Source of the DNA: Bacillus sp. NP157 | Lineage (GTDB): Bacteria > Pseudomonadota > Gammaproteobacteria > Xanthomonadales > Rhodanobacteraceae | Length of the DNA stretch: 64,000 nt | Direction of reading: 5' to 3' | NCBI GenBank assembly: GCA_018889975.1 | Contig: CP076546.1 | Location: 4,557,001 to 4,621,000, forward strand | Shown here: positions 1 through 64,000 of the stretch, piece after piece | Layout of the letters: each line of letters starts with the position of its first letter | Position numbering within the stretch: the stretch's first letter is position 1 | Position numbers and translations under genes: made by a program | Notes under the pieces: model-generated | What the model saw: the letters and a program-made list of their open reading frames with translations, nothing else | Database searches by the model: none | What the model was told of the DNA's origin: nothing

Positions 1-1
1 G

Positions 2-1210
2 CGAGCCGAGCGCTTAAATTACGGCATGTACGAGGCTTCAGAGAAGGGGCGTCGCGTCATCGCGGTCGGTGGCATGACGCTCTCGCGTGGGCTCACTCTC
101 CAGGGTCTATGTGTCAGCTATTTCTTCCGCAGCTCAAAAGCGTATGACACACTTCTTCAGATGGGTCGATGGTTCGGCTACAGACCTGGCTACGACGATC
201 TGTGCCGGATCTGGATGACCGATGAAGTTCAGAGGTGGTTTCGTCATATCGCAGAAGTAGTTGCCGAACTCCGCTCAGATATCCGTCGCATGCACGCAAA
301 TAACCAGCCTCCAAGCCAGTTCGGAATCCGCGTTCGCTCGCACCCGGATACGCTGCTTGTCACTGCCGCTTATAAGATGCGAAATTCGGAAGAGGTTGAT
401 GTCGACCTTTCATTTAGCGGGAAATTGGTGTCGACACCGGTACTTCCTCGTGCGGTCGATGTAAATAAAAGAAACGTTGAGGCAACAGCCCGCTTCATTG
501 CCTCGCTCGGCTCGTCAGCCACTGACGGAAGTCGATATATATGGTCGGGAGTGCGTGCCGAAGATGTAGCTACGTATTTGCAGAGCATCGTTATCTCACC
601 GCTCAACTCTTCGTTCATCGCGGACGCTAAAACTGGAGAGTCGCCGCTCATTGACTTCATCAGGAGCAGTGGCATTGATGACCTCGCGAGATGGGACGTT
701 TGCCTTCCACAGGGGGAGGGTGCTGTCGCGTCGACCATCGCAATTAAGAGTGTCGATGGAGCAGCAGCTTCGCCCCGCCGGCGTCAGCGCCAGTTCGAGG
801 GATCGCCAAGCCGAGTTACAAGCTATCTCAAGGTGAACAAGCAGCGAGTCGGCGAGCCGTCGGATGAGCGCGTCGGCCTGACAAGAGATGAGGTGGAACG
901 TGCGGAAAACTCATGGCGGGAGCTCAATCCGGGATCGGCGGCTAAAACAGTCCCCGGCCATGCGTATTCCAATCATCGCACCCGCCCGTTGCTGACCATC
1001 CACGTAATCGAGCCGAAGGATTCCCAGGCATCAGAAGAAAAACGTCGGACATTGCCGACATCGTCTATTGAGCCTAAGACGCTCATCGCTATCAGTCTAT
1101 CGTTCCCAGTCTTCGACGGCGACGTCAGCACGTCAGTTCCGTATCGACTCAATAAGGTTTACCTACGCGAGATCGGCCTCATCGAGGAAGATAATGATGG
1201 CGACGATTGA
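2..1210 (+). CDS. Z1 domain-containing protein, C-terminal part (start lies before the window)
   Basis: The frame is open from the first bases of the window, so only the C-terminal ~400 residues are seen. The segment IAVGGMTLSRGLTLQG followed by QMGRWFGYRPGY is the hallmark of the Z1 domain, found C-terminal to a superfamily II helicase-like ATPase in restriction-like systems. By family knowledge Z1 proteins occur with MORC/MutL-like GHKL ATPases, a PD-(D/E)XK protein and AIPR proteins, which matches the two genes that follow here. The stop overlaps the next start by 17 bp, which suggests translational coupling. The ATPase motifs must lie upstream of the window. Confidence 0.9.
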   Translation, partial: RAERLNYGMYEASEKGRRVIAVGGMTLSRGLTLQGLCVSYFFRSSKAYDTLLQMGRWFGYRPGYDDLCRIWMTDEVQRWFRHIAEVVAELRSDIRRMHANNQPPSQFGIRVRSHPDTLLVTAAYKMRNSEEVDVDLSFSGKLVSTPVLPRAVDVNKRNVEATARFIASLGSSATDGSRYIWSGVRAEDVATYLQSIVISPLNSSFIADAKTGESPLIDFIRSSGIDDLARWDVCLPQGEGAVASTIAIKSVDGAAASPRRRQRQFEGSPSRVTSYLKVNKQRVGEPSDERVGLTRDEVERAENSWRELNPGSAAKTVPGHAYSNHRTRPLLTIHVIEPKDSQASEEKRRTLPTSSIEPKTLIAISLSFPVFDGDVSTSVPYRLNKVYLREIGLIEEDNDGDD

Positions 1211-2162
1211 CCAAAGGTGGTCAGAACTCCGCGAAGAACTGACGACGGGCATCGGTTGGTCCGATGGCGATTCTTACCGCATGAGGCTTTTTGATCAGGA
1301 CGGCCAGCACGCTATCTTTGCTGCGATCGATGGCATGGGGCGATCAATGCTTGCAATTGGGAGCTCGGCAAAGCCACAGGCTGTGTACTTTGACACGGCT
1401 TCGGTGGACTGCTTCCGAAGTCAACGTGCGGATGGCACTTGGCTCCTTTTGATCAGGCTAACGGATTCATCGCTCTCCGAAGTGTTCGCTAACCTCTGTG
1501 GCGATCTCGTTGATGCGATCTCGCAATCGTTTGATGAAGCGCAGCTTTTGGATGCTACTCGCAGTAGGTTAGAGCTGTGGAAACGACTTTTTGACAAGTC
1601 GGCTGGCGGCATGTTGGCCGATTTTCAAATCCAGGGTCTCATCGCAGAGCTTCTCGAACTTAGGTCACTCATGTTGAGCGAGGTACGGCCTAGGGGCGAG
1701 ATCCTTATGGCGTGGGTAGGGCCAATTGGAGCGGATCAAGACTTTCTCTTTTCCGACTTCAGTCGCGAGGTTAAGTCGATAAGGCCTGGTGCAAAGGTCG
1801 TTTCGATAAGCTCCATTGGGCAGCTGGACGTCGTCACGGGCCTGACGCTGGTTGTATACACGTCGCGTCGAGCAGACCCGCACGAATCTGGCGCCATCAC
1901 ATTGAATAGACTCGTGGCTGAGATTGAGGATTTGGTGGGTGCAAGATCGGTAGACCTCGCCGTTTTTAAGGATCGCCTCTTCGAGGTCGGGTATGTTGAA
2001 CAGGCGTCCTACGACGAAGTTGCTTATACGATTGTCGCAAGGGAAGAGTTCATCGTTGGCGATGACTTCCCTCGCATCACCCGTGCATCAGCGCCGCGCG
2101 GGGTGGCGACAGTCCATTACGAGCTGTTGCTTGAAGAGATAAGGCAAATTACTCGGGGTTAG
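1194..2162 (+). CDS. PD-(D/E)XK motif protein (DUF4420 type)
   Basis: A protein of 322 residues. The start is taken at the ATG-ATG pair at 1194/1197, a few bases after GAGGAAG (1184-1190), inside the end of the Z1 gene. The nuclease-like signature is DFSREVKSI, an E-x-K element after a conserved Asp, as in the family annotated PD-(D/E)XK motif protein (DUF4420). Members sit between a Z1 protein and an AIPR protein in restriction-like gene sets. It is probably the nuclease or nuclease-derived subunit of that set. Only 2 bp separate its stop from the next start. The exact enzymatic activity of the family is an inference. Confidence 0.82.
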   Translation: MMATIDQRWSELREELTTGIGWSDGDSYRMRLFDQDGQHAIFAAIDGMGRSMLAIGSSAKPQAVYFDTASVDCFRSQRADGTWLLLIRLTDSSLSEVFANLCGDLVDAISQSFDEAQLLDATRSRLELWKRLFDKSAGGMLADFQIQGLIAELLELRSLMLSEVRPRGEILMAWVGPIGADQDFLFSDFSREVKSIRPGAKVVSISSIGQLDVVTGLTLVVYTSRRADPHESGAITLNRLVAEIEDLVGARSVDLAVFKDRLFEVGYVEQASYDEVAYTIVAREEFIVGDDFPRITRASAPRGVATVHYELLLEEIRQITRG

Positions 2163-2164
2163 AG

Positions 2165-4276
2165 ATGGAAGAGACGGAATTCTTTGATGAGCTGCGGCAG
2201 ATGGTAATGCTTCGTGCCGAGTCTGACGGTTTGGTAGATTCGCTCGCGTTTGTTGCCGAGATCGGTGAGCGCTTAAGCGAGGATCCGGTTTTTGGTGAGC
2301 TTAAGGCTGCTGACTACTCCGGACGGGATAGTAAGGGGCGTGAATTTAAGATTCATGGTTTCACGGAGTTTGACGATTCCGATGGCACGCTTTCGATTGC
2401 TATTGCGAGATGGCACGCAGACGACAGCCCGGCTACGTTGATGACTCCGGAGGTGGTGGAGCTTCAGGCACTAATCCACGGATTCGTTGCGGCGTCCCTG
2501 AATGAACGGCTCAGCGAAAAGGTCGTGGAGTCCTCGCCCGCTTACGAACTATCGTCCACAATAGACCAGAGAAGAGATGAGATATCGTGCATCCGTTATC
2601 ACCTGTTCTCGAACCGAAGCCTCGCGAAGCGATATAAACGGGAGTCGCGATCCGAGATTCGGGGGATTCCGGTTGAGTTGCATATTTGGGATCTTGAACG
2701 AATAAGGGCTTTGTATGCCTCGGCTAGGGAGCGCGAAGTTGTAGAGATATCGCTCGCAGACTTTGGGTCGGAAGGTATTCCGTGCATTCTTGCGTCTTCT
2801 GCAGAAGGTCTGACATCGTACCTTTGCGTAATCGGAGGCGATCTCTTGGCTGACCTTTTTGAGCGCTACGGCAGCCGCCTCCTTGAGGGGAATGTCCGAT
2901 CGTTCCTCGGAATGAAGGGTGGCGTGAATCGCGGCATTCGATCAACCATCCAACATAATGCACCGCTTTTCTTTGCGTTCAATAACGGAATCGCCGCCAC
3001 TGCAGCATCTGCAGTCATCTCCACGAACAACGGATTGCCAGTGGTTGTAGGACTTTCGGATCTGCAGATCGTTAACGGCGGGCAGACGACGGCGAACGTT
3101 CTCCGAGCGAGGAAACAGGATCGTTTACCGCTGGCCGGGGTTTCTGTTCCCATGAAGCTCACGGTTGTCGAGTCTTCCCAAGCGAACGATCTTATTCCTC
3201 AGATTGCAGAGTTCGCAAACACTCAGAATAAGATCGCCGTAGCCGACTTTTTTGCGAACCATCCATTTCATCGAAAAATGGAGGAGATATCGCGACGATT
3301 GCTTGTTCCCGCGCAAGGCGCTGCTAGGGTTCAAAGTAAATGGTTCTACGAGCGCGCCCGCGGCCAGTATCAGAACGAGAGAATGTACCTTTCGAAGGCC
3401 CGCAAAGCCTCGCACGATCTTGAGTTTCCGCCGAAACAGGTCATCAATAAAACGGATCTTGCCAAGCTGGATAGTGTCCTCTCGAAGCGACCGCATTGGG
3501 TCTCCCTGGGTGCTCAGAAGAACTTCGTGAAATTCGCTGGCCAGTTCTCCAGTAAAGGTGTTAACAAGGATGCCGATTCATGGGCTGATCTTAGCCCTGC
3601 GTACGGCGATGACTACTACAAACGAATTGTCGCGATGAGCGTTCTCTGGAATCGAGGAGAGGGGATCGTGGCTGCCGGGAAAGCCACGTGGTATCGCGGC
3701 GACTACCGCCCTCAAATCGTTGCATATGCCTGGGCACTGGTGTTCCTGTCGATTGAGCGCGCTGGTCGAGAGGTGTCGCTCCTAGACGCCTGGGATCGCC
3801 AGGCGATCGATTCGGACCTCGAAAACGCCTTTCTCAGGGCAGCAGTGCTTGTCCAGGATGCAATCCTTGACCTGCCTGTGGGGTCGTCGAACGTTGGCGA
3901 ATGGACCAAGCGGGAGGCTTGTTGGTTGAAGGTTTCTGAGAAAAACCTCTCAGTGCCAAAGATCCTCGAGAGGTGGTCGCGCAGTAGGGAGGAGAGGCGC
4001 CAGCAGAAGGTGGAAGAGCGGAAGCGGGGAATCCAAGACGACGGAATTTCGGCACAGGCTCAGGTAGTAGCCTATGCAAAGTCAGGGTATTGGGCGGCAC
4101 TCGCAGAATGGCCACGCCTGGCTGAGGGGGTGTTCGGGCCTGAACTCGAGCTGCTCTCACGAGCGGTGACGCCTCAGAGTGTATTGCGCATTCAGTCTCA
4201 GAGGGATTGGGTGCGCCTCCTTGAGATCAGTAGGCGATGCGAAGCGGACGGCTTTCGCTTCCTGGAGGCCGTTTAG
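2165..4276 (+). CDS. AIPR family (abortive infection phage resistance) protein
   Basis: A protein of 703 residues, a usual length for AIPR proteins. The diagnostic core is near residues 275-315: FAFNNGIAATA, then LQIVNGGQTTANVL, and later QIAEFANTQNKI. Family members are linked to phage resistance, and several sit in Z1/PD-(D/E)XK sets, as here. The gene starts 2 bp after the previous stop, so the three genes read as one operon. No signal peptide or membrane segment is seen; it should be cytoplasmic. Third-position base use is less G/C-rich than in the chromosomal genes further right, which agrees with acquisition by transfer. Confidence 0.88.
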   Translation: MEETEFFDELRQMVMLRAESDGLVDSLAFVAEIGERLSEDPVFGELKAADYSGRDSKGREFKIHGFTEFDDSDGTLSIAIARWHADDSPATLMTPEVVELQALIHGFVAASLNERLSEKVVESSPAYELSSTIDQRRDEISCIRYHLFSNRSLAKRYKRESRSEIRGIPVELHIWDLERIRALYASAREREVVEISLADFGSEGIPCILASSAEGLTSYLCVIGGDLLADLFERYGSRLLEGNVRSFLGMKGGVNRGIRSTIQHNAPLFFAFNNGIAATAASAVISTNNGLPVVVGLSDLQIVNGGQTTANVLRARKQDRLPLAGVSVPMKLTVVESSQANDLIPQIAEFANTQNKIAVADFFANHPFHRKMEEISRRLLVPAQGAARVQSKWFYERARGQYQNERMYLSKARKASHDLEFPPKQVINKTDLAKLDSVLSKRPHWVSLGAQKNFVKFAGQFSSKGVNKDADSWADLSPAYGDDYYKRIVAMSVLWNRGEGIVAAGKATWYRGDYRPQIVAYAWALVFLSIERAGREVSLLDAWDRQAIDSDLENAFLRAAVLVQDAILDLPVGSSNVGEWTKREACWLKVSEKNLSVPKILERWSRSREERRQQKVEERKRGIQDDGISAQAQVVAYAKSGYWAALAEWPRLAEGVFGPELELLSRAVTPQSVLRIQSQRDWVRLLEISRRCEADGFRFLEAV

Positions 4277-4485
4277 ATCACCCGTGTCCGCGACGACTCC
4301 ATGAGCGATCCTCCTAGGTACCGTGGAATGCGGTCCCCCGGTAGACGAGGTGTTCCATTGTTTCCATCAACAGCCGCTTCGCTGAAAGGTGCGATTTTGA
4401 GCCAGATAGGGAGACTGGTCGCTAACAGGGGGTGGGAGACTGGCATGAATTTCTGGGTGAAGTCCGCACCTGCTAGCGTTGTCGG

Positions 4486-5847
4486 TCACCCGAACAGGTC
4501 AGTGGGCTCCGCTGAAATTAGCCATGGACGGCTATGCTTAACTTCGTCACGGAAGAACTGAGCGAAAGAGATCACATTTTCATCCTTTGCGTAGTCTGTT
4601 TCCCGAGATTCCTTGAGTGTCTCGGGGACAACAAGGCAAATTCCCTGCGATTTCATGTCGGCGATAGCGTCTGCCGACACTCTGTCGTCGACTGTCGCCA
4701 GGAAGATCCCTCCCGAGAACTTTTCGTGCGAAACCTGTTTCCATCGTTCCCGGAGCGTTGTTTTCGCTGAGAGGACAATGCCCCTTCTGTCGCCGACCAC
4801 TCGTAGCGAAAACGCGTTTGGTAAGACGAAGTCCGGGCGACGCCCCCCCGTAACGGCTTGGGCCTCGAAGTCAACCTTGCCGTCACGCAGAAGTCGTTCG
4901 ATGTGGTGCTCGAACGACCGGCCCGCACGAGACTTCCTGTGCTGACTCGCGCTTAAAAATGTGGCCGTGAGTTGCGGATAGCCGCGTACGATCAGCTCTG
5001 GAAGCGTGCGAGAGTCGTCCGTCAGAATGCGGAGTACGTCAGCTGCGCGGTGGCGTATCTCAGCTCGCTTATACAGGCTGTACTCGATATCCCGGCTTAT
5101 TCGCATGATCGCGTCTCCGGGTCGATCGATAGCGAATGGGTTCAGCGATCCGAGTCCGCTTTCCTTTAGATACTCAGTCTGTGCCATGGCGGCGAGGCGA
5201 TCTGACGCCGGAAGACGCGCTTCTGATGCAATCAGGTGGTGAAGCGTGCCTGACGCAAGCGCGGCGGTCAGCTCTCGGATCAGGACTTCATCATGGTCAT
5301 CGGGCTTTGCTAGCTGGTTCGCCGGATAAAAGAAGGAAAAGTGGAACCATGAGTCGATATCGAAAAGTGTCTCGACGAGTGCGGCCTCTACTCCTGTTGA
5401 GTCCAATACCGCACCCCAGTACTTTCGGAAACCGTTCTCAGCTCCGTCTTCGCCGAGTAAAAAGATTGAGGCGGGCGCCAGGTCCTGGAAGGGCTCCTTC
5501 GGGAGGCGTGTCAGGTGGCCTTCGGCCCCCTTGCCTGAGTAATGAACGAGACGAGACCGAGATTCGTATCCTTGCCCGAGCCACTCGATGAGCACGTCAG
5601 CGTCGAAAATCTCAGGGGTCGCGACGTTCCGATTTTCGGTTTGTGGAAAGAAGTCGGAAATGCGAACTTCCGAAGGGATGTAGACGCCATTTTGTTTGGT
5701 AAACCCGTGGCCAAGCGCGGCTTCCGCCGCCTTAGTCTCGGGGGTATTGGCCCAGGTCCGGTCATTCCGCGCAAGCTTTTTTATCCACAGCCGCTTCGTT
5801 CGAAGGAGCCTATCATGCAGCGTTTCCCAGCCAAGGTCGGTCGTCAC
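4486..5847 (-). CDS. Type II restriction endonuclease, EcoRII C-terminal domain type
   Basis: A protein of 453 residues with a GTG start, supported by AAGGA six bases upstream on the minus strand. The C-terminal third carries the EcoRII-C pattern: SRAGRSFEHHIERLL (306-320), a PDF element with Asp339, and AKTTLRERWKQV with Lys362, which together fit the PD-(D/E)XK catalytic core of this family. Residues 1-290 resemble nothing I recognise for certain and would correspond to the DNA-binding/regulatory half. EcoRII-type enzymes normally accompany a C5-cytosine methyltransferase; none is visible here, so one should lie left of the window, with the rest of the Z1 set. The gene is convergent with the AIPR gene. 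Confidence 0.85.
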   Translation of the reverse strand: MTTDLGWETLHDRLLRTKRLWIKKLARNDRTWANTPETKAAEAALGHGFTKQNGVYIPSEVRISDFFPQTENRNVATPEIFDADVLIEWLGQGYESRSRLVHYSGKGAEGHLTRLPKEPFQDLAPASIFLLGEDGAENGFRKYWGAVLDSTGVEAALVETLFDIDSWFHFSFFYPANQLAKPDDHDEVLIRELTAALASGTLHHLIASEARLPASDRLAAMAQTEYLKESGLGSLNPFAIDRPGDAIMRISRDIEYSLYKRAEIRHRAADVLRILTDDSRTLPELIVRGYPQLTATFLSASQHRKSRAGRSFEHHIERLLRDGKVDFEAQAVTGGRRPDFVLPNAFSLRVVGDRRGIVLSAKTTLRERWKQVSHEKFSGGIFLATVDDRVSADAIADMKSQGICLVVPETLKESRETDYAKDENVISFAQFFRDEVKHSRPWLISAEPTDLFG

Positions 5848-6365
5848 GTCAGTTCCTTCTGGAAAGCAGTTAGAGGCAGAATACTGCTGTAAATAATCGG
5901 AGGAATACCGTAATGATGCAAGGCGAAGCGTCAGCAGTCCGGTCTGGCCGTCGGTCCATAGTTCGTTGAAAGTCGTCAGTGCGGATTGCGGCTACCTTTC
6001 CTGGTTTTTTGAGTAAGCGGCCGATCGGAGGGGTAGGGCGCCGCCAGAACGTTCCTTCCATAGCCGAAACGAGATTTCCCGTTCCCTGATGCCCGGACTG
6101 GGCGAAGCGGCGACAGATAGTTCGGCCCGGTACCTCGTCAACACCCCTCTTTTTGGCTGGTCGGGTACGCGAGCTGATTGGTGCTGAGGGGTGCCACCGG
6201 TGGCCGAGCGGGAACAGCCGACCGGGTGCACGTTCGGAGTTGACCTACAGCTACGGAAATGCGAGTCGACGTGGCGCTCATATCGCACCGGCTCCAATCC
6301 AGGTATGCGACGATTCACGAACCGATCGCGCCGTGCGATTGTGCTGGCTGGTAAAGGGGGGCGGT
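5848..6365 (+). other. Non-coding stretch between the restriction endonuclease and the HNH-like gene
   Basis: No open frame here has family resemblance or convincing composition. An 18-codon ATG frame at about 5912 follows a good GGAGG but has no other support. The region holds the upstream sequence of the divergent restriction endonuclease gene and, at its right end, AAAGGGGGG just before the HNH-like start. It could be remnants left by island turnover. Confidence 0.4.
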
Positions 6366-6839
6366 ATGGGGCCTTACAACGGATACTCAGGGCGCGAGCG
6401 AGACCGGAAATATCAAGAATGGAAACGCTTGTACGCGCTGGGCGAGATTCCGAGGAGGGTGGGACCATGCGCTCTGTGCGGTGACCCAGAACGCGACGTA
6501 GAGCCTCACAGTGAGGACTACGCTCTCCCTTATCGATGGGATCCGCCGTTCGAATTCATGGTATGCCGCCCTTGCCATGGTCGAATCCATAAGCGGTTCA
6601 ACGATCCTGACACATGGCGCGATTTTCGAGACCACGTACGAAGGGGTGGTTACGCCGCTGAGTTCTCTATGGCTGGAACCATCACTGAGAGGCGACTTGC
6701 GGCGGAGGCCAGGGCGCGAGGGGAAATCTATTCCTGGAAGCCTTTGGAGGGTAGGGAAAGGCGGCCCGGCACGGATTGGTGGGAGACGCTGACTCTTTCG
6801 GCAATGTCTCTTGATGACGCGAAGTCTCGGCCGCGTTGA
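6366..6839 (+). CDS. Small HNH-like, zinc-finger protein
   Basis: A protein of 157 residues. ATG 6366 is chosen over upstream in-frame starts because AAAGGGGGG lies directly before it and the upstream residues have no protein-like character. Cys35-x2-Cys38, His48, Cys67-x2-Cys70-His71 and His75 form a treble-clef zinc site as in HNH nucleases (CRPCHGRIHKRF is the typical second half). HNH proteins of this size are common in phages and islands, either as free-standing nucleases or as DNA-binding relics. The catalytic first His is not certain, because the stretch after the first Cys pair is unusual (EPHSEDY). Function is inferred from the motif only. Confidence 0.6.
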   Translation: MGPYNGYSGRERDRKYQEWKRLYALGEIPRRVGPCALCGDPERDVEPHSEDYALPYRWDPPFEFMVCRPCHGRIHKRFNDPDTWRDFRDHVRRGGYAAEFSMAGTITERRLAAEARARGEIYSWKPLEGRERRPGTDWWETLTLSAMSLDDAKSRPR

Positions 6840-7476
6840 TTGGCCCTGTGAACCACCACTAGCTCGACCGTTTAAGCGCACTTCACAGCACAGTTGTGAA
6901 ATATCCCATGCACGATTCTTGGGCGCATTGGGTCACCCGTCCCTGCCGGGATGCCGTTGCCTGCCTGAGTGCGACCGATACGATTGGTTGCCAAGGACCT
7001 CTTCAGGGCGATGCCGGGCCTGCACTTCCGGCTCAACCCACACCCCCGCCGTCGTTGGACCTGCCGCCGGACTTCGTGGCGCGCCCGGTGAAGGACGCCA
7101 CTATGCCTCACGGTGTAGGCCAGGGCACTATTGCCGGTGGCACGGATGTGCAGAGCGGTTCGCCCGCCGAATCACAGGCCGTCGTCACCCGAGCGCCTGG
7201 CACCCTGTCTACCCGATGGGCCCCATGCGACTCAGATGTATCTCTTCGACCTGCACCGGCCCGAGCCGTCAGGTTCTAAGCACGTGGTCGCAGTCGGTAT
7301 CGTCGGGCCGTATGAAGCGAGCCTGACGCATGACATCAGCGCCACGGGTGCCTTAGGTGAACCCGGGATCACTCCCCGTCAACGTGCTGTTCTTTTTGCC
7401 GGAAGAGCTGGTTCTTCAGACGACGGTTTCGCAACGTTTGCGTCCGGAAGTGGGCCAGCGCACCGAGGCGTAGATC
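6840..7476. other. Gene-poor stretch of about 640 bp
   Basis: Several overlapping open frames exist on both strands (for example 6896-7279 on +), but none shows a family motif, a good ribosome site or consistent codon use. The sequence is more G/C-rich than the restriction genes to the left. It may contain degraded gene remnants. I see no tRNA, insertion-sequence end or attachment site in it. Confidence 0.4.
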
Positions 7477-8100
7477 TCAGATGGGCGCCGGCGGGGGCAC
7501 GTGCCCATTGACGATTTGCGTAGCGCCCCGGGCCCACGTATCACCCTTCCGCGCAGCGGTCAGCAGTGATGACGTGCCCGATAGTTGCCACGTGAATGCA
7601 GGTAGATCCCGGGCAGCCACTGATCGATGCGTCGTCAGACATTGAGCGATGAACGCGGTGGCGCGCCCGGCCAAGCCGGGGTCACCGTCCAAGTCCACCT
7701 CACCGCGACCGCGCGCCCTGTATCGCAGGTATCGAGGCTCCCCCTCATGAAACGGCAGTCGAACCGGAGGGATGGGCGCGATGGGATGACTGCTTTCGGC
7801 GGGCAGGTAATGCGGCCCGAGGTCGAGGAGGTAGCTGGACGTCTCCAGCCAAAAGTGAGCAGCGTTCGCCGACTCGGTATTCCTGAAGCCCTGCCAGCTC
7901 GTGGTGTGCCAATCGGGGGATACTGTAAAGCAGGCCATGTCGCCAAAGACCATTTCCGCGCTAACACCCTGGACCCGGAGGAGTTCGCGCATGCCCAGCG
8001 CGGCGTACATGCATCGCTTCCAGTAACTATCGGAAAACATCTGCCGAAGGGTGTGGTCGACGATGGAAAAACTGCGGGTGATCGAATCAATCGAGGGCAT
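7477..8100 (-). CDS. Hypothetical protein with a Cys-His-Asp, papain/transglutaminase-like arrangement
   Basis: A protein of 207 residues, last of a minus-strand row with TcmP and DUF5131. A Cys in WKRCMYAALGMRELL opens a helix, HFWLETSSYLLDLGPHYLP follows after about 50 residues, and the order Cys, then His-x-W, then Leu-Leu-Asp is what papain-like/transglutaminase folds show (compare DUF2026-type proteins). An enzyme of this fold could act as a peptidase or acyltransferase. The start lacks a strong ribosome site. The family assignment comes from pattern only; the reading frame itself is reasonably secure. Confidence 0.6.
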   Translation of the reverse strand: MPSIDSITRSFSIVDHTLRQMFSDSYWKRCMYAALGMRELLRVQGVSAEMVFGDMACFTVSPDWHTTSWQGFRNTESANAAHFWLETSSYLLDLGPHYLPAESSHPIAPIPPVRLPFHEGEPRYLRYRARGRGEVDLDGDPGLAGRATAFIAQCLTTHRSVAARDLPAFTWQLSGTSSLLTAARKGDTWARGATQIVNGHVPPPAPI

Positions 8101-8144
8101 GGACGCAATCAGTGATGGAGGCGTAAGGTGGGGGCGGCACGGGG

Positions 8145-9326
8145 CTACTTTAACCGTCGCAGCAGTTCACCCTTCTTCTTGAAGTTGACCGGGAACTTGG
8201 TCCGGTGTCCCTTTGCTTGCGTGTTCTCAAGGACGCCCGTTTCGATCAAGTCGCCCACGCCCGTCATATATTCGGAGAGAAAGAAGTCGCTGTGCTCGAT
8301 CAGATCGGCCATCACGGCGGCGTCTACCTGCAACTCGCTTCCGACATTCGGAAAATGCGCCATCCAATCCCGCCTGACCTGGTCCAGCGATACCTGGCGC
8401 TCGGGCTCATGGGCGTCGGCCGAAAAGATGTCGGGCTGACCTTTCTTTTTCGCAAGGGCATCCAGACGGTACTGCAACTTGAGCCTGGCTTGGGTCCGCG
8501 TCACTTCCTCCGCTTCCTGATGAAATGTCGTTAGTCCTGTCGGATTGGCGGTGGTATAGACCAAGTAGAAGATCACCTTGTCCTTGTCGACGTACTCGAC
8601 CGGCAGCATTGCTGTGCGAAGTCGCTGCTGGTGCGCACCGGCGCAGGCCTGGACGAGCTGGTCGCGGTAGCGGCGCATGAGCGCGCGCTTTCGGTTGCCG
8701 GTTTCCGCCAGCGCCGCGTCCCAATCACTGCCAAACACGGCCTCGAGGTTCGCCCTCTGCTCCGGATGGCCAGTGGCTAGGTTAAGGAAGTTCCACATGA
8801 CGTTGATGAGGAGCTCCGTCTTCGGGCGACGAAGGAGCGGAGCTAGGCTGCTAGCCTCAATGATTCCTTTCCATCCGAAAGGGTCGACGAAAACGAAAGC
8901 AAATTCGTCAGGCTCCAGCCACTTCAGCACGTCGGCGATGCTGCTCTCGAACGACTTACGCCACACTTCGGGTCGGGCGATGCTCGCAGGCGCCGTCTGT
9001 ACGTATCCCTCAAGGAATTCGGCACGCTCACTGTCGGTCTCCATGAAGACCGACCGAAACCGCACGGGCTTGTTCAGCCGTTTCTGCAGGTTATCCTGGC
9101 AGCTGACCATCGTGCGGATGGCGATCCCGGGCGAAGTATCAGAAAGATCAGCCGCCGTTGACTTCCACGGTCCAGCAAAGCCGTCGATGTACGCGATCTT
9201 CGGTGCCCATTGGCCCACGATCATCAGGAGCCGCTCTAGGTAGGCCTCGAGGATGGTGTGTTTGACCAGTGAGTGTTCACGCTCGGGATATTGCTGGAGG
9301 GCCTCTTGGGCCGGACGTGGCTTCAT
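8145..9326 (-). CDS. tcmP: Three-Cys-motif partner protein TcmP
   Basis: A protein of 393 residues. The ATG at 9326 is chosen because AAGGA lies six bases upstream; a longer frame would run back into the neighbouring gene. Motifs of the family are YIDGFAGPWKS near the N-terminus, FMETDSERAEFL, FVFVDPFGWKGI and INVMWNFLN. Their layout suggests a Rossmann-type, methyltransferase-related fold. TcmP proteins are defined by their constant association with the DUF5131/Gp37-Gp68 three-Cys protein, which is the next gene upstream here, 46 bp away. The biochemical role of the pair is not established to my knowledge. Confidence 0.85.
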   Translation of the reverse strand: MKPRPAQEALQQYPEREHSLVKHTILEAYLERLLMIVGQWAPKIAYIDGFAGPWKSTAADLSDTSPGIAIRTMVSCQDNLQKRLNKPVRFRSVFMETDSERAEFLEGYVQTAPASIARPEVWRKSFESSIADVLKWLEPDEFAFVFVDPFGWKGIIEASSLAPLLRRPKTELLINVMWNFLNLATGHPEQRANLEAVFGSDWDAALAETGNRKRALMRRYRDQLVQACAGAHQQRLRTAMLPVEYVDKDKVIFYLVYTTANPTGLTTFHQEAEEVTRTQARLKLQYRLDALAKKKGQPDIFSADAHEPERQVSLDQVRRDWMAHFPNVGSELQVDAAVMADLIEHSDFFLSEYMTGVGDLIETGVLENTQAKGHRTKFPVNFKKKGELLRRLK

Positions 9327-9372
9327 GCTGCATCCTTGTCGAAAGGGGGCGGTCCTTGTTCCTGCTTTTGCG

Positions 9373-10125
9373 TTACGACGCGGCGGCCGCCACCGCGTCG
9401 GGCATTCCATTCCATTGTCGACCGTCGAGTTCCCGCCCGTTGGCCTTTTTCGAGCGGCGCTTACCATCGGCCCCCCAACCGCCCCACTGCTTGAAGAAGA
9501 AGGTCGCGCCCTGCGACTCGCACTGCCGGCGAATCGTGCGCGCCCATTCCGGACTCATCGGCCGGGCTTTCGGACCAGATTCTCCGCCGACGATGACCCA
9601 GTGAATACCGCTGAGATCCAGGGTACCGAGATCCTCCAGCAGCGGCTCGCAGGAAAGAAAGCGGATCTTCGCCGGGATGTTTCGCAATGCGTCGATGCGC
9701 GGCACGCCGTGGCGGCGGTTCTCCACCGAGACTCCCAGCCAGACGTTCGATGGCACAGGTCGGCGAGCGAAGTACTTGGCCAAGCGCTCGTGCCGCTTGG
9801 TCAGGATCTGGTAGCGGTGCTGCGGAGTGCTCGCGATGACAGCCATGACCTGATCCAAGAAGCTATCCGGGATCCGTTCGTGGAATAGGTCGCTCATCGA
9901 GTTGACGAAATAGATCGTGGCCTTCTTACGACGGGTCGGTTCATCAAGCCGATCGGGCAGCAGATTCAGGCGAAAGCCATTGCGGTACGCATCCAGGCCC
10001 ATGGCCTGCAGGCGGCGGGCGAGCGTCTCGGCATAGCAGTGCTTACAGCCGGGCGATACCTTGGTGCATCCGATGGTCGGGTTCCAAGTCTGCTCGGTCC
10101 ATTCGATCCGTGAGCTCGTGGTCAT
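9373..10125 (-). CDS. Phage Gp37/Gp68 family (DUF5131) three-Cys-motif protein
   Basis: A protein of 250 residues. The start at 10125 has GGAGGGG upstream; a longer frame adds 12 unlikely residues. Near the N-terminus, WNPTIGC20TKVSPGC27KHC30YA is the three-Cys signature, which resembles a radical-SAM cluster loop, and later IHWVIVGGESGPKARPM is a conserved family block. Members occur in phages and bacterial islands together with TcmP. The pair and the downstream C-H-D protein are all on the minus strand with short gaps and probably form one operon. Iron-sulphur chemistry is an inference from the Cys spacing. Confidence 0.87.
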   Translation of the reverse strand: MTTSSRIEWTEQTWNPTIGCTKVSPGCKHCYAETLARRLQAMGLDAYRNGFRLNLLPDRLDEPTRRKKATIYFVNSMSDLFHERIPDSFLDQVMAVIASTPQHRYQILTKRHERLAKYFARRPVPSNVWLGVSVENRRHGVPRIDALRNIPAKIRFLSCEPLLEDLGTLDLSGIHWVIVGGESGPKARPMSPEWARTIRRQCESQGATFFFKQWGGWGADGKRRSKKANGRELDGRQWNGMPDAVAAAAS

Positions 10126-10394
10126 ATCAGCCCCTCCCTCCCACCTATCATAACTATCCAAGCGGATGGCCGCCTAGACCGTCTTCCGGGTAACCGTGTT
10201 GCAGCATCGGTTGATCAACGTTGCCGGTGAGGCCCAGACAATGACCGCGGCCTCATGATTGCCTTCACGTTAATGAGTCGCAAGGCTGCTCGACTGAGAA
10301 TCGCGAACCCGGCACCACAGGCTTCAAAGGGGTAGCAAGGTCCATCAAACGCCCTCATCCCCCGCATGATCCCCTCACACCAAGGGGAAGCCAG

Positions 10395-11131
10395 ATGTGC
10401 CACCAGTCCACCGCGCAGTTTGGTTCACCGAAAGCCACTCATCGGAAGAACTCTCTTCGGGTGATGTCGCTGCCGCTGAAGGCATCTCCTCGTTCCTTCT
10501 GGCTCACTTTTTTCGTGCTGCCACCGGCTGTTCGGTCGCCCTCCATATCAGTGTTCGCAGTCTAAGCCATGCGGCCGCCGAGCTTGCCGCCGGCGCAGCT
10601 GACATCCTTCCGCTAGCCATTGCTTCGGCTACAGCTCGAGCTAGGCATTTCCCGTGCGTTCCGCGATGCCTTTGGCCTCCGGCCGGAGGAGGTGCGCAAG
10701 TATGGTCATCGCGATGGCCTGACCCTGATTGCCCTTATGCGCGTCATGGAATAGCCGGTAGCCCACTCGCCTGTGTTGCGTACGGAAGTCATCGGCCCGC
10801 TGCTTCTGACCGGCTTCGAGCGATCGTACATGTCCAGCGAAACGGCAGGCATCCCGTCTCAGCGCCTGCGCACCGAGCAATCCCTGGACCGCCCCGTTGC
10901 ACCTACGGCTTGTGCCGCGCGACGGATGGGGAAGGGCGGCTGGATTATCTCGCCGGCTACGAAGTGGATAGCTTCGGCCTGGCCCCCGACGGCTACCGGC
11001 GGCTGCGCTTGCCTCGCCAGCGTTATGTCATGGCTCGCCATAAAGGGCGCATCGTCTCGGCGGTGGTGACTGTGTCGTACGATGCAAGCGGCTACGGCCA
11101 GTCGGGCAACGCCGACGCGTGCAGGGACTGA
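10395..11131 (+). pseudogene. Decayed AraC/GyrI-like regulator, relic copy of the gene at 22209-23030
   Basis: The DNA from just upstream of 10395 to the end matches the intact AraC-type gene at 22209: the leader with CACCAAGGGGAAGCC, the N-terminal HTH region, the GEGRLDYLAGYEVDSFG block and the YRRLRLPRQRYVMARH block. It is not one reading frame: the first codons are shifted, the middle reads in another frame, and the segment that encodes the last ~45 residues of the intact protein is mostly missing. It is therefore a duplicated and degraded gene. No functional regulator is expected from it. Confidence 0.75.
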
Positions 11132-11199
11132 CGTCGTACAGTTTGCCCGCAGCAGCCATCGAGATCCGCGTCTTAGTCTCCACACAAGGACCCCGTGTG

Positions 11200-11964
11200 A
11201 TGTCAGCCAAAGCCTCTCCACTCAAAGCCCTGGCCCACGCTACGGTGGCCGCCGTGCTCCTCACGGCTTCCATGGGCCACGCCCGGGAAACCCCGCCACC
11301 GTGGCTTCGCAAAGACATCGTGCCCTCGCTCATGATGGAAGCCGTGGACCAGGTCTCTGGCGACAGCATGCTCAATGCCACGCCGGCCACCTACGATGTC
11401 GCGACCCAGAGCTGGTCGGTCACGTTCATGCCCGTAAACGGCACACCCTTCATCGGGACGCTCGACGAAACGACAGGCAAGGTCTGTGCGCACCGCCCCA
11501 ACCAGACCGAGTGCCTGGGTACGGGAAGCGCGAAGATCAGCCTCGACCTGGCAAAGGCATCCTACGCCCGGCAGGAAGAGGGCAGACGCAACCCCGCGCC
11601 CGACATGTCAAACCTGTGGCTGACCGTCATCCGCTACGCGCAGCCACCCGAGCACTTGCCATCGGGCCCGCGAACCATCTACCTGGTACTCAAGGACACG
11701 AACGACGATCGCGTTGTTCCGGCCGCCTCGTTAATCGACAGCATCCACATCGACGGCGTGGCCTTCGAAGCCGCCAGCAACGCTCCCGACACCCCCCATC
11801 TCTCGTGGCTGGTCATCGGTCAGCCGTTACCCAGGCCCGATGGCGACTACGACGTCACCTACGGCCAGATGAGCGGCATCGGCGGCCAAAGCTCGACACT
11901 GCGTATGACCCACACGACCGCCGCCTGGCGTGTCGTCTCACGGCAACAGGGCGACATGATGTGA
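11200..11964 (+). CDS. Secreted protein of unknown function, paralogue of the protein at 41995-42789
   Basis: A protein of 254 residues with an N-terminal signal peptide (KALAHATVAAVLLTASMGHA) and therefore probably periplasmic. The start at 11200 follows AAGGA at 11186-11190. It shares a chain of blocks with the 264-residue protein at 41995: GTLDETTGKVC, NLWLTV, PAASLIDS, and PLPRPDGDYDVTYG followed by WRVVS near the end. I do not recognise a named family. Two Cys in the middle (VCAHRPNQTEC) are conserved in the paralogue and may form a disulphide. Confidence 0.75.
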   Translation: MSAKASPLKALAHATVAAVLLTASMGHARETPPPWLRKDIVPSLMMEAVDQVSGDSMLNATPATYDVATQSWSVTFMPVNGTPFIGTLDETTGKVCAHRPNQTECLGTGSAKISLDLAKASYARQEEGRRNPAPDMSNLWLTVIRYAQPPEHLPSGPRTIYLVLKDTNDDRVVPAASLIDSIHIDGVAFEAASNAPDTPHLSWLVIGQPLPRPDGDYDVTYGQMSGIGGQSSTLRMTHTTAAWRVVSRQQGDMM

Positions 11965-11987
11965 TTGCGTGGTCCTGTGCCGTTGGG

Positions 11988-12419
11988 ATGACGCCGTCAC
12001 TTAATAAGCGATCGGTCTTACGACTCGCTATTTGGCTAAGCGTTGTGTCGGCCAGCCACGCTACAGCAGCTTGCTACAGCGGTCATCCCGATATCCGCTC
12101 TGAGCGGCGCGACAGCGAGTTTGTGATCTTGGGGAACGTGACATCAAGCAAAGATGTCATGTCCAAAGATGAGCCCGAGTTTGTCGATCAGACGGTCTAC
12201 ACCGTTGCCGTACTCCATAGTTTCAAAGGCAAGCCAGCACGCAACATAAAGATCAAGTCGGTCAACACATCGACGCGTTTTCCCATGGATATTGGGCAGA
12301 CCTATCTCTTGTTCGTGATGTCGGATACCGACGGCGGCTACTTTGTCGACTCATGTGGAAATTCGGGAGCGACTGCCAAGAAGAGCGACGCTGAGAAGGA
12401 GCTCGAGTCGGGCCAGTGA
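11988..12419 (+). CDS. Small secreted hypothetical protein
   Basis: A protein of 143 residues with a signal peptide ending near SHATAACYS, then about 115 residues with Cys at the mature N-terminus and again near the end (VDSCGNSG). The layout (N-terminal Cys, a strand-rich VILGNVTS, TVYTVAVLHSFKG, then DIGQTYLLFV) resembles NTR/TIMP-like small OB-fold domains, but this is a structural impression only. The gene follows the preceding secreted-protein gene by 23 bp and may be co-transcribed with it. No ribosome site stands out. Confidence 0.6.
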   Translation: MTPSLNKRSVLRLAIWLSVVSASHATAACYSGHPDIRSERRDSEFVILGNVTSSKDVMSKDEPEFVDQTVYTVAVLHSFKGKPARNIKIKSVNTSTRFPMDIGQTYLLFVMSDTDGGYFVDSCGNSGATAKKSDAEKELESGQ

Positions 12420-12586
12420 GCGATACGCCCCTCGGTCTGAAGGGCGCGTCCCGCGTCGCGTCGATGCCAGTCGTCCAGGCTGCGATTGCCGGATGGCGGT
12501 AACAAGGGAGGACCTACTCCTTCCATCGGCCCCGAGCGGCGGAGGGGCCCTTGCAGTATTAAATCTACATATGTTGAAATGACCCC

Positions 12587-12886
12587 ATGAAGCGCACCCG
12601 CCAACCCTCAGCCCAAATGGACAAGCTCCTCGCCGTCCTGGTCGAGCAGCCCGGCCAGTGGTTCTACGGCTACCCCCTGATGAAGGCCGCAGGCCTCCAA
12701 TCCGGAACGCTGTATCCGTTGCTGGTCCGCATGGAAGGGCAGGGTCTGGTCGAGTCCGAATGGCGCGAACCTGAGCAGCCTGGTCGTCCGCCCCGGCATG
12801 CCTATCGCCTTACCGCGGCAGGTGTGACCCTGGCCCGGGCCTCGGGCCAGCGCGATGCCGATCCGGATGGGGTCCTGTCCACATGA
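12587..12886 (+). CDS. PadR family transcriptional regulator
   Basis: A protein of 99 residues, the size of a minimal PadR regulator. YGYPLMKAAGLQSGTLYPLLVRMEGQGLVESEW is the winged helix, with the typical SGTLYPLL recognition-helix sequence; HAYRLTAAG is the wing. The palindromic ACATATGT at 12567-12574, just upstream, is a reasonable autoregulatory site. The stop overlaps the start of the downstream membrane protein (ATGA), a common arrangement in which PadR controls a membrane partner. The ligand is unknown. Confidence 0.87.
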   Translation: MKRTRQPSAQMDKLLAVLVEQPGQWFYGYPLMKAAGLQSGTLYPLLVRMEGQGLVESEWREPEQPGRPPRHAYRLTAAGVTLARASGQRDADPDGVLST

Positions 12887-13488
12887 CTCGCTGGCTTGCC
12901 GTGTTCCTGATGAAGCGTGCGGCGCGCTGGTCGCGCCATCCCTGGCTAGGCGAAGCCATGCTGGCCGAGTATCAGGAAGCCGACGCAGACGGCCATGGGC
13001 TGCGCTTCGCCGTGGGTTGCCTATGGGCGTCAGTGACGACAGCCATCGAAGGCCGCCAAGCCTTCCCGACCTGGCTCCGCATCGCAGTAGCGATCCTCTT
13101 TTTCGCGCCCTTCGCCCTCTTCGAACTGGGCTGCAGCTGGAGCGCCATCCGCTTCATTGCGACAGGCCATGAGCACTACTACGCCACGCTCATGCAGGGC
13201 AGTCAGGCCCAGCAAGCCATCGCCGAGGCCTATCGCCGTGCGACCCCTCTGCTGACCTTCCTGCTCATCGCCATTGCCGCCTGCCAGGCTGCGCTGGTCT
13301 GGCTCCTGGCAAGCGGTCGCATCGCAGCTGCACGCCAGCTCGTGCGATGCACCCTGCTATGCGGCCTGCTCGTCTCGGTGGTCGCCATGACCCTTGGCAT
13401 GCACTCAACCGCCTACCTGATCTACCTGGGCATCCCCCTGGCGCAATGGGCCATGGTCCGCTGGATGGACAACCGCGCCGCCCGTTGA
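12883..13488 (+). CDS. Membrane protein translationally coupled to PadR
   Basis: A protein of 201 residues. The N-terminal 45 residues (RHPWLGEAMLAEYQEADADG and LRFAVGCLWASV) are the soluble prefix often seen in PadR-linked membrane proteins. Four hydrophobic segments follow, near residues 67-90, 112-135, 148-168 and 172-192. The ATGA overlap with the PadR gene shows coupling. The substrate or function is unknown; the sequence supports an inner-membrane location only. Confidence 0.75.
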   Translation: MTRWLAVFLMKRAARWSRHPWLGEAMLAEYQEADADGHGLRFAVGCLWASVTTAIEGRQAFPTWLRIAVAILFFAPFALFELGCSWSAIRFIATGHEHYYATLMQGSQAQQAIAEAYRRATPLLTFLLIAIAACQAALVWLLASGRIAAARQLVRCTLLCGLLVSVVAMTLGMHSTAYLIYLGIPLAQWAMVRWMDNRAAR

Positions 13489-13523
13489 ACGCGCTTCTTC
13501 CCAACGAACGATAAGGACGATCG

Positions 13524-14228
13524 ATGTACGCAGGTATGGTGATACTGGCCCTGGCCGCAGCCACGGCAGCTACCGTTCCCTTCGATGGAAGCAGGCTCAG
13601 GGCAGGGGACACCTGCTACGACATCACGGTCAGGGGCAAGACCGTAGGCAGCACCCGGCAAAGCATCAAGGCCACCGAAACAAAGGGGCGCCCTACCTGG
13701 GACATCACCGTCCATCAGCTTCAGCCCAGCAGCGGCTTCGACATGACCGACCACTTCATCGTCGATCGCACCACCATGCGACCGCTGTCCCTGGAAAGCG
13801 ATCGAGGCAAGGAGCGAAGCGAGAAAGGCTGGCACCGTATCCGCCTGGCCTACACGGACCAGGGCGTCACTGGCACCCGCGAAACCTCGACAGGCACCAC
13901 CCCCATCAATGTCGCCTTCGACCATCCCGTATGGGACGGCAACCTATGGGGCCTGACCTTCGCCGCACTTCCCCTGAAAGAGGGCGCCACCTTCACCGTC
14001 CCCGTCTGGCAATACGACAAGGGAGCCGGTCAGTTCACGATCAAGGTCGAGGGCAAGGAAACCGTCCACACCCCGCAAGGCGACGTCAGCGCATGGAAGA
14101 TCCTCGCCGGCGACTCACCCGACCAGCCGGTGCATTACAAGATTGCGGTGTCACCGCCGGCGGAGTTGGGGTATGAGGCGGGGCCGTTTGCGCAGGTGAT
14201 GGGCGCTTGTGGGAAAGGCGCAGGCTAG
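13524..14228 (+). CDS. Secreted hypothetical protein (DUF3108-like layout)
   Basis: A protein of 234 residues with a short N-terminal hydrophobic signal (MVILALAAATAATV) and AAGGA five bases before the ATG. The mature part is strand-rich, with FIVDRTTMRPLSLE, FDHPVWDGNLWGLTFAALPL and VEGKETVHTPQGDVSAWKI, an order reminiscent of periplasmic DUF3108-type lipocalin-like proteins. It follows the PadR-membrane pair by 35 bp on the same strand and may belong to that transcript. Its role is not known. Confidence 0.7.
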   Translation: MYAGMVILALAAATAATVPFDGSRLRAGDTCYDITVRGKTVGSTRQSIKATETKGRPTWDITVHQLQPSSGFDMTDHFIVDRTTMRPLSLESDRGKERSEKGWHRIRLAYTDQGVTGTRETSTGTTPINVAFDHPVWDGNLWGLTFAALPLKEGATFTVPVWQYDKGAGQFTIKVEGKETVHTPQGDVSAWKILAGDSPDQPVHYKIAVSPPAELGYEAGPFAQVMGACGKGAG

Positions 14229-14392
14229 CCACTCCGAAGGCTCGCCGCCTAAAGTTGCCGGCGGCGTGGCCGTTAAGCCACTTCAGGGAATCGCCAGCGG
14301 TAGGGAAGCGGTGCTGTTTTCAGACTGACACCACCTGTCGCATCGGCGATCCAGTATGCGGTCAACGCACTGGCGAACGAGGTGGCACAGGG

Positions 14393-15268
14393 ATGAATGA
14401 CCGAGAGCACGAGACGCTAGCCCTTCGGCTGGCTGAAATCCTGCTTCGGCTCAACCAGGGAGATTCCCTTGGTCGTCAAGAGCTTGCTGATCAGTTCGGC
14501 GTCAGTGAGCGCACGATATATCGCGACCTCAACCGTTTGGCGAACATCGTCGAGCGACGCCAGGACGGTCGTTACCAGATCGTTCCCACCTACCGCGGAA
14601 AGTTCAGCTCTTCTGACCTGGACTTCTTCGCCCGACTTGCCGGCGTAAGTGACCTCTTCCCGCCGGGAGAGCGGCGAAACCTCGCGTCCCTGCTCGATAC
14701 CAGCAATCCCGCAATCTTCCTCGTAAAGGGCCAGCAATACGAAGCGGTCCCTCACGACGGCACCCTGTTCTATGGCCTCGCTGCCGCCATCCGCGGGCAG
14801 GTTCGCTGCCGCATCGCCTATGCCGGGCGGGAGCGTGTCGTCGATCCGTACCGCCTCGTCAACAACAAGGGCATCTGGTACCTCGCCGCTACCCAGGACA
14901 ATGAGCTCCGGGCGTTCGCTCTAAGCCGCATCGATTCATTCCACGCTACCGACGAGGACTTCCCGTCGAGCGCAGCTATCCAGCGCTCGATCGACGAGGA
15001 GGACGATGTCTGGTTCAGCGGCACGCATTTCGAAGTGGTCCTCAAAGTCGCCAGCAGGGCCGCGTACTACTTCCAACGCCGCAAGCTGGTTCCCCGTCAG
15101 GAGATTACCGATGAGTCCGACGGTGAGCTGACGATTCGCGCCACGGTGAGCCATTCGAGCCAGGTTCTTCCGATCGTCCGTTACTGGATTCCACATGTGC
15201 GACTCGTTGAACCCGCGTGGCTTCGCGACGAACTGATCGCCGAGCTCACCGGATACGCGAGCTGCTGA
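14393..15268 (+). CDS. HTH/WYL-domain transcriptional regulator heading a three- or four-gene operon
   Basis: A protein of 291 residues. The start at 14393 is chosen over an upstream in-frame codon because the first recognisable helix begins there and GAGG lies upstream. Residues 8-55 form a DeoR-type winged helix (LGRQELADQFGVSERTIYRDLNRL). The WYL domain is in the middle (RCRIAYAGRERVVDPYRLVNNKGIWYLAAT), followed by a C-terminal WCX-like extension. The layout matches WYL regulators that repress phage-defence loci (BrxR, CapW). Here it stands directly before two unrecognised large genes, so it most likely controls them. The WYL ligand cannot be told from sequence. Confidence 0.85.
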   Translation: MNDREHETLALRLAEILLRLNQGDSLGRQELADQFGVSERTIYRDLNRLANIVERRQDGRYQIVPTYRGKFSSSDLDFFARLAGVSDLFPPGERRNLASLLDTSNPAIFLVKGQQYEAVPHDGTLFYGLAAAIRGQVRCRIAYAGRERVVDPYRLVNNKGIWYLAATQDNELRAFALSRIDSFHATDEDFPSSAAIQRSIDEEDDVWFSGTHFEVVLKVASRAAYYFQRRKLVPRQEITDESDGELTIRATVSHSSQVLPIVRYWIPHVRLVEPAWLRDELIAELTGYASC

Positions 15269-15310
15269 CCCGCTTTTTCACAAGTCAAATCGAAAGAAGG
15301 ATTGGAAACC

Positions 15311-15405
15311 ATGTTCAAGATCATCGGCGCCACGGTTGTTTACGGGTTTGCAAGGGCCTCGTGCGCCTTCTCCAGGTGACCTCCATCAATACGGCTGCGG
15401 AGTAA
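15311..15405 (+). pseudogene. Very short ORF, possibly frameshifted small hydrophobic protein
   Basis: After AAGGA (15297-15301 region) an ATG at 15311 opens a 22-codon frame, MFKIIGATVVYGFARASCAF and a few more, ending at 15379. One base out of frame, the DNA continues as CKGLVRLLQVTSINTAAE and stops at 15405, four bases before the next gene. Joined, the two parts would make a coherent ~30-residue hydrophobic peptide. It may be a small membrane protein broken by a single-base change, a true 22-residue peptide, or chance. Low confidence. Confidence 0.3.
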
Positions 15406-15408
15406 CCC

Positions 15409-16842
15409 ATGTTTCGCGAACCGCATAAGTCGAGCGCAGAAGCTACCGCTGCCAAGGCAGCCCAGTATTGCCAGTTCTGGCCCCGAGCGGCCGCCGAGCA
15501 GATGTTGAAGCTCGTTGAAGAGTGCAAGCTGTCGGACGCACTCCTTGCCGATGTAACGGCCACGAATCAGGGGCTCGGCGTCAAGGCGGGCTTCGCTGCG
15601 GAAGTGCTGCACAAGGAGACGTTCAACCTTGACGCCATCCTGAAGGATGATTCTGTTCGCGCGTTCACGGACAAGTGCAACGAAACGCCGCTCAGGTCGA
15701 ATCACCCGACACACGATATCGTGCTCGTGGACGGGGGTGAGACTGTCGGAAGCGCACAACTGAAGTACTACAAGGATGCCGACACGACTGCCAAGCAGTT
15801 CCGCGAGCTTGGCACGGATGGATCGCCGTATTACAAGGACACGGAGTCCATGGTCGGTCCGTCGGACCAGCTGCAAGGCATCAAGGACGCGGCACGGAAA
15901 ACGGAGCTGAAGGAGCAGGCGAACCGTTCGCCGGTAGCGGATGCAGCAAAGGACGTTCAGGCCAAGGCAACTGATCGCCTCAGCCACGACGGCGTCGAGT
16001 CGAAGCCGCTTACGAAGAATGAAGCCGAGCAGCTTGCAAAGGGCGACGACGCGGCACGGCAGAAGCACGAGGACATCCAGGGCGTCTACAAGACAACGTC
16101 GACTGTCCAGCAAAGTCTACGGGCGGCAAAGTCGGCGGCGATCGTAACGACGGTGGTCGCGGGTACGATCAACGTCATCAAGGCGCTCGACGACGTGCGT
16201 AGCGGTCGACTCGAGCCAAAGGAAGCAGTCGCACAGGTCTTGAAAGAGACGGGAATCGCTGCGGCGGATGCCGCGCTTAAGGCAGGTGCGGGAACGGCAG
16301 TGGTCAGCCTGACTGCCAAGGCGCTTCCGAACGTATTCAGCGGCTCCGCGCTCCAGACTGGCCTGGCGACGGGCGGAATTGCCGGCGCGACGATTTGTGC
16401 CGTCGACCTTGCCGAATGCCTCGTGCTTGTCGCCATGGGGAAGATGACGCCTGCACAGCTTGAAACGCGTACGGGGAAGAACATCTTGCAGACGACCGCA
16501 GGCGTTTTCGGTTCTGCCGTAGGCGGCGCGGTGGGCGCGCCAGCGGGCCCGATCGGCGTCTTGGTCGGCAGCTTCGTGGGCGGCATGATCGCCTCTGTAG
16601 CTGCAACGGTTGCCATTGAAAATGGCATCGAAAAGCCATTCAACGAATCTCTTGCCAATGCGACGAACATGATCGACGCGCAGACTCTCATGTCTCGCAG
16701 TGTGGATTACCTGGTTGTAGGGCAGCGTGTCTACGGCCAGTTGGCTGTGGAACTTGCCGTGTCAGAAAAAGTATTCAGCGAGCGCATGGTCGCTATCCAC
16801 GACGCTTCCGCGACCACTCGCAAGCGTATTGAAAATCTCTGA
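15409..16842 (+). CDS. Unrecognised protein: QxK-type nuclease-like N-terminal part plus glycine-rich hydrophobic C-terminal part
   Basis: A protein of 477 residues. Residues 55-155 contain GFAAEVLHKETFN (Glu65), THDIVLVDGG (Asp103) and SAQLKYYKD (Gln117-x-Lys119). The order Glu, Asp, Gln-x-Lys is what PD-(D/E)XK enzymes of the Mrr type, which use QxK, display. Residues 155-230 are charged and helical. Residues 230-415 hold long Ala/Gly-rich hydrophobic stretches (AAIVTTVVAGTINV, GGAVGAPAGPIGVLVGSFVGG), a glycine-zipper-like, possibly membrane-inserting part. A C-terminal helix follows. There is no signal peptide. It lies 14 bp before the next gene and follows a WYL regulator. Nuclease activity and membrane insertion are inferences. 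Confidence 0.72.
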   Translation: MFREPHKSSAEATAAKAAQYCQFWPRAAAEQMLKLVEECKLSDALLADVTATNQGLGVKAGFAAEVLHKETFNLDAILKDDSVRAFTDKCNETPLRSNHPTHDIVLVDGGETVGSAQLKYYKDADTTAKQFRELGTDGSPYYKDTESMVGPSDQLQGIKDAARKTELKEQANRSPVADAAKDVQAKATDRLSHDGVESKPLTKNEAEQLAKGDDAARQKHEDIQGVYKTTSTVQQSLRAAKSAAIVTTVVAGTINVIKALDDVRSGRLEPKEAVAQVLKETGIAAADAALKAGAGTAVVSLTAKALPNVFSGSALQTGLATGGIAGATICAVDLAECLVLVAMGKMTPAQLETRTGKNILQTTAGVFGSAVGGAVGAPAGPIGVLVGSFVGGMIASVAATVAIENGIEKPFNESLANATNMIDAQTLMSRSVDYLVVGQRVYGQLAVELAVSEKVFSERMVAIHDASATTRKRIENL

Positions 16843-16856
16843 GGGACGTACGGACA

Positions 16857-18881
16857 ATGTTAGCCAAGAATGAACTGAGCTCTGGCGAGGTTGAGCAGGT
16901 CGACGCCCTTATCGCGCGAGCGAAGGCGAACCATAATCTCGCCCAGCAGCTGGCCGTGGATGCGTTTAGCTTGCTCCGTCAATCCGAGCTGGGCCACGGA
17001 ACGATCGCCGACGCGGGGTTTACTCGTCGCTTTTATTTTGCAGTGACTGGCAAGCAGCATGAACTTATGCGTGCGGGGCAGGGCAACCTTATCCAGATGC
17101 AGAGGATCGCCTTTGGTTACCTTGCTGCGTTGCAGGACCAAAATCTCCTGCAAGCCCATGCGGTTGCCGTGGTCCGTCGGGATCTTGACGACCTTGCGGT
17201 TGGTCTCGAAGAAGTTGTGGGGAATGTCTCTGCCCTGATTGAGGCATTCGATCGTCGTACGACCGACTTGCGCGAACAGCTTGCATGTCTGAATTGGCTT
17301 GCTCGCCTGGAATTGTTGGACCTGGCACATCAGGGTCCGTCCATGCGCGCCATCCACCTCGTCTTCGACTACGTCGTAGCCATGAAGAAGGCGGGTATCG
17401 GCTTTGATGCGATCGAGAGAAGGGACGATCTCGAAGTCGCATTCAAGCGGTCGGGCGTAGACCCGCATCGATCCGTCGGACTGGATGAGCTTTTCCTTGA
17501 GATTGAATCAGATACGTCGGTGAGCGCGCGTTCCGTGTCTTCGCTTGCCGGTACGTTGGGAGCGATCAACGGATCACTCGTATTTGAGCGTGTGCCTTCG
17601 TTGGCGGCGCATGCGTTCTATTCCTTCGAGTCTGTATATCCTCAGATTGAGGCAGTTCGCGATGTTGTGGACGGTGAGCTTGGCGATCGTGCGGTAGCTA
17701 GCGTAATCCGGCGGGCCATCCGTGGAGCGAGCGATAGGTACACGATCCTCGAGTTCGCCAGGGAGCTTTGCGCAGCGCTGTTTTTTGCGCTCGACGTGGC
17801 GGCGCCAATCCAGCTGAGCCTCCCGTCCGAACACTTGGCGCTGGAGCGGTCCGACCTCTCAGCTTCTCCTGAGCCAGTCCGCGCTCTTCCAGAGTCGTCC
17901 GTGGACGAAATCCTTGGCAATCTCGTCCCGATCACTCGCCACTCCTACCTCGCCTCGGTGCAGGACGTGGAGGGGCGTAGGAGGTACATCGAATCTCTCG
18001 CCATCGTGCTGGCCCCGCAAGAGGCTATCGATAAGGAACAGCGAAGCTATCTCGCATCTCTTGGGCGTGCGTTTGGTTGCCGGGACGTCTTGCGGGATAC
18101 CGAGATCCGAATCGGAGCTTTGGATCAGGAGTATGTGGAAGAAGTTATCGAGCTGGTGCGTGAGCCGACTGCGTGCATGGCCTGGCTCACGGACGCGGCA
18201 TTCCTCCTTACCCTGGCAGATGAGCGCCTTGCGTCGTCGCGGGCGAAGATCGTCGCGATCGGGAAGGCGTTGAATTTGCCGGCGTCATTCGTGGGAGAGC
18301 TAATTGATCAGGTTGGACGCCTTGCTGATGAGTCGTCCGTCGGCGAGTTGAACGACCTGATCAAGACCATGTCGGTGCACTCCATGGCGTGGAAGGTGAT
18401 CGTTGATTTTCGGAAGGTTTCCTTCCGAGGTGCCTTTGAAAAAGAACTCGCCGGACTCGTCGAGTCCGATGGCGTCGAGCTCGGTAAGCTTCGTGACGAG
18501 CTTCGTGCGCTGAAGGGTGAAGTGGATGAATGTGGCGAATTGTCAGGAGAGGTTTCGGATATTTTCCGAAAGAACTTCAGCCGAAAATTCGTCGTCAGTA
18601 GCTTCGACTCCCTCAAGGCGAAGGTGCGCGCACACGCGCTCACGCTTGAATCAGGTATGGCGCCCGCCCAGGCTTCTCTGGTCGCCTTCGGTCTTGTTGA
18701 TGCAGAGTTTCCGTCAAGTTCGGACCGGATCCCTGAGGGGTCCAAGGACGTCGAGGCACCTGCGTGGAAGGGCGCGATGACGAGCGCGGTGAAGCAACTC
18801 GAATGGTGTCTGGATGAGCTCGTATCTCAGCGGGCGTTGCTGTCCAGGCTTCTTGGCGAGGTGGAACGCGGTAACTGGTGA
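16857..18881 (+). CDS. Unrecognised 674-residue helical protein with TerB-like segments
   Basis: Almost wholly helical. Residues 80-160 are amphipathic and coiled-coil-like. Residues 371-407 (RRYIESLAIVLAPQEAIDKEQRSYLASLGRAFG) and 441-480 (AWLTDAAFLLTLADERLASSRAKIVAIGKALNLP) each follow the TerB pattern, in which a hydrophobic helix, an acidic turn and a second helix bind metal or partners. TerB-like domains recur in stress and phage-defence proteins such as Shango. Residues 540-565 form another coiled coil. No ATPase or nuclease motif is seen. It starts 14 bp after the QxK-protein gene and closes the operon. The name of the family, if any, is unknown to me. Confidence 0.72.
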   Translation: MLAKNELSSGEVEQVDALIARAKANHNLAQQLAVDAFSLLRQSELGHGTIADAGFTRRFYFAVTGKQHELMRAGQGNLIQMQRIAFGYLAALQDQNLLQAHAVAVVRRDLDDLAVGLEEVVGNVSALIEAFDRRTTDLREQLACLNWLARLELLDLAHQGPSMRAIHLVFDYVVAMKKAGIGFDAIERRDDLEVAFKRSGVDPHRSVGLDELFLEIESDTSVSARSVSSLAGTLGAINGSLVFERVPSLAAHAFYSFESVYPQIEAVRDVVDGELGDRAVASVIRRAIRGASDRYTILEFARELCAALFFALDVAAPIQLSLPSEHLALERSDLSASPEPVRALPESSVDEILGNLVPITRHSYLASVQDVEGRRRYIESLAIVLAPQEAIDKEQRSYLASLGRAFGCRDVLRDTEIRIGALDQEYVEEVIELVREPTACMAWLTDAAFLLTLADERLASSRAKIVAIGKALNLPASFVGELIDQVGRLADESSVGELNDLIKTMSVHSMAWKVIVDFRKVSFRGAFEKELAGLVESDGVELGKLRDELRALKGEVDECGELSGEVSDIFRKNFSRKFVVSSFDSLKAKVRAHALTLESGMAPAQASLVAFGLVDAEFPSSSDRIPEGSKDVEAPAWKGAMTSAVKQLEWCLDELVSQRALLSRLLGEVERGNW

Positions 18882-18920
18882 TTAGACCCGATAAGCCAAT
18901 CGGATCCATAGGTCATTAAG

Positions 18921-18947
18921 GCGGGGAAGAGGTCAGATCTTCCCCGC
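18921..18947 (+). terminator. Hairpin after the WYL operon
   Basis: A perfect 10-bp stem, GCGGGGAAGA with TCTTCCCCGC, and a 7-nt loop lies 40 bp after the last gene of the operon and before the end of the convergent oxidoreductase gene. There is no clear U-run, so termination may be weak or factor-assisted. Confidence 0.5.
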
Positions 18948-19036
18948 GATGCCGGGTTGCTCCGCCCGCGCCTTTGGTTCGTGGGCGGCTGCAGTCGGCG
19001 CCTCCGATCGGTACGCCCGATCGAAGCTGCTCTCGC

Positions 19037-20017
19037 TCAGTCTTGGCGTATCGATAGCACCAGCTTCCCTCGTGCCTTTCCTGCCACGCTGACTCCCAAC
19101 GCCTCCCGCCACTCCCCAAGCCCAAACGTCCGCGCCACAGGCACGCAGAACTTCCCCTCCGCAGCCAGCTTTCCGTATGCGCCGAGCACATCCCAACGAA
19201 GCCGGAACCCACCTTCCGCCTCCACGTTCTCCGCACCTGTCCGTGCACCGGTCTTCGCCGCGCCTTCGAAGTCAGCAATCGTAATCACGCGCTTCGCATC
19301 CCCATCTGCAAGCTCGATCAGATCAGGCAACGCACTGCTAGAAGCAGACGCCAGGTTCGCCGGCGCCGAATCAATGACGGCATCCAGCGGCTGATCCATG
19401 AGCTCACGCACCCGACCGACCATGCCATCGCCGTGCCCGGTCACGACCGCACCGAACTCACGCAGCTTCTCCGCGAATGTATCGCCCGCCGTAGCGATCA
19501 CACGAACCCCTTGCAGCAAAGCCATCTGCACCAGGGCAAACCCCACCATCGTGCCGGCGCCATGCACCAGCAACGACTGGCCTGCCTTCGCACCTGACCA
19601 GGTCAGGTACCGCGCCGCCGTCTCCACCACCATCGGCAAGGCCGCCGCATCCACATGCGACAGCCCGGAAGGAAGGCGCTCCCAGTGGTTAAGCACGGCC
19701 ACGTCCGCCGCACCCGCGCTGGGATAGTGGCGAAACTCCGCCGGTCCATAGACCGCATCGCCCAGGGCCACCCCGGTCACGCCGTCGCCAACGGCAATCA
19801 CCGTCCCCGACACATCCAGCCCCACGCCACGCGGTAGCCCACCCGCCTGCAACCCGCGGCAAAGCGCCCAGTCGGCCGGGTTCAAGCCACAGACATGGAC
19901 CTCCACCGCCACATGGCCCGGACCCGGCACGGGCACCGCGGCCTCTTCCAGGATCAGGACATCGGCAGGCTCCCCATAGGCATGGAAGCGAAGCGCACGC
20001 ATCGTCTGGGCGGTCAT
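19037..20017 (-). CDS. Zinc-independent MDR-type NADP-dependent oxidoreductase (quinone oxidoreductase-like)
   Basis: A protein of 326 residues. The N-terminal GroES-like part has VCGLNPADW and GLDVSGTVIAVGDGV. The cofactor part has SLLVHGAGTMVGFALVQMAL, a Rossmann motif with unusual HGAG in place of GAAGGVG. The catalytic-zinc Cys/His ligands of true alcohol dehydrogenases are missing, so it should reduce quinones or enones with NAD(P)H. It is divergent from a TetR gene and shares its 79-bp intergenic region with a perfect operator, so it is very likely the TetR target. GGAG lies five bases before the start. Confidence 0.85.
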   Translation of the reverse strand: MTAQTMRALRFHAYGEPADVLILEEAAVPVPGPGHVAVEVHVCGLNPADWALCRGLQAGGLPRGVGLDVSGTVIAVGDGVTGVALGDAVYGPAEFRHYPSAGAADVAVLNHWERLPSGLSHVDAAALPMVVETAARYLTWSGAKAGQSLLVHGAGTMVGFALVQMALLQGVRVIATAGDTFAEKLREFGAVVTGHGDGMVGRVRELMDQPLDAVIDSAPANLASASSSALPDLIELADGDAKRVITIADFEGAAKTGARTGAENVEAEGGFRLRWDVLGAYGKLAAEGKFCVPVARTFGLGEWREALGVSVAGKARGKLVLSIRQD

Positions 20018-20039
20018 GGCATCTCCGGATTAGGCTAAA

Positions 20040-20079
20040 GTCAGTGACTGACACGATAGCCACAATGTCAGTCACTGAC
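20040..20079. promoter_or_regulatory. Perfect inverted repeat, likely TetR operator
   Basis: GTCAGTGACTGAC (20040-20052) and its exact reverse complement GTCAGTCACTGAC (20067-20079) are separated by 14 bp, and each arm is itself nearly palindromic. They lie in the short region between the divergent oxidoreductase and TetR genes. Two TetR dimers could bind, one per arm, and repress both promoters. Confidence 0.8.
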
Positions 20080-20096
20080 AATAGGACTCGACTCCC

Positions 20097-20660
20097 GTGC
20101 CGACACCCCGGACCAACGCCCGCCGCCAGATGCAGGAAGCCGCCCTGGCGCTCTTCCTCGAGAAAGGCTTCGAAGGCACCACCGCCGCCGAGATCGCCGC
20201 CCGTGCCAGCGTCACCGAACGCACCTTCTTCCGTTACTTCGCCGACAAACGCGACGTCCTGTTCGACGAAGAAGAACTGCACACCCGACTCGGCAGCGCC
20301 GTCACCGAAGCACCCAACAAGCTCGCACCCCTCAAGGTGGTCCTCTGGGCCTTCCAGGCCACCGTCCCACTGTTCGAAGCCAACCGCCCCCTGTCCGAGC
20401 CCAGCCAGGCACTGATCGCCCGCACACCCGCACTCCGGGAACGCCAGCTATCGAAAGCCGCAGCGGTAACGACGACCATCGCCGAAGCACTCCACACCCG
20501 CGGCGTCGAACACACGCTCGCAAGCCTCACTGCCGCCACCGGCATGGCTATCGCCAGTCATGCACTCGGGCAGTGGTTCAGTGATCCGACGGTGTCGTTG
20601 GTGGAGCGGTTCCGGGATGCATTCGGTGCGGTGGAGGCGATGTCGAAGGCGCCACGGTAA
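20097..20660 (+). CDS. TetR family transcriptional regulator
   Basis: A protein of 187 residues with a GTG start, 17 bp after the operator. Residues 5-50 form the TetR HTH (ALALFLEKGFEGTTAAEIAARASVTERTFFRYFADKRDVLF). The rest is the ligand-binding domain with no specific relation seen. The arrangement, divergent from the oxidoreductase with a palindromic operator between, indicates a local repressor that probably senses a reactive compound handled by that enzyme. It is presumably autoregulated. Confidence 0.88.
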   Translation: MPTPRTNARRQMQEAALALFLEKGFEGTTAAEIAARASVTERTFFRYFADKRDVLFDEEELHTRLGSAVTEAPNKLAPLKVVLWAFQATVPLFEANRPLSEPSQALIARTPALRERQLSKAAAVTTTIAEALHTRGVEHTLASLTAATGMAIASHALGQWFSDPTVSLVERFRDAFGAVEAMSKAPR

Positions 20661-20772
20661 ACGAGCCCGTGGTGCGCCCACTCGCTTGGGAAGTCAGGCT
20701 AGACTTTGCGCAACGGAGTGACCATGCCCGTCGGCACGGCGTTTTCATCATCGGAAGGAAGGATTCCATCGA

Positions 20773-21189
20773 ATGCGACTGCGCATAGTGTTCTTCACGG
20801 GTTTGCTGGCATGCCTGTCGCTGACTTGCTGGGCCCAGGACCCCAACGAACCCACCGACGTGGACGAGCAAAGCCGGTACCTCGGCCTTCGCCACTCGCT
20901 CGACACGTGCATCGACCAGAGCCAAAGCGTCATGCCGACGCTGATCGCCTGCGTAGACACCGAGTTCGCCTACCAGGACAAGCGCCTGAATCGCATCTAC
21001 GCGAGGCTGATGAAGTCACTGTCGCCTGACGCACGAACGGCGCTACGCGACGAAGAACGCGCTTGGATCAAGTTCAAACAGACGACGTGCGCAGTCCCGG
21101 ATGTACCCGGGCAGGGGCAGATCCTCGACGCAGCCTCATGCTCGATGATGGAAACCGCCCGAAGGGCGAGGGCGCTCGAACACCGTTAG
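20773..21189 (+). CDS. LprI-like secreted protein (DUF1311 type lysozyme inhibitor family)
   Basis: A protein of 138 residues: a signal peptide to about residue 21 (LACLSLTCWAQ), then a helical domain with Cys pairs and the family pattern LIACVDTEFAYQDKRLNRIYARLMKSL, RDEERAWIKFKQTTC, and a last Cys before METARRARAL. This is the LprI N-terminal (DUF1311) domain, some members of which inhibit lysozyme. AAGGA lies nine bases upstream. It precedes a second secreted-protein gene by 29 bp, so the two are likely co-transcribed. Whether this one inhibits lysozyme is not known. Confidence 0.82.
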   Translation: MRLRIVFFTGLLACLSLTCWAQDPNEPTDVDEQSRYLGLRHSLDTCIDQSQSVMPTLIACVDTEFAYQDKRLNRIYARLMKSLSPDARTALRDEERAWIKFKQTTCAVPDVPGQGQILDAASCSMMETARRARALEHR

Positions 21190-21218
21190 TCCTTTCACTA
21201 TCTTCTTCGGAGTCAGCC

Positions 21219-22088
21219 ATGACACGGATTTCCCGCCTGGTGATCGGCGCTCTCGCCATCGCGAGCATGCATGCCTTCACTACATCAGCAACCACGCCGC
21301 TACCCGTGCAGCCAGAAGTCATGGCCGCGGCACCGGCAGGAACGACGATCCTCTCGTTCTTCCCCAGCTCCGGCGGTCAGCCAGCCGACACCGCAGTGGC
21401 CATCTTCGAGACCGATCCCGACAAGGACGACGTACGTTATCGAACGCTGGTGGTCTTCGGCGCAAAAGACGGCAAATACGTCCCGGAATTCTCGAACGAC
21501 AGGATCATCGGTTGCTCGAAGTGCACGCAGTTCCACGACGATCCCTACTGGTCCGACAACGTGAAGGTCACGCCAGGCCACATCGTGATCGAACAAGGCG
21601 ATAGCGGGGAAAAGTCGAGCACGACGTCGATCAGTCTCATTCGCCGTGGTGGGGTCTGGAAGATCGAGCGCGCCGTTCGTGACACCGTAGAGGGCGGCGA
21701 TGGTGAGTCCCATCCCGAGAAGCTGTCGCTGCCGGCGTCGGGCCTGGCAAAAGACCTTGACGCAAAGTGGAACATCCCGGTCTTCTACAACGCGATCATC
21801 GTCAACAACGTGACAGGAAAATTCACCTTCCAACACAAGGCGCGCACACCCGACGCGGTGTGGGACGGCGTGAAGGGCCGGTGCAACAAGCAGGACTGCT
21901 CGGTACTCGTCCAACAGCAAGACGGTTGCATCTCTCTTGTCCAGGATGCGGCCGCCCGATCGTTCGGAGCCGGCACGCCGGACCATCGAAACAAGGCCGC
22001 CGCATCCGACAAAGCCATGGCTGCCTGCAAGGCCGCCGGCGGCCAGAAGTGCGAAGTGATCCGCACGGATTGCACGAAAGGCATCTGA
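21219..22088 (+). CDS. Secreted 289-residue protein with DUF4189-like C-terminus (paralogue of 32070-32939)
   Basis: A protein of 289 residues, with ATG 21219 after CGGAG. A signal peptide is followed by PPEVMAAAP-type start residues. Four Cys occur in two pairs (IGCSKCTQFHDD and GRCNKQDC), and the C-terminal 60 residues read DGCISLVQDAAARSFGAGT to CEVIRTDC, the DUF4189 pattern. It has the same length as the protein at 32070 and matches it along most of the chain. The role is unknown; its position after an LprI-type gene and the position of its paralogue after an effector-immunity locus hint at an envelope-protection job. Confidence 0.75.
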   Translation: MTRISRLVIGALAIASMHAFTTSATTPLPVQPEVMAAAPAGTTILSFFPSSGGQPADTAVAIFETDPDKDDVRYRTLVVFGAKDGKYVPEFSNDRIIGCSKCTQFHDDPYWSDNVKVTPGHIVIEQGDSGEKSSTTSISLIRRGGVWKIERAVRDTVEGGDGESHPEKLSLPASGLAKDLDAKWNIPVFYNAIIVNNVTGKFTFQHKARTPDAVWDGVKGRCNKQDCSVLVQQQDGCISLVQDAAARSFGAGTPDHRNKAAASDKAMAACKAAGGQKCEVIRTDCTKGI

Positions 22089-22208
22089 TCGCTGGCGCCG
22101 TCGTAATCCATCCCGCCGTTTGCGCCCTCGTCCACCCACAGCAAGAACCATCAAATCCCCCCACCCCCAACCCCCGTATGATCTCCTCCCATCAAGGGGA
22201 GGGCATCC

Positions 22209-23030
22209 ATGGCCGTCGTCCAACGCGCCGTCTGGTACATCGAAAGCCACTCAGGCGAAGAGCTCTCGCTGGGCGATGTCGCCGACGCCGCGGGTGTCTC
22301 CGCGTTCCACCTCGCACGCCTGTTCCGTGCCGCCACCGGCTGGTCCGTCGCCCGTTACATCCGCACGCGCCGGCTCAGCCAGGCCGCCGCGGAACTCGCC
22401 GCCGGTGCACCGGACATCCTCCCCGTAGCCCTCTCATCCGGCTACGGCTCCCACGAAGCCTTCACCCGCGCATTCCGCGATGCCTTCGGCCTGCCACCGG
22501 AAGACGTCCGCAAGCGCGGCCACCTCGACGGCCTCGCGATCCTTGCCCCCGTGCGCGTCATCGACGAGCCGATCAGCCTGGCACCCGAGCTGCGCATCGA
22601 ACACATCGGCCCACTGCTCCTCACCGGCATCGAAGCCTCCTACCTCGGCAGCGACACCGCCGGCATCCCCTCGCAATGGCAACGCCTCCACGCCGAACAG
22701 TCGCTAGGCAAACAGCGCTACACCTACGGCGTCTGCAGCGCGACCGACGGGGAAGGGCGCTTCGACTACCTCGCCGGCTACGAAGTCGACCACTTCGGCC
22801 AGGCCCCCAGCGGCTACCGACGCCTGCGCCTGCCACGCCAGCGCTACCTCGTCGCCCGCCACGAAGGCCACATCGGATCCATCCCAAGGACGTGGCACGC
22901 CCTGCTCGGCGAATGGCTACCTGCCGCCGGGTACACCCCCATCGATGCCCCCGACTTCGAACGCTACGACGCCGCGTTCGATCCCAACACCGGCTATGGC
23001 GGCGTCGACATCTGCGTCCCCGTCGCATGA
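22209..23030 (+). CDS. AraC family regulator with GyrI-like effector domain
   Basis: A protein of 273 residues with GGGGAGG before the ATG. Residues 5-100 hold the two AraC HTH motifs (LSLGDVADAAGVSAFHLARLFRAATG and LPVALSSGYGSHEAFTRAFRDAFG). Residues 120-273 form a GyrI-like ligand domain ending DICVPVA. It resembles Rob/SoxS-related sensors that bind small hydrophobic compounds. A hydrolase gene starts 13 bp after its stop and is probably co-transcribed. A degraded copy lies at 10395-11131. Confidence 0.88.
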   Translation: MAVVQRAVWYIESHSGEELSLGDVADAAGVSAFHLARLFRAATGWSVARYIRTRRLSQAAAELAAGAPDILPVALSSGYGSHEAFTRAFRDAFGLPPEDVRKRGHLDGLAILAPVRVIDEPISLAPELRIEHIGPLLLTGIEASYLGSDTAGIPSQWQRLHAEQSLGKQRYTYGVCSATDGEGRFDYLAGYEVDHFGQAPSGYRRLRLPRQRYLVARHEGHIGSIPRTWHALLGEWLPAAGYTPIDAPDFERYDAAFDPNTGYGGVDICVPVA

Positions 23031-23043
23031 GCGAAGGCAACCC

Positions 23044-24111
23044 ATGAAAACCCGCATCCCCAGCCTAGTCGGCCTCATCCTCCTCGCGCTCGCGGGCCCA
23101 GCCATCGCCGCCGTCGGTGAAACCCACCGCACCACGACGACGCCCACGGCAACGCTACGCAACGCCGACGGATCCCCCGACGTCGCCATCACCGTCTGGT
23201 ACCCCGCGCAGGACGGCGCGAAGGAGACACCCCTGGTCATCGGCCCGGACAACGCCCCGCTGTTCGCGACGGGCAGTGCGGCCGCGGACGCAGCACCTTT
23301 AGCGGGACACCACCCCGTCGTGCTGCTCTCCCACGGCTTCGGTGGCACCGCACGCATGATGGCGTGGTTCGGCACGGCACTGGCCCGCGCGGGCTTCGTC
23401 GTCATCGCCGTCGACCATCCGGGAAGCAACGGCCGCGGACCGATCACGGCCAACGGCGCCGCCTGGTGGTGGGAGCGCGCCGAAGATCTCAAGGCGGCAT
23501 GGAAGACCATCCTAGCCGACCCCACGCTGTCCGCACACATCGATGGGAAACGACTCGGCGTGGCCGGGTTTTCCGCAGGCGGATTCGCGGCACTGGTTGC
23601 CGGTGGCGCACGCGTCGACGTCCAGCACTTCGCCGACTTCTGCAAGGCACATCCCGATGACGGCGTCTGCGCACCCCAACTCGAAGCCCCCGAGCTCACC
23701 GCACGCGACATCGGTGGATGGCTGAAGGACCCCGCCATGCAGGCACGCTTCAAGGACGCCGCAGGCGACCACGCCGTCCCCGGTGTCCGTGCGGTGTTCG
23801 TCATGGCACCCGCCATCGTTCAGGCACTCGCCACGGACTCCCTGCGCCACATGCAGGTGCCCGTATCGATCCTTGCAGGCAGTGCGGATACCGTCGCACC
23901 GCCGGCCACCAACGCGGACGTCGTCGCACAGCTGGTGCCGGGTGCGAAGGAGCAACGCCTCGACGGCGTGACCCACTATGACTTCCTCGGCGAATGCCTG
24001 TCGGCGGCGAAGAAGGTGGTGCCGCAGTGTGCGAAGGCGGCGCATCAGGCGCAGGCTCATGACGCCGCCATCGCAGGGGCGATCAAGCTCTTCGAGGCAA
24101 GCCTGCGCTAA
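23044..24111 (+). CDS. Secreted alpha/beta hydrolase (dienelactone hydrolase/PAF-acetylhydrolase-like)
   Basis: A protein of 355 residues with a cleavable signal peptide (LVGLILLALAGPAIAA). VVLLSHGFGGTARMM is the oxyanion loop, VAGFSAGGFAAL carries the nucleophile Ser in GFSAG, SILAGSADTVAPP gives the acid Asp, and GVTHYDFLG gives the catalytic His. All of the triad is present. The resemblance is to prokaryotic PAF-acetylhydrolase-like enzymes that cleave short acyl esters. It is probably periplasmic and co-transcribed with the AraC gene. The substrate is unknown. Confidence 0.83.
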   Translation: MKTRIPSLVGLILLALAGPAIAAVGETHRTTTTPTATLRNADGSPDVAITVWYPAQDGAKETPLVIGPDNAPLFATGSAAADAAPLAGHHPVVLLSHGFGGTARMMAWFGTALARAGFVVIAVDHPGSNGRGPITANGAAWWWERAEDLKAAWKTILADPTLSAHIDGKRLGVAGFSAGGFAALVAGGARVDVQHFADFCKAHPDDGVCAPQLEAPELTARDIGGWLKDPAMQARFKDAAGDHAVPGVRAVFVMAPAIVQALATDSLRHMQVPVSILAGSADTVAPPATNADVVAQLVPGAKEQRLDGVTHYDFLGECLSAAKKVVPQCAKAAHQAQAHDAAIAGAIKLFEASLR

Positions 24112-24117
24112 GCCAGC

Positions 24118-24537
24118 TCACCCCCGCACCACCGCCACATCAACCAACCAAACCACCCCAAACCGATCCTGCAGCTTCCCATACTGCGGCGACCACGGTG
24201 CCGGGCCCATCGGCTCGAGCACCGTGCCGCCTTCGCCCAGTGCGTCCCACAGCACGAACGCCTCCGCTTCGCTATCGCAACGCAGCGAGACGAAGAACGC
24301 GTTCTCGCCGGCATTCCACGGCAAGGCGGCCTGCACGTCGTACGCCATCACCCGGAAACCGCCTTCGGTCACCACCTGGCCCCACATCACATGCGACGGG
24401 TCGATGGCCTTGTCTCCCTGGCCGACGTCGCCGTAGCTCACCGCGGTCAGTTGCCCGTCCAGCGCCTGCTGGTAGAAGGCGAGGGCTTCACGGGCCTGGC
24501 CACGGAAGTTGATGTGGGTGACGGTCTGGATCGACAT
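24118..24537 (-). CDS. VOC family protein (PhnB-like)
   Basis: A protein of 139 residues. The start THINFRGQAREALAFYQQAL and the end GKLQDRFGVVWLVDV are the classic PhnB-like glyoxalase-fold pattern. Members often act in resistance or demethylation-like reactions, but most are unassigned. The gene is divergent from a YafY-type regulator, with 75 bp between the starts, so it is likely the target of that regulator. It converges with the hydrolase gene, with only 6 bp between the stops. Confidence 0.82.
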   Translation of the reverse strand: MSIQTVTHINFRGQAREALAFYQQALDGQLTAVSYGDVGQGDKAIDPSHVMWGQVVTEGGFRVMAYDVQAALPWNAGENAFFVSLRCDSEAEAFVLWDALGEGGTVLEPMGPAPWSPQYGKLQDRFGVVWLVDVAVVRG

Positions 24538-24612
24538 GGGCGAGCTCTCTTGGGCGGTGGAAGGAATGTGTGCTTAAGATACGGACCCCTCCTGCCAGTT
24601 CCTGTCAGCTGA

Positions 24613-25332
24613 ATGTCCCGTCCCGACCGCCTGCTTCGCCTGCTCCACCTGCTGCGTAGCCTGCCGCCACCGGTGACGGCACAGCAGCTAGCCTCGTCGG
24701 CGGATATCTCGCTGCGCTCGGTCTACCGCGACATCGACGCGCTGCGTGCCAGCGGCGCAGAGATCGACTCGGAACGCGGCTACGGCTACACGCTGATCAA
24801 CGACGGCACGCTGCGCCCGCAGACCTTCACCCGCATCGAGATCGAAGCCATCGCGCTGGGCATGGCCGAAGTCCGCCACATGGGCGACCCGGCACTCGCA
24901 GCCGCCGCCGAAGCGGTGCTGGCGAGGGTCGCGGCAACGCTACCGTCGAAGACCCAGGAACACATGGTCCACGCGATCTCGCACGTGCGCCGGTTCGACA
25001 AACGCTATAAGCCGATCCCGGCGATCGACGTCATCCGCGAAGCCTGTTGGGACGAGCGCGCCCTGTCGATCGACTACACCGACCGCAATGGCGACGTGAC
25101 TCAACGCACCGTCTGGCCATTGGCCGTCGTCTACCTCGAACAGACGCTGGTGCTGCTGGCGCGCTGTTGCCTGCGCGAAGGCTTCCGGATGTTCCTGTTG
25201 AACCGGATCGACAGGGTGGAAGCGACGAACACGAGCTTCCGGCCGAGGCGGGCAGGCTTGTTGAGGAAGTATCTGCGGGAGTTGAAGGAGCAGCACCGGC
25301 CCGATAAGCCGGAGGCCGCGTCGCCCGGCTGA
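24613..25332 (+). CDS. YafY-type HTH/WYL transcriptional regulator
   Basis: A protein of 239 residues. An HTH_11 winged helix lies at residues 3-58 (VTAQQLASSADISLRSVYRDIDALRASGAEI), followed by GYGYTL, a helical linker and the WYL domain (RALSIDYTDRNGDVTQRTVWPLAVVYLEQTLVLLARC). It is divergent from the VOC gene. This is a common regulator-glyoxalase pair in xanthomonads and pseudomonads; the ligand is not known. It is unlike the defence-type WYL protein at 14393 in domain spacing and neighbours. Confidence 0.87.
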   Translation: MSRPDRLLRLLHLLRSLPPPVTAQQLASSADISLRSVYRDIDALRASGAEIDSERGYGYTLINDGTLRPQTFTRIEIEAIALGMAEVRHMGDPALAAAAEAVLARVAATLPSKTQEHMVHAISHVRRFDKRYKPIPAIDVIREACWDERALSIDYTDRNGDVTQRTVWPLAVVYLEQTLVLLARCCLREGFRMFLLNRIDRVEATNTSFRPRRAGLLRKYLRELKEQHRPDKPEAASPG

Positions 25333-25368
25333 GCGGCGCGGGCGATGGTGTGACCGGGCAAGGCGGGG

Positions 25369-26103
25369 TCAGGGTGCCGGGGCGGTACTGCTCGTCGCGT
25401 ACAACGGGCCTTGTGCAACGAACCGCGCCCGCGACTCGCAGGTGGCATGGTCATCGCAGAATGTCGCCACGCTCACCGTGGGCTGGCCATCGACCATCGA
25501 GAAGACCTGGCGGATCGCCATCGCCTGCGGCGTGCCCAGGTCGGTGAAGGTCCAGCGTTCGAGTAACTCGCCTTGCGGGGAGCGAACCGAGTAGGTCGTC
25601 ACGAGCGAATCGCCAGGCGCCTTGCCCTTGCTTCGCTGCATGACATCCGCCAGCAGGGCGTCGACCGTGGTGAACTTCGCATCCAGCGGGACGACGTTGT
25701 AGTGCGGATGGTCGTAGCCCGCCGGCCAGTTCCTCGGCACGTTGAGCGGACTGGGCCGGAAGGAGACGGGCACGATGGCGGTACCACTGGCCGGCTTGCC
25801 ATCGAAATGACCGGGCCGGAACTTCCATTGCCTGACCACCCGCATCGCGGCCTCATCGAGCACCGCCGAGCCCGACGACTGGTCGACCTCCACGTTCTCC
25901 GCATTGCCGTTGGCATCGATCCTGGCCCGCAGGCGCGCCGTGCCACCCACGCCATACAGCGCTTCGAAACCCGGGTAGGACGGCGCCGTCCGCGGTACGC
26001 CCATGTCGACCTGCGGCATGTCACAGGTGTGGCCTGGACCATGCCCGTTGAGGCAAGGCGGCTGCGGAGGCGGTGGGGGAAGCTGCGGCGGGAAGAAGAT
26101 CAC
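25369..26103 (-). CDS. Protein with TonB C-terminal-like domain
   Basis: A protein of 244 residues. After a proline-rich start (QLPPPPPQPPC), residues 45-115 match the TonB C-terminal fold: ALYGVGGTARLRARIDANGNAENVEVDQSSGSAVLDEAAMRVVRQWKFRPG, as in many proteins annotated energy transducer TonB. The usual N-terminal membrane helix is missing, and the protein begins inside the overlap with the preceding gene (ATGA at 26100-26103). It therefore may work as a soluble or membrane-peripheral TonB-like module. It is the last gene of a coupled minus-strand operon. Confidence 0.7.
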   Translation of the reverse strand: MIFFPPQLPPPPPQPPCLNGHGPGHTCDMPQVDMGVPRTAPSYPGFEALYGVGGTARLRARIDANGNAENVEVDQSSGSAVLDEAAMRVVRQWKFRPGHFDGKPASGTAIVPVSFRPSPLNVPRNWPAGYDHPHYNVVPLDAKFTTVDALLADVMQRSKGKAPGDSLVTTYSVRSPQGELLERWTFTDLGTPQAMAIRQVFSMVDGQPTVSVATFCDDHATCESRARFVAQGPLYATSSTAPAP

Positions 26104-26867
26104 GGCGGGTCCTCGGTGGGCTGGCGCATGGTCTGGTTGGCTGGCTTTCGCGGGGCTTTCTGGCGACGCTTTGCTTCCTTAAGGGCATCCTGCAGGTACA
26201 TGTTCACACCATCGAGCCGCAGCTTCATCGAGGTGGCAGTCCACATCAGGTAGTAGGCGAGGCCGATGGCGAAGATGAAGATCCCATCGATCAAGCTGAT
26301 ATTCCTGCCGGACATGATTTCCCGCCCCTGGTAGTACACCGCGGCGACGACGGGGATAAGGCCGAGCGATGGAATGTTGCCCGCGACCATGGGGTATTTT
26401 TGCGCCATGCGTGCGGCACGAAATTTGGCCATCACCGCATGCCGCTCGAGGAGCTCCATGGGTTGGCTGACCAGCCACTCGCGGATCTTGAAATGGTGGG
26501 GAAACTCGAAGTCTAGCTGCGACATAAACTCGGAGACCGTGCGCCGGATGCTCGTGACCTCACCGCGTGAATACCAGGCCTGAGTGCCAACGCCAGCCAG
26601 TTCGATCACGAGAAGCGCGCCTATAATCCAGACCCGTGGCATCGGTTGAAGCGGAAGATGCTGGACGACAAGGGTCAGGACGAAAGCACTGAAACCAACG
26701 ATGGCGCCGATCTTCGCCCGAGGCTGCGCCGGCCTTCCATGGTCGTAGTCGGGAATGGCCACGATCCAACGATTGAGTTCAGCGAACGTCAGGGGTGTGA
26801 CCGGGTCGCTTCCGTCGTCTTCGAGCGCTGTATCGATCGAGCTTTCCACGCGTGTCACAGCGCTCAT
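26100..26867 (-). CDS. Membrane protein of unknown function
   Basis: A protein of 255 residues with four hydrophobic segments: IGAIVGFSAFVLTLVV, VWIIGALLVIELAGVG, IPSLGLIPVVAAVYY and IDGIFIFAIGLAYYLMW. A soluble part of about 70 residues lies between the second and third, and the tail is Lys/Arg-rich. Both ends overlap the neighbouring genes by ATGA, so it is translationally coupled to a CPBP-type fragment upstream and a TonB-like protein downstream. I do not recognise a family. Confidence 0.7.
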   Translation of the reverse strand: MSAVTRVESSIDTALEDDGSDPVTPLTFAELNRWIVAIPDYDHGRPAQPRAKIGAIVGFSAFVLTLVVQHLPLQPMPRVWIIGALLVIELAGVGTQAWYSRGEVTSIRRTVSEFMSQLDFEFPHHFKIREWLVSQPMELLERHAVMAKFRAARMAQKYPMVAGNIPSLGLIPVVAAVYYQGREIMSGRNISLIDGIFIFAIGLAYYLMWTATSMKLRLDGVNMYLQDALKEAKRRQKAPRKPANQTMRQPTEDPP

Positions 26868-27136
26868 TCTTCCTCCGTCGCCTTGGCCAGGAACGCGGCC
26901 CTGAGATTCACGATGAAATGGATGACGATCGGTAGCAGCAAGCTACCCGTCAGGACATAGAGCAGGCAAAGAACACCGCCGAGCAAGCCGGTCGCCAGCA
27001 CGCCCATGGCTCCCTGGTAGACGTGGACCAACCCGAAGACCACCGCGGATACGACCGCCACGCCAAGCAGCGCCAGGACGCCCCCGGCAAGCGGTGATAG
27101 CGACACGCCGCGTGCGACGTGGAGAATGGCTTCCAT
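26864..27136 (-). pseudogene. C-terminal part of a CPBP (CAAX/Abi-type) intramembrane protease, truncated
   Basis: From ATG 27136 (GGGGA upstream) 90 residues can be read; a longer frame to 27280 adds no recognisable sequence. FGLVHVYQGAMGVLATGLLGG and LLPIVIHFIVN are the third and fourth conserved CPBP motifs, with their His residues. The first motif, with the paired Glu and Arg needed for catalysis (EExxxR), is absent. The gene is therefore a 5'-truncated protease that cannot be active in the standard way. It remains coupled by ATGA to the next gene, which may explain why the reading frame is kept. Confidence 0.65.
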
Positions 27137-27325
27137 GCGTTGGATCCCCTGGGTGGACAGGCGTGCCGGGCTACCCAGCGTCGCCGGTGGTAGCGTACGG
27201 GAGCGGGAGTTGCTTCGTAAACGGGGTTGGGGGTTTCGTCCTCGTGGCCGAGTGCTGGCTGAGACGATTCGATTGCGCACTTCCGGCAGTTCGCACTGAG
27301 AAATGCGCCGCTGCTGGTAGCGAAC

Positions 27326-27352
27326 GTGAGAGTCATCTCACTTTTCTATGCT
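27326..27352 (+). promoter_or_regulatory. Inverted repeat plus -10-like box before the effector locus
   Basis: GTGAGA and TCTCAC form a perfect 6-bp inverted repeat around GTCA (27326-27341), and TATGCT follows at 27347-27352, about 80 bp before the first 191-residue protein gene. The half-sites resemble a CRP/Clp box with spacing two bases too wide, so a different factor is likely. Suggestive only. Confidence 0.35.
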
Positions 27353-27431
27353 AATCATGAGGATGCTTGATGCCCTGCGCGAACGTTGCGTACACTCGCA
27401 CGTCAAGGATTGTCGATCTGGAGGATCAAGA

Positions 27432-28007
27432 ATGGACCTTTCTGCCCACGACCGCATTTTGGCAGGGCCGCTTTACGGAACTGAGCCCTGGCCGCTGCGC
27501 TTCAATACGCATCAATTCAGCGCCGTCTGCTTCAATACGTTGGCGTGCAGCATCGTCTACAACCGATTCGAATTTGGCACTCGCAAAGTCGATCAGTTCG
27601 GCGTATCCAGCGACGCCGCTTCAGGACCTTTGCCTTCCGGCGGCTTGAATTACGCTTGGAACGGCGCTCACACCATTCCGCCGAAAAACGGAAAAACCTT
27701 CCCGGGCCCAGTCGACATCTCATGGACATCGATGGATGGAGAAGATCTCCATGCTGTCGTCGACCTTGACGAGATGTTCCGTGAGCGACTCGTTCTTCAT
27801 CATGTGACGCGCGATGAGGTCAAGGAGCCGTGGCTTCGCGCAAAATCTTTTAACCCTGTCAGTCCGCACATACTTATCGAGGTCAATGACAGGACCGTCA
27901 ACGTCTACATGCAAGCAACAGTCGCTACTGAGGCGGAGCAGATCCAAGGCAATCCGAACTCACATATCCGCAGCGACGTGATGCTGGCCTGGAGTCATCG
28001 TTACTGA
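27432..28007 (+). CDS. Putative immunity protein of the lipase effector, copy A (191 residues)
   Basis: A protein of 191 residues, with the start at 27432 after GGAGGATC. It belongs to a family of three equal-length paralogues here (also 30847 and 31438). Shared blocks are LAGPLYGTEPWPLRFNTHQF, CFNTLACSIVYN, FPGP, WTSMDG, VDLDEMFRERLVLH, EVNDRTVNVYM and DVMLAWSH. There is no signal peptide or membrane segment. It ends 16 bp before the effector start. Clustering of several copies around one toxic effector is typical of immunity genes, but effectors of this class act outside the cytoplasm, so an adaptor or regulatory job is also possible. Copy C is its closest relative. Confidence 0.7.
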   Translation: MDLSAHDRILAGPLYGTEPWPLRFNTHQFSAVCFNTLACSIVYNRFEFGTRKVDQFGVSSDAASGPLPSGGLNYAWNGAHTIPPKNGKTFPGPVDISWTSMDGEDLHAVVDLDEMFRERLVLHHVTRDEVKEPWLRAKSFNPVSPHILIEVNDRTVNVYMQATVATEAEQIQGNPNSHIRSDVMLAWSHRY

Positions 28008-28023
28008 GCAGGGAGTGCTCCGC

Positions 28024-30681
28024 ATGGATAAGATTAAGATCGCTGCCGATGGTGCGCCGGTAGACCGCGGCGGCCACAACTACGTCGGTGCTGAAACGTT
28101 AGCCCAGTTCAAGGACGCCAGCGAGCAGCTATCTCGCTTCAAGGCGCCTATTTTCCTGCACGCCAACGACATGACGGAGCGGCTCTATGTCGTTGCGTTT
28201 GATGGAACCGGAAATAATCAATTTGAGGATCCCGAGCACGCAACGAACGTCGCGAAGATTAGCAATGAGCTGACTCAGGCAGTCAAGCTTGATCCGCACC
28301 GACTCCATGTCAATTACATCGAAGGGCCCGGGACGCGCGGAGAATGGCTCGACCGGAAGCTCGACACTATCAAGGGGTCCTCATTCGAATCCAACATTAC
28401 GCAGGCTTATAACGATCTAGTTATAAGGGCTAATCGATGGATGGTTGAAGATCCGGACGCCAAGATTCGTGTTCAGTCCATCGGCTTCAGCCGCGGAGCG
28501 AGCCAAGTCGCTGGGTTCGCTAACCTGCTTCACGGCAATGGTATCCCCGACCTATCGAGCGAAATAATCGCGGCGGATGGTACCAGGGGTTTCGAACGAT
28601 ACTTCGTTGCGCCCGGAAAGACCCCGCAAGCGGTCCTTCTGTTTGACCCGGTGGCCACCGGGGCTCCAATGGAGTTCGATCGAAGGCTGCCCTCTTCGGT
28701 AGTATCAGGTTTGCAAATCACGGCGAAGAACGAACTCCGTGCGACATTTCCGTCGGATCAGTTGATCCGTCCGGGTCTTTCGGAGGACGGTCGCTTCCTC
28801 AACATAACCGTGCCTGGCGCGCACTCTGACGTCGGCGGCGGGTATCTCCGTAACGGCCTGTCAATTCGCTGCGGAAATCTGGGTCGTGATTACTGTAATG
28901 CATTTCATGAAGTGCCGAAGCTCACGAAAGAGTTTGAGCCGACAGACCAGCGATTGAATGTCGTGCATCGGTCGTGGGAAGGAGAGCATGTCTTCCGTCT
29001 TGACCCAAGGCAAGGAGTGCGCGGGTTTCCCAGTGGGACGAATCAGATACTTGCTCCGAGCCATGTCGACGGTGTCGGGCCAGCGCCCCATGGGCCCGCG
29101 GCCATGAACCCTTCGCTTTCTATGCCGATGCGCAACATCCCGATCGGAAAGCCAAATCTGGAACCAGTCGGAGTATCGGACGTTCGCCCGACAGCAGGCC
29201 AACTTGCCGAGGCAGGGCGAGCGCCGAGTTACGCCCCTGCGATCGGCAAGGCTGTAGGCCTCGGCCTTACCGCAGTGGACATCGTCGATACCGGCCGAGC
29301 CGTTACACATGCGGCAGATACGGGGAACGAGACTGGCGCGACATCCCAGATCGTCCATTTTGCTGGTCGCAATGCCGGCGGTTGGGCCGGCGCGGCAATG
29401 TTCGCATCGGCCGCGGGCGCGGCCGGCATCGAGACGGGTCCGGGAGCCTTGATCGCTACTGGCATCGGCGGGATCGTTGGTGCAGTCGGCGGCGCACATC
29501 TCGCTGACGAATACGATATCTACCGGTCGACTCATCAGGAGGATGCTCACGGTCGAACCTGGGAACTCGATCCTGAGCATGGCTGGGCGCGGAAGCTGCC
29601 ACCGCTTCCAGAGACACCTCATGGTGAGATCATCGTGGCCGATGCCGCGCTGTCCCGGCGACTCTCTTATCAGGCAACCAATACGGCGACCGAGATAGCG
29701 CTGTCCAAGGAGTATCAGGCCAAGGATCCATACAAGCAGCCACCGGCACCGACCGACGCACCCGTGGCCCATGCGACCTACTGGTCACGTGACGCGGAGA
29801 AGCACACCTGGTCGCGTGAAGTCACCGACCTGATTCTCGAGCACGACATAAGGGTCAAACACATCGAGCACGCCACCCCCGAGAAGGCTGCGCAGCTCGA
29901 TGCCAGCGCGTTGGATACGATTCGACAGAACGTAGCTCAGTCTCCTGTCGGCGTCGCGGAACGCTACATCGCTGCCTACGAACAGAACGGCTGGAAGGAG
30001 CTCGGTGCAATTCCGCCTGCGGTCCAGGATGTGCTGCGCGCGCCTCGTGACCAGGTACTTGCATCGGATGGCCATGCCTATACGCATGAACCCGGTGACA
30101 CATGGTCTCGCGAGCGCTTGATCGGAAAAGCCGAAGCGCCCGAACGCTTGCATGGTGAGTTGGCCATCGCTGAAACCATGACGCAGGAGACGCGTCTTCG
30201 AGTCAATGAAGAAGTGGCCTCCATCGATCGTTCGCCTGCTGGCAAACCAGGCACGCCGCCGAGCCTGGATGCCGCCACCCATCCGGACCATGCGATGTTC
30301 AACCAGGCCCGATCGCATCTCGCCGAGGTCGACAAGGGCTTGGGCCGAGCGCCCGACGAGTACACGGACAACATGGCTGCCGCACTCACCGTCCAGGCAA
30401 GAAAAGACGGGCTGTCACGCATCGACCAAGTCGCACTGTCTGACGACGGCAAGACCATGTGGGCAGTCCAGACTCCACCGGGGCGAACAGATCACTTGTT
30501 CGATCTTCAAACCAAGGTGCCGACTTCTGAAGCGATGACGTCGATGGAGCAAAGCTCTGCCAAGTGGCCGCAGGCCATGCAGCAGTTCCAGGCCAACGAG
30601 CAACAGGCGGCTATCGACCAGCAGCAGGCGCAACAGCAGCGGCAGCAGCAGGATGCGATGGGGCATGGGCGATCGATGTAA
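28024..30681 (+). CDS. Type IV secretion killing effector (X-Tfe-like): DUF2235/Tle1-like lipase with C-terminal XVIPCD-like domain
   Basis: A protein of 885 residues; ATG 28024 with GGGAG eight bases upstream is preferred over GTG 28015. Residues 50-275 form the DUF2235 hydrolase: YVVAFDGTGNN, SIGFSRGAS with Ser156, LLFDPV with Asp208 and VPGAHSDVGGGY with His267, a complete Ser-Asp-His set as in Tle1 phospholipases. Residues ~430-475 are Ala/Gly-rich and hydrophobic. Residues 751-885 are XVIPCD-like: HPDHAMFNQA, AAALTVQARKDGLSRIDQV, DDGKTMWAVQ and a Gln-rich tail. XVIPCD recruits effectors to VirD4 of the xanthomonad bacteria-killing T4SS. The T4SS itself is outside the window. Confidence 0.85.
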   Translation: MDKIKIAADGAPVDRGGHNYVGAETLAQFKDASEQLSRFKAPIFLHANDMTERLYVVAFDGTGNNQFEDPEHATNVAKISNELTQAVKLDPHRLHVNYIEGPGTRGEWLDRKLDTIKGSSFESNITQAYNDLVIRANRWMVEDPDAKIRVQSIGFSRGASQVAGFANLLHGNGIPDLSSEIIAADGTRGFERYFVAPGKTPQAVLLFDPVATGAPMEFDRRLPSSVVSGLQITAKNELRATFPSDQLIRPGLSEDGRFLNITVPGAHSDVGGGYLRNGLSIRCGNLGRDYCNAFHEVPKLTKEFEPTDQRLNVVHRSWEGEHVFRLDPRQGVRGFPSGTNQILAPSHVDGVGPAPHGPAAMNPSLSMPMRNIPIGKPNLEPVGVSDVRPTAGQLAEAGRAPSYAPAIGKAVGLGLTAVDIVDTGRAVTHAADTGNETGATSQIVHFAGRNAGGWAGAAMFASAAGAAGIETGPGALIATGIGGIVGAVGGAHLADEYDIYRSTHQEDAHGRTWELDPEHGWARKLPPLPETPHGEIIVADAALSRRLSYQATNTATEIALSKEYQAKDPYKQPPAPTDAPVAHATYWSRDAEKHTWSREVTDLILEHDIRVKHIEHATPEKAAQLDASALDTIRQNVAQSPVGVAERYIAAYEQNGWKELGAIPPAVQDVLRAPRDQVLASDGHAYTHEPGDTWSRERLIGKAEAPERLHGELAIAETMTQETRLRVNEEVASIDRSPAGKPGTPPSLDAATHPDHAMFNQARSHLAEVDKGLGRAPDEYTDNMAAALTVQARKDGLSRIDQVALSDDGKTMWAVQTPPGRTDHLFDLQTKVPTSEAMTSMEQSSAKWPQAMQQFQANEQQAAIDQQQAQQQRQQQDAMGHGRSM

Positions 30682-30690
30682 TAGAGAGTT

Positions 30691-30780
30691 ATGGTTTCTC
30701 CCGAAACCGAACAGATCGAAGGCAATCCCAATTCGCATATTCGATATGACGTGATGCTGACCTGGACTCATGGGTATTGA
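30691..30780 (+). pseudogene. 3' remnant of a fourth 191-residue immunity-family gene
   Basis: Ten bases after the effector stop, an ATG opens 29 codons that read TEQIEGNPNSHIRYDVMLTW and end THGY. This equals the last ~26 residues of copies A and C (TEAEQIQGNPNSHIRSDVML...). The rest of the gene is absent. It looks like a scar of recombination or deletion in a tandem array, in which the effector 3' end was joined to the tail of an old immunity gene. Confidence 0.8.
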
Positions 30781-30846
30781 CCAGTGGATGCGTCCGACGA
30801 CGGCTCCAGTGCGGCTATCACGGCTAGCTGATATGGAGGATCACCC

Positions 30847-31422
30847 ATGCTGACTTACAAACCCGATCCCGCGCTTGCCGGACCCTTGTTTGGCAAAGAC
30901 CCGTGGCCACTGAGGTTCCATACCCACACGTTCAGCGCCTGGTGCTTCAACACTCTCGCTTGCAGCATCGTTTACAACCATGCTGAATTCGGAACGCGAC
31001 ATCGCGATTACGAAGGGAATATTCGGGACAAGCCTTCAGGTCCCATCCCAGCGGACGATTGGCGCCAACGTTGGGAAGGCGGTCACGGTATCGTGCCGTA
31101 CGACGGTAATACCTTCCCCACAGACGTCGAGTTGAAGTGGACCTCGCTCGATGGGTCCGACCACGCTACGCGTCTGGACCTCGATGAGATGTTCAAAGAA
31201 CGCCTTATCGTGCACAGGGTCGCGAGGGAAGACGTGCTGGAGACCTGGCTGGATGTGAAGTCCATCAAGCCCGTCAGCCCTAGCATTTATGTCGAGGTCG
31301 ACGACAGAACGATCAACGTTTACATGCGGGCGATGATTTTCTTGAAGAACACCGATTCCACTGGTCAACCACGATCCAGGATGCAGGACGAGTTGATCCT
31401 CGCGTGGACCCACACTTACTGA
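30847..31422 (+). CDS. Putative immunity protein of the lipase effector, copy B (191 residues)
   Basis: A protein of 191 residues with GGAGG before the ATG. It carries the same blocks as copies A and C (AGPLFGKDPWPLRFHTHTF, CFNTLACSIVYN, WTSLDG, LDLDEMFKERLIVHRV, EVDDRTINVYMRA) but is the most divergent of the three, especially near the C-terminus, where the NPNSHIR block is replaced by QPRSRMQ. There is no signal peptide. Its closeness to the effector and its divergence suggest that it may be matched to a different effector variant than A and C. Confidence 0.7.
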   Translation: MLTYKPDPALAGPLFGKDPWPLRFHTHTFSAWCFNTLACSIVYNHAEFGTRHRDYEGNIRDKPSGPIPADDWRQRWEGGHGIVPYDGNTFPTDVELKWTSLDGSDHATRLDLDEMFKERLIVHRVAREDVLETWLDVKSIKPVSPSIYVEVDDRTINVYMRAMIFLKNTDSTGQPRSRMQDELILAWTHTY

Positions 31423-31437
31423 GCTAGAGAGTCGGGA

Positions 31438-32013
31438 ATGGACTTGTCTGGGACCTATCGAATTCTTGCAGGGCCACTTTACGGCACGGAGCCCTGGCCG
31501 CTACGTTTCAATACCCATCAGTTCGAAGCGGTGTGCTTCAACACGCTGGCATGCAGCATCGTCTACAACCACTTTGAGTTCGGCACGCAAAAGCAGGACC
31601 GTTATGGCGTCATCACCGATTCCGCTTCCGGGCCACCGCCTTCCGACGATTGGAAGGCGATGTTGGGAAGTAGCCACGGCATCCCGCTGAAGAAAGGGAA
31701 GACATTCCCGGGGCCGATAGAAGCTCGCTGGACCTCGCTGGACGGTACCGAACATCACGCAACCATCGATCTGGACGAGATCTTTCGCGAGCGCATTGTG
31801 CTTCATCGGGTGAAGCGTGATGAGGTGAAGGAGGCCTGGCTTGTTGCGAAATCAACTCACCCAGTAAGTCCTTTGATTCTCCTCGAGATAAACGACCGGC
31901 TCGTCAGGGTGTATATGGAAGCCGTAGTGGCGACAGAGGCCGAGCAGAAACCCGGCAATCCTAACTCGCATATCCGGCACGACGTGATGCTGGCCTGGAC
32001 TCAGGTCTTCTGA
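31438..32013 (+). CDS. Putative immunity protein of the lipase effector, copy C (191 residues)
   Basis: A protein of 191 residues, 15 bp after copy B. It is closer to copy A than to copy B: MDLS start, RILAGPLYGTEPWPLRFNTH, KGKTFPGP, DLDEIFRERIVLHRVKRDEVKE and EQKPGNPNSHIRHDVMLAW. The differences from copy A are concentrated in residues 55-80 and 95-110, where a specificity surface could lie. There is no signal peptide. Probably co-transcribed with copy B. Confidence 0.7.
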   Translation: MDLSGTYRILAGPLYGTEPWPLRFNTHQFEAVCFNTLACSIVYNHFEFGTQKQDRYGVITDSASGPPPSDDWKAMLGSSHGIPLKKGKTFPGPIEARWTSLDGTEHHATIDLDEIFRERIVLHRVKRDEVKEAWLVAKSTHPVSPLILLEINDRLVRVYMEAVVATEAEQKPGNPNSHIRHDVMLAWTQVF

Positions 32014-32069
32014 GCTCCGTGCGCTGCCAGCTCGGCTATCCTCCAGCCTTCACCAGCACGGATTTTGCA

Positions 32070-32939
32070 ATGATAAGGACTTCGTTACTGACAGGCCTTG
32101 CGCTCTCCGCGCTAGCCACCTCTGCCCTCGCTGCGGAATCTGCCAAGGTACCGTCGGCGCCTCCCGAGGTGATGGCGGAAGCCCCCGCGAGAGCCGGCCT
32201 CATCGCCTTCAAGGTGAGTGGCGTGCAGCCCAATGCCGACGCCGTTGCCGTCTTCGAGTCTTCGCCTGATGCCAACGGGAGTCGTGCACGCACGATCGTC
32301 GTTTTCGGGAGAAAGGACGGAGCGTTCATTCCGGACTTCCGTAACGACAAGCTCATTGCCTGCTCAAACTGTGGTCAGTTCCACGACGATGTCTTCGACG
32401 TTTCGTTAGTAAAAGTGGTCGTCGGGCACATTCACATCGAGCAGGCTGATTCCGGTGAGAAGCAGTCATCCACGACCATTGACCTGGCCAGGAAATCCGG
32501 TGCGTGGCGTGTGGCCAGTGCGACCAGGCAGACATTTGATGCCGGCCGCGGGGCACCCAGGGACGAAAAACTGAAGGTCCCGCCTTCAGGTCTCGCAAGT
32601 GAGATGGACGCGAGGTGGCAGTACGTCCCGTCCTACAACGCCATTGTCGTCAACAACAAGGATGGCAAGTTCAAGTTCGTGCACTACTACCACTCGCCCG
32701 ACCTGGTCTGGAAAGCGGCTGGACCCGATTGCAACCCGATGGACTGCAAGGTGCTCGTCCAGCAACAGGATGGCTGCATCTCGTTGGTACGCGACGCGTC
32801 GCTTCGTAACTTTGCGGCCGGAACCCCTGATCCACTTGACCGAAAGGCTGCACTGTCCAAGGCTATGGATGGGTGCAGCGCCGCCGGTAGCCAAGCGTGC
32901 AAGGAAGTGAATACGGATTGTAACCACGGGGTTCTTTAG
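32070..32939 (+). CDS. Secreted 289-residue protein with DUF4189-like C-terminus (paralogue of 21219-22088)
   Basis: A protein of 289 residues with the start at 32070; the signal peptide ends near TSALAAES. It is colinear with the protein at 21219: PPEVMAEAPA, VVFGRKDGAFIPDFRNDKLIACSNCGQFHDD, DSGEKQSSTTIDL, YNAIVVNNKDGKFKF, DCKVLVQQQDGCISLVRDAS and a C-terminal Cys pair. It follows immunity copy C by 56 bp on the same strand. Unlike the 191-residue family it is exported, so it is the one protein of this locus expected to meet a lipase in the periplasm. A protective role is only an inference. Confidence 0.75.
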   Translation: MIRTSLLTGLALSALATSALAAESAKVPSAPPEVMAEAPARAGLIAFKVSGVQPNADAVAVFESSPDANGSRARTIVVFGRKDGAFIPDFRNDKLIACSNCGQFHDDVFDVSLVKVVVGHIHIEQADSGEKQSSTTIDLARKSGAWRVASATRQTFDAGRGAPRDEKLKVPPSGLASEMDARWQYVPSYNAIVVNNKDGKFKFVHYYHSPDLVWKAAGPDCNPMDCKVLVQQQDGCISLVRDASLRNFAAGTPDPLDRKAALSKAMDGCSAAGSQACKEVNTDCNHGVL

Positions 32940-33015
32940 AAGGTTCGGCCGAGCCTTGCACCACAGCTTGGTCGCAACGCGTTAGGGGGATACCGCTATC
33001 TTCACGACACTCGCA

Positions 33016-33288
33016 ATGTTTCTCCTGGGGGACCGGCCCCGTACCTATTCGCCCGAGAGCTATGCCCTCAACCAGAAGATGAATCTGATCTTCGGCGTGG
33101 TGGTGGTAAGCGTGCTGCTCATAGGTGCCATCGGCTGGCTCGTTGATCGCTTCCGGACCCGCCATCAGCGGGGGAGGCATGCCGCGCTCCATCGAGTCCG
33201 GAGCCGCCAGGCACTCGACGCCGCTCCCAAGGCGACCCTATCCTCTCGCCAAGCCCCCAGGACCGGCGGGCATAGGGAAAGCCCATGA
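33016..33288 (+). CDS. Possible small single-span membrane protein
   Basis: A frame of 90 codons: a charged start, one strong hydrophobic segment (LIFGVVVVSVLLIGAIGWLV), then an Arg/His-rich tail. Its stop overlaps the ATG of the downstream hydrolase gene (ATGA at 33285). The ribosome site is weak, and the last ~12 codons lie in a duplicated promoter/leader segment, so the C-terminal part of this frame may be accidental. The gene is plausible but unproven. Confidence 0.4.
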   Translation: MFLLGDRPRTYSPESYALNQKMNLIFGVVVVSVLLIGAIGWLVDRFRTRHQRGRHAALHRVRSRQALDAAPKATLSSRQAPRTGGHRESP

Positions 33289-33317
33289 GCACACCGATCG
33301 CTCGTACCCACGGCCGG
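33253..33317 (+). repeat. Duplicated leader and first codons, copy 1 (copy 2 at 41963-42027)
   Basis: A 65-bp segment that spans the ribosome site, the ATG and the first eleven codons (MSTPIARTHGR) is identical in 61 of 65 positions to the segment before the gene at 41995. Weaker similarity continues about 35 bp upstream and includes a -10-like TATCCT at 33239-33244, with TATGCT at 41948-41953 in copy 2. The two downstream genes encode unrelated mature proteins. Confidence 0.85.
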
Positions 33318-34421
33318 ACCATCCGTCCGATGCGGCCGCTGACGGCCATGTGCCGCCTTACCGGCTTTTGCCTGGCCGTCGCCCTGTGCAGCGCCACCCT
33401 TTCCTTGCCCGCCCACGCCGCCAAGCCTAGCCCCGGCGCCTACACCGGCAAGCTGAAAAACGCCCCCTACCGCATCGACATCCCCGCCAACTGGAATGGC
33501 GACCTCGTCATGCTCATGCATGGCTACCAGCCGGTAGGTGCTCCCGTTACGGATCCGATGACGGCTGCCGATTCGACACCTGTCTTCCTCAACAAAGGCT
33601 TCGCCGTCGCCCAGAGCCAGTTCTCGTCGCAAGGCTGGGCGGTAAGCGACGCCATCGCCGACAACGAAAAGCTCCGCCAGCACTTCACCAAGACCTACGG
33701 CGCGCCGAAGCACACCTACGTCTACGGCTTCTCCCTGGGCGGCCTTGCCGTCGCAGCCACGGTCGAACGCTTTCCGCATGCCTACAGCGGCGCGATGATC
33801 ACCTGCGGCTTGACGGTCTCCAGTCCGGACTTCTTCGACCAGGGCATCGTCACCCCCCTCGTCGCCTTCGATGCGTTGATCCCGGGCGTCATCCCCGACC
33901 TGGCCGCAACCGACTCCCCGCCGGGGATCTCACCCGACGACATCGCCAAGGCCGTGCAAGCGCATCCGAAGGAAGCCGCCGTCCTCGCCAAACGCCTGGA
34001 AGAAAAGCCGGAAACCCTGCCGACGCTGGCGCTGTACTACATGGGCCTGCGCGAGATCGAAAAGCGTGCCGGCGGCATGCCCGTCGACAATCGCAAGGAA
34101 ACCTACGAAGGTTTCGGTGACGACGCCACGCTCAACCGGAAAGCCCATCGCTACACGGCACCGGCCCAAGCGATCGCCTATGCAAAGCAGAACGTCACCC
34201 TGACCGGCCACATCGACGTCCCGGTCGTCATGCAATGGAACACCTTCGACCCGACCATCCCGGCGCGTTTCCACGGCGTATACCCGGCACAGGTAAAAGC
34301 CGCCGGCGCCGGGAAATGGCTGACCGTGCTCGATCCGGTAGGCGAGGGCCACTGCAACTTCACCGACGAGCAGACGGCCACGGCGTTCGATACGCTGGTG
34401 CGCAAGGCCGCGTCCAAATAG
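33285..34421 (+). CDS. Secreted alpha/beta hydrolase
   Basis: A protein of 378 residues. The N-terminus is long and positively charged, then a signal peptide follows (LAVALCSATLSLPAHAA). LVMLMHGYQP gives the oxyanion loop, YVYGFSLGGLAVAA the nucleophile Ser, WNTFDPTIP a candidate acid and PVGEGHCNFTDEQ the catalytic His. The fold is that of a periplasmic esterase/peptidase-like hydrolase; the substrate is unknown. The first eleven codons and promoter are shared with the unrelated gene at 41995. The next gene follows by 29 bp. Confidence 0.82.
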   Translation: MSTPIARTHGRTIRPMRPLTAMCRLTGFCLAVALCSATLSLPAHAAKPSPGAYTGKLKNAPYRIDIPANWNGDLVMLMHGYQPVGAPVTDPMTAADSTPVFLNKGFAVAQSQFSSQGWAVSDAIADNEKLRQHFTKTYGAPKHTYVYGFSLGGLAVAATVERFPHAYSGAMITCGLTVSSPDFFDQGIVTPLVAFDALIPGVIPDLAATDSPPGISPDDIAKAVQAHPKEAAVLAKRLEEKPETLPTLALYYMGLREIEKRAGGMPVDNRKETYEGFGDDATLNRKAHRYTAPAQAIAYAKQNVTLTGHIDVPVVMQWNTFDPTIPARFHGVYPAQVKAAGAGKWLTVLDPVGEGHCNFTDEQTATAFDTLVRKAASK

Positions 34422-34450
34422 ATACCCATCGAAAGCGTAAGGAAGCCAGC

Positions 34451-35131
34451 ATGGGATGGTTCGATAGATTCAGGTCGTCGCAGGGCAAGGCATCGTCAAA
34501 GGCTGCCGAGCGAATGGAAGCACCGCGCACCGTCGACGTCTCGACGATCCGCTATTCCATGCCCACCGTCGCCGCCGATCCGATCACCTTCCTTCCCGTG
34601 CCGGCGGGCACGAAGGGGCCTGGCTTCCATGAAGATCTCTGGTGCCAGACCGAATTCGTCGCCGCCTCCGGCCTCGAGCGCCTGAAGGCCGACCTCGCCG
34701 AGTTCCAGGTGTTCGAGGCAAGGCATCGCGTCGAGCACGGGTGGACCGCGATCTATGCCCGTAGCCGCCCGAGGAGCGTCATCGTTCCCGGTGCCGATGT
34801 GCTGGCGACGATCGAGGGGCTGTTTGGCGTTTCGAGGCTCGCCCCGCCCGTGCTCACGACATCGTCCGCTGTCCTTGGCCAGGTCGAAGGCGGTTTCGCC
34901 CTGATGCCATCGGAAGGCGTGCTACTGCACGGCCTCGTCGACGACAGAGGGATCACCGCACTCGGTGCCATCCTGAACACCGACGACGACATGGCGCTCA
35001 CCCGGGTATTCACCCGCCTCAATGCGAGGTTCGGCCTGGCACTCGTCGACTGGCGCTTGCAGTTCGTCCTGGTCGATGTCGGGGCGGACGGGATGATCGG
35101 CATCTGGCGGCCGCAGGCGAGAACCCCATAA
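34451..35131 (+). CDS. Hypothetical protein of 226 residues
   Basis: The start at 34451 follows AAGGAAG. The N-terminus GWFDRFRSSQGKASSK is charged and non-secretory. No family motif is recognised; the mature part has alternating strands and helices (TIEGLFGVSRLAPPVL, LVDWRLQFVLVDVGADGMIGIWRP). It is predicted cytoplasmic. It may be co-transcribed with the preceding hydrolase, but no functional link can be read from the sequence. Confidence 0.6.
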   Translation: MGWFDRFRSSQGKASSKAAERMEAPRTVDVSTIRYSMPTVAADPITFLPVPAGTKGPGFHEDLWCQTEFVAASGLERLKADLAEFQVFEARHRVEHGWTAIYARSRPRSVIVPGADVLATIEGLFGVSRLAPPVLTTSSAVLGQVEGGFALMPSEGVLLHGLVDDRGITALGAILNTDDDMALTRVFTRLNARFGLALVDWRLQFVLVDVGADGMIGIWRPQARTP

Positions 35132-35284
35132 CTGGTAGGGATGGATTACCCCGCCCGAAGTCCTGCCTGTAGCGCGGGTACATCGATAGATTTTCTATCC
35201 CAGCCCCCAACAAATCCTCGTTTGTCGCGGCCCCATGCCGGTGGAACCATTGCAGTCGTCCTTCACTGCATCGGGTCCACCCAC

Positions 35285-36058
35285 ATGGCACAGCTCTTCC
35301 AGGGCAAGAAACTCCTCGTCGTCGGCGGTACCAGCGGCATGGGGCTTGAAGCCGCACGCATGGCGGTGTCCCAGGGCGCGACGGTGGTCGTCGTCGGTAA
35401 TCGCGCGGACAAAGCCGAGGCGGCGGTGCGCGAACTCGCCGCGCTCGGCCCGGCCACCGCGCTGACGGCCGACCTCGCCAGCGACGAGGGACTAGCCTCC
35501 CTGCTCGCCACCATCGACGCGCAGCACGCCGACATCGACCTCCTCGTCAACGCCGCCGGCGTCTTCGCGCCCAAGCCCTTCCTCGAGCACACGCCGGCCG
35601 ACTACGAGCGCTACATGAAGCTCAACGAAGCCACGTTCTTCATCACGCAGAAGGTCGCCGCCCACCTCGTGGCACGCGGTCGCCCCGGTGCCATCGTCAA
35701 CATCGGTTCGATGTGGGCGAAGCAGGCGATCGCCGCCACGCCATCATCCGCGTACTCGATGGCCAAGGCTGGCCTGCACGCCCTGACCCAGCATGCGGCG
35801 ATGGAACTCGCGCCCAAGGGCATCCGCGTCAACGCCGTCTCGCCCGCCGTGGTGCAGACGCCGATCTACGAAGGTTTCATCCCGAAGGACCAGGTCCACG
35901 ACGCACTGCAAGGCTTCAACGGATTCCATCCGATCGGCCGCGTCGGCACGGTCACGGATGTCGCCAACGTCGTGATGTTCCTGCTATCGGACCGGGCAGG
36001 GTGGGTCACAGGCGCGATCTGGGACGTCGACGGCGGTGTCATGGCCGGCCGCAACTGA
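35285..36058 (+). CDS. Short-chain dehydrogenase/reductase
   Basis: A protein of 257 residues with the start at 35285. The cofactor loop [35 protein letters not shown], the Ser in [17 protein letters not shown] with the catalytic Tyr-x3-Lys, and the C-terminal [15 protein letters not shown] are all standard for classical SDRs. The enzyme should be an NAD(P)(H)-dependent alcohol/ketone oxidoreductase. It is convergent with a LysR gene (15 bp between the ends) rather than divergent, so its regulator is not evident. Confidence 0.88.
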
Positions 36059-36073
36059 CCCGAGGCGTTATGC

Positions 36074-36985
36074 CTAGCGCGTAGCCTCGCGGTGCAGCCA
36101 TGCCCTGAAGGCGACAAGCTTCGGCAACGTGGCGCTCTCGGCGCGGTAGACCACGAAGTAGGCGAGCGGGGAGACGAACTCCACGGACGGGCAGAGCTGC
36201 ACCAGCCTGCCACTCGCCACGTCGTCGCCGGCCATGACGCTACGGGCGAGCGCGATGCCTTGACCGTCGATGACGGCCTGCAGGACGGCGGCGGAATTGT
36301 TGATCTGCAAGCCACGCGTGACGTCGGCGCCTTTCACGCCGGCCTGCTCGAACCATGCGCTCCACGAAGGAAACCCGGCGTGCGTATCCAGGGACAGATC
36401 GTGGATCAGCGTCGCGGCGGCGAGGTCGGCGGGCGTCGTTGCGGCGGGATGCGTTTCCAGCCAGCGTGGCGAGCACACCGGGAAGACCCGCTCATCCATC
36501 AGCTTTTCGGCGACGAGCCCGGGCCAGTTGCCGCGGCCGTAGCGGACGCCGATGTCGATGCCTTGTTCGGCGTAGTCCAACAGGCGCTGGTTGGTATCCA
36601 GCCGAACATCCGTTTCGGTGGATTCATCGCGAAAGCGCTCCAGCCGCGGTATCAGCCACTTGGCCGCGAAGGCCGGACTGACCGCGACCGTAAGCACGCC
36701 GCCGCTCGCCCCTTCGCGCAAACGACTCACCCCGACCGTGAGTCGGTCGAAGCCAGCGCGGATGTCGGGCAGGGCGCGTTCCGCCGCCTCCGTCGGGACG
36801 AGGCGAAGCTTGCCTTTCGAGGTCCGGTGGAACAGCGGAACGCCGAGCCATTCTTCCAGGCCGCGGACAAGCTGTCCGATAGCCGCGGGCGTGACGTTGA
36901 GCTCCGCAGCCGCGGCCGAGAAACTCTGCAATCTTGCCGCCGCTTCGAAGGCGCGCAGGGCGTTGAGGTAGACGGGGGCCTTCAT
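36074..36985 (-). CDS. LysR family regulator, GcvA-like
   Basis: A protein of 303 residues. LNALRAFEAAARLQSFSAAAAELNVTPAAIGQLVRGLEEWLGVPLFHRTSKG is the GcvA-type LysR HTH. The rest is a two-lobed substrate-binding domain (VGVRYGRGNWPGLVAEKLMDERVFPVCSP). Its ATG overlaps the stop of the upstream gene by ATGA, so it is coupled to the 332-residue hypothetical protein, which is unusual for a LysR gene. It is convergent with the SDR gene. Target genes are unknown. Confidence 0.87.
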   Translation of the reverse strand: MKAPVYLNALRAFEAAARLQSFSAAAAELNVTPAAIGQLVRGLEEWLGVPLFHRTSKGKLRLVPTEAAERALPDIRAGFDRLTVGVSRLREGASGGVLTVAVSPAFAAKWLIPRLERFRDESTETDVRLDTNQRLLDYAEQGIDIGVRYGRGNWPGLVAEKLMDERVFPVCSPRWLETHPAATTPADLAAATLIHDLSLDTHAGFPSWSAWFEQAGVKGADVTRGLQINNSAAVLQAVIDGQGIALARSVMAGDDVASGRLVQLCPSVEFVSPLAYFVVYRAESATLPKLVAFRAWLHREATR

Positions 36986-37980
36986 GGCGATGGGTCAGGC
37001 GATGCCTCGGTAGGGATCATCCCGCGCTTCCGGAACGTCGCCAGGTCCTCCGGCAGCACATGCGGCAGGAACGGCGCAGGGTCGAGTCCGTAACGCCTGA
37101 ACAAGCCGATCAGGTCGTACGCCGTCGACGGCGTGACGAACGGTTCGCGCAATGAAACGTGCAACCCGCCGGGCCCGCCCTTGACGCTCAGCACGCCATC
37201 GAGGCTCTCGAGCCAGGTGAAAAAGTGCTTTTCATCCAGGTAGGAGAAGTAAGGTTTCTCCCGGAAGACGAACGAAGCCCTTGCTTCGACGTTCGTTGCC
37301 GGTGGTCGAAACACCTCGGCAACCGTCTCCTCCCAATCGCGGGCAAACGTCGAATCGCCTCGCTCCGGGTCGGTCACCCAGCCATCGATCACGTCGCCAA
37401 TCGATTCATAGCCACGCTGGAACTGCCGACGGAGAAAGCCGTAGACGATCTCGTATGCCGCTTCCGGGCTGAACACCCTTGGCGCGGAGTCCGCCGAGTC
37501 GACCAGCGCCGCATCCACCTCTTCCGCCCAATCGGTCTCCACGCCCGGATCCATGGGACGTCCTTCGATAGGGATCATGCCGCCAAGCAATCCGGGCAGG
37601 CTGGGCCAGCCGTACGCCTTCATCTTCGCCAGGAAGCGATGACCCGCTTCCAGCGCCATGGGTTCGCTCAGCATCCGTTTGCCTTGATCCGTTCGTTCGA
37701 ACGAAACACGCGCCGCAAGGATGTCGATGATGTCACCAGACTGCATCTCGATGAGGAAGCGCGTCGCTTCGCCTTCCTGCACCTGCGTCAGCGAGTTGAT
37801 GGCGGAACTCGGTCCCCAATCGTCAATGCGCGCCAGCGCGATGCTGACGAAGTCATTGAAAACCAGCTCGAATGCCTGCACCGGCCAGTCATCAAAAAGC
37901 CGGATGCGGGCTACTTTTTCGGTCCAGTGGACGATGACCGAGGTGACCCTGGCATCGTGGAGGTTGGGCAGTTCGATCAC
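36982..37980 (-). CDS. Hypothetical protein of 332 residues
   Basis: GTG start. No signal peptide or membrane segment. The N-terminal 90 residues (LHDARVTSVIVHWTEKVARIRLFDDW and FNDFVSIALARIDDWGPSSAIN) look like the small strand-rich domain seen in proteins of the Imm/DUF type that begin LHDA; the remainder is mixed alpha/beta. It is coupled to the downstream LysR gene by an ATGA overlap. No function can be assigned. Confidence 0.65.
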   Translation of the reverse strand: MIELPNLHDARVTSVIVHWTEKVARIRLFDDWPVQAFELVFNDFVSIALARIDDWGPSSAINSLTQVQEGEATRFLIEMQSGDIIDILAARVSFERTDQGKRMLSEPMALEAGHRFLAKMKAYGWPSLPGLLGGMIPIEGRPMDPGVETDWAEEVDAALVDSADSAPRVFSPEAAYEIVYGFLRRQFQRGYESIGDVIDGWVTDPERGDSTFARDWEETVAEVFRPPATNVEARASFVFREKPYFSYLDEKHFFTWLESLDGVLSVKGGPGGLHVSLREPFVTPSTAYDLIGLFRRYGLDPAPFLPHVLPEDLATFRKRGMIPTEASPDPSP

Positions 37981-38077
37981 GCGTGGTGTCCTACGTGGCG
38001 TGCAATGACACCCGCGAGCTTAACCGTGGGTCCGGGCCGGCGCCACGATGCAGCGTGACGCCGCCCCGAAAGGAGGA

Positions 38078-39061
38078 CTATCCGACCACCAAGGTCGTAT
38101 CCGCAATCGTTTCCGCGAAGCCTCCGCCGAAGACATCGACCGGTGTCTGGAAGCCCGGGCGAACCTCCCCGGCCAGCACGCGGCGCCCGGCCTCGGCGGC
38201 GGCCATCGCGGTGAACGTATAACCATTGACGGTATCCAGCCGCGCGACGCGACGCTGGCCATCCGCGTCCACCGCCTCCGCCACGGCCTGATAGCGATGC
38301 GCGAGTCGTTCTTCCCGTGACGGCCCGGGCGGCATCGCGGCGAGGTCACCCGACGGAAAGCCCTGGCCTGTGATGTGGACGAACGTCTCGATGTTCGGCG
38401 TGCCGGTGGCCTGCCACACGGTGAGGAGGTCAGGTAGCGAGACGGGAAAACACGGCACGGGCCCGTCGCCGAAGTCGAGATCGACCAGGTCGGTCGCATC
38501 GCGCTCGACCAGTACCGCGTTCTCGCGCTTCATCGGCGCCTGGCCGATACCCTCCAGGGCGCTGATCGCCGATCCGCGCGACATCGGTCCCGACACGCGC
38601 AGGGCCAGCCGTATCGACTGCGGCGCGACCATGCCCTGCACGGCACGCGCCGCCAGCGAGCCAAGCATCGCCACGCTGCCACCACCGCCAGGCATCAGCA
38701 TCACGCCGGCGGCACACGCACGCTCCGAGAGGTCTGCCGCGTGCGTGTAGCTCACAAGTTCCGCCGACGTGTCGATGTAATGCACGCCATGACGCAAGGC
38801 GGCCTCCATCAGCGGCGACGCGGTCCGGAAGAACGGCCCCGCGCCATTGAGCAGCACCCCCACGTCGGAGAGCGCGTCATCCAGCGCAGCGACGTCGTCC
38901 ACTGCCGCGATGACATGAGGCACACCGAGGGCGCGCGACATCTCTCGAAGCGCCACCGCGTCACGCCCCGCCAGAAGCAGCGGCACACCCAGCGCAAGCG
39001 CATGCTCCGCCACCAGGCGACCGGTGTAGCCGGTCGCACCATAGATCATCAAGGTCTTCAT
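38078..39061 (-). CDS. Saccharopine dehydrogenase-like / trans-acting enoyl reductase family protein
   Basis: A protein of 327 residues; ATG 39061 is taken rather than the TTG one codon earlier. IYGATGYTGRLVAEHAL is a Rossmann motif, followed by LLNGAGPFFRTASPLMEAALRHGVHYIDTSAE, the signature of saccharopine dehydrogenase-like NAD(P)-binding proteins, then a long C-terminal domain without membrane anchor. Enzymes of this family reduce or oxidise diverse substrates. It lies 55 bp after an SDR gene on the same strand and is probably co-transcribed with it. Confidence 0.8.
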   Translation of the reverse strand: MKTLMIYGATGYTGRLVAEHALALGVPLLLAGRDAVALREMSRALGVPHVIAAVDDVAALDDALSDVGVLLNGAGPFFRTASPLMEAALRHGVHYIDTSAELVSYTHAADLSERACAAGVMLMPGGGGSVAMLGSLAARAVQGMVAPQSIRLALRVSGPMSRGSAISALEGIGQAPMKRENAVLVERDATDLVDLDFGDGPVPCFPVSLPDLLTVWQATGTPNIETFVHITGQGFPSGDLAAMPPGPSREERLAHRYQAVAEAVDADGQRRVARLDTVNGYTFTAMAAAEAGRRVLAGEVRPGFQTPVDVFGGGFAETIADTTLVVG

Positions 39062-39116
39062 CAATCGTTACCCACGGAAAGAAATTCATGGTCAAGCATG
39101 TCGATATCCTCGCGTG

Positions 39117-39860
39117 TCAGATGACGTAACCGCCGCTGACGTCGATCGTCTGGGCGTTGACCCACGCCGCATCGTCACCGAGCAGCATGGCGATCACCCG
39201 TGCGGTTTCGTCGGGCTCGCCGACGCGGCCGAGGGCCGTCTGTCCCGCGAGCAGGGTCTCGAAGTCCGGGGTCAGGCCGCCGCCCAGTTCGGTGCGGATC
39301 GGGCCCGGCGACACCGCGTTGGCACGGATGCCACGGGCACCGAATTCCTTCGCCATGTAACGGGTGAGCACATCGAGGCCGCCCTTGAACGAGGCATACG
39401 GCGCAACTCCCACGAAGGCACTGCGCGTGGTGGCGCTGGTCACATTGACGATCGCCGCGCCTTCGCCCATCAGCGGCAGCAGACGCTGGGTCAGGAAGAA
39501 CGGGCCCTTCAGGTGCACGTTGAACAGGCCGTCGAACTCCGCTTCCTCGACATCGCTGATCGGCTTGAACAGGCCGTAGCCCGCGTTGTTCACCAGGCCC
39601 GCCAGATGGCCGCCGTTCCATGTGCTGGCCAGGTGGCCTTCCACGGCCTTGCGGAAGGCATGGAAGCTGCCGACGTTGCCGACATCCAGTGCGAGGGCGA
39701 CGGCGCGGCCGCCTTCCGAAGCAATCTGCTCGACCACGGCAGCGGCGGCCGCCGGGTTGCTGTTGTAGGTGAGGATGACGCCGTAGCCGCGACGGGCGCA
39801 TTCGATGGCGGTGCTGGCGCCGATGCCGCGGCTGCCGCCGGTGATGACGATGACTTTCAT
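39117..39860 (-). CDS. Short-chain dehydrogenase/reductase under a divergent AraC regulator
   Basis: A protein of 247 residues; ATG 39860 gives the standard SDR start KVIVITGGSRGIGASTAIECARRG, and longer frames run into the AraC gene. VNNAGYGLF, VTSATTRSAFVGVAPYASFKGG (Tyr-x3-Lys is YASFK) and NAVSPGPIRTELGGG complete the classical SDR set. It is divergent from the AraC-type gene at 39986, the usual arrangement in which that regulator controls the reductase. The substrate is unknown. Confidence 0.86.
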   Translation of the reverse strand: MKVIVITGGSRGIGASTAIECARRGYGVILTYNSNPAAAAAVVEQIASEGGRAVALALDVGNVGSFHAFRKAVEGHLASTWNGGHLAGLVNNAGYGLFKPISDVEEAEFDGLFNVHLKGPFFLTQRLLPLMGEGAAIVNVTSATTRSAFVGVAPYASFKGGLDVLTRYMAKEFGARGIRANAVSPGPIRTELGGGLTPDFETLLAGQTALGRVGEPDETARVIAMLLGDDAAWVNAQTIDVSGGYVI

Positions 39861-39985
39861 GGGAAACACCTCGGGTTGGGATGACTCCACGTTAGGTGCC
39901 AGGTGCTTCCGAAGCCTGCCTGTTCGCGGCCAAGACCTGCCTGATCCTGCTTTCCGGCTTGCGCCGGCGGGTGGCATGGCGTCTG

Positions 39986-40891
39986 ATGGAAGCCATGAAT
40001 GAGCCCCTGACCGAACTGCGTCGCCTTGCGCGACATGCGGGAAATGCCCGCACGGAGACCGGCATCCCGCGCGTGGCCATGGTCCAGGGCAAGATCCCCG
40101 AGCACGCGCTGGCCGCCGTCTACGATCCGATGATCAACCTGATCCTGCAGGGCGGGAAGACGATGACGGTCGGCGACCGCACGCTGCACTACGACCCCGC
40201 GACCTATTTCGTGATGACGGTGGACCTGCCTGCGGTGGGTGCGGTGCACCCGGCACAGGACGGCAGTCCGTACCTCGCGGTGAGCCTGACCCTGGATGCC
40301 AACATCATCGCGGGCCTGTTGCAGGACCTTGGCCCGTCGATGCCCCCGGCCACCGCATCGGCTGGCATCGCCGCATCGTTCTCGGTCGCGGGCGTGACAC
40401 CTGCGCTGATGGACGCCTGGGTGCGCATGCTCGGCCTGATGGAGCATCCCGGCGACATCGCCGCGCTGGCTCCGGCCTACGAGCGCGAAATCCTCTATCG
40501 CGTGTTGCAGGGTCCGCACGGCAACCTGCTGCGTGACCTGGCGACACCGGATTCGACGCTGGGCAGGCTGCGCACGGCGATCCAATGGATCCGCGAGAAC
40601 TACACCCGGCCGCTACGCATCGCCGCGCTGGCCGAGCGCGTGGCGATGAGCGAGTCCGCGTTCCATCGCCATTTCAAGGCGGCTACCGCGCTCAGCCCGT
40701 TGCAGTACCAGAAGCAACTGCGCCTGATGCAGGCACGCCAGCTGTTGATCGTGCAGCGCATGAGTGTCACCACCGCGGCACTGGATGTCGGCTACGAAAG
40801 CGCGACGCAGTTCAGCCGCGAATACGCGCGTACCTTCGGCATGGCGCCGTCGCAGGACGCGGCTCGGATCATCAAATCCCTGCGGCGCTAG
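39986..40891 (+). CDS. AraC family regulator (AraC_N type)
   Basis: About 301 residues from ATG 39986; ATG 39995 and an upstream GTG at 39896 are alternatives, and I prefer the shorter form because residues before MEAMNEPL do not look conserved. The N-terminal AraC_N domain runs from IPRVAMVQGKIPEHALAAVYDPMINLILQGGKTM to the middle; two HTH motifs lie at the C-terminus (RIAALAERVAMSESAFHRHFKAATALSPLQYQKQLRL and VTTAALDVGYESATQFSREYARTFG). It is divergent from the SDR gene and probably activates it. Confidence 0.87.
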   Translation: MEAMNEPLTELRRLARHAGNARTETGIPRVAMVQGKIPEHALAAVYDPMINLILQGGKTMTVGDRTLHYDPATYFVMTVDLPAVGAVHPAQDGSPYLAVSLTLDANIIAGLLQDLGPSMPPATASAGIAASFSVAGVTPALMDAWVRMLGLMEHPGDIAALAPAYEREILYRVLQGPHGNLLRDLATPDSTLGRLRTAIQWIRENYTRPLRIAALAERVAMSESAFHRHFKAATALSPLQYQKQLRLMQARQLLIVQRMSVTTAALDVGYESATQFSREYARTFGMAPSQDAARIIKSLRR

Positions 40892-41283
40892 GGTGCTGCG
40901 TCGCTGTTGGATTTCGCATCGTAGTCGCTGCGGGCGTGGAAGACATCGTCGGCATGTCGCACGGTCCAGTCGAACAAAACGCGGAAGGGCTCTTCCAGCG
41001 TGCGGCCCAGGGGTGTGACGCTGTACTCCACCGCGACCTGGGAGCTGGGGATGACCGTGCGCGCGAGGATGCCGTTGCGTTCAAGGCGGCGCAACGCCTG
41101 GGTCAGGGTCTTCTGGGTAACTCCGTCGATGCGGCGTTTGATTTCGTTGAAACGCAGTGGCGTAGCGCAAAGCGAGGCAAGGATCAGGATCGACCACTTG
41201 TCGGCGATCTGGTCGAGCAACAGGCGGCTGGGCTCGCTTCCAGGCGTCTCTTCGGAGGTCTCGGCAGGCACGTCGGGTGGCAT
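40888..41283 (-). CDS. HxlR family transcriptional regulator
   Basis: A protein of 131 residues from ATG 41283 with GAGGG upstream. LLDQIADKWSILILASLCATPLRFNEIKRRIDGVTQKTLTQALRRLERNGILAR is the HxlR winged helix; the conserved N-terminal Cys of redox-sensing members is absent, so a ligand rather than thiol oxidation is likely. It is divergent from an NTF2-like gene, with a 99-bp shared region that includes GGTAACCTG and CCAGGTATC half-sites. The stop overlaps the end of the convergent AraC gene by 4 bp. Confidence 0.87.
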   Translation of the reverse strand: MPPDVPAETSEETPGSEPSRLLLDQIADKWSILILASLCATPLRFNEIKRRIDGVTQKTLTQALRRLERNGILARTVIPSSQVAVEYSVTPLGRTLEEPFRVLFDWTVRHADDVFHARSDYDAKSNSDAAP

Positions 41284-41382
41284 GGTGGTTCCCTCAAGGT
41301 AACCTGATGTCATCAAAGTGCGTTATTTACACCAGGTATCGTTTGAATACCATGAAGCATCACTTCCCATGAGCTGCATGCC

Positions 41383-41871
41383 ATGAATCATTCGAATGAC
41401 ACTTTCTTCAATCAGGACGACGCCATCGTCGCCGCCGACAAACTTGCCGCCGTCGATGCGCTGTATCGCTATGCGGCTGGCATCGACCAGCGTGACCCGG
41501 GCCTGATGGCTTCCGCACTGGCTGTCGATGCGGTATCGGATTTCCGTCCGGCCGCGGCGAAGGCGGGCTTCGACTATCCCGTGCTGCAGGGACGCGAGGT
41601 GATCGCCGGTGCACTGGCGACCTCGCTCAGCAGCGTGGATACGACGCACACGGTGAGCAATGCACGCGTCACGATCGACGCAGGCAACGCTCGCATCGAT
41701 GCGCTTGTCGAAGCGCAGCACGTGCCGCGCAGCGATCCGTCGAAGCATTACCTGATGAAGAACCGCTATGACGTTGCGCTGGTTCGCGAGGGGAAAGCCT
41801 GGGTCATCCAGCACGTCGTGGTCGACAACGTGTGGCGTAGCGGCGATCCGGCGGTGCTGGCGGGCATCTGA
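41383..41871 (+). CDS. NTF2-like / SnoaL family protein
   Basis: A protein of 162 residues. VDALYRYAAGIDQRDPGLMASALAVDAVSDF, THTVSNARVTID and KNRYDVALVREGKAWVIQHVVVDNVWRSGD are the cone-shaped NTF2/SnoaL_4 pattern with the small-molecule pocket. Such proteins are isomerases, dehydratases or ligand binders. It is divergent from the HxlR gene and is its likely target. There is no signal peptide. Confidence 0.8.
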   Translation: MNHSNDTFFNQDDAIVAADKLAAVDALYRYAAGIDQRDPGLMASALAVDAVSDFRPAAAKAGFDYPVLQGREVIAGALATSLSSVDTTHTVSNARVTIDAGNARIDALVEAQHVPRSDPSKHYLMKNRYDVALVREGKAWVIQHVVVDNVWRSGDPAVLAGI

Positions 41872-41962
41872 CGCTTCCCTGCCAGGCTTAGGCGGCCTGT
41901 GGCTAACGCGGCCGGTAGGGCCCCTCGACGCCAGCCCCGGCCAACCTTATGCTCGGCGGCAC

Positions 41963-42027
41963 GCCCCCAGGAACGGCGGGCATAGGGGAAGTCCATGAGC
42001 ACACCGATCGCTCGTACCCTCGGCCGG
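41963..42027 (+). repeat. Duplicated leader and first codons, copy 2 (copy 1 at 33253-33317)
   Basis: This copy carries the same ribosome site, ATG and codons for MSTPIART as copy 1, with four base differences over 65 bp. Here the third codon block becomes LGRHARW, after which the two genes diverge completely. The -10-like box TATGCT lies at 41948-41953. Confidence 0.85.
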
Positions 42028-42789
42028 CATGCCCGTTGGCCCGCGCTGGTCCTGGCGGCCTTCATCGCCACGCCAGCCCTCGCCGACGACCCGCCCATCC
42101 TGTCGCAGATGGATGCCATCGACCTCAGCAGCCGCGTCGCCCGCCAGGTTCCCGGTGTCACCGACCTGGTGATCGCGCCGATGCCGTATGAGTCGGGCAA
42201 CCATCGATGGGTGACCCTGTTCAAGCCGAACACGGGCGAAGGCTTCATCGTCACGCTCGACGAGAACACCGGCGATATCTGCGCCCTGTTCGAACACCAT
42301 GACGACTGCGCCGCGAAGGGCAGTGCCAGCGAGGCGATCGCCAAGGTGAAGGCTGACACCGCCGCGCGCGAAGACGCGAAGCTGCATCCGCCACCTGACC
42401 TCGAAGACCTCTGGCTCACTGTCCTGCTCAAGGTCGCACCGAGCACCAAGCCTGCGCCGAACAGTCCGGAAAGTACGTGGTATGTCAGCGTGAGCACCGG
42501 TGGCGACAAGGCGGTCGACCTGCCTGCCTCGGTGATCGCGAAGGCGAAGATCGAAGGGATCAGGATCCTTCCGGCCAGCGCCGCACCGAAGGACACCGTA
42601 GGCAACGGCGGCATGCAGGGCGCGTACCACTACGGCATCGGCGTGCCACTGAAGCGACCGGATGGGAACTACGACGTCACCTACGGCCACTACTGCGGCC
42701 CGATGTGTGCCGGTTCGACCACGCTGGTGATGGAACATGGCACCTACGGCTGGCGCGTCGTGTCGAGCCGGAGTAACTGGGTTTCCTGA
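41995..42789 (+). CDS. Secreted protein of unknown function, paralogue of 11200-11964
   Basis: A protein of 264 residues. The signal peptide is LVLAAFIATPALADD. Blocks shared with the protein at 11200 are TLDENTGDICALFEHHDDC, LEDLWLTVLLK, LPASVIAKAKIEGIRILPASAAP, PLKRPDGNYDVTYG and GWRVVSS. The first codons and promoter come from the same duplication as those of the hydrolase at 33285, whereas the mature protein belongs to the 11200 family. It is periplasmic by prediction, with no known function. Confidence 0.75.
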   Translation: MSTPIARTLGRHARWPALVLAAFIATPALADDPPILSQMDAIDLSSRVARQVPGVTDLVIAPMPYESGNHRWVTLFKPNTGEGFIVTLDENTGDICALFEHHDDCAAKGSASEAIAKVKADTAAREDAKLHPPPDLEDLWLTVLLKVAPSTKPAPNSPESTWYVSVSTGGDKAVDLPASVIAKAKIEGIRILPASAAPKDTVGNGGMQGAYHYGIGVPLKRPDGNYDVTYGHYCGPMCAGSTTLVMEHGTYGWRVVSSRSNWVS

Positions 42790-42877
42790 GGCGGCCCACG
42801 CCCCCGTTGCCGGAAACCCGCACGCCGCAGGCCCAGGCCTGCGGCACACTCGTCAGGTATCTCGTCGGAGTGATGCC

Positions 42878-43624
42878 ATGCAAAGGATCGTCACGTTCCT
42901 GCTGTTCCTCGCACTGGCCGTCGGCACTGCCGTCGCGCAGGAGAAGCCGAAGGCGTGGCCGGATGAGGCGACGCTACGGCACCGACTCACCATTCCTGCC
43001 GGCTCGAAGCTTGTGTTGCGTGGGCGCGACGGTTCGCCCATCGACCTGAAGACCTTCCTCGACGGCGCGAACGCTGATGACGGTGGCTTCGGCTGGACGC
43101 CCGACCTGGGCAACGGCATCACCGTGCTCACCCTCGAAAGCACGCCCTCGAAGCCGAAGAACAAGTGGGGCGACCTCGTCATCGGCGATCCGATTCCCGC
43201 CTTCGATCTTGTGTCGAGCAAAGGCCGCAAGGTCAGCTCGAATCGCTTCGACCACGACCTCACCGTCGTCAACTTCTTCTTCTACGAATGCACCGGCTGC
43301 GTCGCCGAGATCCCCGCGTTGAATGCGTTCCACGTGGCGCACCCCGAGGTCGGCGCCCTGGCAATCACCTACGACGCGAGGGAAGGCCTGGCCCATTTCC
43401 AGAAGGCATATGGCCTGCAATGGGAGATCGTTCCCGACGCCGTGACCTTCATGCGCAAGGCCAACATCGCGATGTATCCGACGCTCGGCATCGTCGACGG
43501 GCACGGCCGCCTGCTCGACCTGCAAGGCAGTTGGACCCTGCATCCGCCGGGCAGGAAGCTGGCGGCGGATGACGTGGCGCGTTGGGTGGCGGACGTGAGG
43601 CAGAAGCAGGTGCAGACGCGCTAA
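42878..43624 (+). CDS. Periplasmic redoxin (TlpA/AhpC-TSA type thioredoxin-like protein)
   Basis: A protein of 248 residues with ATG 42878 after CGGAG. The signal peptide is TFLLFLALAVGTAVAQ. A unique N-terminal part of ~90 residues is followed by the redoxin fold: GDLVIGDPIPAFDLVSSKGRKVS, TVVNFFFYECTGCVAEIPALN with the CTGC active site, and YPTLGIVDGHGRLLDLQG with the cis-Pro. The CxxC and export suggest thiol-disulphide exchange in the periplasm. A hairpin directly follows the stop. Confidence 0.82.
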   Translation: MQRIVTFLLFLALAVGTAVAQEKPKAWPDEATLRHRLTIPAGSKLVLRGRDGSPIDLKTFLDGANADDGGFGWTPDLGNGITVLTLESTPSKPKNKWGDLVIGDPIPAFDLVSSKGRKVSSNRFDHDLTVVNFFFYECTGCVAEIPALNAFHVAHPEVGALAITYDAREGLAHFQKAYGLQWEIVPDAVTFMRKANIAMYPTLGIVDGHGRLLDLQGSWTLHPPGRKLAADDVARWVADVRQKQVQTR

Positions 43625-43652
43625 GCCATAGCTGGGCGCGCCTGGCTATGGC
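43625..43652. terminator. Hairpin between convergent redoxin and serine-hydrolase genes
   Basis: GCCATAGC and GCTATGGC form a perfect 8-bp stem with a 12-nt G/C-rich loop, directly after the redoxin stop and 24 bp before the end of the opposing gene. It may serve both directions. There is no strong T-run. Confidence 0.5.
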
Positions 43653-43675
43653 CGGGCCGCATGGGCCCGATGCCG

Positions 43676-44887
43676 TCAGTGTTGCTGTGCCTTCGCGTGC
43701 ACGCCTGCGACATCCAGCACGCGCTGTCCGAAGTCGCTGAAGCCTTCGCCCGGCTGCTCCTGTGAACCTTCGGCGTCGATCTGCCGGACGGCGACGATCC
43801 TCGCCGACGGCACGACGTAAATGTACTGGCCGCCATCGCCATTGCCCGACACCGCGACCATCGGTCCCATCGTCTTCTTGAACAGCCGGAAGGGACCGAT
43901 GCCGCGGCTGATCAGCTCTTCCTGCAGGGCATCCTTGTGGTCCGGGCCGAGCGCCTTGGCGATGCCTTCGTACATCGCGTCGGTATCGTCGAAATGCGCG
44001 CCCTTCAATCCTTTCTCCAGCGTCGCGACCGTTGCCTCGGGGACTCCGCGTTCGCGTAGCACCGCGATCGACGCCGGGTCGAAGTCGAAGTGGCGAAAGG
44101 CGGGATCGAGCCACCAAAGCAGGCCGAACTGGTCGTCGAACTGCGGCTGCTCGAGCGCGTCGATCTCTGCCGCGGGCAACAGCTGCTTGCCGTGCCACTG
44201 TCCCTTGTCCAGCATCAGCTGCCCGATCTTGCCCAGGTCCGCCGCGGTGAGGGGCAGGCCGGCCATGCCGTAGGGATGGCCCGCCTTGTCCTTCTCCCAG
44301 GGGCCGGGCTGGATGCCCATGTCTTTGAACAGCCCCTCGCGGAAGAATACGTCCATCGGCTTGCCGGACGCCTTCTCGATGATGCCCGAGAGCAGGTTCA
44401 CCGCCTTGTTGTTGTAGCTCGTGTACGCAGGCACGTCGATCTCGGCGGCGAGCGCAAGCTGGATCGCGTCGGGCGCCGGATAGATCTCCTCGGTGGCGTT
44501 GCGCACGTTCTGTATGCCCGACGTATGGTTCATCAGCATGCGAATCGTGATCTTCGCCTTGCGGCCCTGTTTCCACTCCGGATAGAAATCCGCCACCGGC
44601 TGGTCGAACGAGCTGATCTTCCCTTCGGCGACGAGCTGCGCAATGCCGATCGCGACCACCGACTTGGTCACCGACATCAGCTCGATCGGGCCGGGTGCCT
44701 TGCCACCCTTGTAGTAATGGCCGATCTCCTTGCCGTCCTGCCAGACCACCACGGCATCGCTGTGCGACGACTCGCTGCGTTTCAGCAGCTCTTTCAGCGC
44801 GGCTTTCTGGTAGGTCGGGGAGGGCGCGGCGATGGCCGGCGCGGTAACGAAGAGGCCGATCACGGCCACGGCGAGCAGGTTGCGCAT
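43676..44887 (-). CDS. Secreted serine hydrolase (beta-lactamase class C / penicillin-binding-like)
   Basis: A protein of 403 residues with a signal peptide (LLAVAVIGLFVTAPAIAA) and AAGGAG before the start. The SxxK motif is SVTK at residues 72-75, TSYNNKAVN gives the Tyr-x-Asn element, and GNGDGGQYIYVVPSARIVAVRQ near the end corresponds to the C-terminal strand (the usual HTG is replaced). These fit the class C serine-hydrolase family, most of which are esterases or D-aminopeptidases rather than true beta-lactamases. It is periplasmic or envelope-bound. No operon partner. Confidence 0.85.
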   Translation of the reverse strand: MRNLLAVAVIGLFVTAPAIAAPSPTYQKAALKELLKRSESSHSDAVVVWQDGKEIGHYYKGGKAPGPIELMSVTKSVVAIGIAQLVAEGKISSFDQPVADFYPEWKQGRKAKITIRMLMNHTSGIQNVRNATEEIYPAPDAIQLALAAEIDVPAYTSYNNKAVNLLSGIIEKASGKPMDVFFREGLFKDMGIQPGPWEKDKAGHPYGMAGLPLTAADLGKIGQLMLDKGQWHGKQLLPAAEIDALEQPQFDDQFGLLWWLDPAFRHFDFDPASIAVLRERGVPEATVATLEKGLKGAHFDDTDAMYEGIAKALGPDHKDALQEELISRGIGPFRLFKKTMGPMVAVSGNGDGGQYIYVVPSARIVAVRQIDAEGSQEQPGEGFSDFGQRVLDVAGVHAKAQQH

Positions 44888-45026
44888 CAGTCACTCCTTG
44901 GACAGACGGCTGACGCTAGGGAAGGGCCCGGAAACTGTCAATCGCCCGGTGGTCATGCCGGCGCGTGCAGCCGCGCCACGAAGCCAATCCCGTTCCCTGA
45001 GATCGCGGCGGCGTAATGTCCGCGCC

Positions 45027-45341
45027 ATGACGACCCTGACCTGGCCACCGCGATCGACCGACCTGCTCAACGGCCAGAGTCCGTACCGCTACGGCATCGA
45101 TGCCTCGGGGCGACGGGTCGCCTTCGTGCGTGAACTCGCTACGCAGGACGGTTACCGCGTCAGCCTGTTTCCCGATGGCAACCACGACCATGCCGTGGAG
45201 GGCAGGGTGCGCACGGAGGCCTTCGCGATCAAGATGGCGACGCGGTGGATGCAGCGGCGGCTTCGCCCCGAAGCCCCGACGCCACCACCGCATGCAACCG
45301 CGCCGCCAGCGCCTTGCGATCCGTGTCCGGCGTCACCGTGA
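45027..45341 (+). CDS. Small hypothetical protein overlapping the acyltransferase 3' end
   Basis: A protein of 104 residues from ATG 45027. Residues 1-75 (YRYGIDASGRRVAFVRELATQDGYRVSLFPDGN) look protein-like, whereas residues 80-104 are Pro-rich and lie opposite the end of the convergent acyltransferase gene, overlapping it by 113 bp. The real gene may have lost an earlier stop, or the frame may be spurious. I recognise no family. Confidence 0.45.
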   Translation: MTTLTWPPRSTDLLNGQSPYRYGIDASGRRVAFVRELATQDGYRVSLFPDGNHDHAVEGRVRTEAFAIKMATRWMQRRLRPEAPTPPPHATAPPAPCDPCPASP

Positions 45342-46059
45342 CCGGCGGATGGAACACGACGCGCACGAGCGCACCCGACAGGCGCAGGAAACGCTTCACG
45401 TGTGCACCCGCGTCCATGCCGCCGTGGAAAGCGTAGATATCGCGATCGGCACCGGCCGATAGCGCATGCCCGTCGACAGACACGACATCCAGCGTGAACG
45501 GCTGCAACGTCCACGCGGCTCCGGTGCCGTCCTTGTCGATGAACAGCGAGAACAGGCTCGACTTGAACGGCGCCACCTGCTCGCCGGACGACGTGGTGCC
45601 TTCGGGGAAAAGCACCAGGTCCTGCCCCGCCTGCATCTTCGCCGACAGCGACGCGGCCACGTTCGCGGCATCGCTGCGCTTGCGACTGATGAACAACGTC
45701 TGGCCCAGCTCGCCGATGAAGCGCATGCCGGGCCAACGCTCCATGTCGTCCTTGGCGATGAAGCGAGCGCGTAGCAGGCTGCCGAGCACCAGGATGTCGA
45801 AGTGCGATACGTGGTTGCCGACGAAGACCGTGCCGCCACCCTCGCGCGGCGTGCCGACGACGTCGACGCGAATACCCATCGCCGCGCGCAGGCAGCGGAA
45901 CCACAGTCGTGGCAGCACCGATGTCGCCCGGCCGTTCGTGAAACGCTGCACCACCCATTGCAGGGGCATCAACAGCACGCTGGCGAACACCATCGCCGCG
46001 ATCTTGCCGCCGGCACGGAACGTCGAAAACCCGGAAGGCCTCTTGGATGACACTGGCAC
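45229..46059 (-). CDS. Lysophospholipid acyltransferase family protein (PlsC-like)
   Basis: A protein of 276 residues from GTG 46059, chosen because GAGG lies six bases upstream; ATG 45993 is the alternative. An N-terminal hydrophobic segment (MVFASVLLMPLQWVV) is followed by the acyltransferase motifs: FVGNHVSHFDILVLG with the H-x4-D pair, FISRKRSDAA and LFPEGTTSSGEQV. These define 1-acyl-glycerol-3-phosphate acyltransferase-like enzymes, which use acyl-ACP or acyl-CoA at the inner membrane. Not necessarily the housekeeping PlsC. The end overlaps an opposing small ORF. Confidence 0.83.
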   Translation of the reverse strand: MPVSSKRPSGFSTFRAGGKIAAMVFASVLLMPLQWVVQRFTNGRATSVLPRLWFRCLRAAMGIRVDVVGTPREGGGTVFVGNHVSHFDILVLGSLLRARFIAKDDMERWPGMRFIGELGQTLFISRKRSDAANVAASLSAKMQAGQDLVLFPEGTTSSGEQVAPFKSSLFSLFIDKDGTGAAWTLQPFTLDVVSVDGHALSAGADRDIYAFHGGMDAGAHVKRFLRLSGALVRVVFHPPVTVTPDTDRKALAARLHAVVASGLRGEAAAASTASPS

Positions 46060-46184
46060 GCTGCACCTCGATGGGCCTGGGACGTATCCGCTGCAACATA
46101 GCGGGTTTTGGCGACGGAGGTGGTATCGGGCGAGGCCTTCATGGGCACTTGCCGATCCCCGCAAGCCGGCATACAGTGAACCAC

Positions 46185-46547
46185 ATGGTTCAGTATCAAG
46201 ACCGCCTCGACATGACCTTCGCCGCACTCTCCGACGTCACCCGGCGCGGCGTGTTGCAGCAGTTGGGCAGCGCCGATGCCTCGGTCAGCGACCTGGCCGA
46301 GAAGTTCCACATGACCCTGACGGGCATGAAGAAGCACGTCACCATCCTGGAGCAGGCGGGCCTCGTGACCACCGAGAAGGTCGGTCGCGTACGCACCTGC
46401 AAGCTGGGGCAGCGACGGCTGGAAGAAGAAGCCGCCTGGATCGAACAGCACCGCCTCCTCTGGAGCACACGCTTCGACGCACTGGACGAGGTCATCGAAC
46501 GCCTGAAACGCGAGGAGAACACCCATGCCAAACGGAAACGCAAGTAG
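46185..46547 (+). CDS. ArsR family transcriptional regulator
   Basis: A protein of 120 residues from ATG 46185. RLDMTFAALSDVTRRGVLQQLGSADASVSDLAEKFHMTLTGMKKHVTILEQAGLVTTEKVGRVRTCKL is a standard ArsR winged helix; no metal-binding Cys cluster is present, so it belongs to the non-metal group linked to SRPBCC proteins. It overlaps the downstream SRPBCC gene by 23 bp, a tight regulator-target coupling often seen for this pair. Confidence 0.87.
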   Translation: MVQYQDRLDMTFAALSDVTRRGVLQQLGSADASVSDLAEKFHMTLTGMKKHVTILEQAGLVTTEKVGRVRTCKLGQRRLEEEAAWIEQHRLLWSTRFDALDEVIERLKREENTHAKRKRK

Positions 46548-47022
46548 CCCCACCCGCAACCCCACCCAGGTGGAACGCAAGGCCGAGCGCGAACTCGTCG
46601 TCACCAGGACCTTCGATGCCCCCGTGCACCTCGTCTTCAAGGCCTGGAGCACGCCCGATCTGTTCAAGAGCTGGTGGGTGCCGAAATCCGCAGGGATGGA
46701 CCTGGTCTCGTGCGAGATGGACATCCGCACCGGCGGCACCTATCGCCTGGTCTTCAAGCACCCGAACTTCCCCCAGCCGATGGCGTTCTTCGGCACGTAC
46801 AAGGAAGTGACCACGAACACGCGCCTGCAGTGGACCAACGAAGAAAGCGAAGACGGCGCGCTGACCACCGTGACCTTCGAGGAACACGGCGGCAAGACGC
46901 TGGTGACGCTGCACGAACTCTATCCGTCGGAAGCCGCGCGCGACGAAGCCATCGTCGGCTCCGCGGAAGGCCTGCCCGAGCAGTTCGCACAGCTGGATGA
47001 GTTGCTCGCCAGCGGGGCGTGA
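46525..47022 (+). CDS. SRPBCC / AHSA1-like protein
   Basis: A protein of 165 residues. LVVTRTFDAPVHLVFKAWSTPDLFKSWWVPKSAGMDLVSCEMDIRTGGTYRL is the START/SRPBCC N-terminal pattern, and TLVTLHELYPSEAARDEAIVGSAEGLPEQFAQLDELL is the C-terminal helix. The fold binds hydrophobic ligands. It is translationally coupled to the ArsR gene. A strong hairpin follows 20 bp after the stop. Confidence 0.85.
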   Translation: MPNGNASSPTRNPTQVERKAERELVVTRTFDAPVHLVFKAWSTPDLFKSWWVPKSAGMDLVSCEMDIRTGGTYRLVFKHPNFPQPMAFFGTYKEVTTNTRLQWTNEESEDGALTTVTFEEHGGKTLVTLHELYPSEAARDEAIVGSAEGLPEQFAQLDELLASGA

Positions 47023-47041
47023 TTCCCGGTGTTTAGTTAGT

Positions 47042-47082
47042 CGACGCCCTGGCAGCGCACGCCGCGCGTTGCCAGGGCGTCG
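47042..47082. terminator. Strong bidirectional hairpin between convergent genes
   Basis: CGACGCCCTGGCA (47042-47054) and TGCCAGGGCGTCG (47070-47082) are perfect 13-bp complements; parts of the 15-nt loop can pair further (GCGC). It lies between the ends of the SRPBCC and CMD genes, 19 bp after one stop and 4 bp before the other, so it probably terminates both transcripts. Confidence 0.65.
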
Positions 47083-47085
47083 AGG

Positions 47086-47814
47086 TCAGCGCCCCTCGAA
47101 CACACCCTTGGCCACGGGGATCGCCGAGAACACGTTTGGCCAGCCGACATGGAAGGCGAGGTGGGTCAGCACTTCGGACGCTTCCGCCTGGGTCAGCCCG
47201 TTATCCATCGCGCGATTGAGGTGGTAGGGGATCTGCGCGACCTGTCCGTTGGCGATCAGGGCGGCGACGGTGACGAGGCTGCGATCGCGTGGCTTCAGGT
47301 CGGGACGCAGCCACAGGTCCTTGAACAGCGCCTCGGCGGTGTAGTGCACGACACCTTCGGAGACCGGGCCAGCGCTCGCGTTGACGGCGGTGGCGCGTCT
47401 GGCTTCGGCTTCTTCGTCCAGTGGCAATAACTCCGGACGTGCCGGCGGCAGCTGCGTCGCGTCGATGCCTCGCGCGCTGAACACCTCGTGCGCGACCACC
47501 ACGGCCGCCATCGCATTCGGCCAGCCCGCGTAGAAGGCCAGGTGGGTGACGATCTCGGAAAGCTCGGCCGGCGTCACGCCATGGTCGAGCGCACGCGCGA
47601 ATTGCGACGGCATCTCGATCAACTGCTGGCGCGCGATCAGCGCCGCGACGGTGACGATGCTTCGATCGCGACGGCCCAACCCCGGTCGATGCCACACGTC
47701 GTCGTGCAGGGTCTCGCTGGTGTAACGCGCGAGCGCGGGAGAGACCGCGCGGATGACGTCCAGGGACGGCTGGGCCAGGCAGCCTGGGATCGGGGTGGTG
47801 TCGGGGATGGTCAT
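47086..47814 (-). CDS. Two-domain carboxymuconolactone decarboxylase (CMD/AhpD-like) protein
   Basis: A protein of 242 residues from ATG 47814 with GGAG six bases upstream. Two CMD repeats are visible: RRDRSIVTVAALIARQQLIEMPSQFARALDHGVTPAELSEIVTHLAFYAGWPNAMAA and, 110 residues later, PRDRSLVTVAALIANGQVAQIPYHLNRAMDNGLTQAEASEVLTHLAFHVGWPNVFSA. The AhpD-type CxxC is missing from both, so a lactonase or decarboxylase-like role is likelier than peroxidase support. Fused tandem domains are common in this subfamily. Confidence 0.83.
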   Translation of the reverse strand: MTIPDTTPIPGCLAQPSLDVIRAVSPALARYTSETLHDDVWHRPGLGRRDRSIVTVAALIARQQLIEMPSQFARALDHGVTPAELSEIVTHLAFYAGWPNAMAAVVVAHEVFSARGIDATQLPPARPELLPLDEEAEARRATAVNASAGPVSEGVVHYTAEALFKDLWLRPDLKPRDRSLVTVAALIANGQVAQIPYHLNRAMDNGLTQAEASEVLTHLAFHVGWPNVFSAIPVAKGVFEGR

Positions 47815-48051
47815 GGTGGCTCCAGGCATGAGGCGGGGACGGCCCGCCGGGCTGGCAGGCGACCACCCACCTTAGGCGCCGGCGCGTGCCCGATAAATGC
47901 CCGCGCGTCGCTTGGACCTATGCGTGCCATTCATCAATGGAGGCAGGCCTGCTGGCAGATGCAGTGCGCCGACCCCGGCCCCTCGACGCCACCTTGACGA
48001 ACGTGACGACGTTGACGCCCCGTTCCCATCGCCACGGCCACTATCCCGCCC

Positions 48052-49491
48052 ATGCCCGGCGATTCCTTCCTCCGCAGTCCTTCGACCCGCATCCACGAAC
48101 TTCGCCGCAGCGGCCTGCTTGACCGGCCCGGCGATGAGCAGTTCTCGCACCTGACCGAACTGGTTCGGCAGATGCTGGACGTGCCCGTGGCCATCGTCTC
48201 GATCGTCGATGAACATCGCCAGGTGTTCGCGGGGCATTCGGGCATGCCCGAGCCCTGGGCGTCGTTGGGCGAAACGCCGATCACGCATTCGTTCTGCCAG
48301 CATGTCGTCGACCGTGGCACGGTTTTCGTCGTGCCGGACGCCATGGCCGAGCCGCTGGTTCGCGACAACCTCGCCATTCCCGACCTTGGCGTCGCGGCCT
48401 ACCTCGGTGTGCCGATCCACATGCCCGGCGGTGAACTGATCGGCGCGCTGGCGGCGATCGACACCGTGCCGCGCGAATGGACACCGCAGGACATTCGCCT
48501 GCTGGAATCGGTGGCGGTGATCGTCGACAAGGAAATCCGCGTCGGTGCCTCCGAGCGGAAGTTCCGGACCCTGTTCGAGCAGATGCGCGAGGGGTTCTAT
48601 GTCGGCAGCGTGGTGCGTTCGCCGGACGGTACGGTGACGGATTTCCTCTTCGAAGAGGTCAATCCGTCGTTCGGCCGCCTGACGGGCGTGGACACGTCGC
48701 GTGCGAACGGCACCCTGCTCAGCGTGGTGTCGCCTTCGGCCCTATCCGAACTGCTTCCCGTGTTCGAGCGCCTGTTGCAGACCCGTACGCCGGTCGTGCA
48801 TGTGAGCCCGTCGACCCTGCGGGTAGGGCGCTGGTTCGAAACCCGCATGACGCCGCTGTCCGGTGAGCGGCTCATCGGCTTCTTCAGCGACGTCACCGAA
48901 CGGCGCAAGGCGGAAGAGCTACAGGACGTGCTCAACCAGGAAATGAGCCATCGGCTGAAGAACACGCTGATGATGGTCCAGGCCCTGGCGATGCAGACCC
49001 TGCGCACCGTTACCGAGCGCGAGCCGGTACAGGCGCTGGAAAAACGCATCCATGCGCTCAGTTCGGCGCACGACATCCTGTTCCGCCGGAACTGGCACGA
49101 CGCACCGGTGCAGGACATCGCCGAAGCCGCGTTCGGCCGGCTGTGCATGGAAGGCCGCGTCGACTTCGAGGGACCCGACTTCGAGTTCGGCGCAAAAGCC
49201 ACGCTGTCGCTGTCCCTGCTGTTGCACGAGCTGATCACCAACGCCGTGAAATACGGCGCGCTGTCGAACGATACCGGTCGCGTAACACTCAGCTGGTCGG
49301 TCGACGCCGGGCACTTCCACATGGTCTGGAAGGAATCCGGCGGCCCGGTCGTCGTCGAGCCCGCACGCAAGGGCTTCGGCTATCGCCTGATCCGCATGGG
49401 CCTGGGCTCAGGCAGCGTCACTACGGAGTACCGCCCCGAAGGGTTTTTCCTGGAGCTTTCCACTCCGCTTTTGCATTTGCAGCAGGCATGA
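48052..49491 (+). CDS. HWE-family sensor histidine kinase (GAF-PAS-HWE)
   Basis: A protein of 479 residues, cytoplasmic. Residues 25-165 form a GAF domain (VPVAIVSIVDEHRQVFAGHSGMPEPW and SFCQHVV). Residues 168-285 form a PAS domain. The HWE kinase core starts at EMSHRLKNTLMMVQALAMQTL with the phospho-His at residue 300, then LLLHELITNAVKYGALS (N box) and VWKESGGPVV with the W-x-E pair of the family. It forms a two-component pair with the response regulator that starts inside its stop (ATGA). The stimulus is unknown; GAF suggests light, redox or a small ligand. Confidence 0.87.
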   Translation: MPGDSFLRSPSTRIHELRRSGLLDRPGDEQFSHLTELVRQMLDVPVAIVSIVDEHRQVFAGHSGMPEPWASLGETPITHSFCQHVVDRGTVFVVPDAMAEPLVRDNLAIPDLGVAAYLGVPIHMPGGELIGALAAIDTVPREWTPQDIRLLESVAVIVDKEIRVGASERKFRTLFEQMREGFYVGSVVRSPDGTVTDFLFEEVNPSFGRLTGVDTSRANGTLLSVVSPSALSELLPVFERLLQTRTPVVHVSPSTLRVGRWFETRMTPLSGERLIGFFSDVTERRKAEELQDVLNQEMSHRLKNTLMMVQALAMQTLRTVTEREPVQALEKRIHALSSAHDILFRRNWHDAPVQDIAEAAFGRLCMEGRVDFEGPDFEFGAKATLSLSLLLHELITNAVKYGALSNDTGRVTLSWSVDAGHFHMVWKESGGPVVVEPARKGFGYRLIRMGLGSGSVTTEYRPEGFFLELSTPLLHLQQA

Positions 49492-49892
49492 ATTCCATGG
49501 GTCACGTAGCATCCGCCAAACCCGTCGTCCTCGTCGTCGAAGACGAGCCACTGATCCGCCTCATGGCGATCGAACTGATCGAGGACGGCGGTTTCGAGGT
49601 GGTCTCCGTGGGCGATGCGGGCGAGGCCGTCGCCGTGCTGGAAAAACGCCTGGACATCCGCATCGTGTTTACCGACATCGACATGCCGGGTGGCATGGAC
49701 GGCATCCGCCTTGCCGCGGTGATCCGCGAGCGCTGGCCGCCGATCGAGATCGTGGTGACGTCGAGCCATATCCATGTGGCGCAGGGGGATATGCCTGCGC
49801 GGGGGGTGTTTATGTCTAAGCCTTATGATGGGGAGCAGTTGGTTGCCCTGTTGCATACGATGGCGGATGGCCGGGCGGGTGTGGCGCATTGA
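49488..49892 (+). CDS. Single-domain response regulator partner of the HWE kinase
   Basis: A protein of 134 residues: one receiver domain and no output domain. VVLVVEDEPLIRLMAIEL carries the acidic pocket, VFTDIDMPGGMDG the phospho-accepting Asp, VVTSSH the switch Thr/Ser and FMSKPYDGEQL the Lys. ATGA overlap with the kinase gene; a second in-frame ATG lies three codons later. As a lone receiver it should act by protein contact or as a phosphate sink. A REP element begins 7 bp after its stop. Confidence 0.87.
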   Translation: MNSMGHVASAKPVVLVVEDEPLIRLMAIELIEDGGFEVVSVGDAGEAVAVLEKRLDIRIVFTDIDMPGGMDGIRLAAVIRERWPPIEIVVTSSHIHVAQGDMPARGVFMSKPYDGEQLVALLHTMADGRAGVAH

Positions 49893-49898
49893 TGGGAC

Positions 49899-49948
49899 AT
49901 CGCGCGCAGGCGCGCTCCTACAGGGGCGAGGCGACCCTGCGCGCGATG
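49899..49948. repeat. REP element 1
   Basis: ATCGCGCGCAGGCGCGCTCC and the following TACAGGG form the same palindromic core found at 51701-51816 and 53889-53938. A shorter inverted CTGCGCGCGAT at its right side completes the element. It lies between the response-regulator stop and the end of the opposing MFS gene. Confidence 0.85.
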
Positions 49949-49955
49949 CCTTGAT

Positions 49956-51587
49956 TCAAAACAACGCCGCCGCCTTCCCAATCGCGATATAAACCCCGAT
50001 CAAAAACGGCACCCCCACCAGCGCCCAGGCCAGCACGCCCACCACGCCGAACGCCCCGCGCGCCGCATCCTGCGCCCGCGCCGACACCTCCGCCGTCTCC
50101 CGCTGCAACGACTTCTCGTGCGCGAGCTCGGCGTCGGTCATCAGGTCTTTCTCCTTCACCGGCTTCACCAGCAGGTTGCAGACCATGCCTACCAGCAACA
50201 GCACGGCGAGGATGTATAGCGTGCGGTCGTAGACGAGGTTTTTCGCGACACCTGCGTTGAGCTGCGCTTCGCGCACGGCGGCGATCAGGAACGGACCGGC
50301 GACGCCGGCGACCGACCATGCGGTGAGCAGGCGGCCATGGATCGCGCCGACCATCTGCGTGCCGAACAGATCGGATAAATAGGCAGGCACCGTGGCGAAG
50401 CCGCCGCCGTACATTGACAGGATGATGCATACCGCGAAGACGAAGGCCGCGGCCATGCCGGCGTGGCCGAGCGAGGGCAGGGTGCAATACAGCACGATGC
50501 CCAGGGCGAAGAACACGAAGTAGGTGGTCTTGCGGCCCATGAAGTCCGACATCGATGCCCAGAAGATCCGGCCCAGGCTGTTGAACAGGCTGATCAGTCC
50601 GACGAGGCCGGCTGCGGACGCGGCGATCGCGGTTTTCTGTTCCGGCGTCAGCGTCACCGATGCATCGAGCCCGAGCAGCCTGCCGCCGAACACGTCCTGG
50701 AACATCGGGCTGGCCATCGCCAGCACGCCGATGCCGGCGGTGACGTTCATGCACAACACCACCCAGATCAGCCAGAACTGCGGGGTCTTCCATGCGCGGT
50801 TCAAATGCACGTGGCGATGGGTGATCAGCTTGTTGCTTGTTTCCGCCGGTGGGGTCCAGCCCAGCGGACGCCAGCCGGACGGCGGCACGCGGAAGCCAAA
50901 GGCACCGCACAACATCACCAGCAGGTAGAGCAGGCCCATCACCAGCATGGTCGCGGCCACGCCCGGCACGCCGCCTTCGCTGAAGTGCTTGATCAGCGCG
51001 ACCGCGATCGGTGCGCCGATCAGTGCGCCGCCGCCATAACCCATGATCGCGAAGCCGGTGGCCAGGCCGCGCCGGTCGGGAAACCACTTGATCAGCGTCG
51101 ATACCGGGGTGATGTAGCCGAGGCCCTGGCCGATGCCGCCGAGCACGCCCGCGCCGAGGTAGACCAGCCACAACTGGTGCAGCTTCACGCCCAGCGCCGC
51201 CACCAACAGGCCACCGCCCCAGCACAGCGCGGAGATCACGCCGGCCTTGCGCGGCCCCGCGTGTTCCAGCCAGCCGCCCCAGATCGCCGCGGAGATGCCG
51301 AGCATCGCGATGAAGGTTTCGAAGATGTGGGTGACCGCGGGAACGGTCCAGTTACAGTTGGTGGTGAACAGCTGGTCGAAGAAACCGAGCTGGGCACAGG
51401 TCGCGATATCCGCGCCGGGCAACAAGGTCGACATCGGCAGCCAGAACACCGAGAACCCGTAGGCCATGCCGATGCACAGGTGGATGGCGAGGGCGGCAGG
51501 TGGAACCAGCCAGCGATTGAAACGCGGTCCAGCGATCGTGTTCTCGCGGCTCAACACAGAGCCCGCGCCCTCTACTGCCTGATCCAT
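49956..51587 (-). CDS. OFA-family MFS transporter (oxalate/formate antiporter-like)
   Basis: A protein of 543 residues. ATG 51587 with GGGGGA upstream is chosen; the frame stays open ~390 codons further upstream, but that part is antisense to non-coding DNA and a LysR gene. Twelve or more membrane segments start at RWLVPPAALAIHLCIGMAYGFSVF. The OFA signs are GLGYITPVSTLIKWFPDRRGLATGFAIMGYGGGA and the large loop with TNCNW near the N-terminus. It has an extra ~60-residue C-terminal tail with a final membrane segment. Members exchange small carboxylates such as oxalate, formate or lactate/pyruvate; the substrate here is open. Confidence 0.86.
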   Translation of the reverse strand: MDQAVEGAGSVLSRENTIAGPRFNRWLVPPAALAIHLCIGMAYGFSVFWLPMSTLLPGADIATCAQLGFFDQLFTTNCNWTVPAVTHIFETFIAMLGISAAIWGGWLEHAGPRKAGVISALCWGGGLLVAALGVKLHQLWLVYLGAGVLGGIGQGLGYITPVSTLIKWFPDRRGLATGFAIMGYGGGALIGAPIAVALIKHFSEGGVPGVAATMLVMGLLYLLVMLCGAFGFRVPPSGWRPLGWTPPAETSNKLITHRHVHLNRAWKTPQFWLIWVVLCMNVTAGIGVLAMASPMFQDVFGGRLLGLDASVTLTPEQKTAIAASAAGLVGLISLFNSLGRIFWASMSDFMGRKTTYFVFFALGIVLYCTLPSLGHAGMAAAFVFAVCIILSMYGGGFATVPAYLSDLFGTQMVGAIHGRLLTAWSVAGVAGPFLIAAVREAQLNAGVAKNLVYDRTLYILAVLLLVGMVCNLLVKPVKEKDLMTDAELAHEKSLQRETAEVSARAQDAARGAFGVVGVLAWALVGVPFLIGVYIAIGKAAALF

Positions 51588-51700
51588 GCATTTTCCCCCA
51601 GGTGGTCGCACGGCCCGACGGCCGGTAATCCAGCGCGGCCATCCTCCCATGCCCGGAGAGCGTGTCAATACGACGTTGGCCGATGGTGCAGCCTGGCCTC

Positions 51701-51816
51701 TGTAGGAGCGCGCCTGCGCGCGATGGGGTCTGCGACAGGGGTGATCATGGAGGACATGATGGAAACCACCATGATGGGTTTCGCGAGGAGATGTCGCGCG
51801 CAGGCGCGCTCCTACA
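51701..51816. repeat. Inverted pair of REP elements (REPIN-like)
   Basis: TGTAGGAGCGCGCCTGCGCG (51701-51720) faces its inverted copy GTCGCGCGCAGGCGCGCTCC (51793-51812 region, ending CTACA at 51816), with about 65 bp between. Two REPs in inverted order are the layout of a REPIN, the mobile unit of RAYT transposases. No RAYT gene is in the window. The right copy supplies the stop codon of the LysR gene at 51812. Confidence 0.85.
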
Positions 51817-52708
51817 GGGGTGACGTGTACCGCAGGGCTTCGACCAGCGCGGTGAGGGCGGGCGCGCCTTGCCGGCGGTTCGGGTAGTACAGGTGGTACC
51901 CGGGGAACGGTTCGCACCACTTCTCCAGCACGCTGACCAGCGTGCCGGCTTCGACATGCGGCCGTGCCATGTCCTCCGGGACCATCCCAAGCCCCAGCCC
52001 GCGTAGAGCAGCATCGAGCATCTGCGTCCCGGTGCTTGCCGTGACCTGGCCTTCGACCCGCACCTTCACCTCGCGCCCGTCCTTCTCGAACTCCCACACC
52101 ATCAACCCGCCCAGCGTCGGCAGGCGCAGGTTGATGCAGTTGTGGTCGGTGAGCTCCTGCGGTGTCTTCGGCCGTTTGCGTTTGGCGAAGTACGCGGGCG
52201 TGGCGACCACAGCCATGCGTTCGCTGGGGCCGATCGGTACGGCGATCATGTCTTTGGCCACCTGTTCGCCGAGGCGGATGCCGATGTCGAAGCGCTCGGC
52301 GACGATGTCGACCAGCTGGTAGTTCACCGCCACTTCCACCGAGATGTCGGGGTACTGCGGCAGGAAGCGTTCCAACGTGGGCCAGATGATCTTGTTCGCG
52401 GCGTGTTCGGCCGTGGTGATGCGCAAATGGCCGGCGGGGCGTTCGCGCAGTTCGCCGAGCGCATCGACTTCGGCTTCGATCTCTTCCAGTCGCGGGCCAA
52501 CCGTGCGCAGCAGGCGTTCGCCGGCTTCGGTCGGGGCGACGCTGCGAGTGGTGCGGGTCAGCAGGCGCACGCCGAGCCGCGCCTCGAGCCCACGGATGGT
52601 GTGGCTGAGGGCAGACTGCGAGGTGCCCAGCTTCGCGGCGGCGCGGGTGAAGCTGCGTTCGCGGGCCACCGCGATGAAGGCCATGATGTCCTGGATGTCC
52701 TTGCGCAT
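51812..52708 (-). CDS. LysR family regulator next to an aldo-keto reductase
   Basis: A protein of 298 residues. FIAVARERSFTRAAAKLGTSQSALSHTIRGLEARLGVRLLTRTTRSVAPTEAGERLL is the LysR HTH of the type that controls aldo-keto reductases, and the effector domain follows. It is divergent from the reductase at 52882, with a 173-bp region between. The TAG stop lies inside the conserved CTACAG of the REP element, so the last residues (SPL) are read from repeat-adjacent DNA, a sign that REP insertion altered or replaced the original end. Confidence 0.87.
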   Translation of the reverse strand: MRKDIQDIMAFIAVARERSFTRAAAKLGTSQSALSHTIRGLEARLGVRLLTRTTRSVAPTEAGERLLRTVGPRLEEIEAEVDALGELRERPAGHLRITTAEHAANKIIWPTLERFLPQYPDISVEVAVNYQLVDIVAERFDIGIRLGEQVAKDMIAVPIGPSERMAVVATPAYFAKRKRPKTPQELTDHNCINLRLPTLGGLMVWEFEKDGREVKVRVEGQVTASTGTQMLDAALRGLGLGMVPEDMARPHVEAGTLVSVLEKWCEPFPGYHLYYPNRRQGAPALTALVEALRYTSPL

Positions 52709-52818
52709 GCCGTGCCCCGGGGTGCCTGTGCCAGCACGCAGGGTAGCAGCACTTATGCGATGAATTCATAAGTACATGCCGTTTCAGACGACTAGTGGGA
52801 TGGTCGCGCGAGGCCTAG

Positions 52819-53877
<1,059 letters not shown>

Positions 53878-53888
53878 AAGAAACGGCA

Positions 53889-53938
53889 ATCGCGCGCAGG
53901 CGCGCTCCTACAGGGGTGCGGCGATCCTGCGCGCGATG
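53889..53938. repeat. REP element 4
   Basis: ATCGCGCGCAGGCGCGCTCC followed by TACAGGGGTG at the left, and CTGCGCGCGATGGG at the right, in the same order as REP element 1 at 49899. It separates the aldo-keto reductase stop from the convergent small gene. Confidence 0.85.
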
Positions 53939-53952
53939 GGTTTCAACGCGCG

Positions 53953-54282
53953 TCACGCACCCACCGGCTCCAACGCCTCCATATCCACATACGCCGCACT
54001 CGCCTCATGCAAACTCCGCAACGGCACCATGTCGGCGATGTCCGAGATCTGGCTGTTGATGTCCTGGAACGTTTCGTCTTCCCAGCACAGATCGACCTGG
54101 CCGCAGTCGTCGAAGCCGGCGACGTAGACGATCTCGCCGTTGGCGGCTTCCATCAGCCATGGCTGGCGCTTCGCGATGAAGCCCAGTCCACGGACGTGCA
54201 TATGCTGGAAATGCAGCAGTGACAGCAATGCCTCGCGCTGCCCCGCATGTGGCCGGAAGGCCACCATCAAAATTCGCGACAT
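53953..54282 (-). CDS. Small hypothetical protein of 109 residues
   Basis: From ATG 54282: SRILMVAFRPHAGQREALLSLLHFQHMHVRGLGFIAKRQPWLMEAANGEIVYVAGF. The start and spacing resemble a ferredoxin-like, dimeric alpha/beta-barrel protein (antibiotic-biosynthesis-monooxygenase type), but the match is weak. No signal peptide. Its end lies beside a REP element. No function assigned. Confidence 0.55.
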   Translation of the reverse strand: MSRILMVAFRPHAGQREALLSLLHFQHMHVRGLGFIAKRQPWLMEAANGEIVYVAGFDDCGQVDLCWEDETFQDINSQISDIADMVPLRSLHEASAAYVDMEALEPVGA

Positions 54283-54370
54283 GCGCGGTCCCCTGTTTTC
54301 CCCGGGTCGAACGATAACGAGGAGGCCGCGCATGTCGCAACCGGCGCGCCTTCACAAACCTTTCGCATGG

Positions 54371-54631
54371 TCAGGCCAGCGGGTCGGCGGAGTGGTCGTC
54401 GTCCAGCCACAGGTGCGGCTTGTTCGCGGACCACTCGATGTTGCGCGCGATCTCGTCGGTGATTTCACCGCCGACCATGGTGTCGGCGAGGGCGAGTGTC
54501 GACAGCCCGAGGAATTCCGCTTGCGAGACGAAGCCTTCGATGCCTTCCACGCGCAGTTCGTGCAACACGGCCACGAGGTTGGTCAGGCGCATCAGCGATG
54601 CGCGTGTCGGTGGTGCTGGTATCAATCCCAT
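54371..54631 (-). CDS. Small hypothetical protein of 86 residues
   Basis: From ATG 54631 with AAGGA four bases upstream. The sequence is helical and acidic (LTNLVAVLHELRVEGIEGFVSQAEFLGLSTLALADTMVGGEITDEIARNIEWSANKPHLWL). It looks like a genuine small cytoplasmic protein by composition. No family known to me; the neighbour at 53953 is on the same strand but 88 bp further on. Confidence 0.5.
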   Translation of the reverse strand: MGLIPAPPTRASLMRLTNLVAVLHELRVEGIEGFVSQAEFLGLSTLALADTMVGGEITDEIARNIEWSANKPHLWLDDDHSADPLA

Positions 54632-54817
54632 GACGTCCTTCACGCCCCCCGGCGGTGATGGATGAGTACTGCGACGACATGCGCCGTCGGGATTGACCAT
54701 CGCACCGGGATGTTGCGGTTGCAAGGTTTTCGCTGTGAGCAAAAAGGGCTTTAGATCCGCGGAAACGGCAGCTTGTGAAGGGCGCTGTTTTCGCTGGTGG
54801 AACGAGGCGCGCGCGGC

Positions 54818-55747
54818 CTAGTCGGCCGGGCTCAACCGGGTCTGCATATAGCGGACGAAGGCCACGGTGAGATCGCTGGCGACGCGACCGGTGGCGGTCA
54901 GGGCATGCAGGGGCAGGGGCTCGGGCTCCCAGGCTTCGAGCACGGGCGACATGCGCCCGGCCGCCATCGCGTCGTCGACCAGGTAGAGCGGCAGCTGGGC
55001 GTAGCCGAGCCCGCCTTCGACCGCGGCGACCAGCGCGGCGACGTCGGCAAAGGCGACGCGGACGTTGCGCCGGTGCGGGCTCATGCCGCGGAAGTGCCAG
55101 TAACCGGCGTTCTCGGCGCCGTGGCCCAGGCAGTCGCCGTCGTCCAGCTCGCCGGGGTGGTCGGGTATGCCGGTACGACGGATCAGTTCGGGGCTGGCGA
55201 CGGTGACCCGGCGCAGCCGGCCCAGCGCGCGGGCCACCACGTCGGTGCTGTCGGGCAGGGAGTCGCGCAGGCTGAGGATCACGTCGGTCTGCTGGCGCAA
55301 GAGCCGTTCCATGTCGCCGCTGCCGATGCTGATGGCAAAGCGCGTACGCGGATGCAGGGCGGCGAAGTCGGAGATCAACGCGGTGGCCATGGGCGAGACC
55401 AGGCCGTGTGCCTCGATCCGGATCATCTGCTGGGATTCGTGCGCGGAGACCGCCGCCTGCTCGGCCGCGCGGGCGGCCTCGCACATCGCCGAGGCATGCT
55501 GGTAGACCCGCTGGCCGACGGCGGTGACCGCGAACTGGCGTGCGTTGCGATGGATCAGGCGGGCGCCCAGTCGTTCTTCCAGGGCCAGGATCCGCCGGCT
55601 GACCAGCGAGCGGGTGGTGCCCAGCCGGGTCGCCGCCGCCGAAAAGCCACCCGCCTCGACCGCCTGCACCAGCAGGTACAGGTCGCCCAGGTTATCGATC
55701 GTGTCCATCCCCGGTGCGTCGCGCTCGCTGGAAGTCGGCACATGCAT
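54818..55747 (-). CDS. LysR family transcriptional regulator
   Basis: About 309 residues from ATG 55747, with AGGA ten bases upstream; ATG 55708 is an alternative that begins nearer the HTH. LYLLVQAVEAGGFSAAATRLGTTRSLVSRRILALEERLGARLIHRNARQFAVTAVGQRVY is the LysR HTH. The effector domain has FAISIGSGDMERLLRQQTDVILSLRDSLPDSTDVVARALGRLRR. No target gene stands next to it; upstream, in the opposite direction, lies the regulatory region of the giant adhesin, so a link with that gene is possible but not shown. Confidence 0.85.
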   Translation of the reverse strand: MHVPTSSERDAPGMDTIDNLGDLYLLVQAVEAGGFSAAATRLGTTRSLVSRRILALEERLGARLIHRNARQFAVTAVGQRVYQHASAMCEAARAAEQAAVSAHESQQMIRIEAHGLVSPMATALISDFAALHPRTRFAISIGSGDMERLLRQQTDVILSLRDSLPDSTDVVARALGRLRRVTVASPELIRRTGIPDHPGELDDGDCLGHGAENAGYWHFRGMSPHRRNVRVAFADVAALVAAVEGGLGYAQLPLYLVDDAMAAGRMSPVLEAWEPEPLPLHALTATGRVASDLTVAFVRYMQTRLSPAD

Positions 55748-56118
55748 AGGCGGCAAATCCTACCCGTATCGGTTGGCGTGGTGTCCCTGGCCCGCCGACA
55801 CCCCGCGGCGGGTCCATTGTCCTATCCGTGATCGCTTTGAGAACCGGCGCGAGTTCGCGCTTGCGCCTTGATCCCTGTCACGATCGGGAAAAATTCCTAG
55901 AAGTTTTACTTAGACGCAAACGGCGCGGTTTTATGTAAACCATCATTAGTTGCCGGAAGCGCGTATCCCGCCCGCCCCAACGGATCGCAGGCCTTGCCGT
56001 TTTCGACCACACGCCGATCCGACCTGCCTGGCGGCCATTGTCACGCCTAGCATGACATAAGTTCCTGCCCCGCCCCCTTCCCCGTTGCACCCGCGATACA
56101 TAGCATCGCGAAAAGTGC

Positions 56119-56134
56119 TGTGACTTTCATCACA
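56119..56134. promoter_or_regulatory. Perfect Clp/CRP-type site before the giant adhesin gene
   Basis: TGTGACTTTCATCACA has both perfect half-sites TGTGA and TCACA with the 6-bp spacer of the CRP consensus. It lies 91 bp before the adhesin start. In xanthomonads Clp is a CRP-like regulator whose binding is prevented by cyclic di-GMP and which controls adhesion and virulence genes. Control of this gene by Clp is an inference. Confidence 0.75.
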
Positions 56135-56224
56135 GCTTCTTCACCGAACTGAACCGCCTGCGCTCTCCGGACGCGGGATGGACGCGTTCGGCTCGTGGAA
56201 CGGCCCGTTTACGAAAGGCGCACC

Positions 56225-59200
56225 ATGTCAGGGAACAAGTCGAAGAACCCCTTCCGCCCGCGCGCGCACCGCTACGCGCTGGAGCCCCGCCAGATGTACG
56301 ACGGCGCGGCGCTCGTGGAAGCCGCCCGCCACGCCGACCCGGCCGAAGCGGCGCATGACGCCGGCAGGTTCCACAGTGCCGCCACCGAGCAACCCGGCCA
56401 TGCCGTGCAGCCGCCCGCGCAGCCCGCGCCGGCGCCGGCCGCCGCCGTGGCTTCGGCAGACACGCACGCGGCATCCGCCGCCGAAGCCGCCCACGCGACC
56501 CCGGGCGCTTCCGCCCCGGCCCCGGCCGCACCGGCCAGCCACGAGGTCTACGTCGTCGACGAAAGCGTCGCCAACTGGCAGTCGCTGGTCGCCCAGCTAC
56601 CAAAGGACAGCCAGGTCGTCGTCATCAACGACAAGTCCTCCGGCATGGACCAGCTCGCGAACGCCCTGCGCGGCGAGCACGACATCAGCGCCATCCACAT
56701 CATCAGCCACGGTGCCAGCGACTCGATTTCGCTCGGCACCGACACCGTGACCGCGGCGAACATCGCCAGCTTCTCCAGCCAGCTGGGCGAAGTGGGCGCG
56801 ACCCTGCGCACGGGCGGCGACATCCTGGTCTACGGCTGCGACGTCTCCAGCCACGACACCGCCCTGGTCACCCAGATGGCGACGCTGACCCACGCCGACG
56901 TGGCCTCGTCCACCGACGCGACCGGCGCGGCCGCGCTCGGCGGCGACTGGGTGCTGGAAAGCAGCACGGGCCACATCGAGGCACGCACGCTGGCGCTCGA
57001 CTACGACGGCCTGCTGGTCGCGCCGACGGTCGACACCACCAGCAAGACCCTTACCGTGTCCGAACCGAGCACGCTCAATGCGACCGGCGCGGACCGCGGC
57101 ACGCTCAGCGGCTGGACGATTACCGACGACGCGGTCGGCGGCGATGTCATCACGGTCAAGGCCGTGGTCGGCGACACCGGCAAGGGCACGCTCACCTCCG
57201 GCTCGGGTGGCACGGCCATCACCGGCGGCCTCAGCTTCACCGGCACCCGCGCCCAGTCGCAGGCCTGGCTCAACCAGCTGACCTTCGTGGCGGCCGACGT
57301 CGAGCTCGGCAACACCGCGGCGAAGACCACCATCACCGTGACGGTGACCGACGCCGAATCGCTCTCGGCGAGCAGCTCGGTCGACGTGACCATCACGCCG
57401 TCGAACGATCCGACGACGATTTCCGACGCGACCAAGACGGTGCAGGAAGTCAGCAACAGCGGCGGCCCGAGCACCACGGTGATCGGCGTCGATACGCTCA
57501 ACGCGATCGATCCGGAAGTGTCGGCTGGCACGCAGACCGCCGGCCAGATCGTCTACAGCCTCACCGCGCTGCCGCAGTACGGCTATCTCGTGCTGGACGG
57601 CAACCGCCTCGGCGCGGGCTCGATCTTCACCCAGCAGGACGTGATCGACGGCAAGCTGTCCTACGTCCACACCGCCACCGGCGCGAACCAGGACGTGGGC
57701 GATGGCTTCAGCGCCCGCGTGAACGACGGTGCGACGCCGCTGGCCAGCTCGGCCAACGTGCACGTGACCCTCAATGTCGCCCCGGTGAACCAGCTGCCCA
57801 CTGTCGGCGGCGAAGGCGATGTCTACGAAGGCCAGCCCGCCAACGCGCAGGGCACCGGCAACGTCGGCCAGTGGATCACCGCCGATGCCGGCGGCGATCC
57901 GGGCGACACGACGCTCCAGGTTACGATCACCGCGCTGCCGACCCACGGCACGCTGTATTTCAACGGCACGGCGGTGACCGCCACCGGGCTCACCTTCGAC
58001 TACTCGCAGCGCAACCTGCTGACCTATAGCAACGACGGCGTCGACGGCGTCACCCAGGACAGCTACGGCGTCCGCGTCACCGACCAGGGCGGTGGCACCG
58101 GCACGCCGGGTTCGACCGACGGCACCATCGTGCTGCACGTCAACGCGGTGGACGACGATCCGGCGCTGATCGCCGCGAGCACGCGCGACGCGACCGTGAC
58201 CCAGGCCGGCAACGGCACGGCCGGTGCGTATTCCGTGGTGCTGACCACGTCGATGATCGGCGCGACCGACGTCGACTCGCCCGAGGCGAACGTCAGCTTC
58301 GTCACCAGCCAGGCTGGCCTCACCCACGGCTACCTGCTGCTCAACGGCCAGGAGCTGAAGGACGGCGGCGTGTTCACCATGGCCGACGTCCGCGCCGGCC
58401 GCGTGCAGTACGTGCAGACCTCGGGCGCCGGTGCGAACCAGACCGACACCTTCAACTTCACCGTGGTCGACAACACCACGGCGCTGCGCTGGAACGCCGA
58501 CGGCACCCCGTTTACCCGCATCGGTGGCGACTACACCAGCCAGCTGCAGTCCGCGCCGCTCAACAACTACAGCTTCAACATCCACCTGGTCGAAACCCAG
58601 AACGGGAACGGCGGCAACTTCCCGATCCACGACCCGGTCGGTTCGCACAATGGCTCGACCTACGCCGGCGTCGATCCCAGCGGCAACGCGCTGGGCACCG
58701 TCGACGAAGGCAGTGCGATCATCCTGCACGGCACGACCACCAACGGCCAGCCGACCAACTTCTCGGTCGACCCGGGCCTGAGCTACACCGCCAATGGCGT
58801 GGATCCGTCGCAGGTGGTCTACACCTTCCTCGGCTTCACCAACCACGAGGTCAACGACAGCGCCGGCACCATGCAGAAGCTGGTCGGCACCACCTGGGTG
58901 AACGTCGGTGTCTACGGCACCTTTACCCAGGCCGACCTCGATGCCGGCAACGTGCGCTTCCAGCACGACGGCGACAGCGAAAACTTCCACGTCACCGCGA
59001 ACTTCTCGGTGACTGCGGGCCTTGTGACGATCCAGAACGGCGTGAGCACGACCGATACCTGGACGCCGTCGTTCGACATCTACGTCAACCCGACCAACGA
59101 CGCGCCGGTGGTCACCGGTTCGTCGAATACGGTGATCGCCGAAGGCGATACCGCGTACCTTACCCGCGGCCAGCTCGGCATCAGCGATCCGGATGACGCG

Positions 59201-62200
59201 ACCAGCCAGTCTTACCTGGAAGGCTCGCCGACCCTCGCCAAGGGTGGCAACAACTACGCGTACAACAACGACGCGACCGGTCCGAACGCGCTGAAGTTCA
59301 TCGTCACCAGCCTGCCCGCCGGCGGCACGCTGCAATACTCCACCGACGGTGGCCATAGCTGGGCGAACGTCGCGGTCGGCCAGCTGATCGATGCGTCGAT
59401 CATCACCGATGCGACCGGCACCACCGGATTGCGCTTTGTCAGCAATGGCTCGGAAGTGCGCAACACCAGCTTCACCGTCGAGGCGCAGGACCGCTGGGGC
59501 CAGCGCTCGGCCACGGCCGGCACGGTCGGCATCCAGATCACCAACGTCAACGACGCGCCGTCGATCGCGAAGGATCCGACCCTCGCCGATCCGACCGTCC
59601 CGTCGGACTCGCCGAACAACATCGGTGGCGCCCCGGCGAACGAACCGCTGACCGTCGCCGAAGGCGGCTACGCGCAGATCACCTCGTCGATGCTGCAGGC
59701 CTACGATCCGGACAGCAGCGCCACCCAGGTGCAGTACGCGATCACCACCGCGCCGACCCACGGCAACGTCGCGATTTCCACCGATGGCGGCGTGACCTTC
59801 CACATCCTCGGCAAGGGCTCGTCGTTCACCCAGGCCGACGTGAACGCGGGGCGGATCTACTACCTCAACGACGGCACCGAATCGACCGGTACCGTGTACT
59901 CGGATACCCCGGGCGACAAGTTCAACTTCACCGTTTCCGACGGCGATAAGGAACAGGCCGGCAACGCGTTCTGGATCTACACGACGCCGACCAACGATGC
60001 ACCGACGGTCACCGCGCCGGCCGGCCCGGTCGACCTCGACAGCACCAATCCGCAGTACAACCAGGTGCCGGGCTTCAGCGTCGCCGATCCGGACCTGACC
60101 ACGATCACCAACGGCGAGACCGATTTCATCCAGGTCACCGTGCGCCTGCTCAACGCGAACGGCACCGCCTTCAGCGCGGCCGACTACGCGAACGATGGCG
60201 TGTCGATCGGCTATGCGACGGGTGCTGGCGCACGCGTCGACAGCGACAAGAACGGCGCGAGCGATTACCTCGTGCTGAGCGGCACGCGCGCGCAGGTGAA
60301 TGCCGCGCTCGCCGGCCTGACCGTCACCTTCGGTGGCGACATGGACGCGAAGTACCAGGTCCAGGTCATCGCGGACGATCGCCTGCGCGATCCGACCACC
60401 GGCGCGCTGACCGCGGGCGCCAACGGCGGCCCGGCCAACCAGTCGACCACGCCGGGTACCGGCACGGGCCCGTCGACGGTGCCGGTCGATGCGACCGAAT
60501 ACAACTGGTATAGCGCCGCCGTCCCGGCGCTGAGCGGCAACCTCGCCGCGGCATCGGTGGTGGTGCGCGCGTCCAGCGTCAATGAGATCGGCACGCTGAC
60601 CGGTCCGTCCAACGTGACCACGTTCGAAGACCAGGCCACCTTCATCGGCGGCAGCTTCCAGGTCGCCGATCCGGAGTCGGCCGCGTTCGACACGCCGATC
60701 ACGGTGACGTTGAACGTCGGCCAGGGCGTGCTCGGCATCGGTGGCAACGGGACGCAGGGCAGTGCGACCTCCAGCGCGGCCGGCAGCCGCGCGGTGACGA
60801 TCAGCGGCGACAACAGCGGCACCCTGGTGCTCACCGGCCGGGCCAGCGACATCCAGGCCCTGTTGAACGACACGGCGCTGGGCCTGACCTACAAGAGCGC
60901 GAGCAACGCGAACCACGACCAGAATGGCGGCGCCGCGGGCGACGTGACGCTCACCGTCCACTTCGACGATACCGGTTCGAAGATCGGCAGCGACACCGGC
61001 TCGGGCAGCCAGTCGAACAACCCGGCCGACATCAGCGTTGCCATCGACATCACCCCGGTCAACGATGCACCGACCGTCGGCGTCAGCGACACGAGCACCG
61101 TCTACCTCAACGGCTCGACCGCGGTCGGTGGCTTCTCGGTCAGCGACGTCGACTACACCGACGGTGGTGGCATCACCACCGGCGAAACCGACTTCATGCA
61201 GGTGACGGTGCGGATCACCGACAGCAACGGCAATGCGCTGGCGCAGTCGGCTTACGCGAACATCACCCTCGGTTCGTCCACCAGTGGCAGCGCTGGCGCG
61301 ACGGTCGACACCACCTTTAGCGGCACGGCCTCGGCCCTGGTGATCCGCGGCACCCGCGACCAGGTCAACGCGTACCTCGCCGGCCTGCAGGTCGGCATCA
61401 GCGGCACGCTGGCCAACGCCGACCAGTCGTACAAGGTGCAGGTGATCGCCGATGACCGCCTGCGCGACCGTACCACCGGTGCGCTGGACGGCTCCGGCGC
61501 CGCCAACGGCGGCCTGGACAACAACGCGGCAGGCGGCACGCAGAACGTGCCGACCACGGTCGTGAACCCGTATGCCGCGATCCCGGGCGGTCTCACCGCC
61601 AACGTCGCGTCGAACTCGCGCACGGTGTTCCCGTCCTCGATCAACGACCCGGTGGTGATCGGCATCACCGCGCCGAACTCGGGCAACGAGAGCGCCGCCG
61701 GCGTCTACACGCTCAGCCACATCACGCTCGCCGACCCGGATGCGGGCACCGCGCCGATCAGCGCGACGGTGACCCTGCCGACCGGCTTCAGCGTCCACGA
61801 CGTCAACGGCAACACCGGGGCCAGCGGCACCTACAACGGCGCGGCCTACACCATCGGCAGCGACGGCCAGGGCCACAGCACGGTGACCTTCACCGGCACG
61901 GTCGCCCAGGTGCAGGCGGCGCTGAACGTGGTCGGCGTGAAGGTCCCGGCCGGCGTGGCTGGCGACAACAACGCCTTCTGGAACGGAACGTTCCAGGTCC
62001 AGCTCGCGGTCAACGACGGTGGCAACCACGGTTCGCGTCCGGATCGCCCGACGCTCGACCTCGACGGTACCAACAACGACACCAACGTCGCCGGCGCGAA
62101 GGGCGACCAGTACGGCTACGCCGATGGCGATGGCGGCACCTCGAACGCGCTGGTCACCACCCGCGTGTTCGACTTCACCGTCAACAGCGGTACCCAGGTC

Positions 62201-64000
62201 AGCGAAGCGGGCCTGGCCAACAACGACGCGAGCAAGGGCGTCGACGGCACCGAGAGCTTCGCGCTGTTCAACGATCTCTCCACCGTCACCCTCGGCAACC
62301 CGGCCGACGGCGCGGGCCACTCGGTCACCCTGACCCTGGCCCAGCTGCAGGACCTCGCCGCGCTGCCGGAAGCGCAGCGCACGATCCAGACCGCCAACGG
62401 CACGCTGGTCGTCACCGGTTACACGCCGGGTGCCGACAACGCGCACGGCACGCTCACGTACCACTACGTGTTGAACGGTGCGGTGAGCCAGCCGGGCGCC
62501 ACCAGCAGCAACGACGTCATCGCGATCTCGACGAAGGACAGCGCTGGCTTCACCGACAACGGCACGATCACCGTCAACATCGTCGACGACACGCCGACCG
62601 CGCGTGCCGACACCGGCAGCGCGAACGAAGACAGCACCGCGGCCACGGGCAATGTCGTCACGGGCGATGCGAACGGTGGCGTCGCCGACCGGATCGGCTC
62701 GGATACCACCACGACCCCGGTGACCGGTGTCGCCGCGGGCAACACCGGCGGCACGGTGAGCGGCCGCGTGGGCACGGGCGTCACCGGCCAGTACGGCACG
62801 CTGATCCTCAATGCCGACGGTAGCTACAGCTACACCGTCGACAACAACAACGCCACGGTGAACGCGCTGAAGGACAACCAGTCCATCACCGACACCTACA
62901 CCTACACGATCACTGACGCCGACGGCGACACCAGCACCACCACGCTGACCATCACCATCCATGGCCACACCGACGGCACGCCGTCGATCGTGCCGGTGGA
63001 TGGCAACGGCGCGACGGCAGGGCAGGTGACCGTGCACGAGTCCGGCCTGGTCGACCACGATGGCAGCCAGTCCGCCAGCGGCACGATCACGCTGAGCGCG
63101 CTGGACGGCCTCAGCAGCGTCACCATCGGCGGCACCACGCTGACCACCGCCCAGCTCAATGCCTTGTCGAACAGCGCGACGGTGAGCATCACCACGCCGC
63201 AGGGCACCCTGGTGCTGAAGGGCTTCACCGCCACGACCTCGGTCGGCGGCGTGCCCACCGCGGGCACGCTCAGCTACACCTACACGCTGGATCGCACCGT
63301 CACCCAGGCCGGCACCGATAGCGTCGAGAACATCTCGCTGCAGGTGACCGACGCCGGCGGCGGCACGTCGGCCGGCACGCTCACGGTCGACATCGTCGAC
63401 GACGCCCCGACCGCACACGCCGATACCGGCAGCGTGAACGAAGACGGCGCGGCCCTCACCGGCAACGTGGTCTCGGGTACGACGGGCGGCAGCGTCGCCG
63501 ACCGGATCGGCGCCGACACCACCACGACACCGGTCTCCGGCGTCGCCGCGGGCAACACCGGCACGCCGGCGAGCGGTAGCGTCAACACCGCGGTCGCGGG
63601 CCAGTACGGCTCGATCGTGCTCAAGGCCGACGGTAGCTACACCTACACGGTGGACAACAACAACGCGACGGTGAACGCGCTGAAGATCGGTGATTCGCTC
63701 ACCGAGGTCTACACGTACACGATCACCGACGCAGACGGCGACAGCAGCACCACCACGCTGACCATCACCATTCACGGCCACACCGACGGCACGCCGTCGA
63801 TCGCGCCGGTGGATGGCAATGGCGCGGCGACCGGCCAGGCCACCGTGCATGAGTCCGGCCTCGTCGACCACGACGGCAGCCAGGCGACGACCGGTACGCT
63901 GACCGTCACGGCGCTCGATGGCCTCACCAGCGTCACCATCGGTGGCACCACGCTGACCACGGCCCAGCTCAACGCGCTGTCCAGCGGCTCGCCGGTGAGC
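56225..64000 (+). CDS. Giant secreted adhesin, 5' part: DUF4347, cadherin-like and VCBS repeats (end lies beyond the window)
   Basis: 2592 codons are visible and open to the window end. ATG 56225 follows CGAAAGGCG. Residues 12-30 contain LEPRQMYDGAAL, the N-terminal sign of many giant type I-secreted proteins. Residues ~105-255 form DUF4347, with HIISHG (His162) and VYGCDV (Cys205), a His-Cys pair as in caspase-like folds. Tandem cadherin-like/CSPG-type repeats follow (e.g. LPQYGYLVLDGNRLGAG, LPTHGTLYFNGTAV). From residue 2120 there are two VCBS units of 271 residues (QYGTLILNADGSYSYTVDN). The expected C-terminal RTX/type I signal is not in view. Probable role: biofilm or surface attachment. 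Confidence 0.88.
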   Translation, partial: MSGNKSKNPFRPRAHRYALEPRQMYDGAALVEAARHADPAEAAHDAGRFHSAATEQPGHAVQPPAQPAPAPAAAVASADTHAASAAEAAHATPGASAPAPAAPASHEVYVVDESVANWQSLVAQLPKDSQVVVINDKSSGMDQLANALRGEHDISAIHIISHGASDSISLGTDTVTAANIASFSSQLGEVGATLRTGGDILVYGCDVSSHDTALVTQMATLTHADVASSTDATGAAALGGDWVLESSTGHIEARTLALDYDGLLVAPTVDTTSKTLTVSEPSTLNATGADRGTLSGWTITDDAVGGDVITVKAVVGDTGKGTLTSGSGGTAITGGLSFTGTRAQSQAWLNQLTFVAADVELGNTAAKTTITVTVTDAESLSASSSVDVTITPSNDPTTISDATKTVQEVSNSGGPSTTVIGVDTLNAIDPEVSAGTQTAGQIVYSLTALPQYGYLVLDGNRLGAGSIFTQQDVIDGKLSYVHTATGANQDVGDGFSARVNDGATPLASSANVHVTLNVAPVNQLPTVGGEGDVYEGQPANAQGTGNVGQWITADAGGDPGDTTLQVTITALPTHGTLYFNGTAVTATGLTFDYSQRNLLTYSNDGVDGVTQDSYGVRVTDQGGGTGTPGSTDGTIVLHVNAVDDDPALIAASTRDATVTQAGNGTAGAYSVVLTTSMIGATDVDSPEANVSFVTSQAGLTHGYLLLNGQELKDGGVFTMADVRAGRVQYVQTSGAGANQTDTFNFTVVDNTTALRWNADGTPFTRIGGDYTSQLQSAPLNNYSFNIHLVETQNGNGGNFPIHDPVGSHNGSTYAGVDPSGNALGTVDEGSAIILHGTTTNGQPTNFSVDPGLSYTANGVDPSQVVYTFLGFTNHEVNDSAGTMQKLVGTTWVNVGVYGTFTQADLDAGNVRFQHDGDSENFHVTANFSVTAGLVTIQNGVSTTDTWTPSFDIYVNPTNDAPVVTGSSNTVIAEGDTAYLTRGQLGISDPDDATSQSYLEGSPTLAKGGNNYAYNNDATGPNALKFIVTSLPAGGTLQYSTDGGHSWANVAVGQLIDASIITDATGTTGLRFVSNGSEVRNTSFTVEAQDRWGQRSATAGTVGIQITNVNDAPSIAKDPTLADPTVPSDSPNNIGGAPANEPLTVAEGGYAQITSSMLQAYDPDSSATQVQYAITTAPTHGNVAISTDGGVTFHILGKGSSFTQADVNAGRIYYLNDGTESTGTVYSDTPGDKFNFTVSDGDKEQAGNAFWIYTTPTNDAPTVTAPAGPVDLDSTNPQYNQVPGFSVADPDLTTITNGETDFIQVTVRLLNANGTAFSAADYANDGVSIGYATGAGARVDSDKNGASDYLVLSGTRAQVNAALAGLTVTFGGDMDAKYQVQVIADDRLRDPTTGALTAGANGGPANQSTTPGTGTGPSTVPVDATEYNWYSAAVPALSGNLAAASVVVRASSVNEIGTLTGPSNVTTFEDQATFIGGSFQVADPESAAFDTPITVTLNVGQGVLGIGGNGTQGSATSSAAGSRAVTISGDNSGTLVLTGRASDIQALLNDTALGLTYKSASNANHDQNGGAAGDVTLTVHFDDTGSKIGSDTGSGSQSNNPADISVAIDITPVNDAPTVGVSDTSTVYLNGSTAVGGFSVSDVDYTDGGGITTGETDFMQVTVRITDSNGNALAQSAYANITLGSSTSGSAGATVDTTFSGTASALVIRGTRDQVNAYLAGLQVGISGTLANADQSYKVQVIADDRLRDRTTGALDGSGAANGGLDNNAAGGTQNVPTTVVNPYAAIPGGLTANVASNSRTVFPSSINDPVVIGITAPNSGNESAAGVYTLSHITLADPDAGTAPISATVTLPTGFSVHDVNGNTGASGTYNGAAYTIGSDGQGHSTVTFTGTVAQVQAALNVVGVKVPAGVAGDNNAFWNGTFQVQLAVNDGGNHGSRPDRPTLDLDGTNNDTNVAGAKGDQYGYADGDGGTSNALVTTRVFDFTVNSGTQVSEAGLANNDASKGVDGTESFALFNDLSTVTLGNPADGAGHSVTLTLAQLQDLAALPEAQRTIQTANGTLVVTGYTPGADNAHGTLTYHYVLNGAVSQPGATSSNDVIAISTKDSAGFTDNGTITVNIVDDTPTARADTGSANEDSTAATGNVVTGDANGGVADRIGSDTTTTPVTGVAAGNTGGTVSGRVGTGVTGQYGTLILNADGSYSYTVDNNNATVNALKDNQSITDTYTYTITDADGDTSTTTLTITIHGHTDGTPSIVPVDGNGATAGQVTVHESGLVDHDGSQSASGTITLSALDGLSSVTIGGTTLTTAQLNALSNSATVSITTPQGTLVLKGFTATTSVGGVPTAGTLSYTYTLDRTVTQAGTDSVENISLQVTDAGGGTSAGTLTVDIVDDAPTAHADTGSVNEDGAALTGNVVSGTTGGSVADRIGADTTTTPVSGVAAGNTGTPASGSVNTAVAGQYGSIVLKADGSYTYTVDNNNATVNALKIGDSLTEVYTYTITDADGDSSTTTLTITIHGHTDGTPSIAPVDGNGAATGQATVHESGLVDHDGSQATTGTLTVTALDGLTSVTIGGTTLTTAQLNALSSGSPVS
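62582..64000 (+). repeat. 813-bp tandem VCBS repeat units inside the adhesin gene
   Basis: The unit that begins GTCGACGACACGCCGACCGC at 62582 starts again at 63395, a period of 813 bp (271 codons). The second copy runs off the window. Long blocks, such as the TDADGDxSTTTLTITIHGHTDGTPSI segment, are nearly identical. A separate longer, less exact repetition links about 60.0-60.45 kb with 61.08-61.5 kb (TGETDFxQVTVR and QVIADDRLRD in both). Confidence 0.85.

Follow-up and report, generated by a model that had tools for sequence, protein, structure and literature searches.

What might be the function of three consecutive genes coding for a WYL-domain regulator, a protein with a predicted nuclease-like core and a long helical protein, and do they form a unit outside the genome in which they were noticed? 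The genes and their parts are located in Table 1 relative to the window, by which we mean the whole 64,000-nucleotide stretch of DNA analyzed here. All three open reading frames are intact and on the same strand, with intergenic gaps of 140 and 14 bp, and these coordinates agree with a sequence-only reading that had described three co-directional genes with gaps of 14–140 bp. That reading was also right that their third codon positions are less rich in G and C than the backbone; GC3 is 0.71, 0.71 and 0.65 for genes 1, 2 and 3 respectively, against mostly 0.73–0.87 in the flanking backbone genes, such that the departure is moderate for genes 1 and 2. A small open reading frame between genes 1 and 2 (15311–15376, MFKIIGATVVYGFA...) was considered as a frameshifted membrane peptide and dropped, since it has a counterpart in no related locus.

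Table 1. Positions of the three genes and of the features discussed in the text, numbered from the first nucleotide of the window
Feature	Position	Strand	Basis or remark
Gene 1, WYL-domain transcription regulator, 291 aa; presumed operon repressor	14393..15268	+	HTH + WYL + WCX (Pfam)
Gene 2, 477 aa, predicted PD-(D/E)XK (QxK) nuclease with duplicated glycine-rich hydrophobic region	15409..16842	+	22-homologue alignment, AlphaFold2
Gene 2 residues 40-220, nuclease-like core, alpha-beta-beta-beta-alpha-beta	15526..16068	+	pLDDT mostly 85-97
Glu65, first putative catalytic residue, in helix 56-78	15601..15603	+	at least 90% conserved
Asp103, putative metal ligand, start of strand 104-108	15715..15717	+	at least 90% conserved
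Gln117-Leu118-Lys119, QxK motif, end of strand 111-118	15757..15765	+	conservation of at least 90% for Gln117 and Lys119
Gene 2 residues 239-403, internally duplicated, with three hydrophobic segments rich in glycine/alanine	16123..16617	+	hydropathy; half-versus-half profile match
Gene 3, 674 aa, all-helical (coiled coil, TerB-like helical middle, coiled coil)	16857..18881	+	AlphaFold2, 2h5n fold match
Gene 3 residues 9-151, long helices at the N-terminus, where conservation in the family is highest	16881..17309	+	invariant or near-invariant columns; helices 9-51, 55-64, 66-151

A mobile unit of three genes

A tblastn search against plasmids identified two Cronobacter plasmids with the order WYL gene–gene 2–gene 3, in which gene 2 is 45% identical to that of the window, and a scan of approximately 85,000 species genomes added 23 further loci, for a total of 25 related loci. 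The hosts include Gamma- and Betaproteobacteria (Pseudomonas, Vibrio, Acinetobacter, Pectobacterium, Burkholderia, Caballeronia, Cupriavidus, Ralstonia, Massilia, Duganella and Giesbergeria) as well as Desulfovibrio/Mailhella, Treponema, and metagenome-assembled genomes labelled Nitrospirae, Kiritimatiellae and Lactobacillales. None of 22 other species of the genus has the locus, and 369 genomes of the class and 398 of the phylum contain no further full-length homologues, the few other matches being short stretches; no homologues of gene 2 were found in phages or viral contigs. We looked within the genus for an empty site; in one genome (G940) the flanking genes are not syntenic, and no clean insertion boundary is seen.

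Genes 2 and 3 travel together, as revealed by the kind of neighborhood survey that the sequence-only reading had proposed. Of the 24 related loci that leave room for it, 23 have a recognizable gene 3 after gene 2, the sole exception being a Treponema locus (L029) where a 702-residue protein that phmmer does not recognize occupies the place of gene 3. Pairwise distances among gene 2 proteins and among gene 3 N-termini are correlated at 0.98 over 18 loci, a value reached by none of 2000 permutations. The homologues in the 25 related loci are neither solitary nor embedded in housekeeping operons. The WYL gene, gene 2 and gene 3 are thus a real, mobile unit spanning several phyla. We note that the Pectobacterium locus (L025) has frameshifts in all three genes, reflecting either decay or assembly error.

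A predicted nuclease core joined to a hydrophobic region

The AlphaFold2 model of gene 2, built on an alignment of 22 sequences, contains a high-confidence nuclease-like core; structure prediction was among the checks that the sequence-only reading had recommended. Its predicted elements are a helix (56–78), three strands (84–87, 104–108 and 111–118), a helix (124–131), a strand (147–149) and a helix (152–172), with Glu65 in the first helix, Asp103 starting the second strand and Gln117-Leu-Lys119 ending the third, which is the PD-(D/E)XK arrangement in its QxK variant. The sequence-only reading had placed these same four residues in PD-(D/E)XK order; the positions are correct, and each of the four is conserved in at least 90% of the 22 aligned homologues. 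The order of the core, helix(E)–strand–strand(D)–strand(QxK)–helix–strand, is predicted to be like that of Mrr and other QxK nucleases of the PD-(D/E)XK type. Unlike the Mrr-type nucleases, however, the core of gene 2 is joined to a hydrophobic region and has gene 3 as its partner, and there is no significant similarity in sequence or profile; the profile comparison of the core with Mrr falls short of significance (hhalign E 0.37). A Foldseek search with the whole gene 2 model gives no significant match, with nucleases appearing at E values of at least 1, owing to the low confidence of over half of the model; the weak matches in the PDB nevertheless include DrdV and a restriction-endonuclease-like structure, and those to short viral targets include Mrr, RecU, VSR and a restriction endonuclease. 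The core also recurs in more distant proteins, with its motif intact and with other C-termini, on plasmids of Acinetobacter, Polaromonas and Deinococcus, and with another C-terminus in one more gammaproteobacterial genome; at two loci (L007 and L008) the core domain adjoins helicase or restriction-type genes. Structure prediction and motif conservation together support gene 2 as a putative PD-(D/E)XK nuclease of the QxK type.

The remainder of gene 2 carries the long glycine/alanine-rich hydrophobic region that had been noticed from the sequence, and all full-length homologues keep it. It is internally duplicated, the repeated unit having the form hydrophobic helix–xGx(T/E)xxE–helix, and comparison of the profiles of its two halves gives an E value of 0.001, compared to 0.25–0.65 for controls. 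Gene 2 is probably membrane-associated, a location that we infer, as the hydrophobic segments are marginal as transmembrane helices. Duplication and universal conservation of this region, together with nuclease fold matches that do not reach significance, would also suit a gene 2 product that is no nuclease at all, its core being a catalytically dead or DNA-binding relative and its hydrophobic region permeabilizing the membrane on a signal from gene 3. We regard this as very improbable, since E65, D103, Q117 and K119 are at least 90% conserved and are retained in distant relatives with different C-termini.

An exchangeable partner and recurrent WYL control

The AlphaFold2 model of gene 3 is all-helical (mean pLDDT 72.9), with long N-terminal helices, a helical middle and a coiled-coil end. 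Two TerB-like segments had been claimed for it, of which one weak fold match is what stands: the most convincing compact match in the PDB is 2h5n, which we take to be a TerB-like structure, with a probability of 0.84, a TM score of 0.56 on the target and a non-significant Foldseek E value of 2.1, and the Pfam TerB profile matches neither the gene 3 of the window nor any of 18 family members. Most gene 3 relatives are longer, at 1064–1089 residues, and carry at their C-terminus a 300-residue domain containing Asp-box motifs (S-x-D-x-x-x-W), of which there are 53 in 15 related sequences and at most 15 in shuffles, these being homologous sequences whose counts are not independent. The repeat motifs suggest a sialidase-like beta-propeller; profile and sequence searches of this region against Pfam and the PDB returned nothing informative.

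Gene 3 of the window has the helical middle and lacks the Asp-box domain present in those 15 relatives. We do not think that it is a truncated version of the longer form, as the next 5 kb contain no Asp-box remnant. The Desulfovibrio-group proteins, in turn, are without the helical middle. C-termini in the family thus comprise the Asp-box repeat domain, unrelated sequences, or, as in the window, none, and a conserved N-terminus with swapped C-terminal parts is the pattern that one would expect if the protein served in recognition or as an adaptor. We therefore consider gene 3 to be a putative sensor/adaptor.

Gene 1 is a WYL regulator, as had been claimed; an N-terminal HTH domain is followed by WYL and WCX domains, and all three pass the curated Pfam cut-offs (HTH_11 1.1e-7, WYL 5.2e-13, WCX 3.4e-13). 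No inverted repeat of at least 8 that could serve as a WYL operator is present in 14200–14420 or 15240–15420, and we note that obvious inverted repeats are not present for all BrxR homologues (PMC9122601). Among 25 loci with at least 2 kb of upstream sequence, that of the window included, 18 have a WYL gene adjacent to the pair, either directly upstream or in divergent orientation; in two more it is about 3 kb away (L023 and L027), and five have none (L012, L014, L020, L022 and L028). BLASTP at 1e-10 leaves the adjacent regulators in at least five unconnected groups: one shared by the window, Cronobacter, Massilia, Duganella and Acinetobacter, one in Pseudomonas, a divergently oriented one in Burkholderia, Caballeronia and Ralstonia, one in Desulfovibrio and Mailhella, and one in Treponema. 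The WYL gene of L023, which lies farther off, is weakly linked to several of these groups. From these sequence comparisons, WYL control seems to have been acquired repeatedly by the gene 2–gene 3 pair, and that a fixed effector pair should have gained the same type of switch more than once argues that its silencing matters.

The tight co-inheritance of genes 2 and 3, their location on Cronobacter plasmids and their patchy distribution are also compatible with a toxin-antitoxin-like module acting without phage sensing and mainly stabilizing mobile DNA, in which gene 2 would be a nuclease and/or membrane-disrupting toxin, gene 3 its neutralizer and the WYL protein an autoregulator. We consider this unlikely, because gene 3 equals or exceeds gene 2 in size and has exchangeable C-terminal modules, unlike the usual antitoxins, because it follows gene 2 in the gene order, and because WYL recruitment is typical of defense loci (PMC9122601).

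A candidate defense operon and its relation to described systems

Several of the loci lie among defense-like genes. The first 6 kb of the window contain Z1/MzaC-, DUF4420/MzaD- and AIPR/MzaE-like genes and a gene for an EcoRII-C protein, and a PDC-M30A/B pair is located at 8–10 kb; a DruE-like helicase and a UvrD helicase are encoded directly upstream of the pair in Vibrio (L014) and Giesbergeria (L020), and a ZacB-like protein is among the neighbors at L010. We do not claim an enrichment of defense genes, because a crude PADLOC tally at 1e-10 fails to separate neighbors from the control, with 119 neighbor proteins matching 120 families and 119 proteins from arbitrary genome stretches matching 98; the multi-gene cases named above are given as individual observations. 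DNA-damage responses are under the control of WYL regulators such as PafBC, and Ter-type domains have a connection with stress. These precedents, and the lack of statistical support for defense enrichment in a tally of 120 against 98 families, would fit a WYL-regulated operon responding to DNA damage or envelope stress with no link to phages, gene 2 acting on host DNA or membrane and gene 3 serving as a scaffold. Such a role appears distinctly unlikely given the extreme patchiness and wide phyletic spread of the locus, the swapping of regulator groups while genes 2 and 3 remain paired, and the domain exchange in gene 3.

The trio conforms to the general pattern of defense systems in being patchily distributed, horizontally transferred and composed of co-inherited genes. 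The sequence-only view of an effector/sensor pair under WYL control has thus fared well as regards the joint travel of the genes, the predicted nuclease core and the recurrence of WYL genes, and less well in its TerB assignment. We lean toward the reading that the trio would be a horizontally mobile immune operon for phage defense, a QxK nuclease silenced by a WYL protein and accompanied by an exchangeable sensor/adaptor, and consider this somewhat probable.

For nuclease activity, membrane location, sensing, defense and the order of events, we infer the following scheme. Gene 1 would keep expression of the operon low until an infection-linked signal relieves repression, by extrapolation from the characterized WYL precedents BrxR (PMC9122601) and CapW (PMC9122588), in whose BREX and CBASS loci an HTH-WYL-WCX regulator likewise heads the operon; the genes controlled here, however, are neither BREX nor CBASS, and the search for an operator found none. 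The gene 2 nuclease might be tethered to the inner membrane or oligomerized through its duplicated glycine-rich hydrophobic region, and gene 3, as a coiled-coil/TerB-like adaptor, would recognize an infection cue or a phage structure, with the exchangeable C-terminal module as the recognition part, and position or release the nuclease. Upon recognition, gene 2 could cut phage DNA near the membrane, perhaps as SNIPE does, or host DNA, resulting in abortive infection.

SNIPE is a single, membrane-bound nuclease protein with DUF4041 and GIY-YIG nuclease domains (PMC13190303), and the likeness is by analogy of working, both combining a nuclease, a membrane-targeting part and a diversifying recognition part, although SNIPE and the trio have no domain in common. 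Shango consists of a TerB-like protein, a helicase and an ATPase (PMC10250203); it may resemble the trio in its TerB-like helical protein, through the one weak fold match of gene 3, but the trio has neither helicase nor ATPase and no sequence similarity to it. The sequence-only reading knew of no described system with this composition, and the libraries and open-access papers searched bear this out: PADLOC-DB 2.0.0, Pfam and NCBIfam contain no named system matching the trio, and the open-access literature has no description of a WYL protein with TerB or a glycine zipper in defense. For genes 2 and 3, Pfam gives no family at E values up to 10, NCBIfam gives nothing above cut-off, and PADLOC-DB 2.0.0 gives no family other than PDC-M72B (gene 2, E 0.12 in a single-sequence match). 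On these comparisons, we would rate the trio as a putative nuclease operon under WYL regulation, in which the effector has a new architecture and its partner is exchangeable. It also illustrates the repeated recruitment of WYL regulators to an effector pair that itself stays fixed. If it is defensive, it would be a multi-phylum immune system whose effector, a QLK nuclease with a glycine-rich hydrophobic tether, is missing from the model libraries searched, and the naturally exchanged C-terminal modules of gene 3 would permit a direct test of whether they set phage specificity.

The nearest relative is PDC-M72B, part of what is itself a candidate PADLOC system. Its helix Glu, Asp and QLK align in register with those of gene 2, and its hydrophobic C-terminus has the same G-x-(I/L)-T-x-x-(E/Q)-A type of hairpin, although the profile matches are below significance (E 0.06 for the core and 0.011 for the hairpin, with controls at 0.2–0.95). 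The partner in PDC-M72 is the ankyrin protein M72A rather than gene 3, and the trio of the window is without an ankyrin gene. It is conceivable, and we hold it only tentatively, that a broad, modular class of bacterial immune systems has one effector in common, a QLK nuclease whose hydrophobic tail is glycine-rich, and combines it with interchangeable partners, each responding to its own infection cue, usually under a WYL switch. The partners would then include coiled-coil/TerB proteins with or without Asp-box domains, the ankyrin proteins of PDC-M72, and helicase-bearing plasmid loci. At the Treponema locus L029, an ankyrin protein matching PDC-M72A is encoded directly downstream of the pair.

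Gene 2 relatives and their neighbours

In Acinetobacter and Polaromonas, the nuclease-like domain of gene 2 also stands at the start of another plasmid locus (L007 and L008), which has an AAA_11/AAA_12 helicase gene downstream and is possibly a sister system. A further component may be present in the Desulfovibrio/Mailhella-type loci (L026, L027 and L031), where an additional upstream gene encodes a product with weak similarity to gene 3 (phmmer E-values of 9e-5 for L031 and 0.003 for L027) and, in L026 and L031, a glycine-rich hydrophobic segment; this gene is a possible fourth component.

A DruE-like helicase and a UvrD helicase lie directly upstream of the gene 2/gene 3 pair in the Vibrio and Giesbergeria loci, both of which are without an adjacent WYL gene, and the gene 2/gene 3 copies of these two loci are not sisters despite the common helicase pair. 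The Treponema locus has a protein with an unrelated C-terminus in the gene 3 position, and the pair is followed directly by a 1354-residue ankyrin-repeat protein whose best PADLOC match is PDC-M72A. Acinetobacter L024 has two WYL genes: that of the operon and, approximately 1.8 kb further upstream, a second, divergent one whose product is similar to the WYL protein of the window (phmmer 1.3e-64).

Features of the window and of related loci (positions within each)
Source	Position	Feature	Remark
Window	26-5847	Z1/MzaC-like, DUF4420/MzaD-like, AIPR/MzaE-like, then EcoRII-C type restriction genes	EcoRII-C gene convergent
Window	8145-10161	PDC-M30A-matching protein; DUF5131 protein matching PDC-M30B	minus strand
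Window	15311-15405	Small ORF with its +1-frame continuation	
Window	28015-30681	X-Tfes effector: XVIPCD signal, Tle1-like phospholipase domain	within cluster 27348-32013
Window	27348-28007, 30847-31422, 31438-32013	Three small proteins	mutually similar; either side of effector
L007; L008	6013-11164; 5848-11170	Plasmid locus	
L014 (Vibrio); L020 (Giesbergeria)	15-7810; 11-6530	DruE-like/UvrD helicase pair	
L024	4339-5238	Second WYL gene	
L026; L027; L031	5708-6811; 5864-6991; 6175-6792	Additional upstream gene	
L029 (Treponema)	11768-15832	Ankyrin-repeat protein	

Small ORF between the WYL gene and gene 2

A 22-codon ORF (MFKIIGATVVYGFARASCAFSR) runs on in the +1 frame as GLVRLLQVTSINTAAE and ends just short of gene 2; it resembles a small membrane protein with a frameshift, and has no counterpart in the relatives.

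Other loci in the window

The genes at the window start, with GC3 of approximately 0.6, form a probable Mza-like defence locus, its Z1/MzaC-like gene being incomplete because the window edge cuts through it. The PDC-M30-like genes are a candidate defence pair, and the three small proteins around the X-Tfes effector are probably encoded by duplicated immunity genes of this interbacterial type IV secretion effector.
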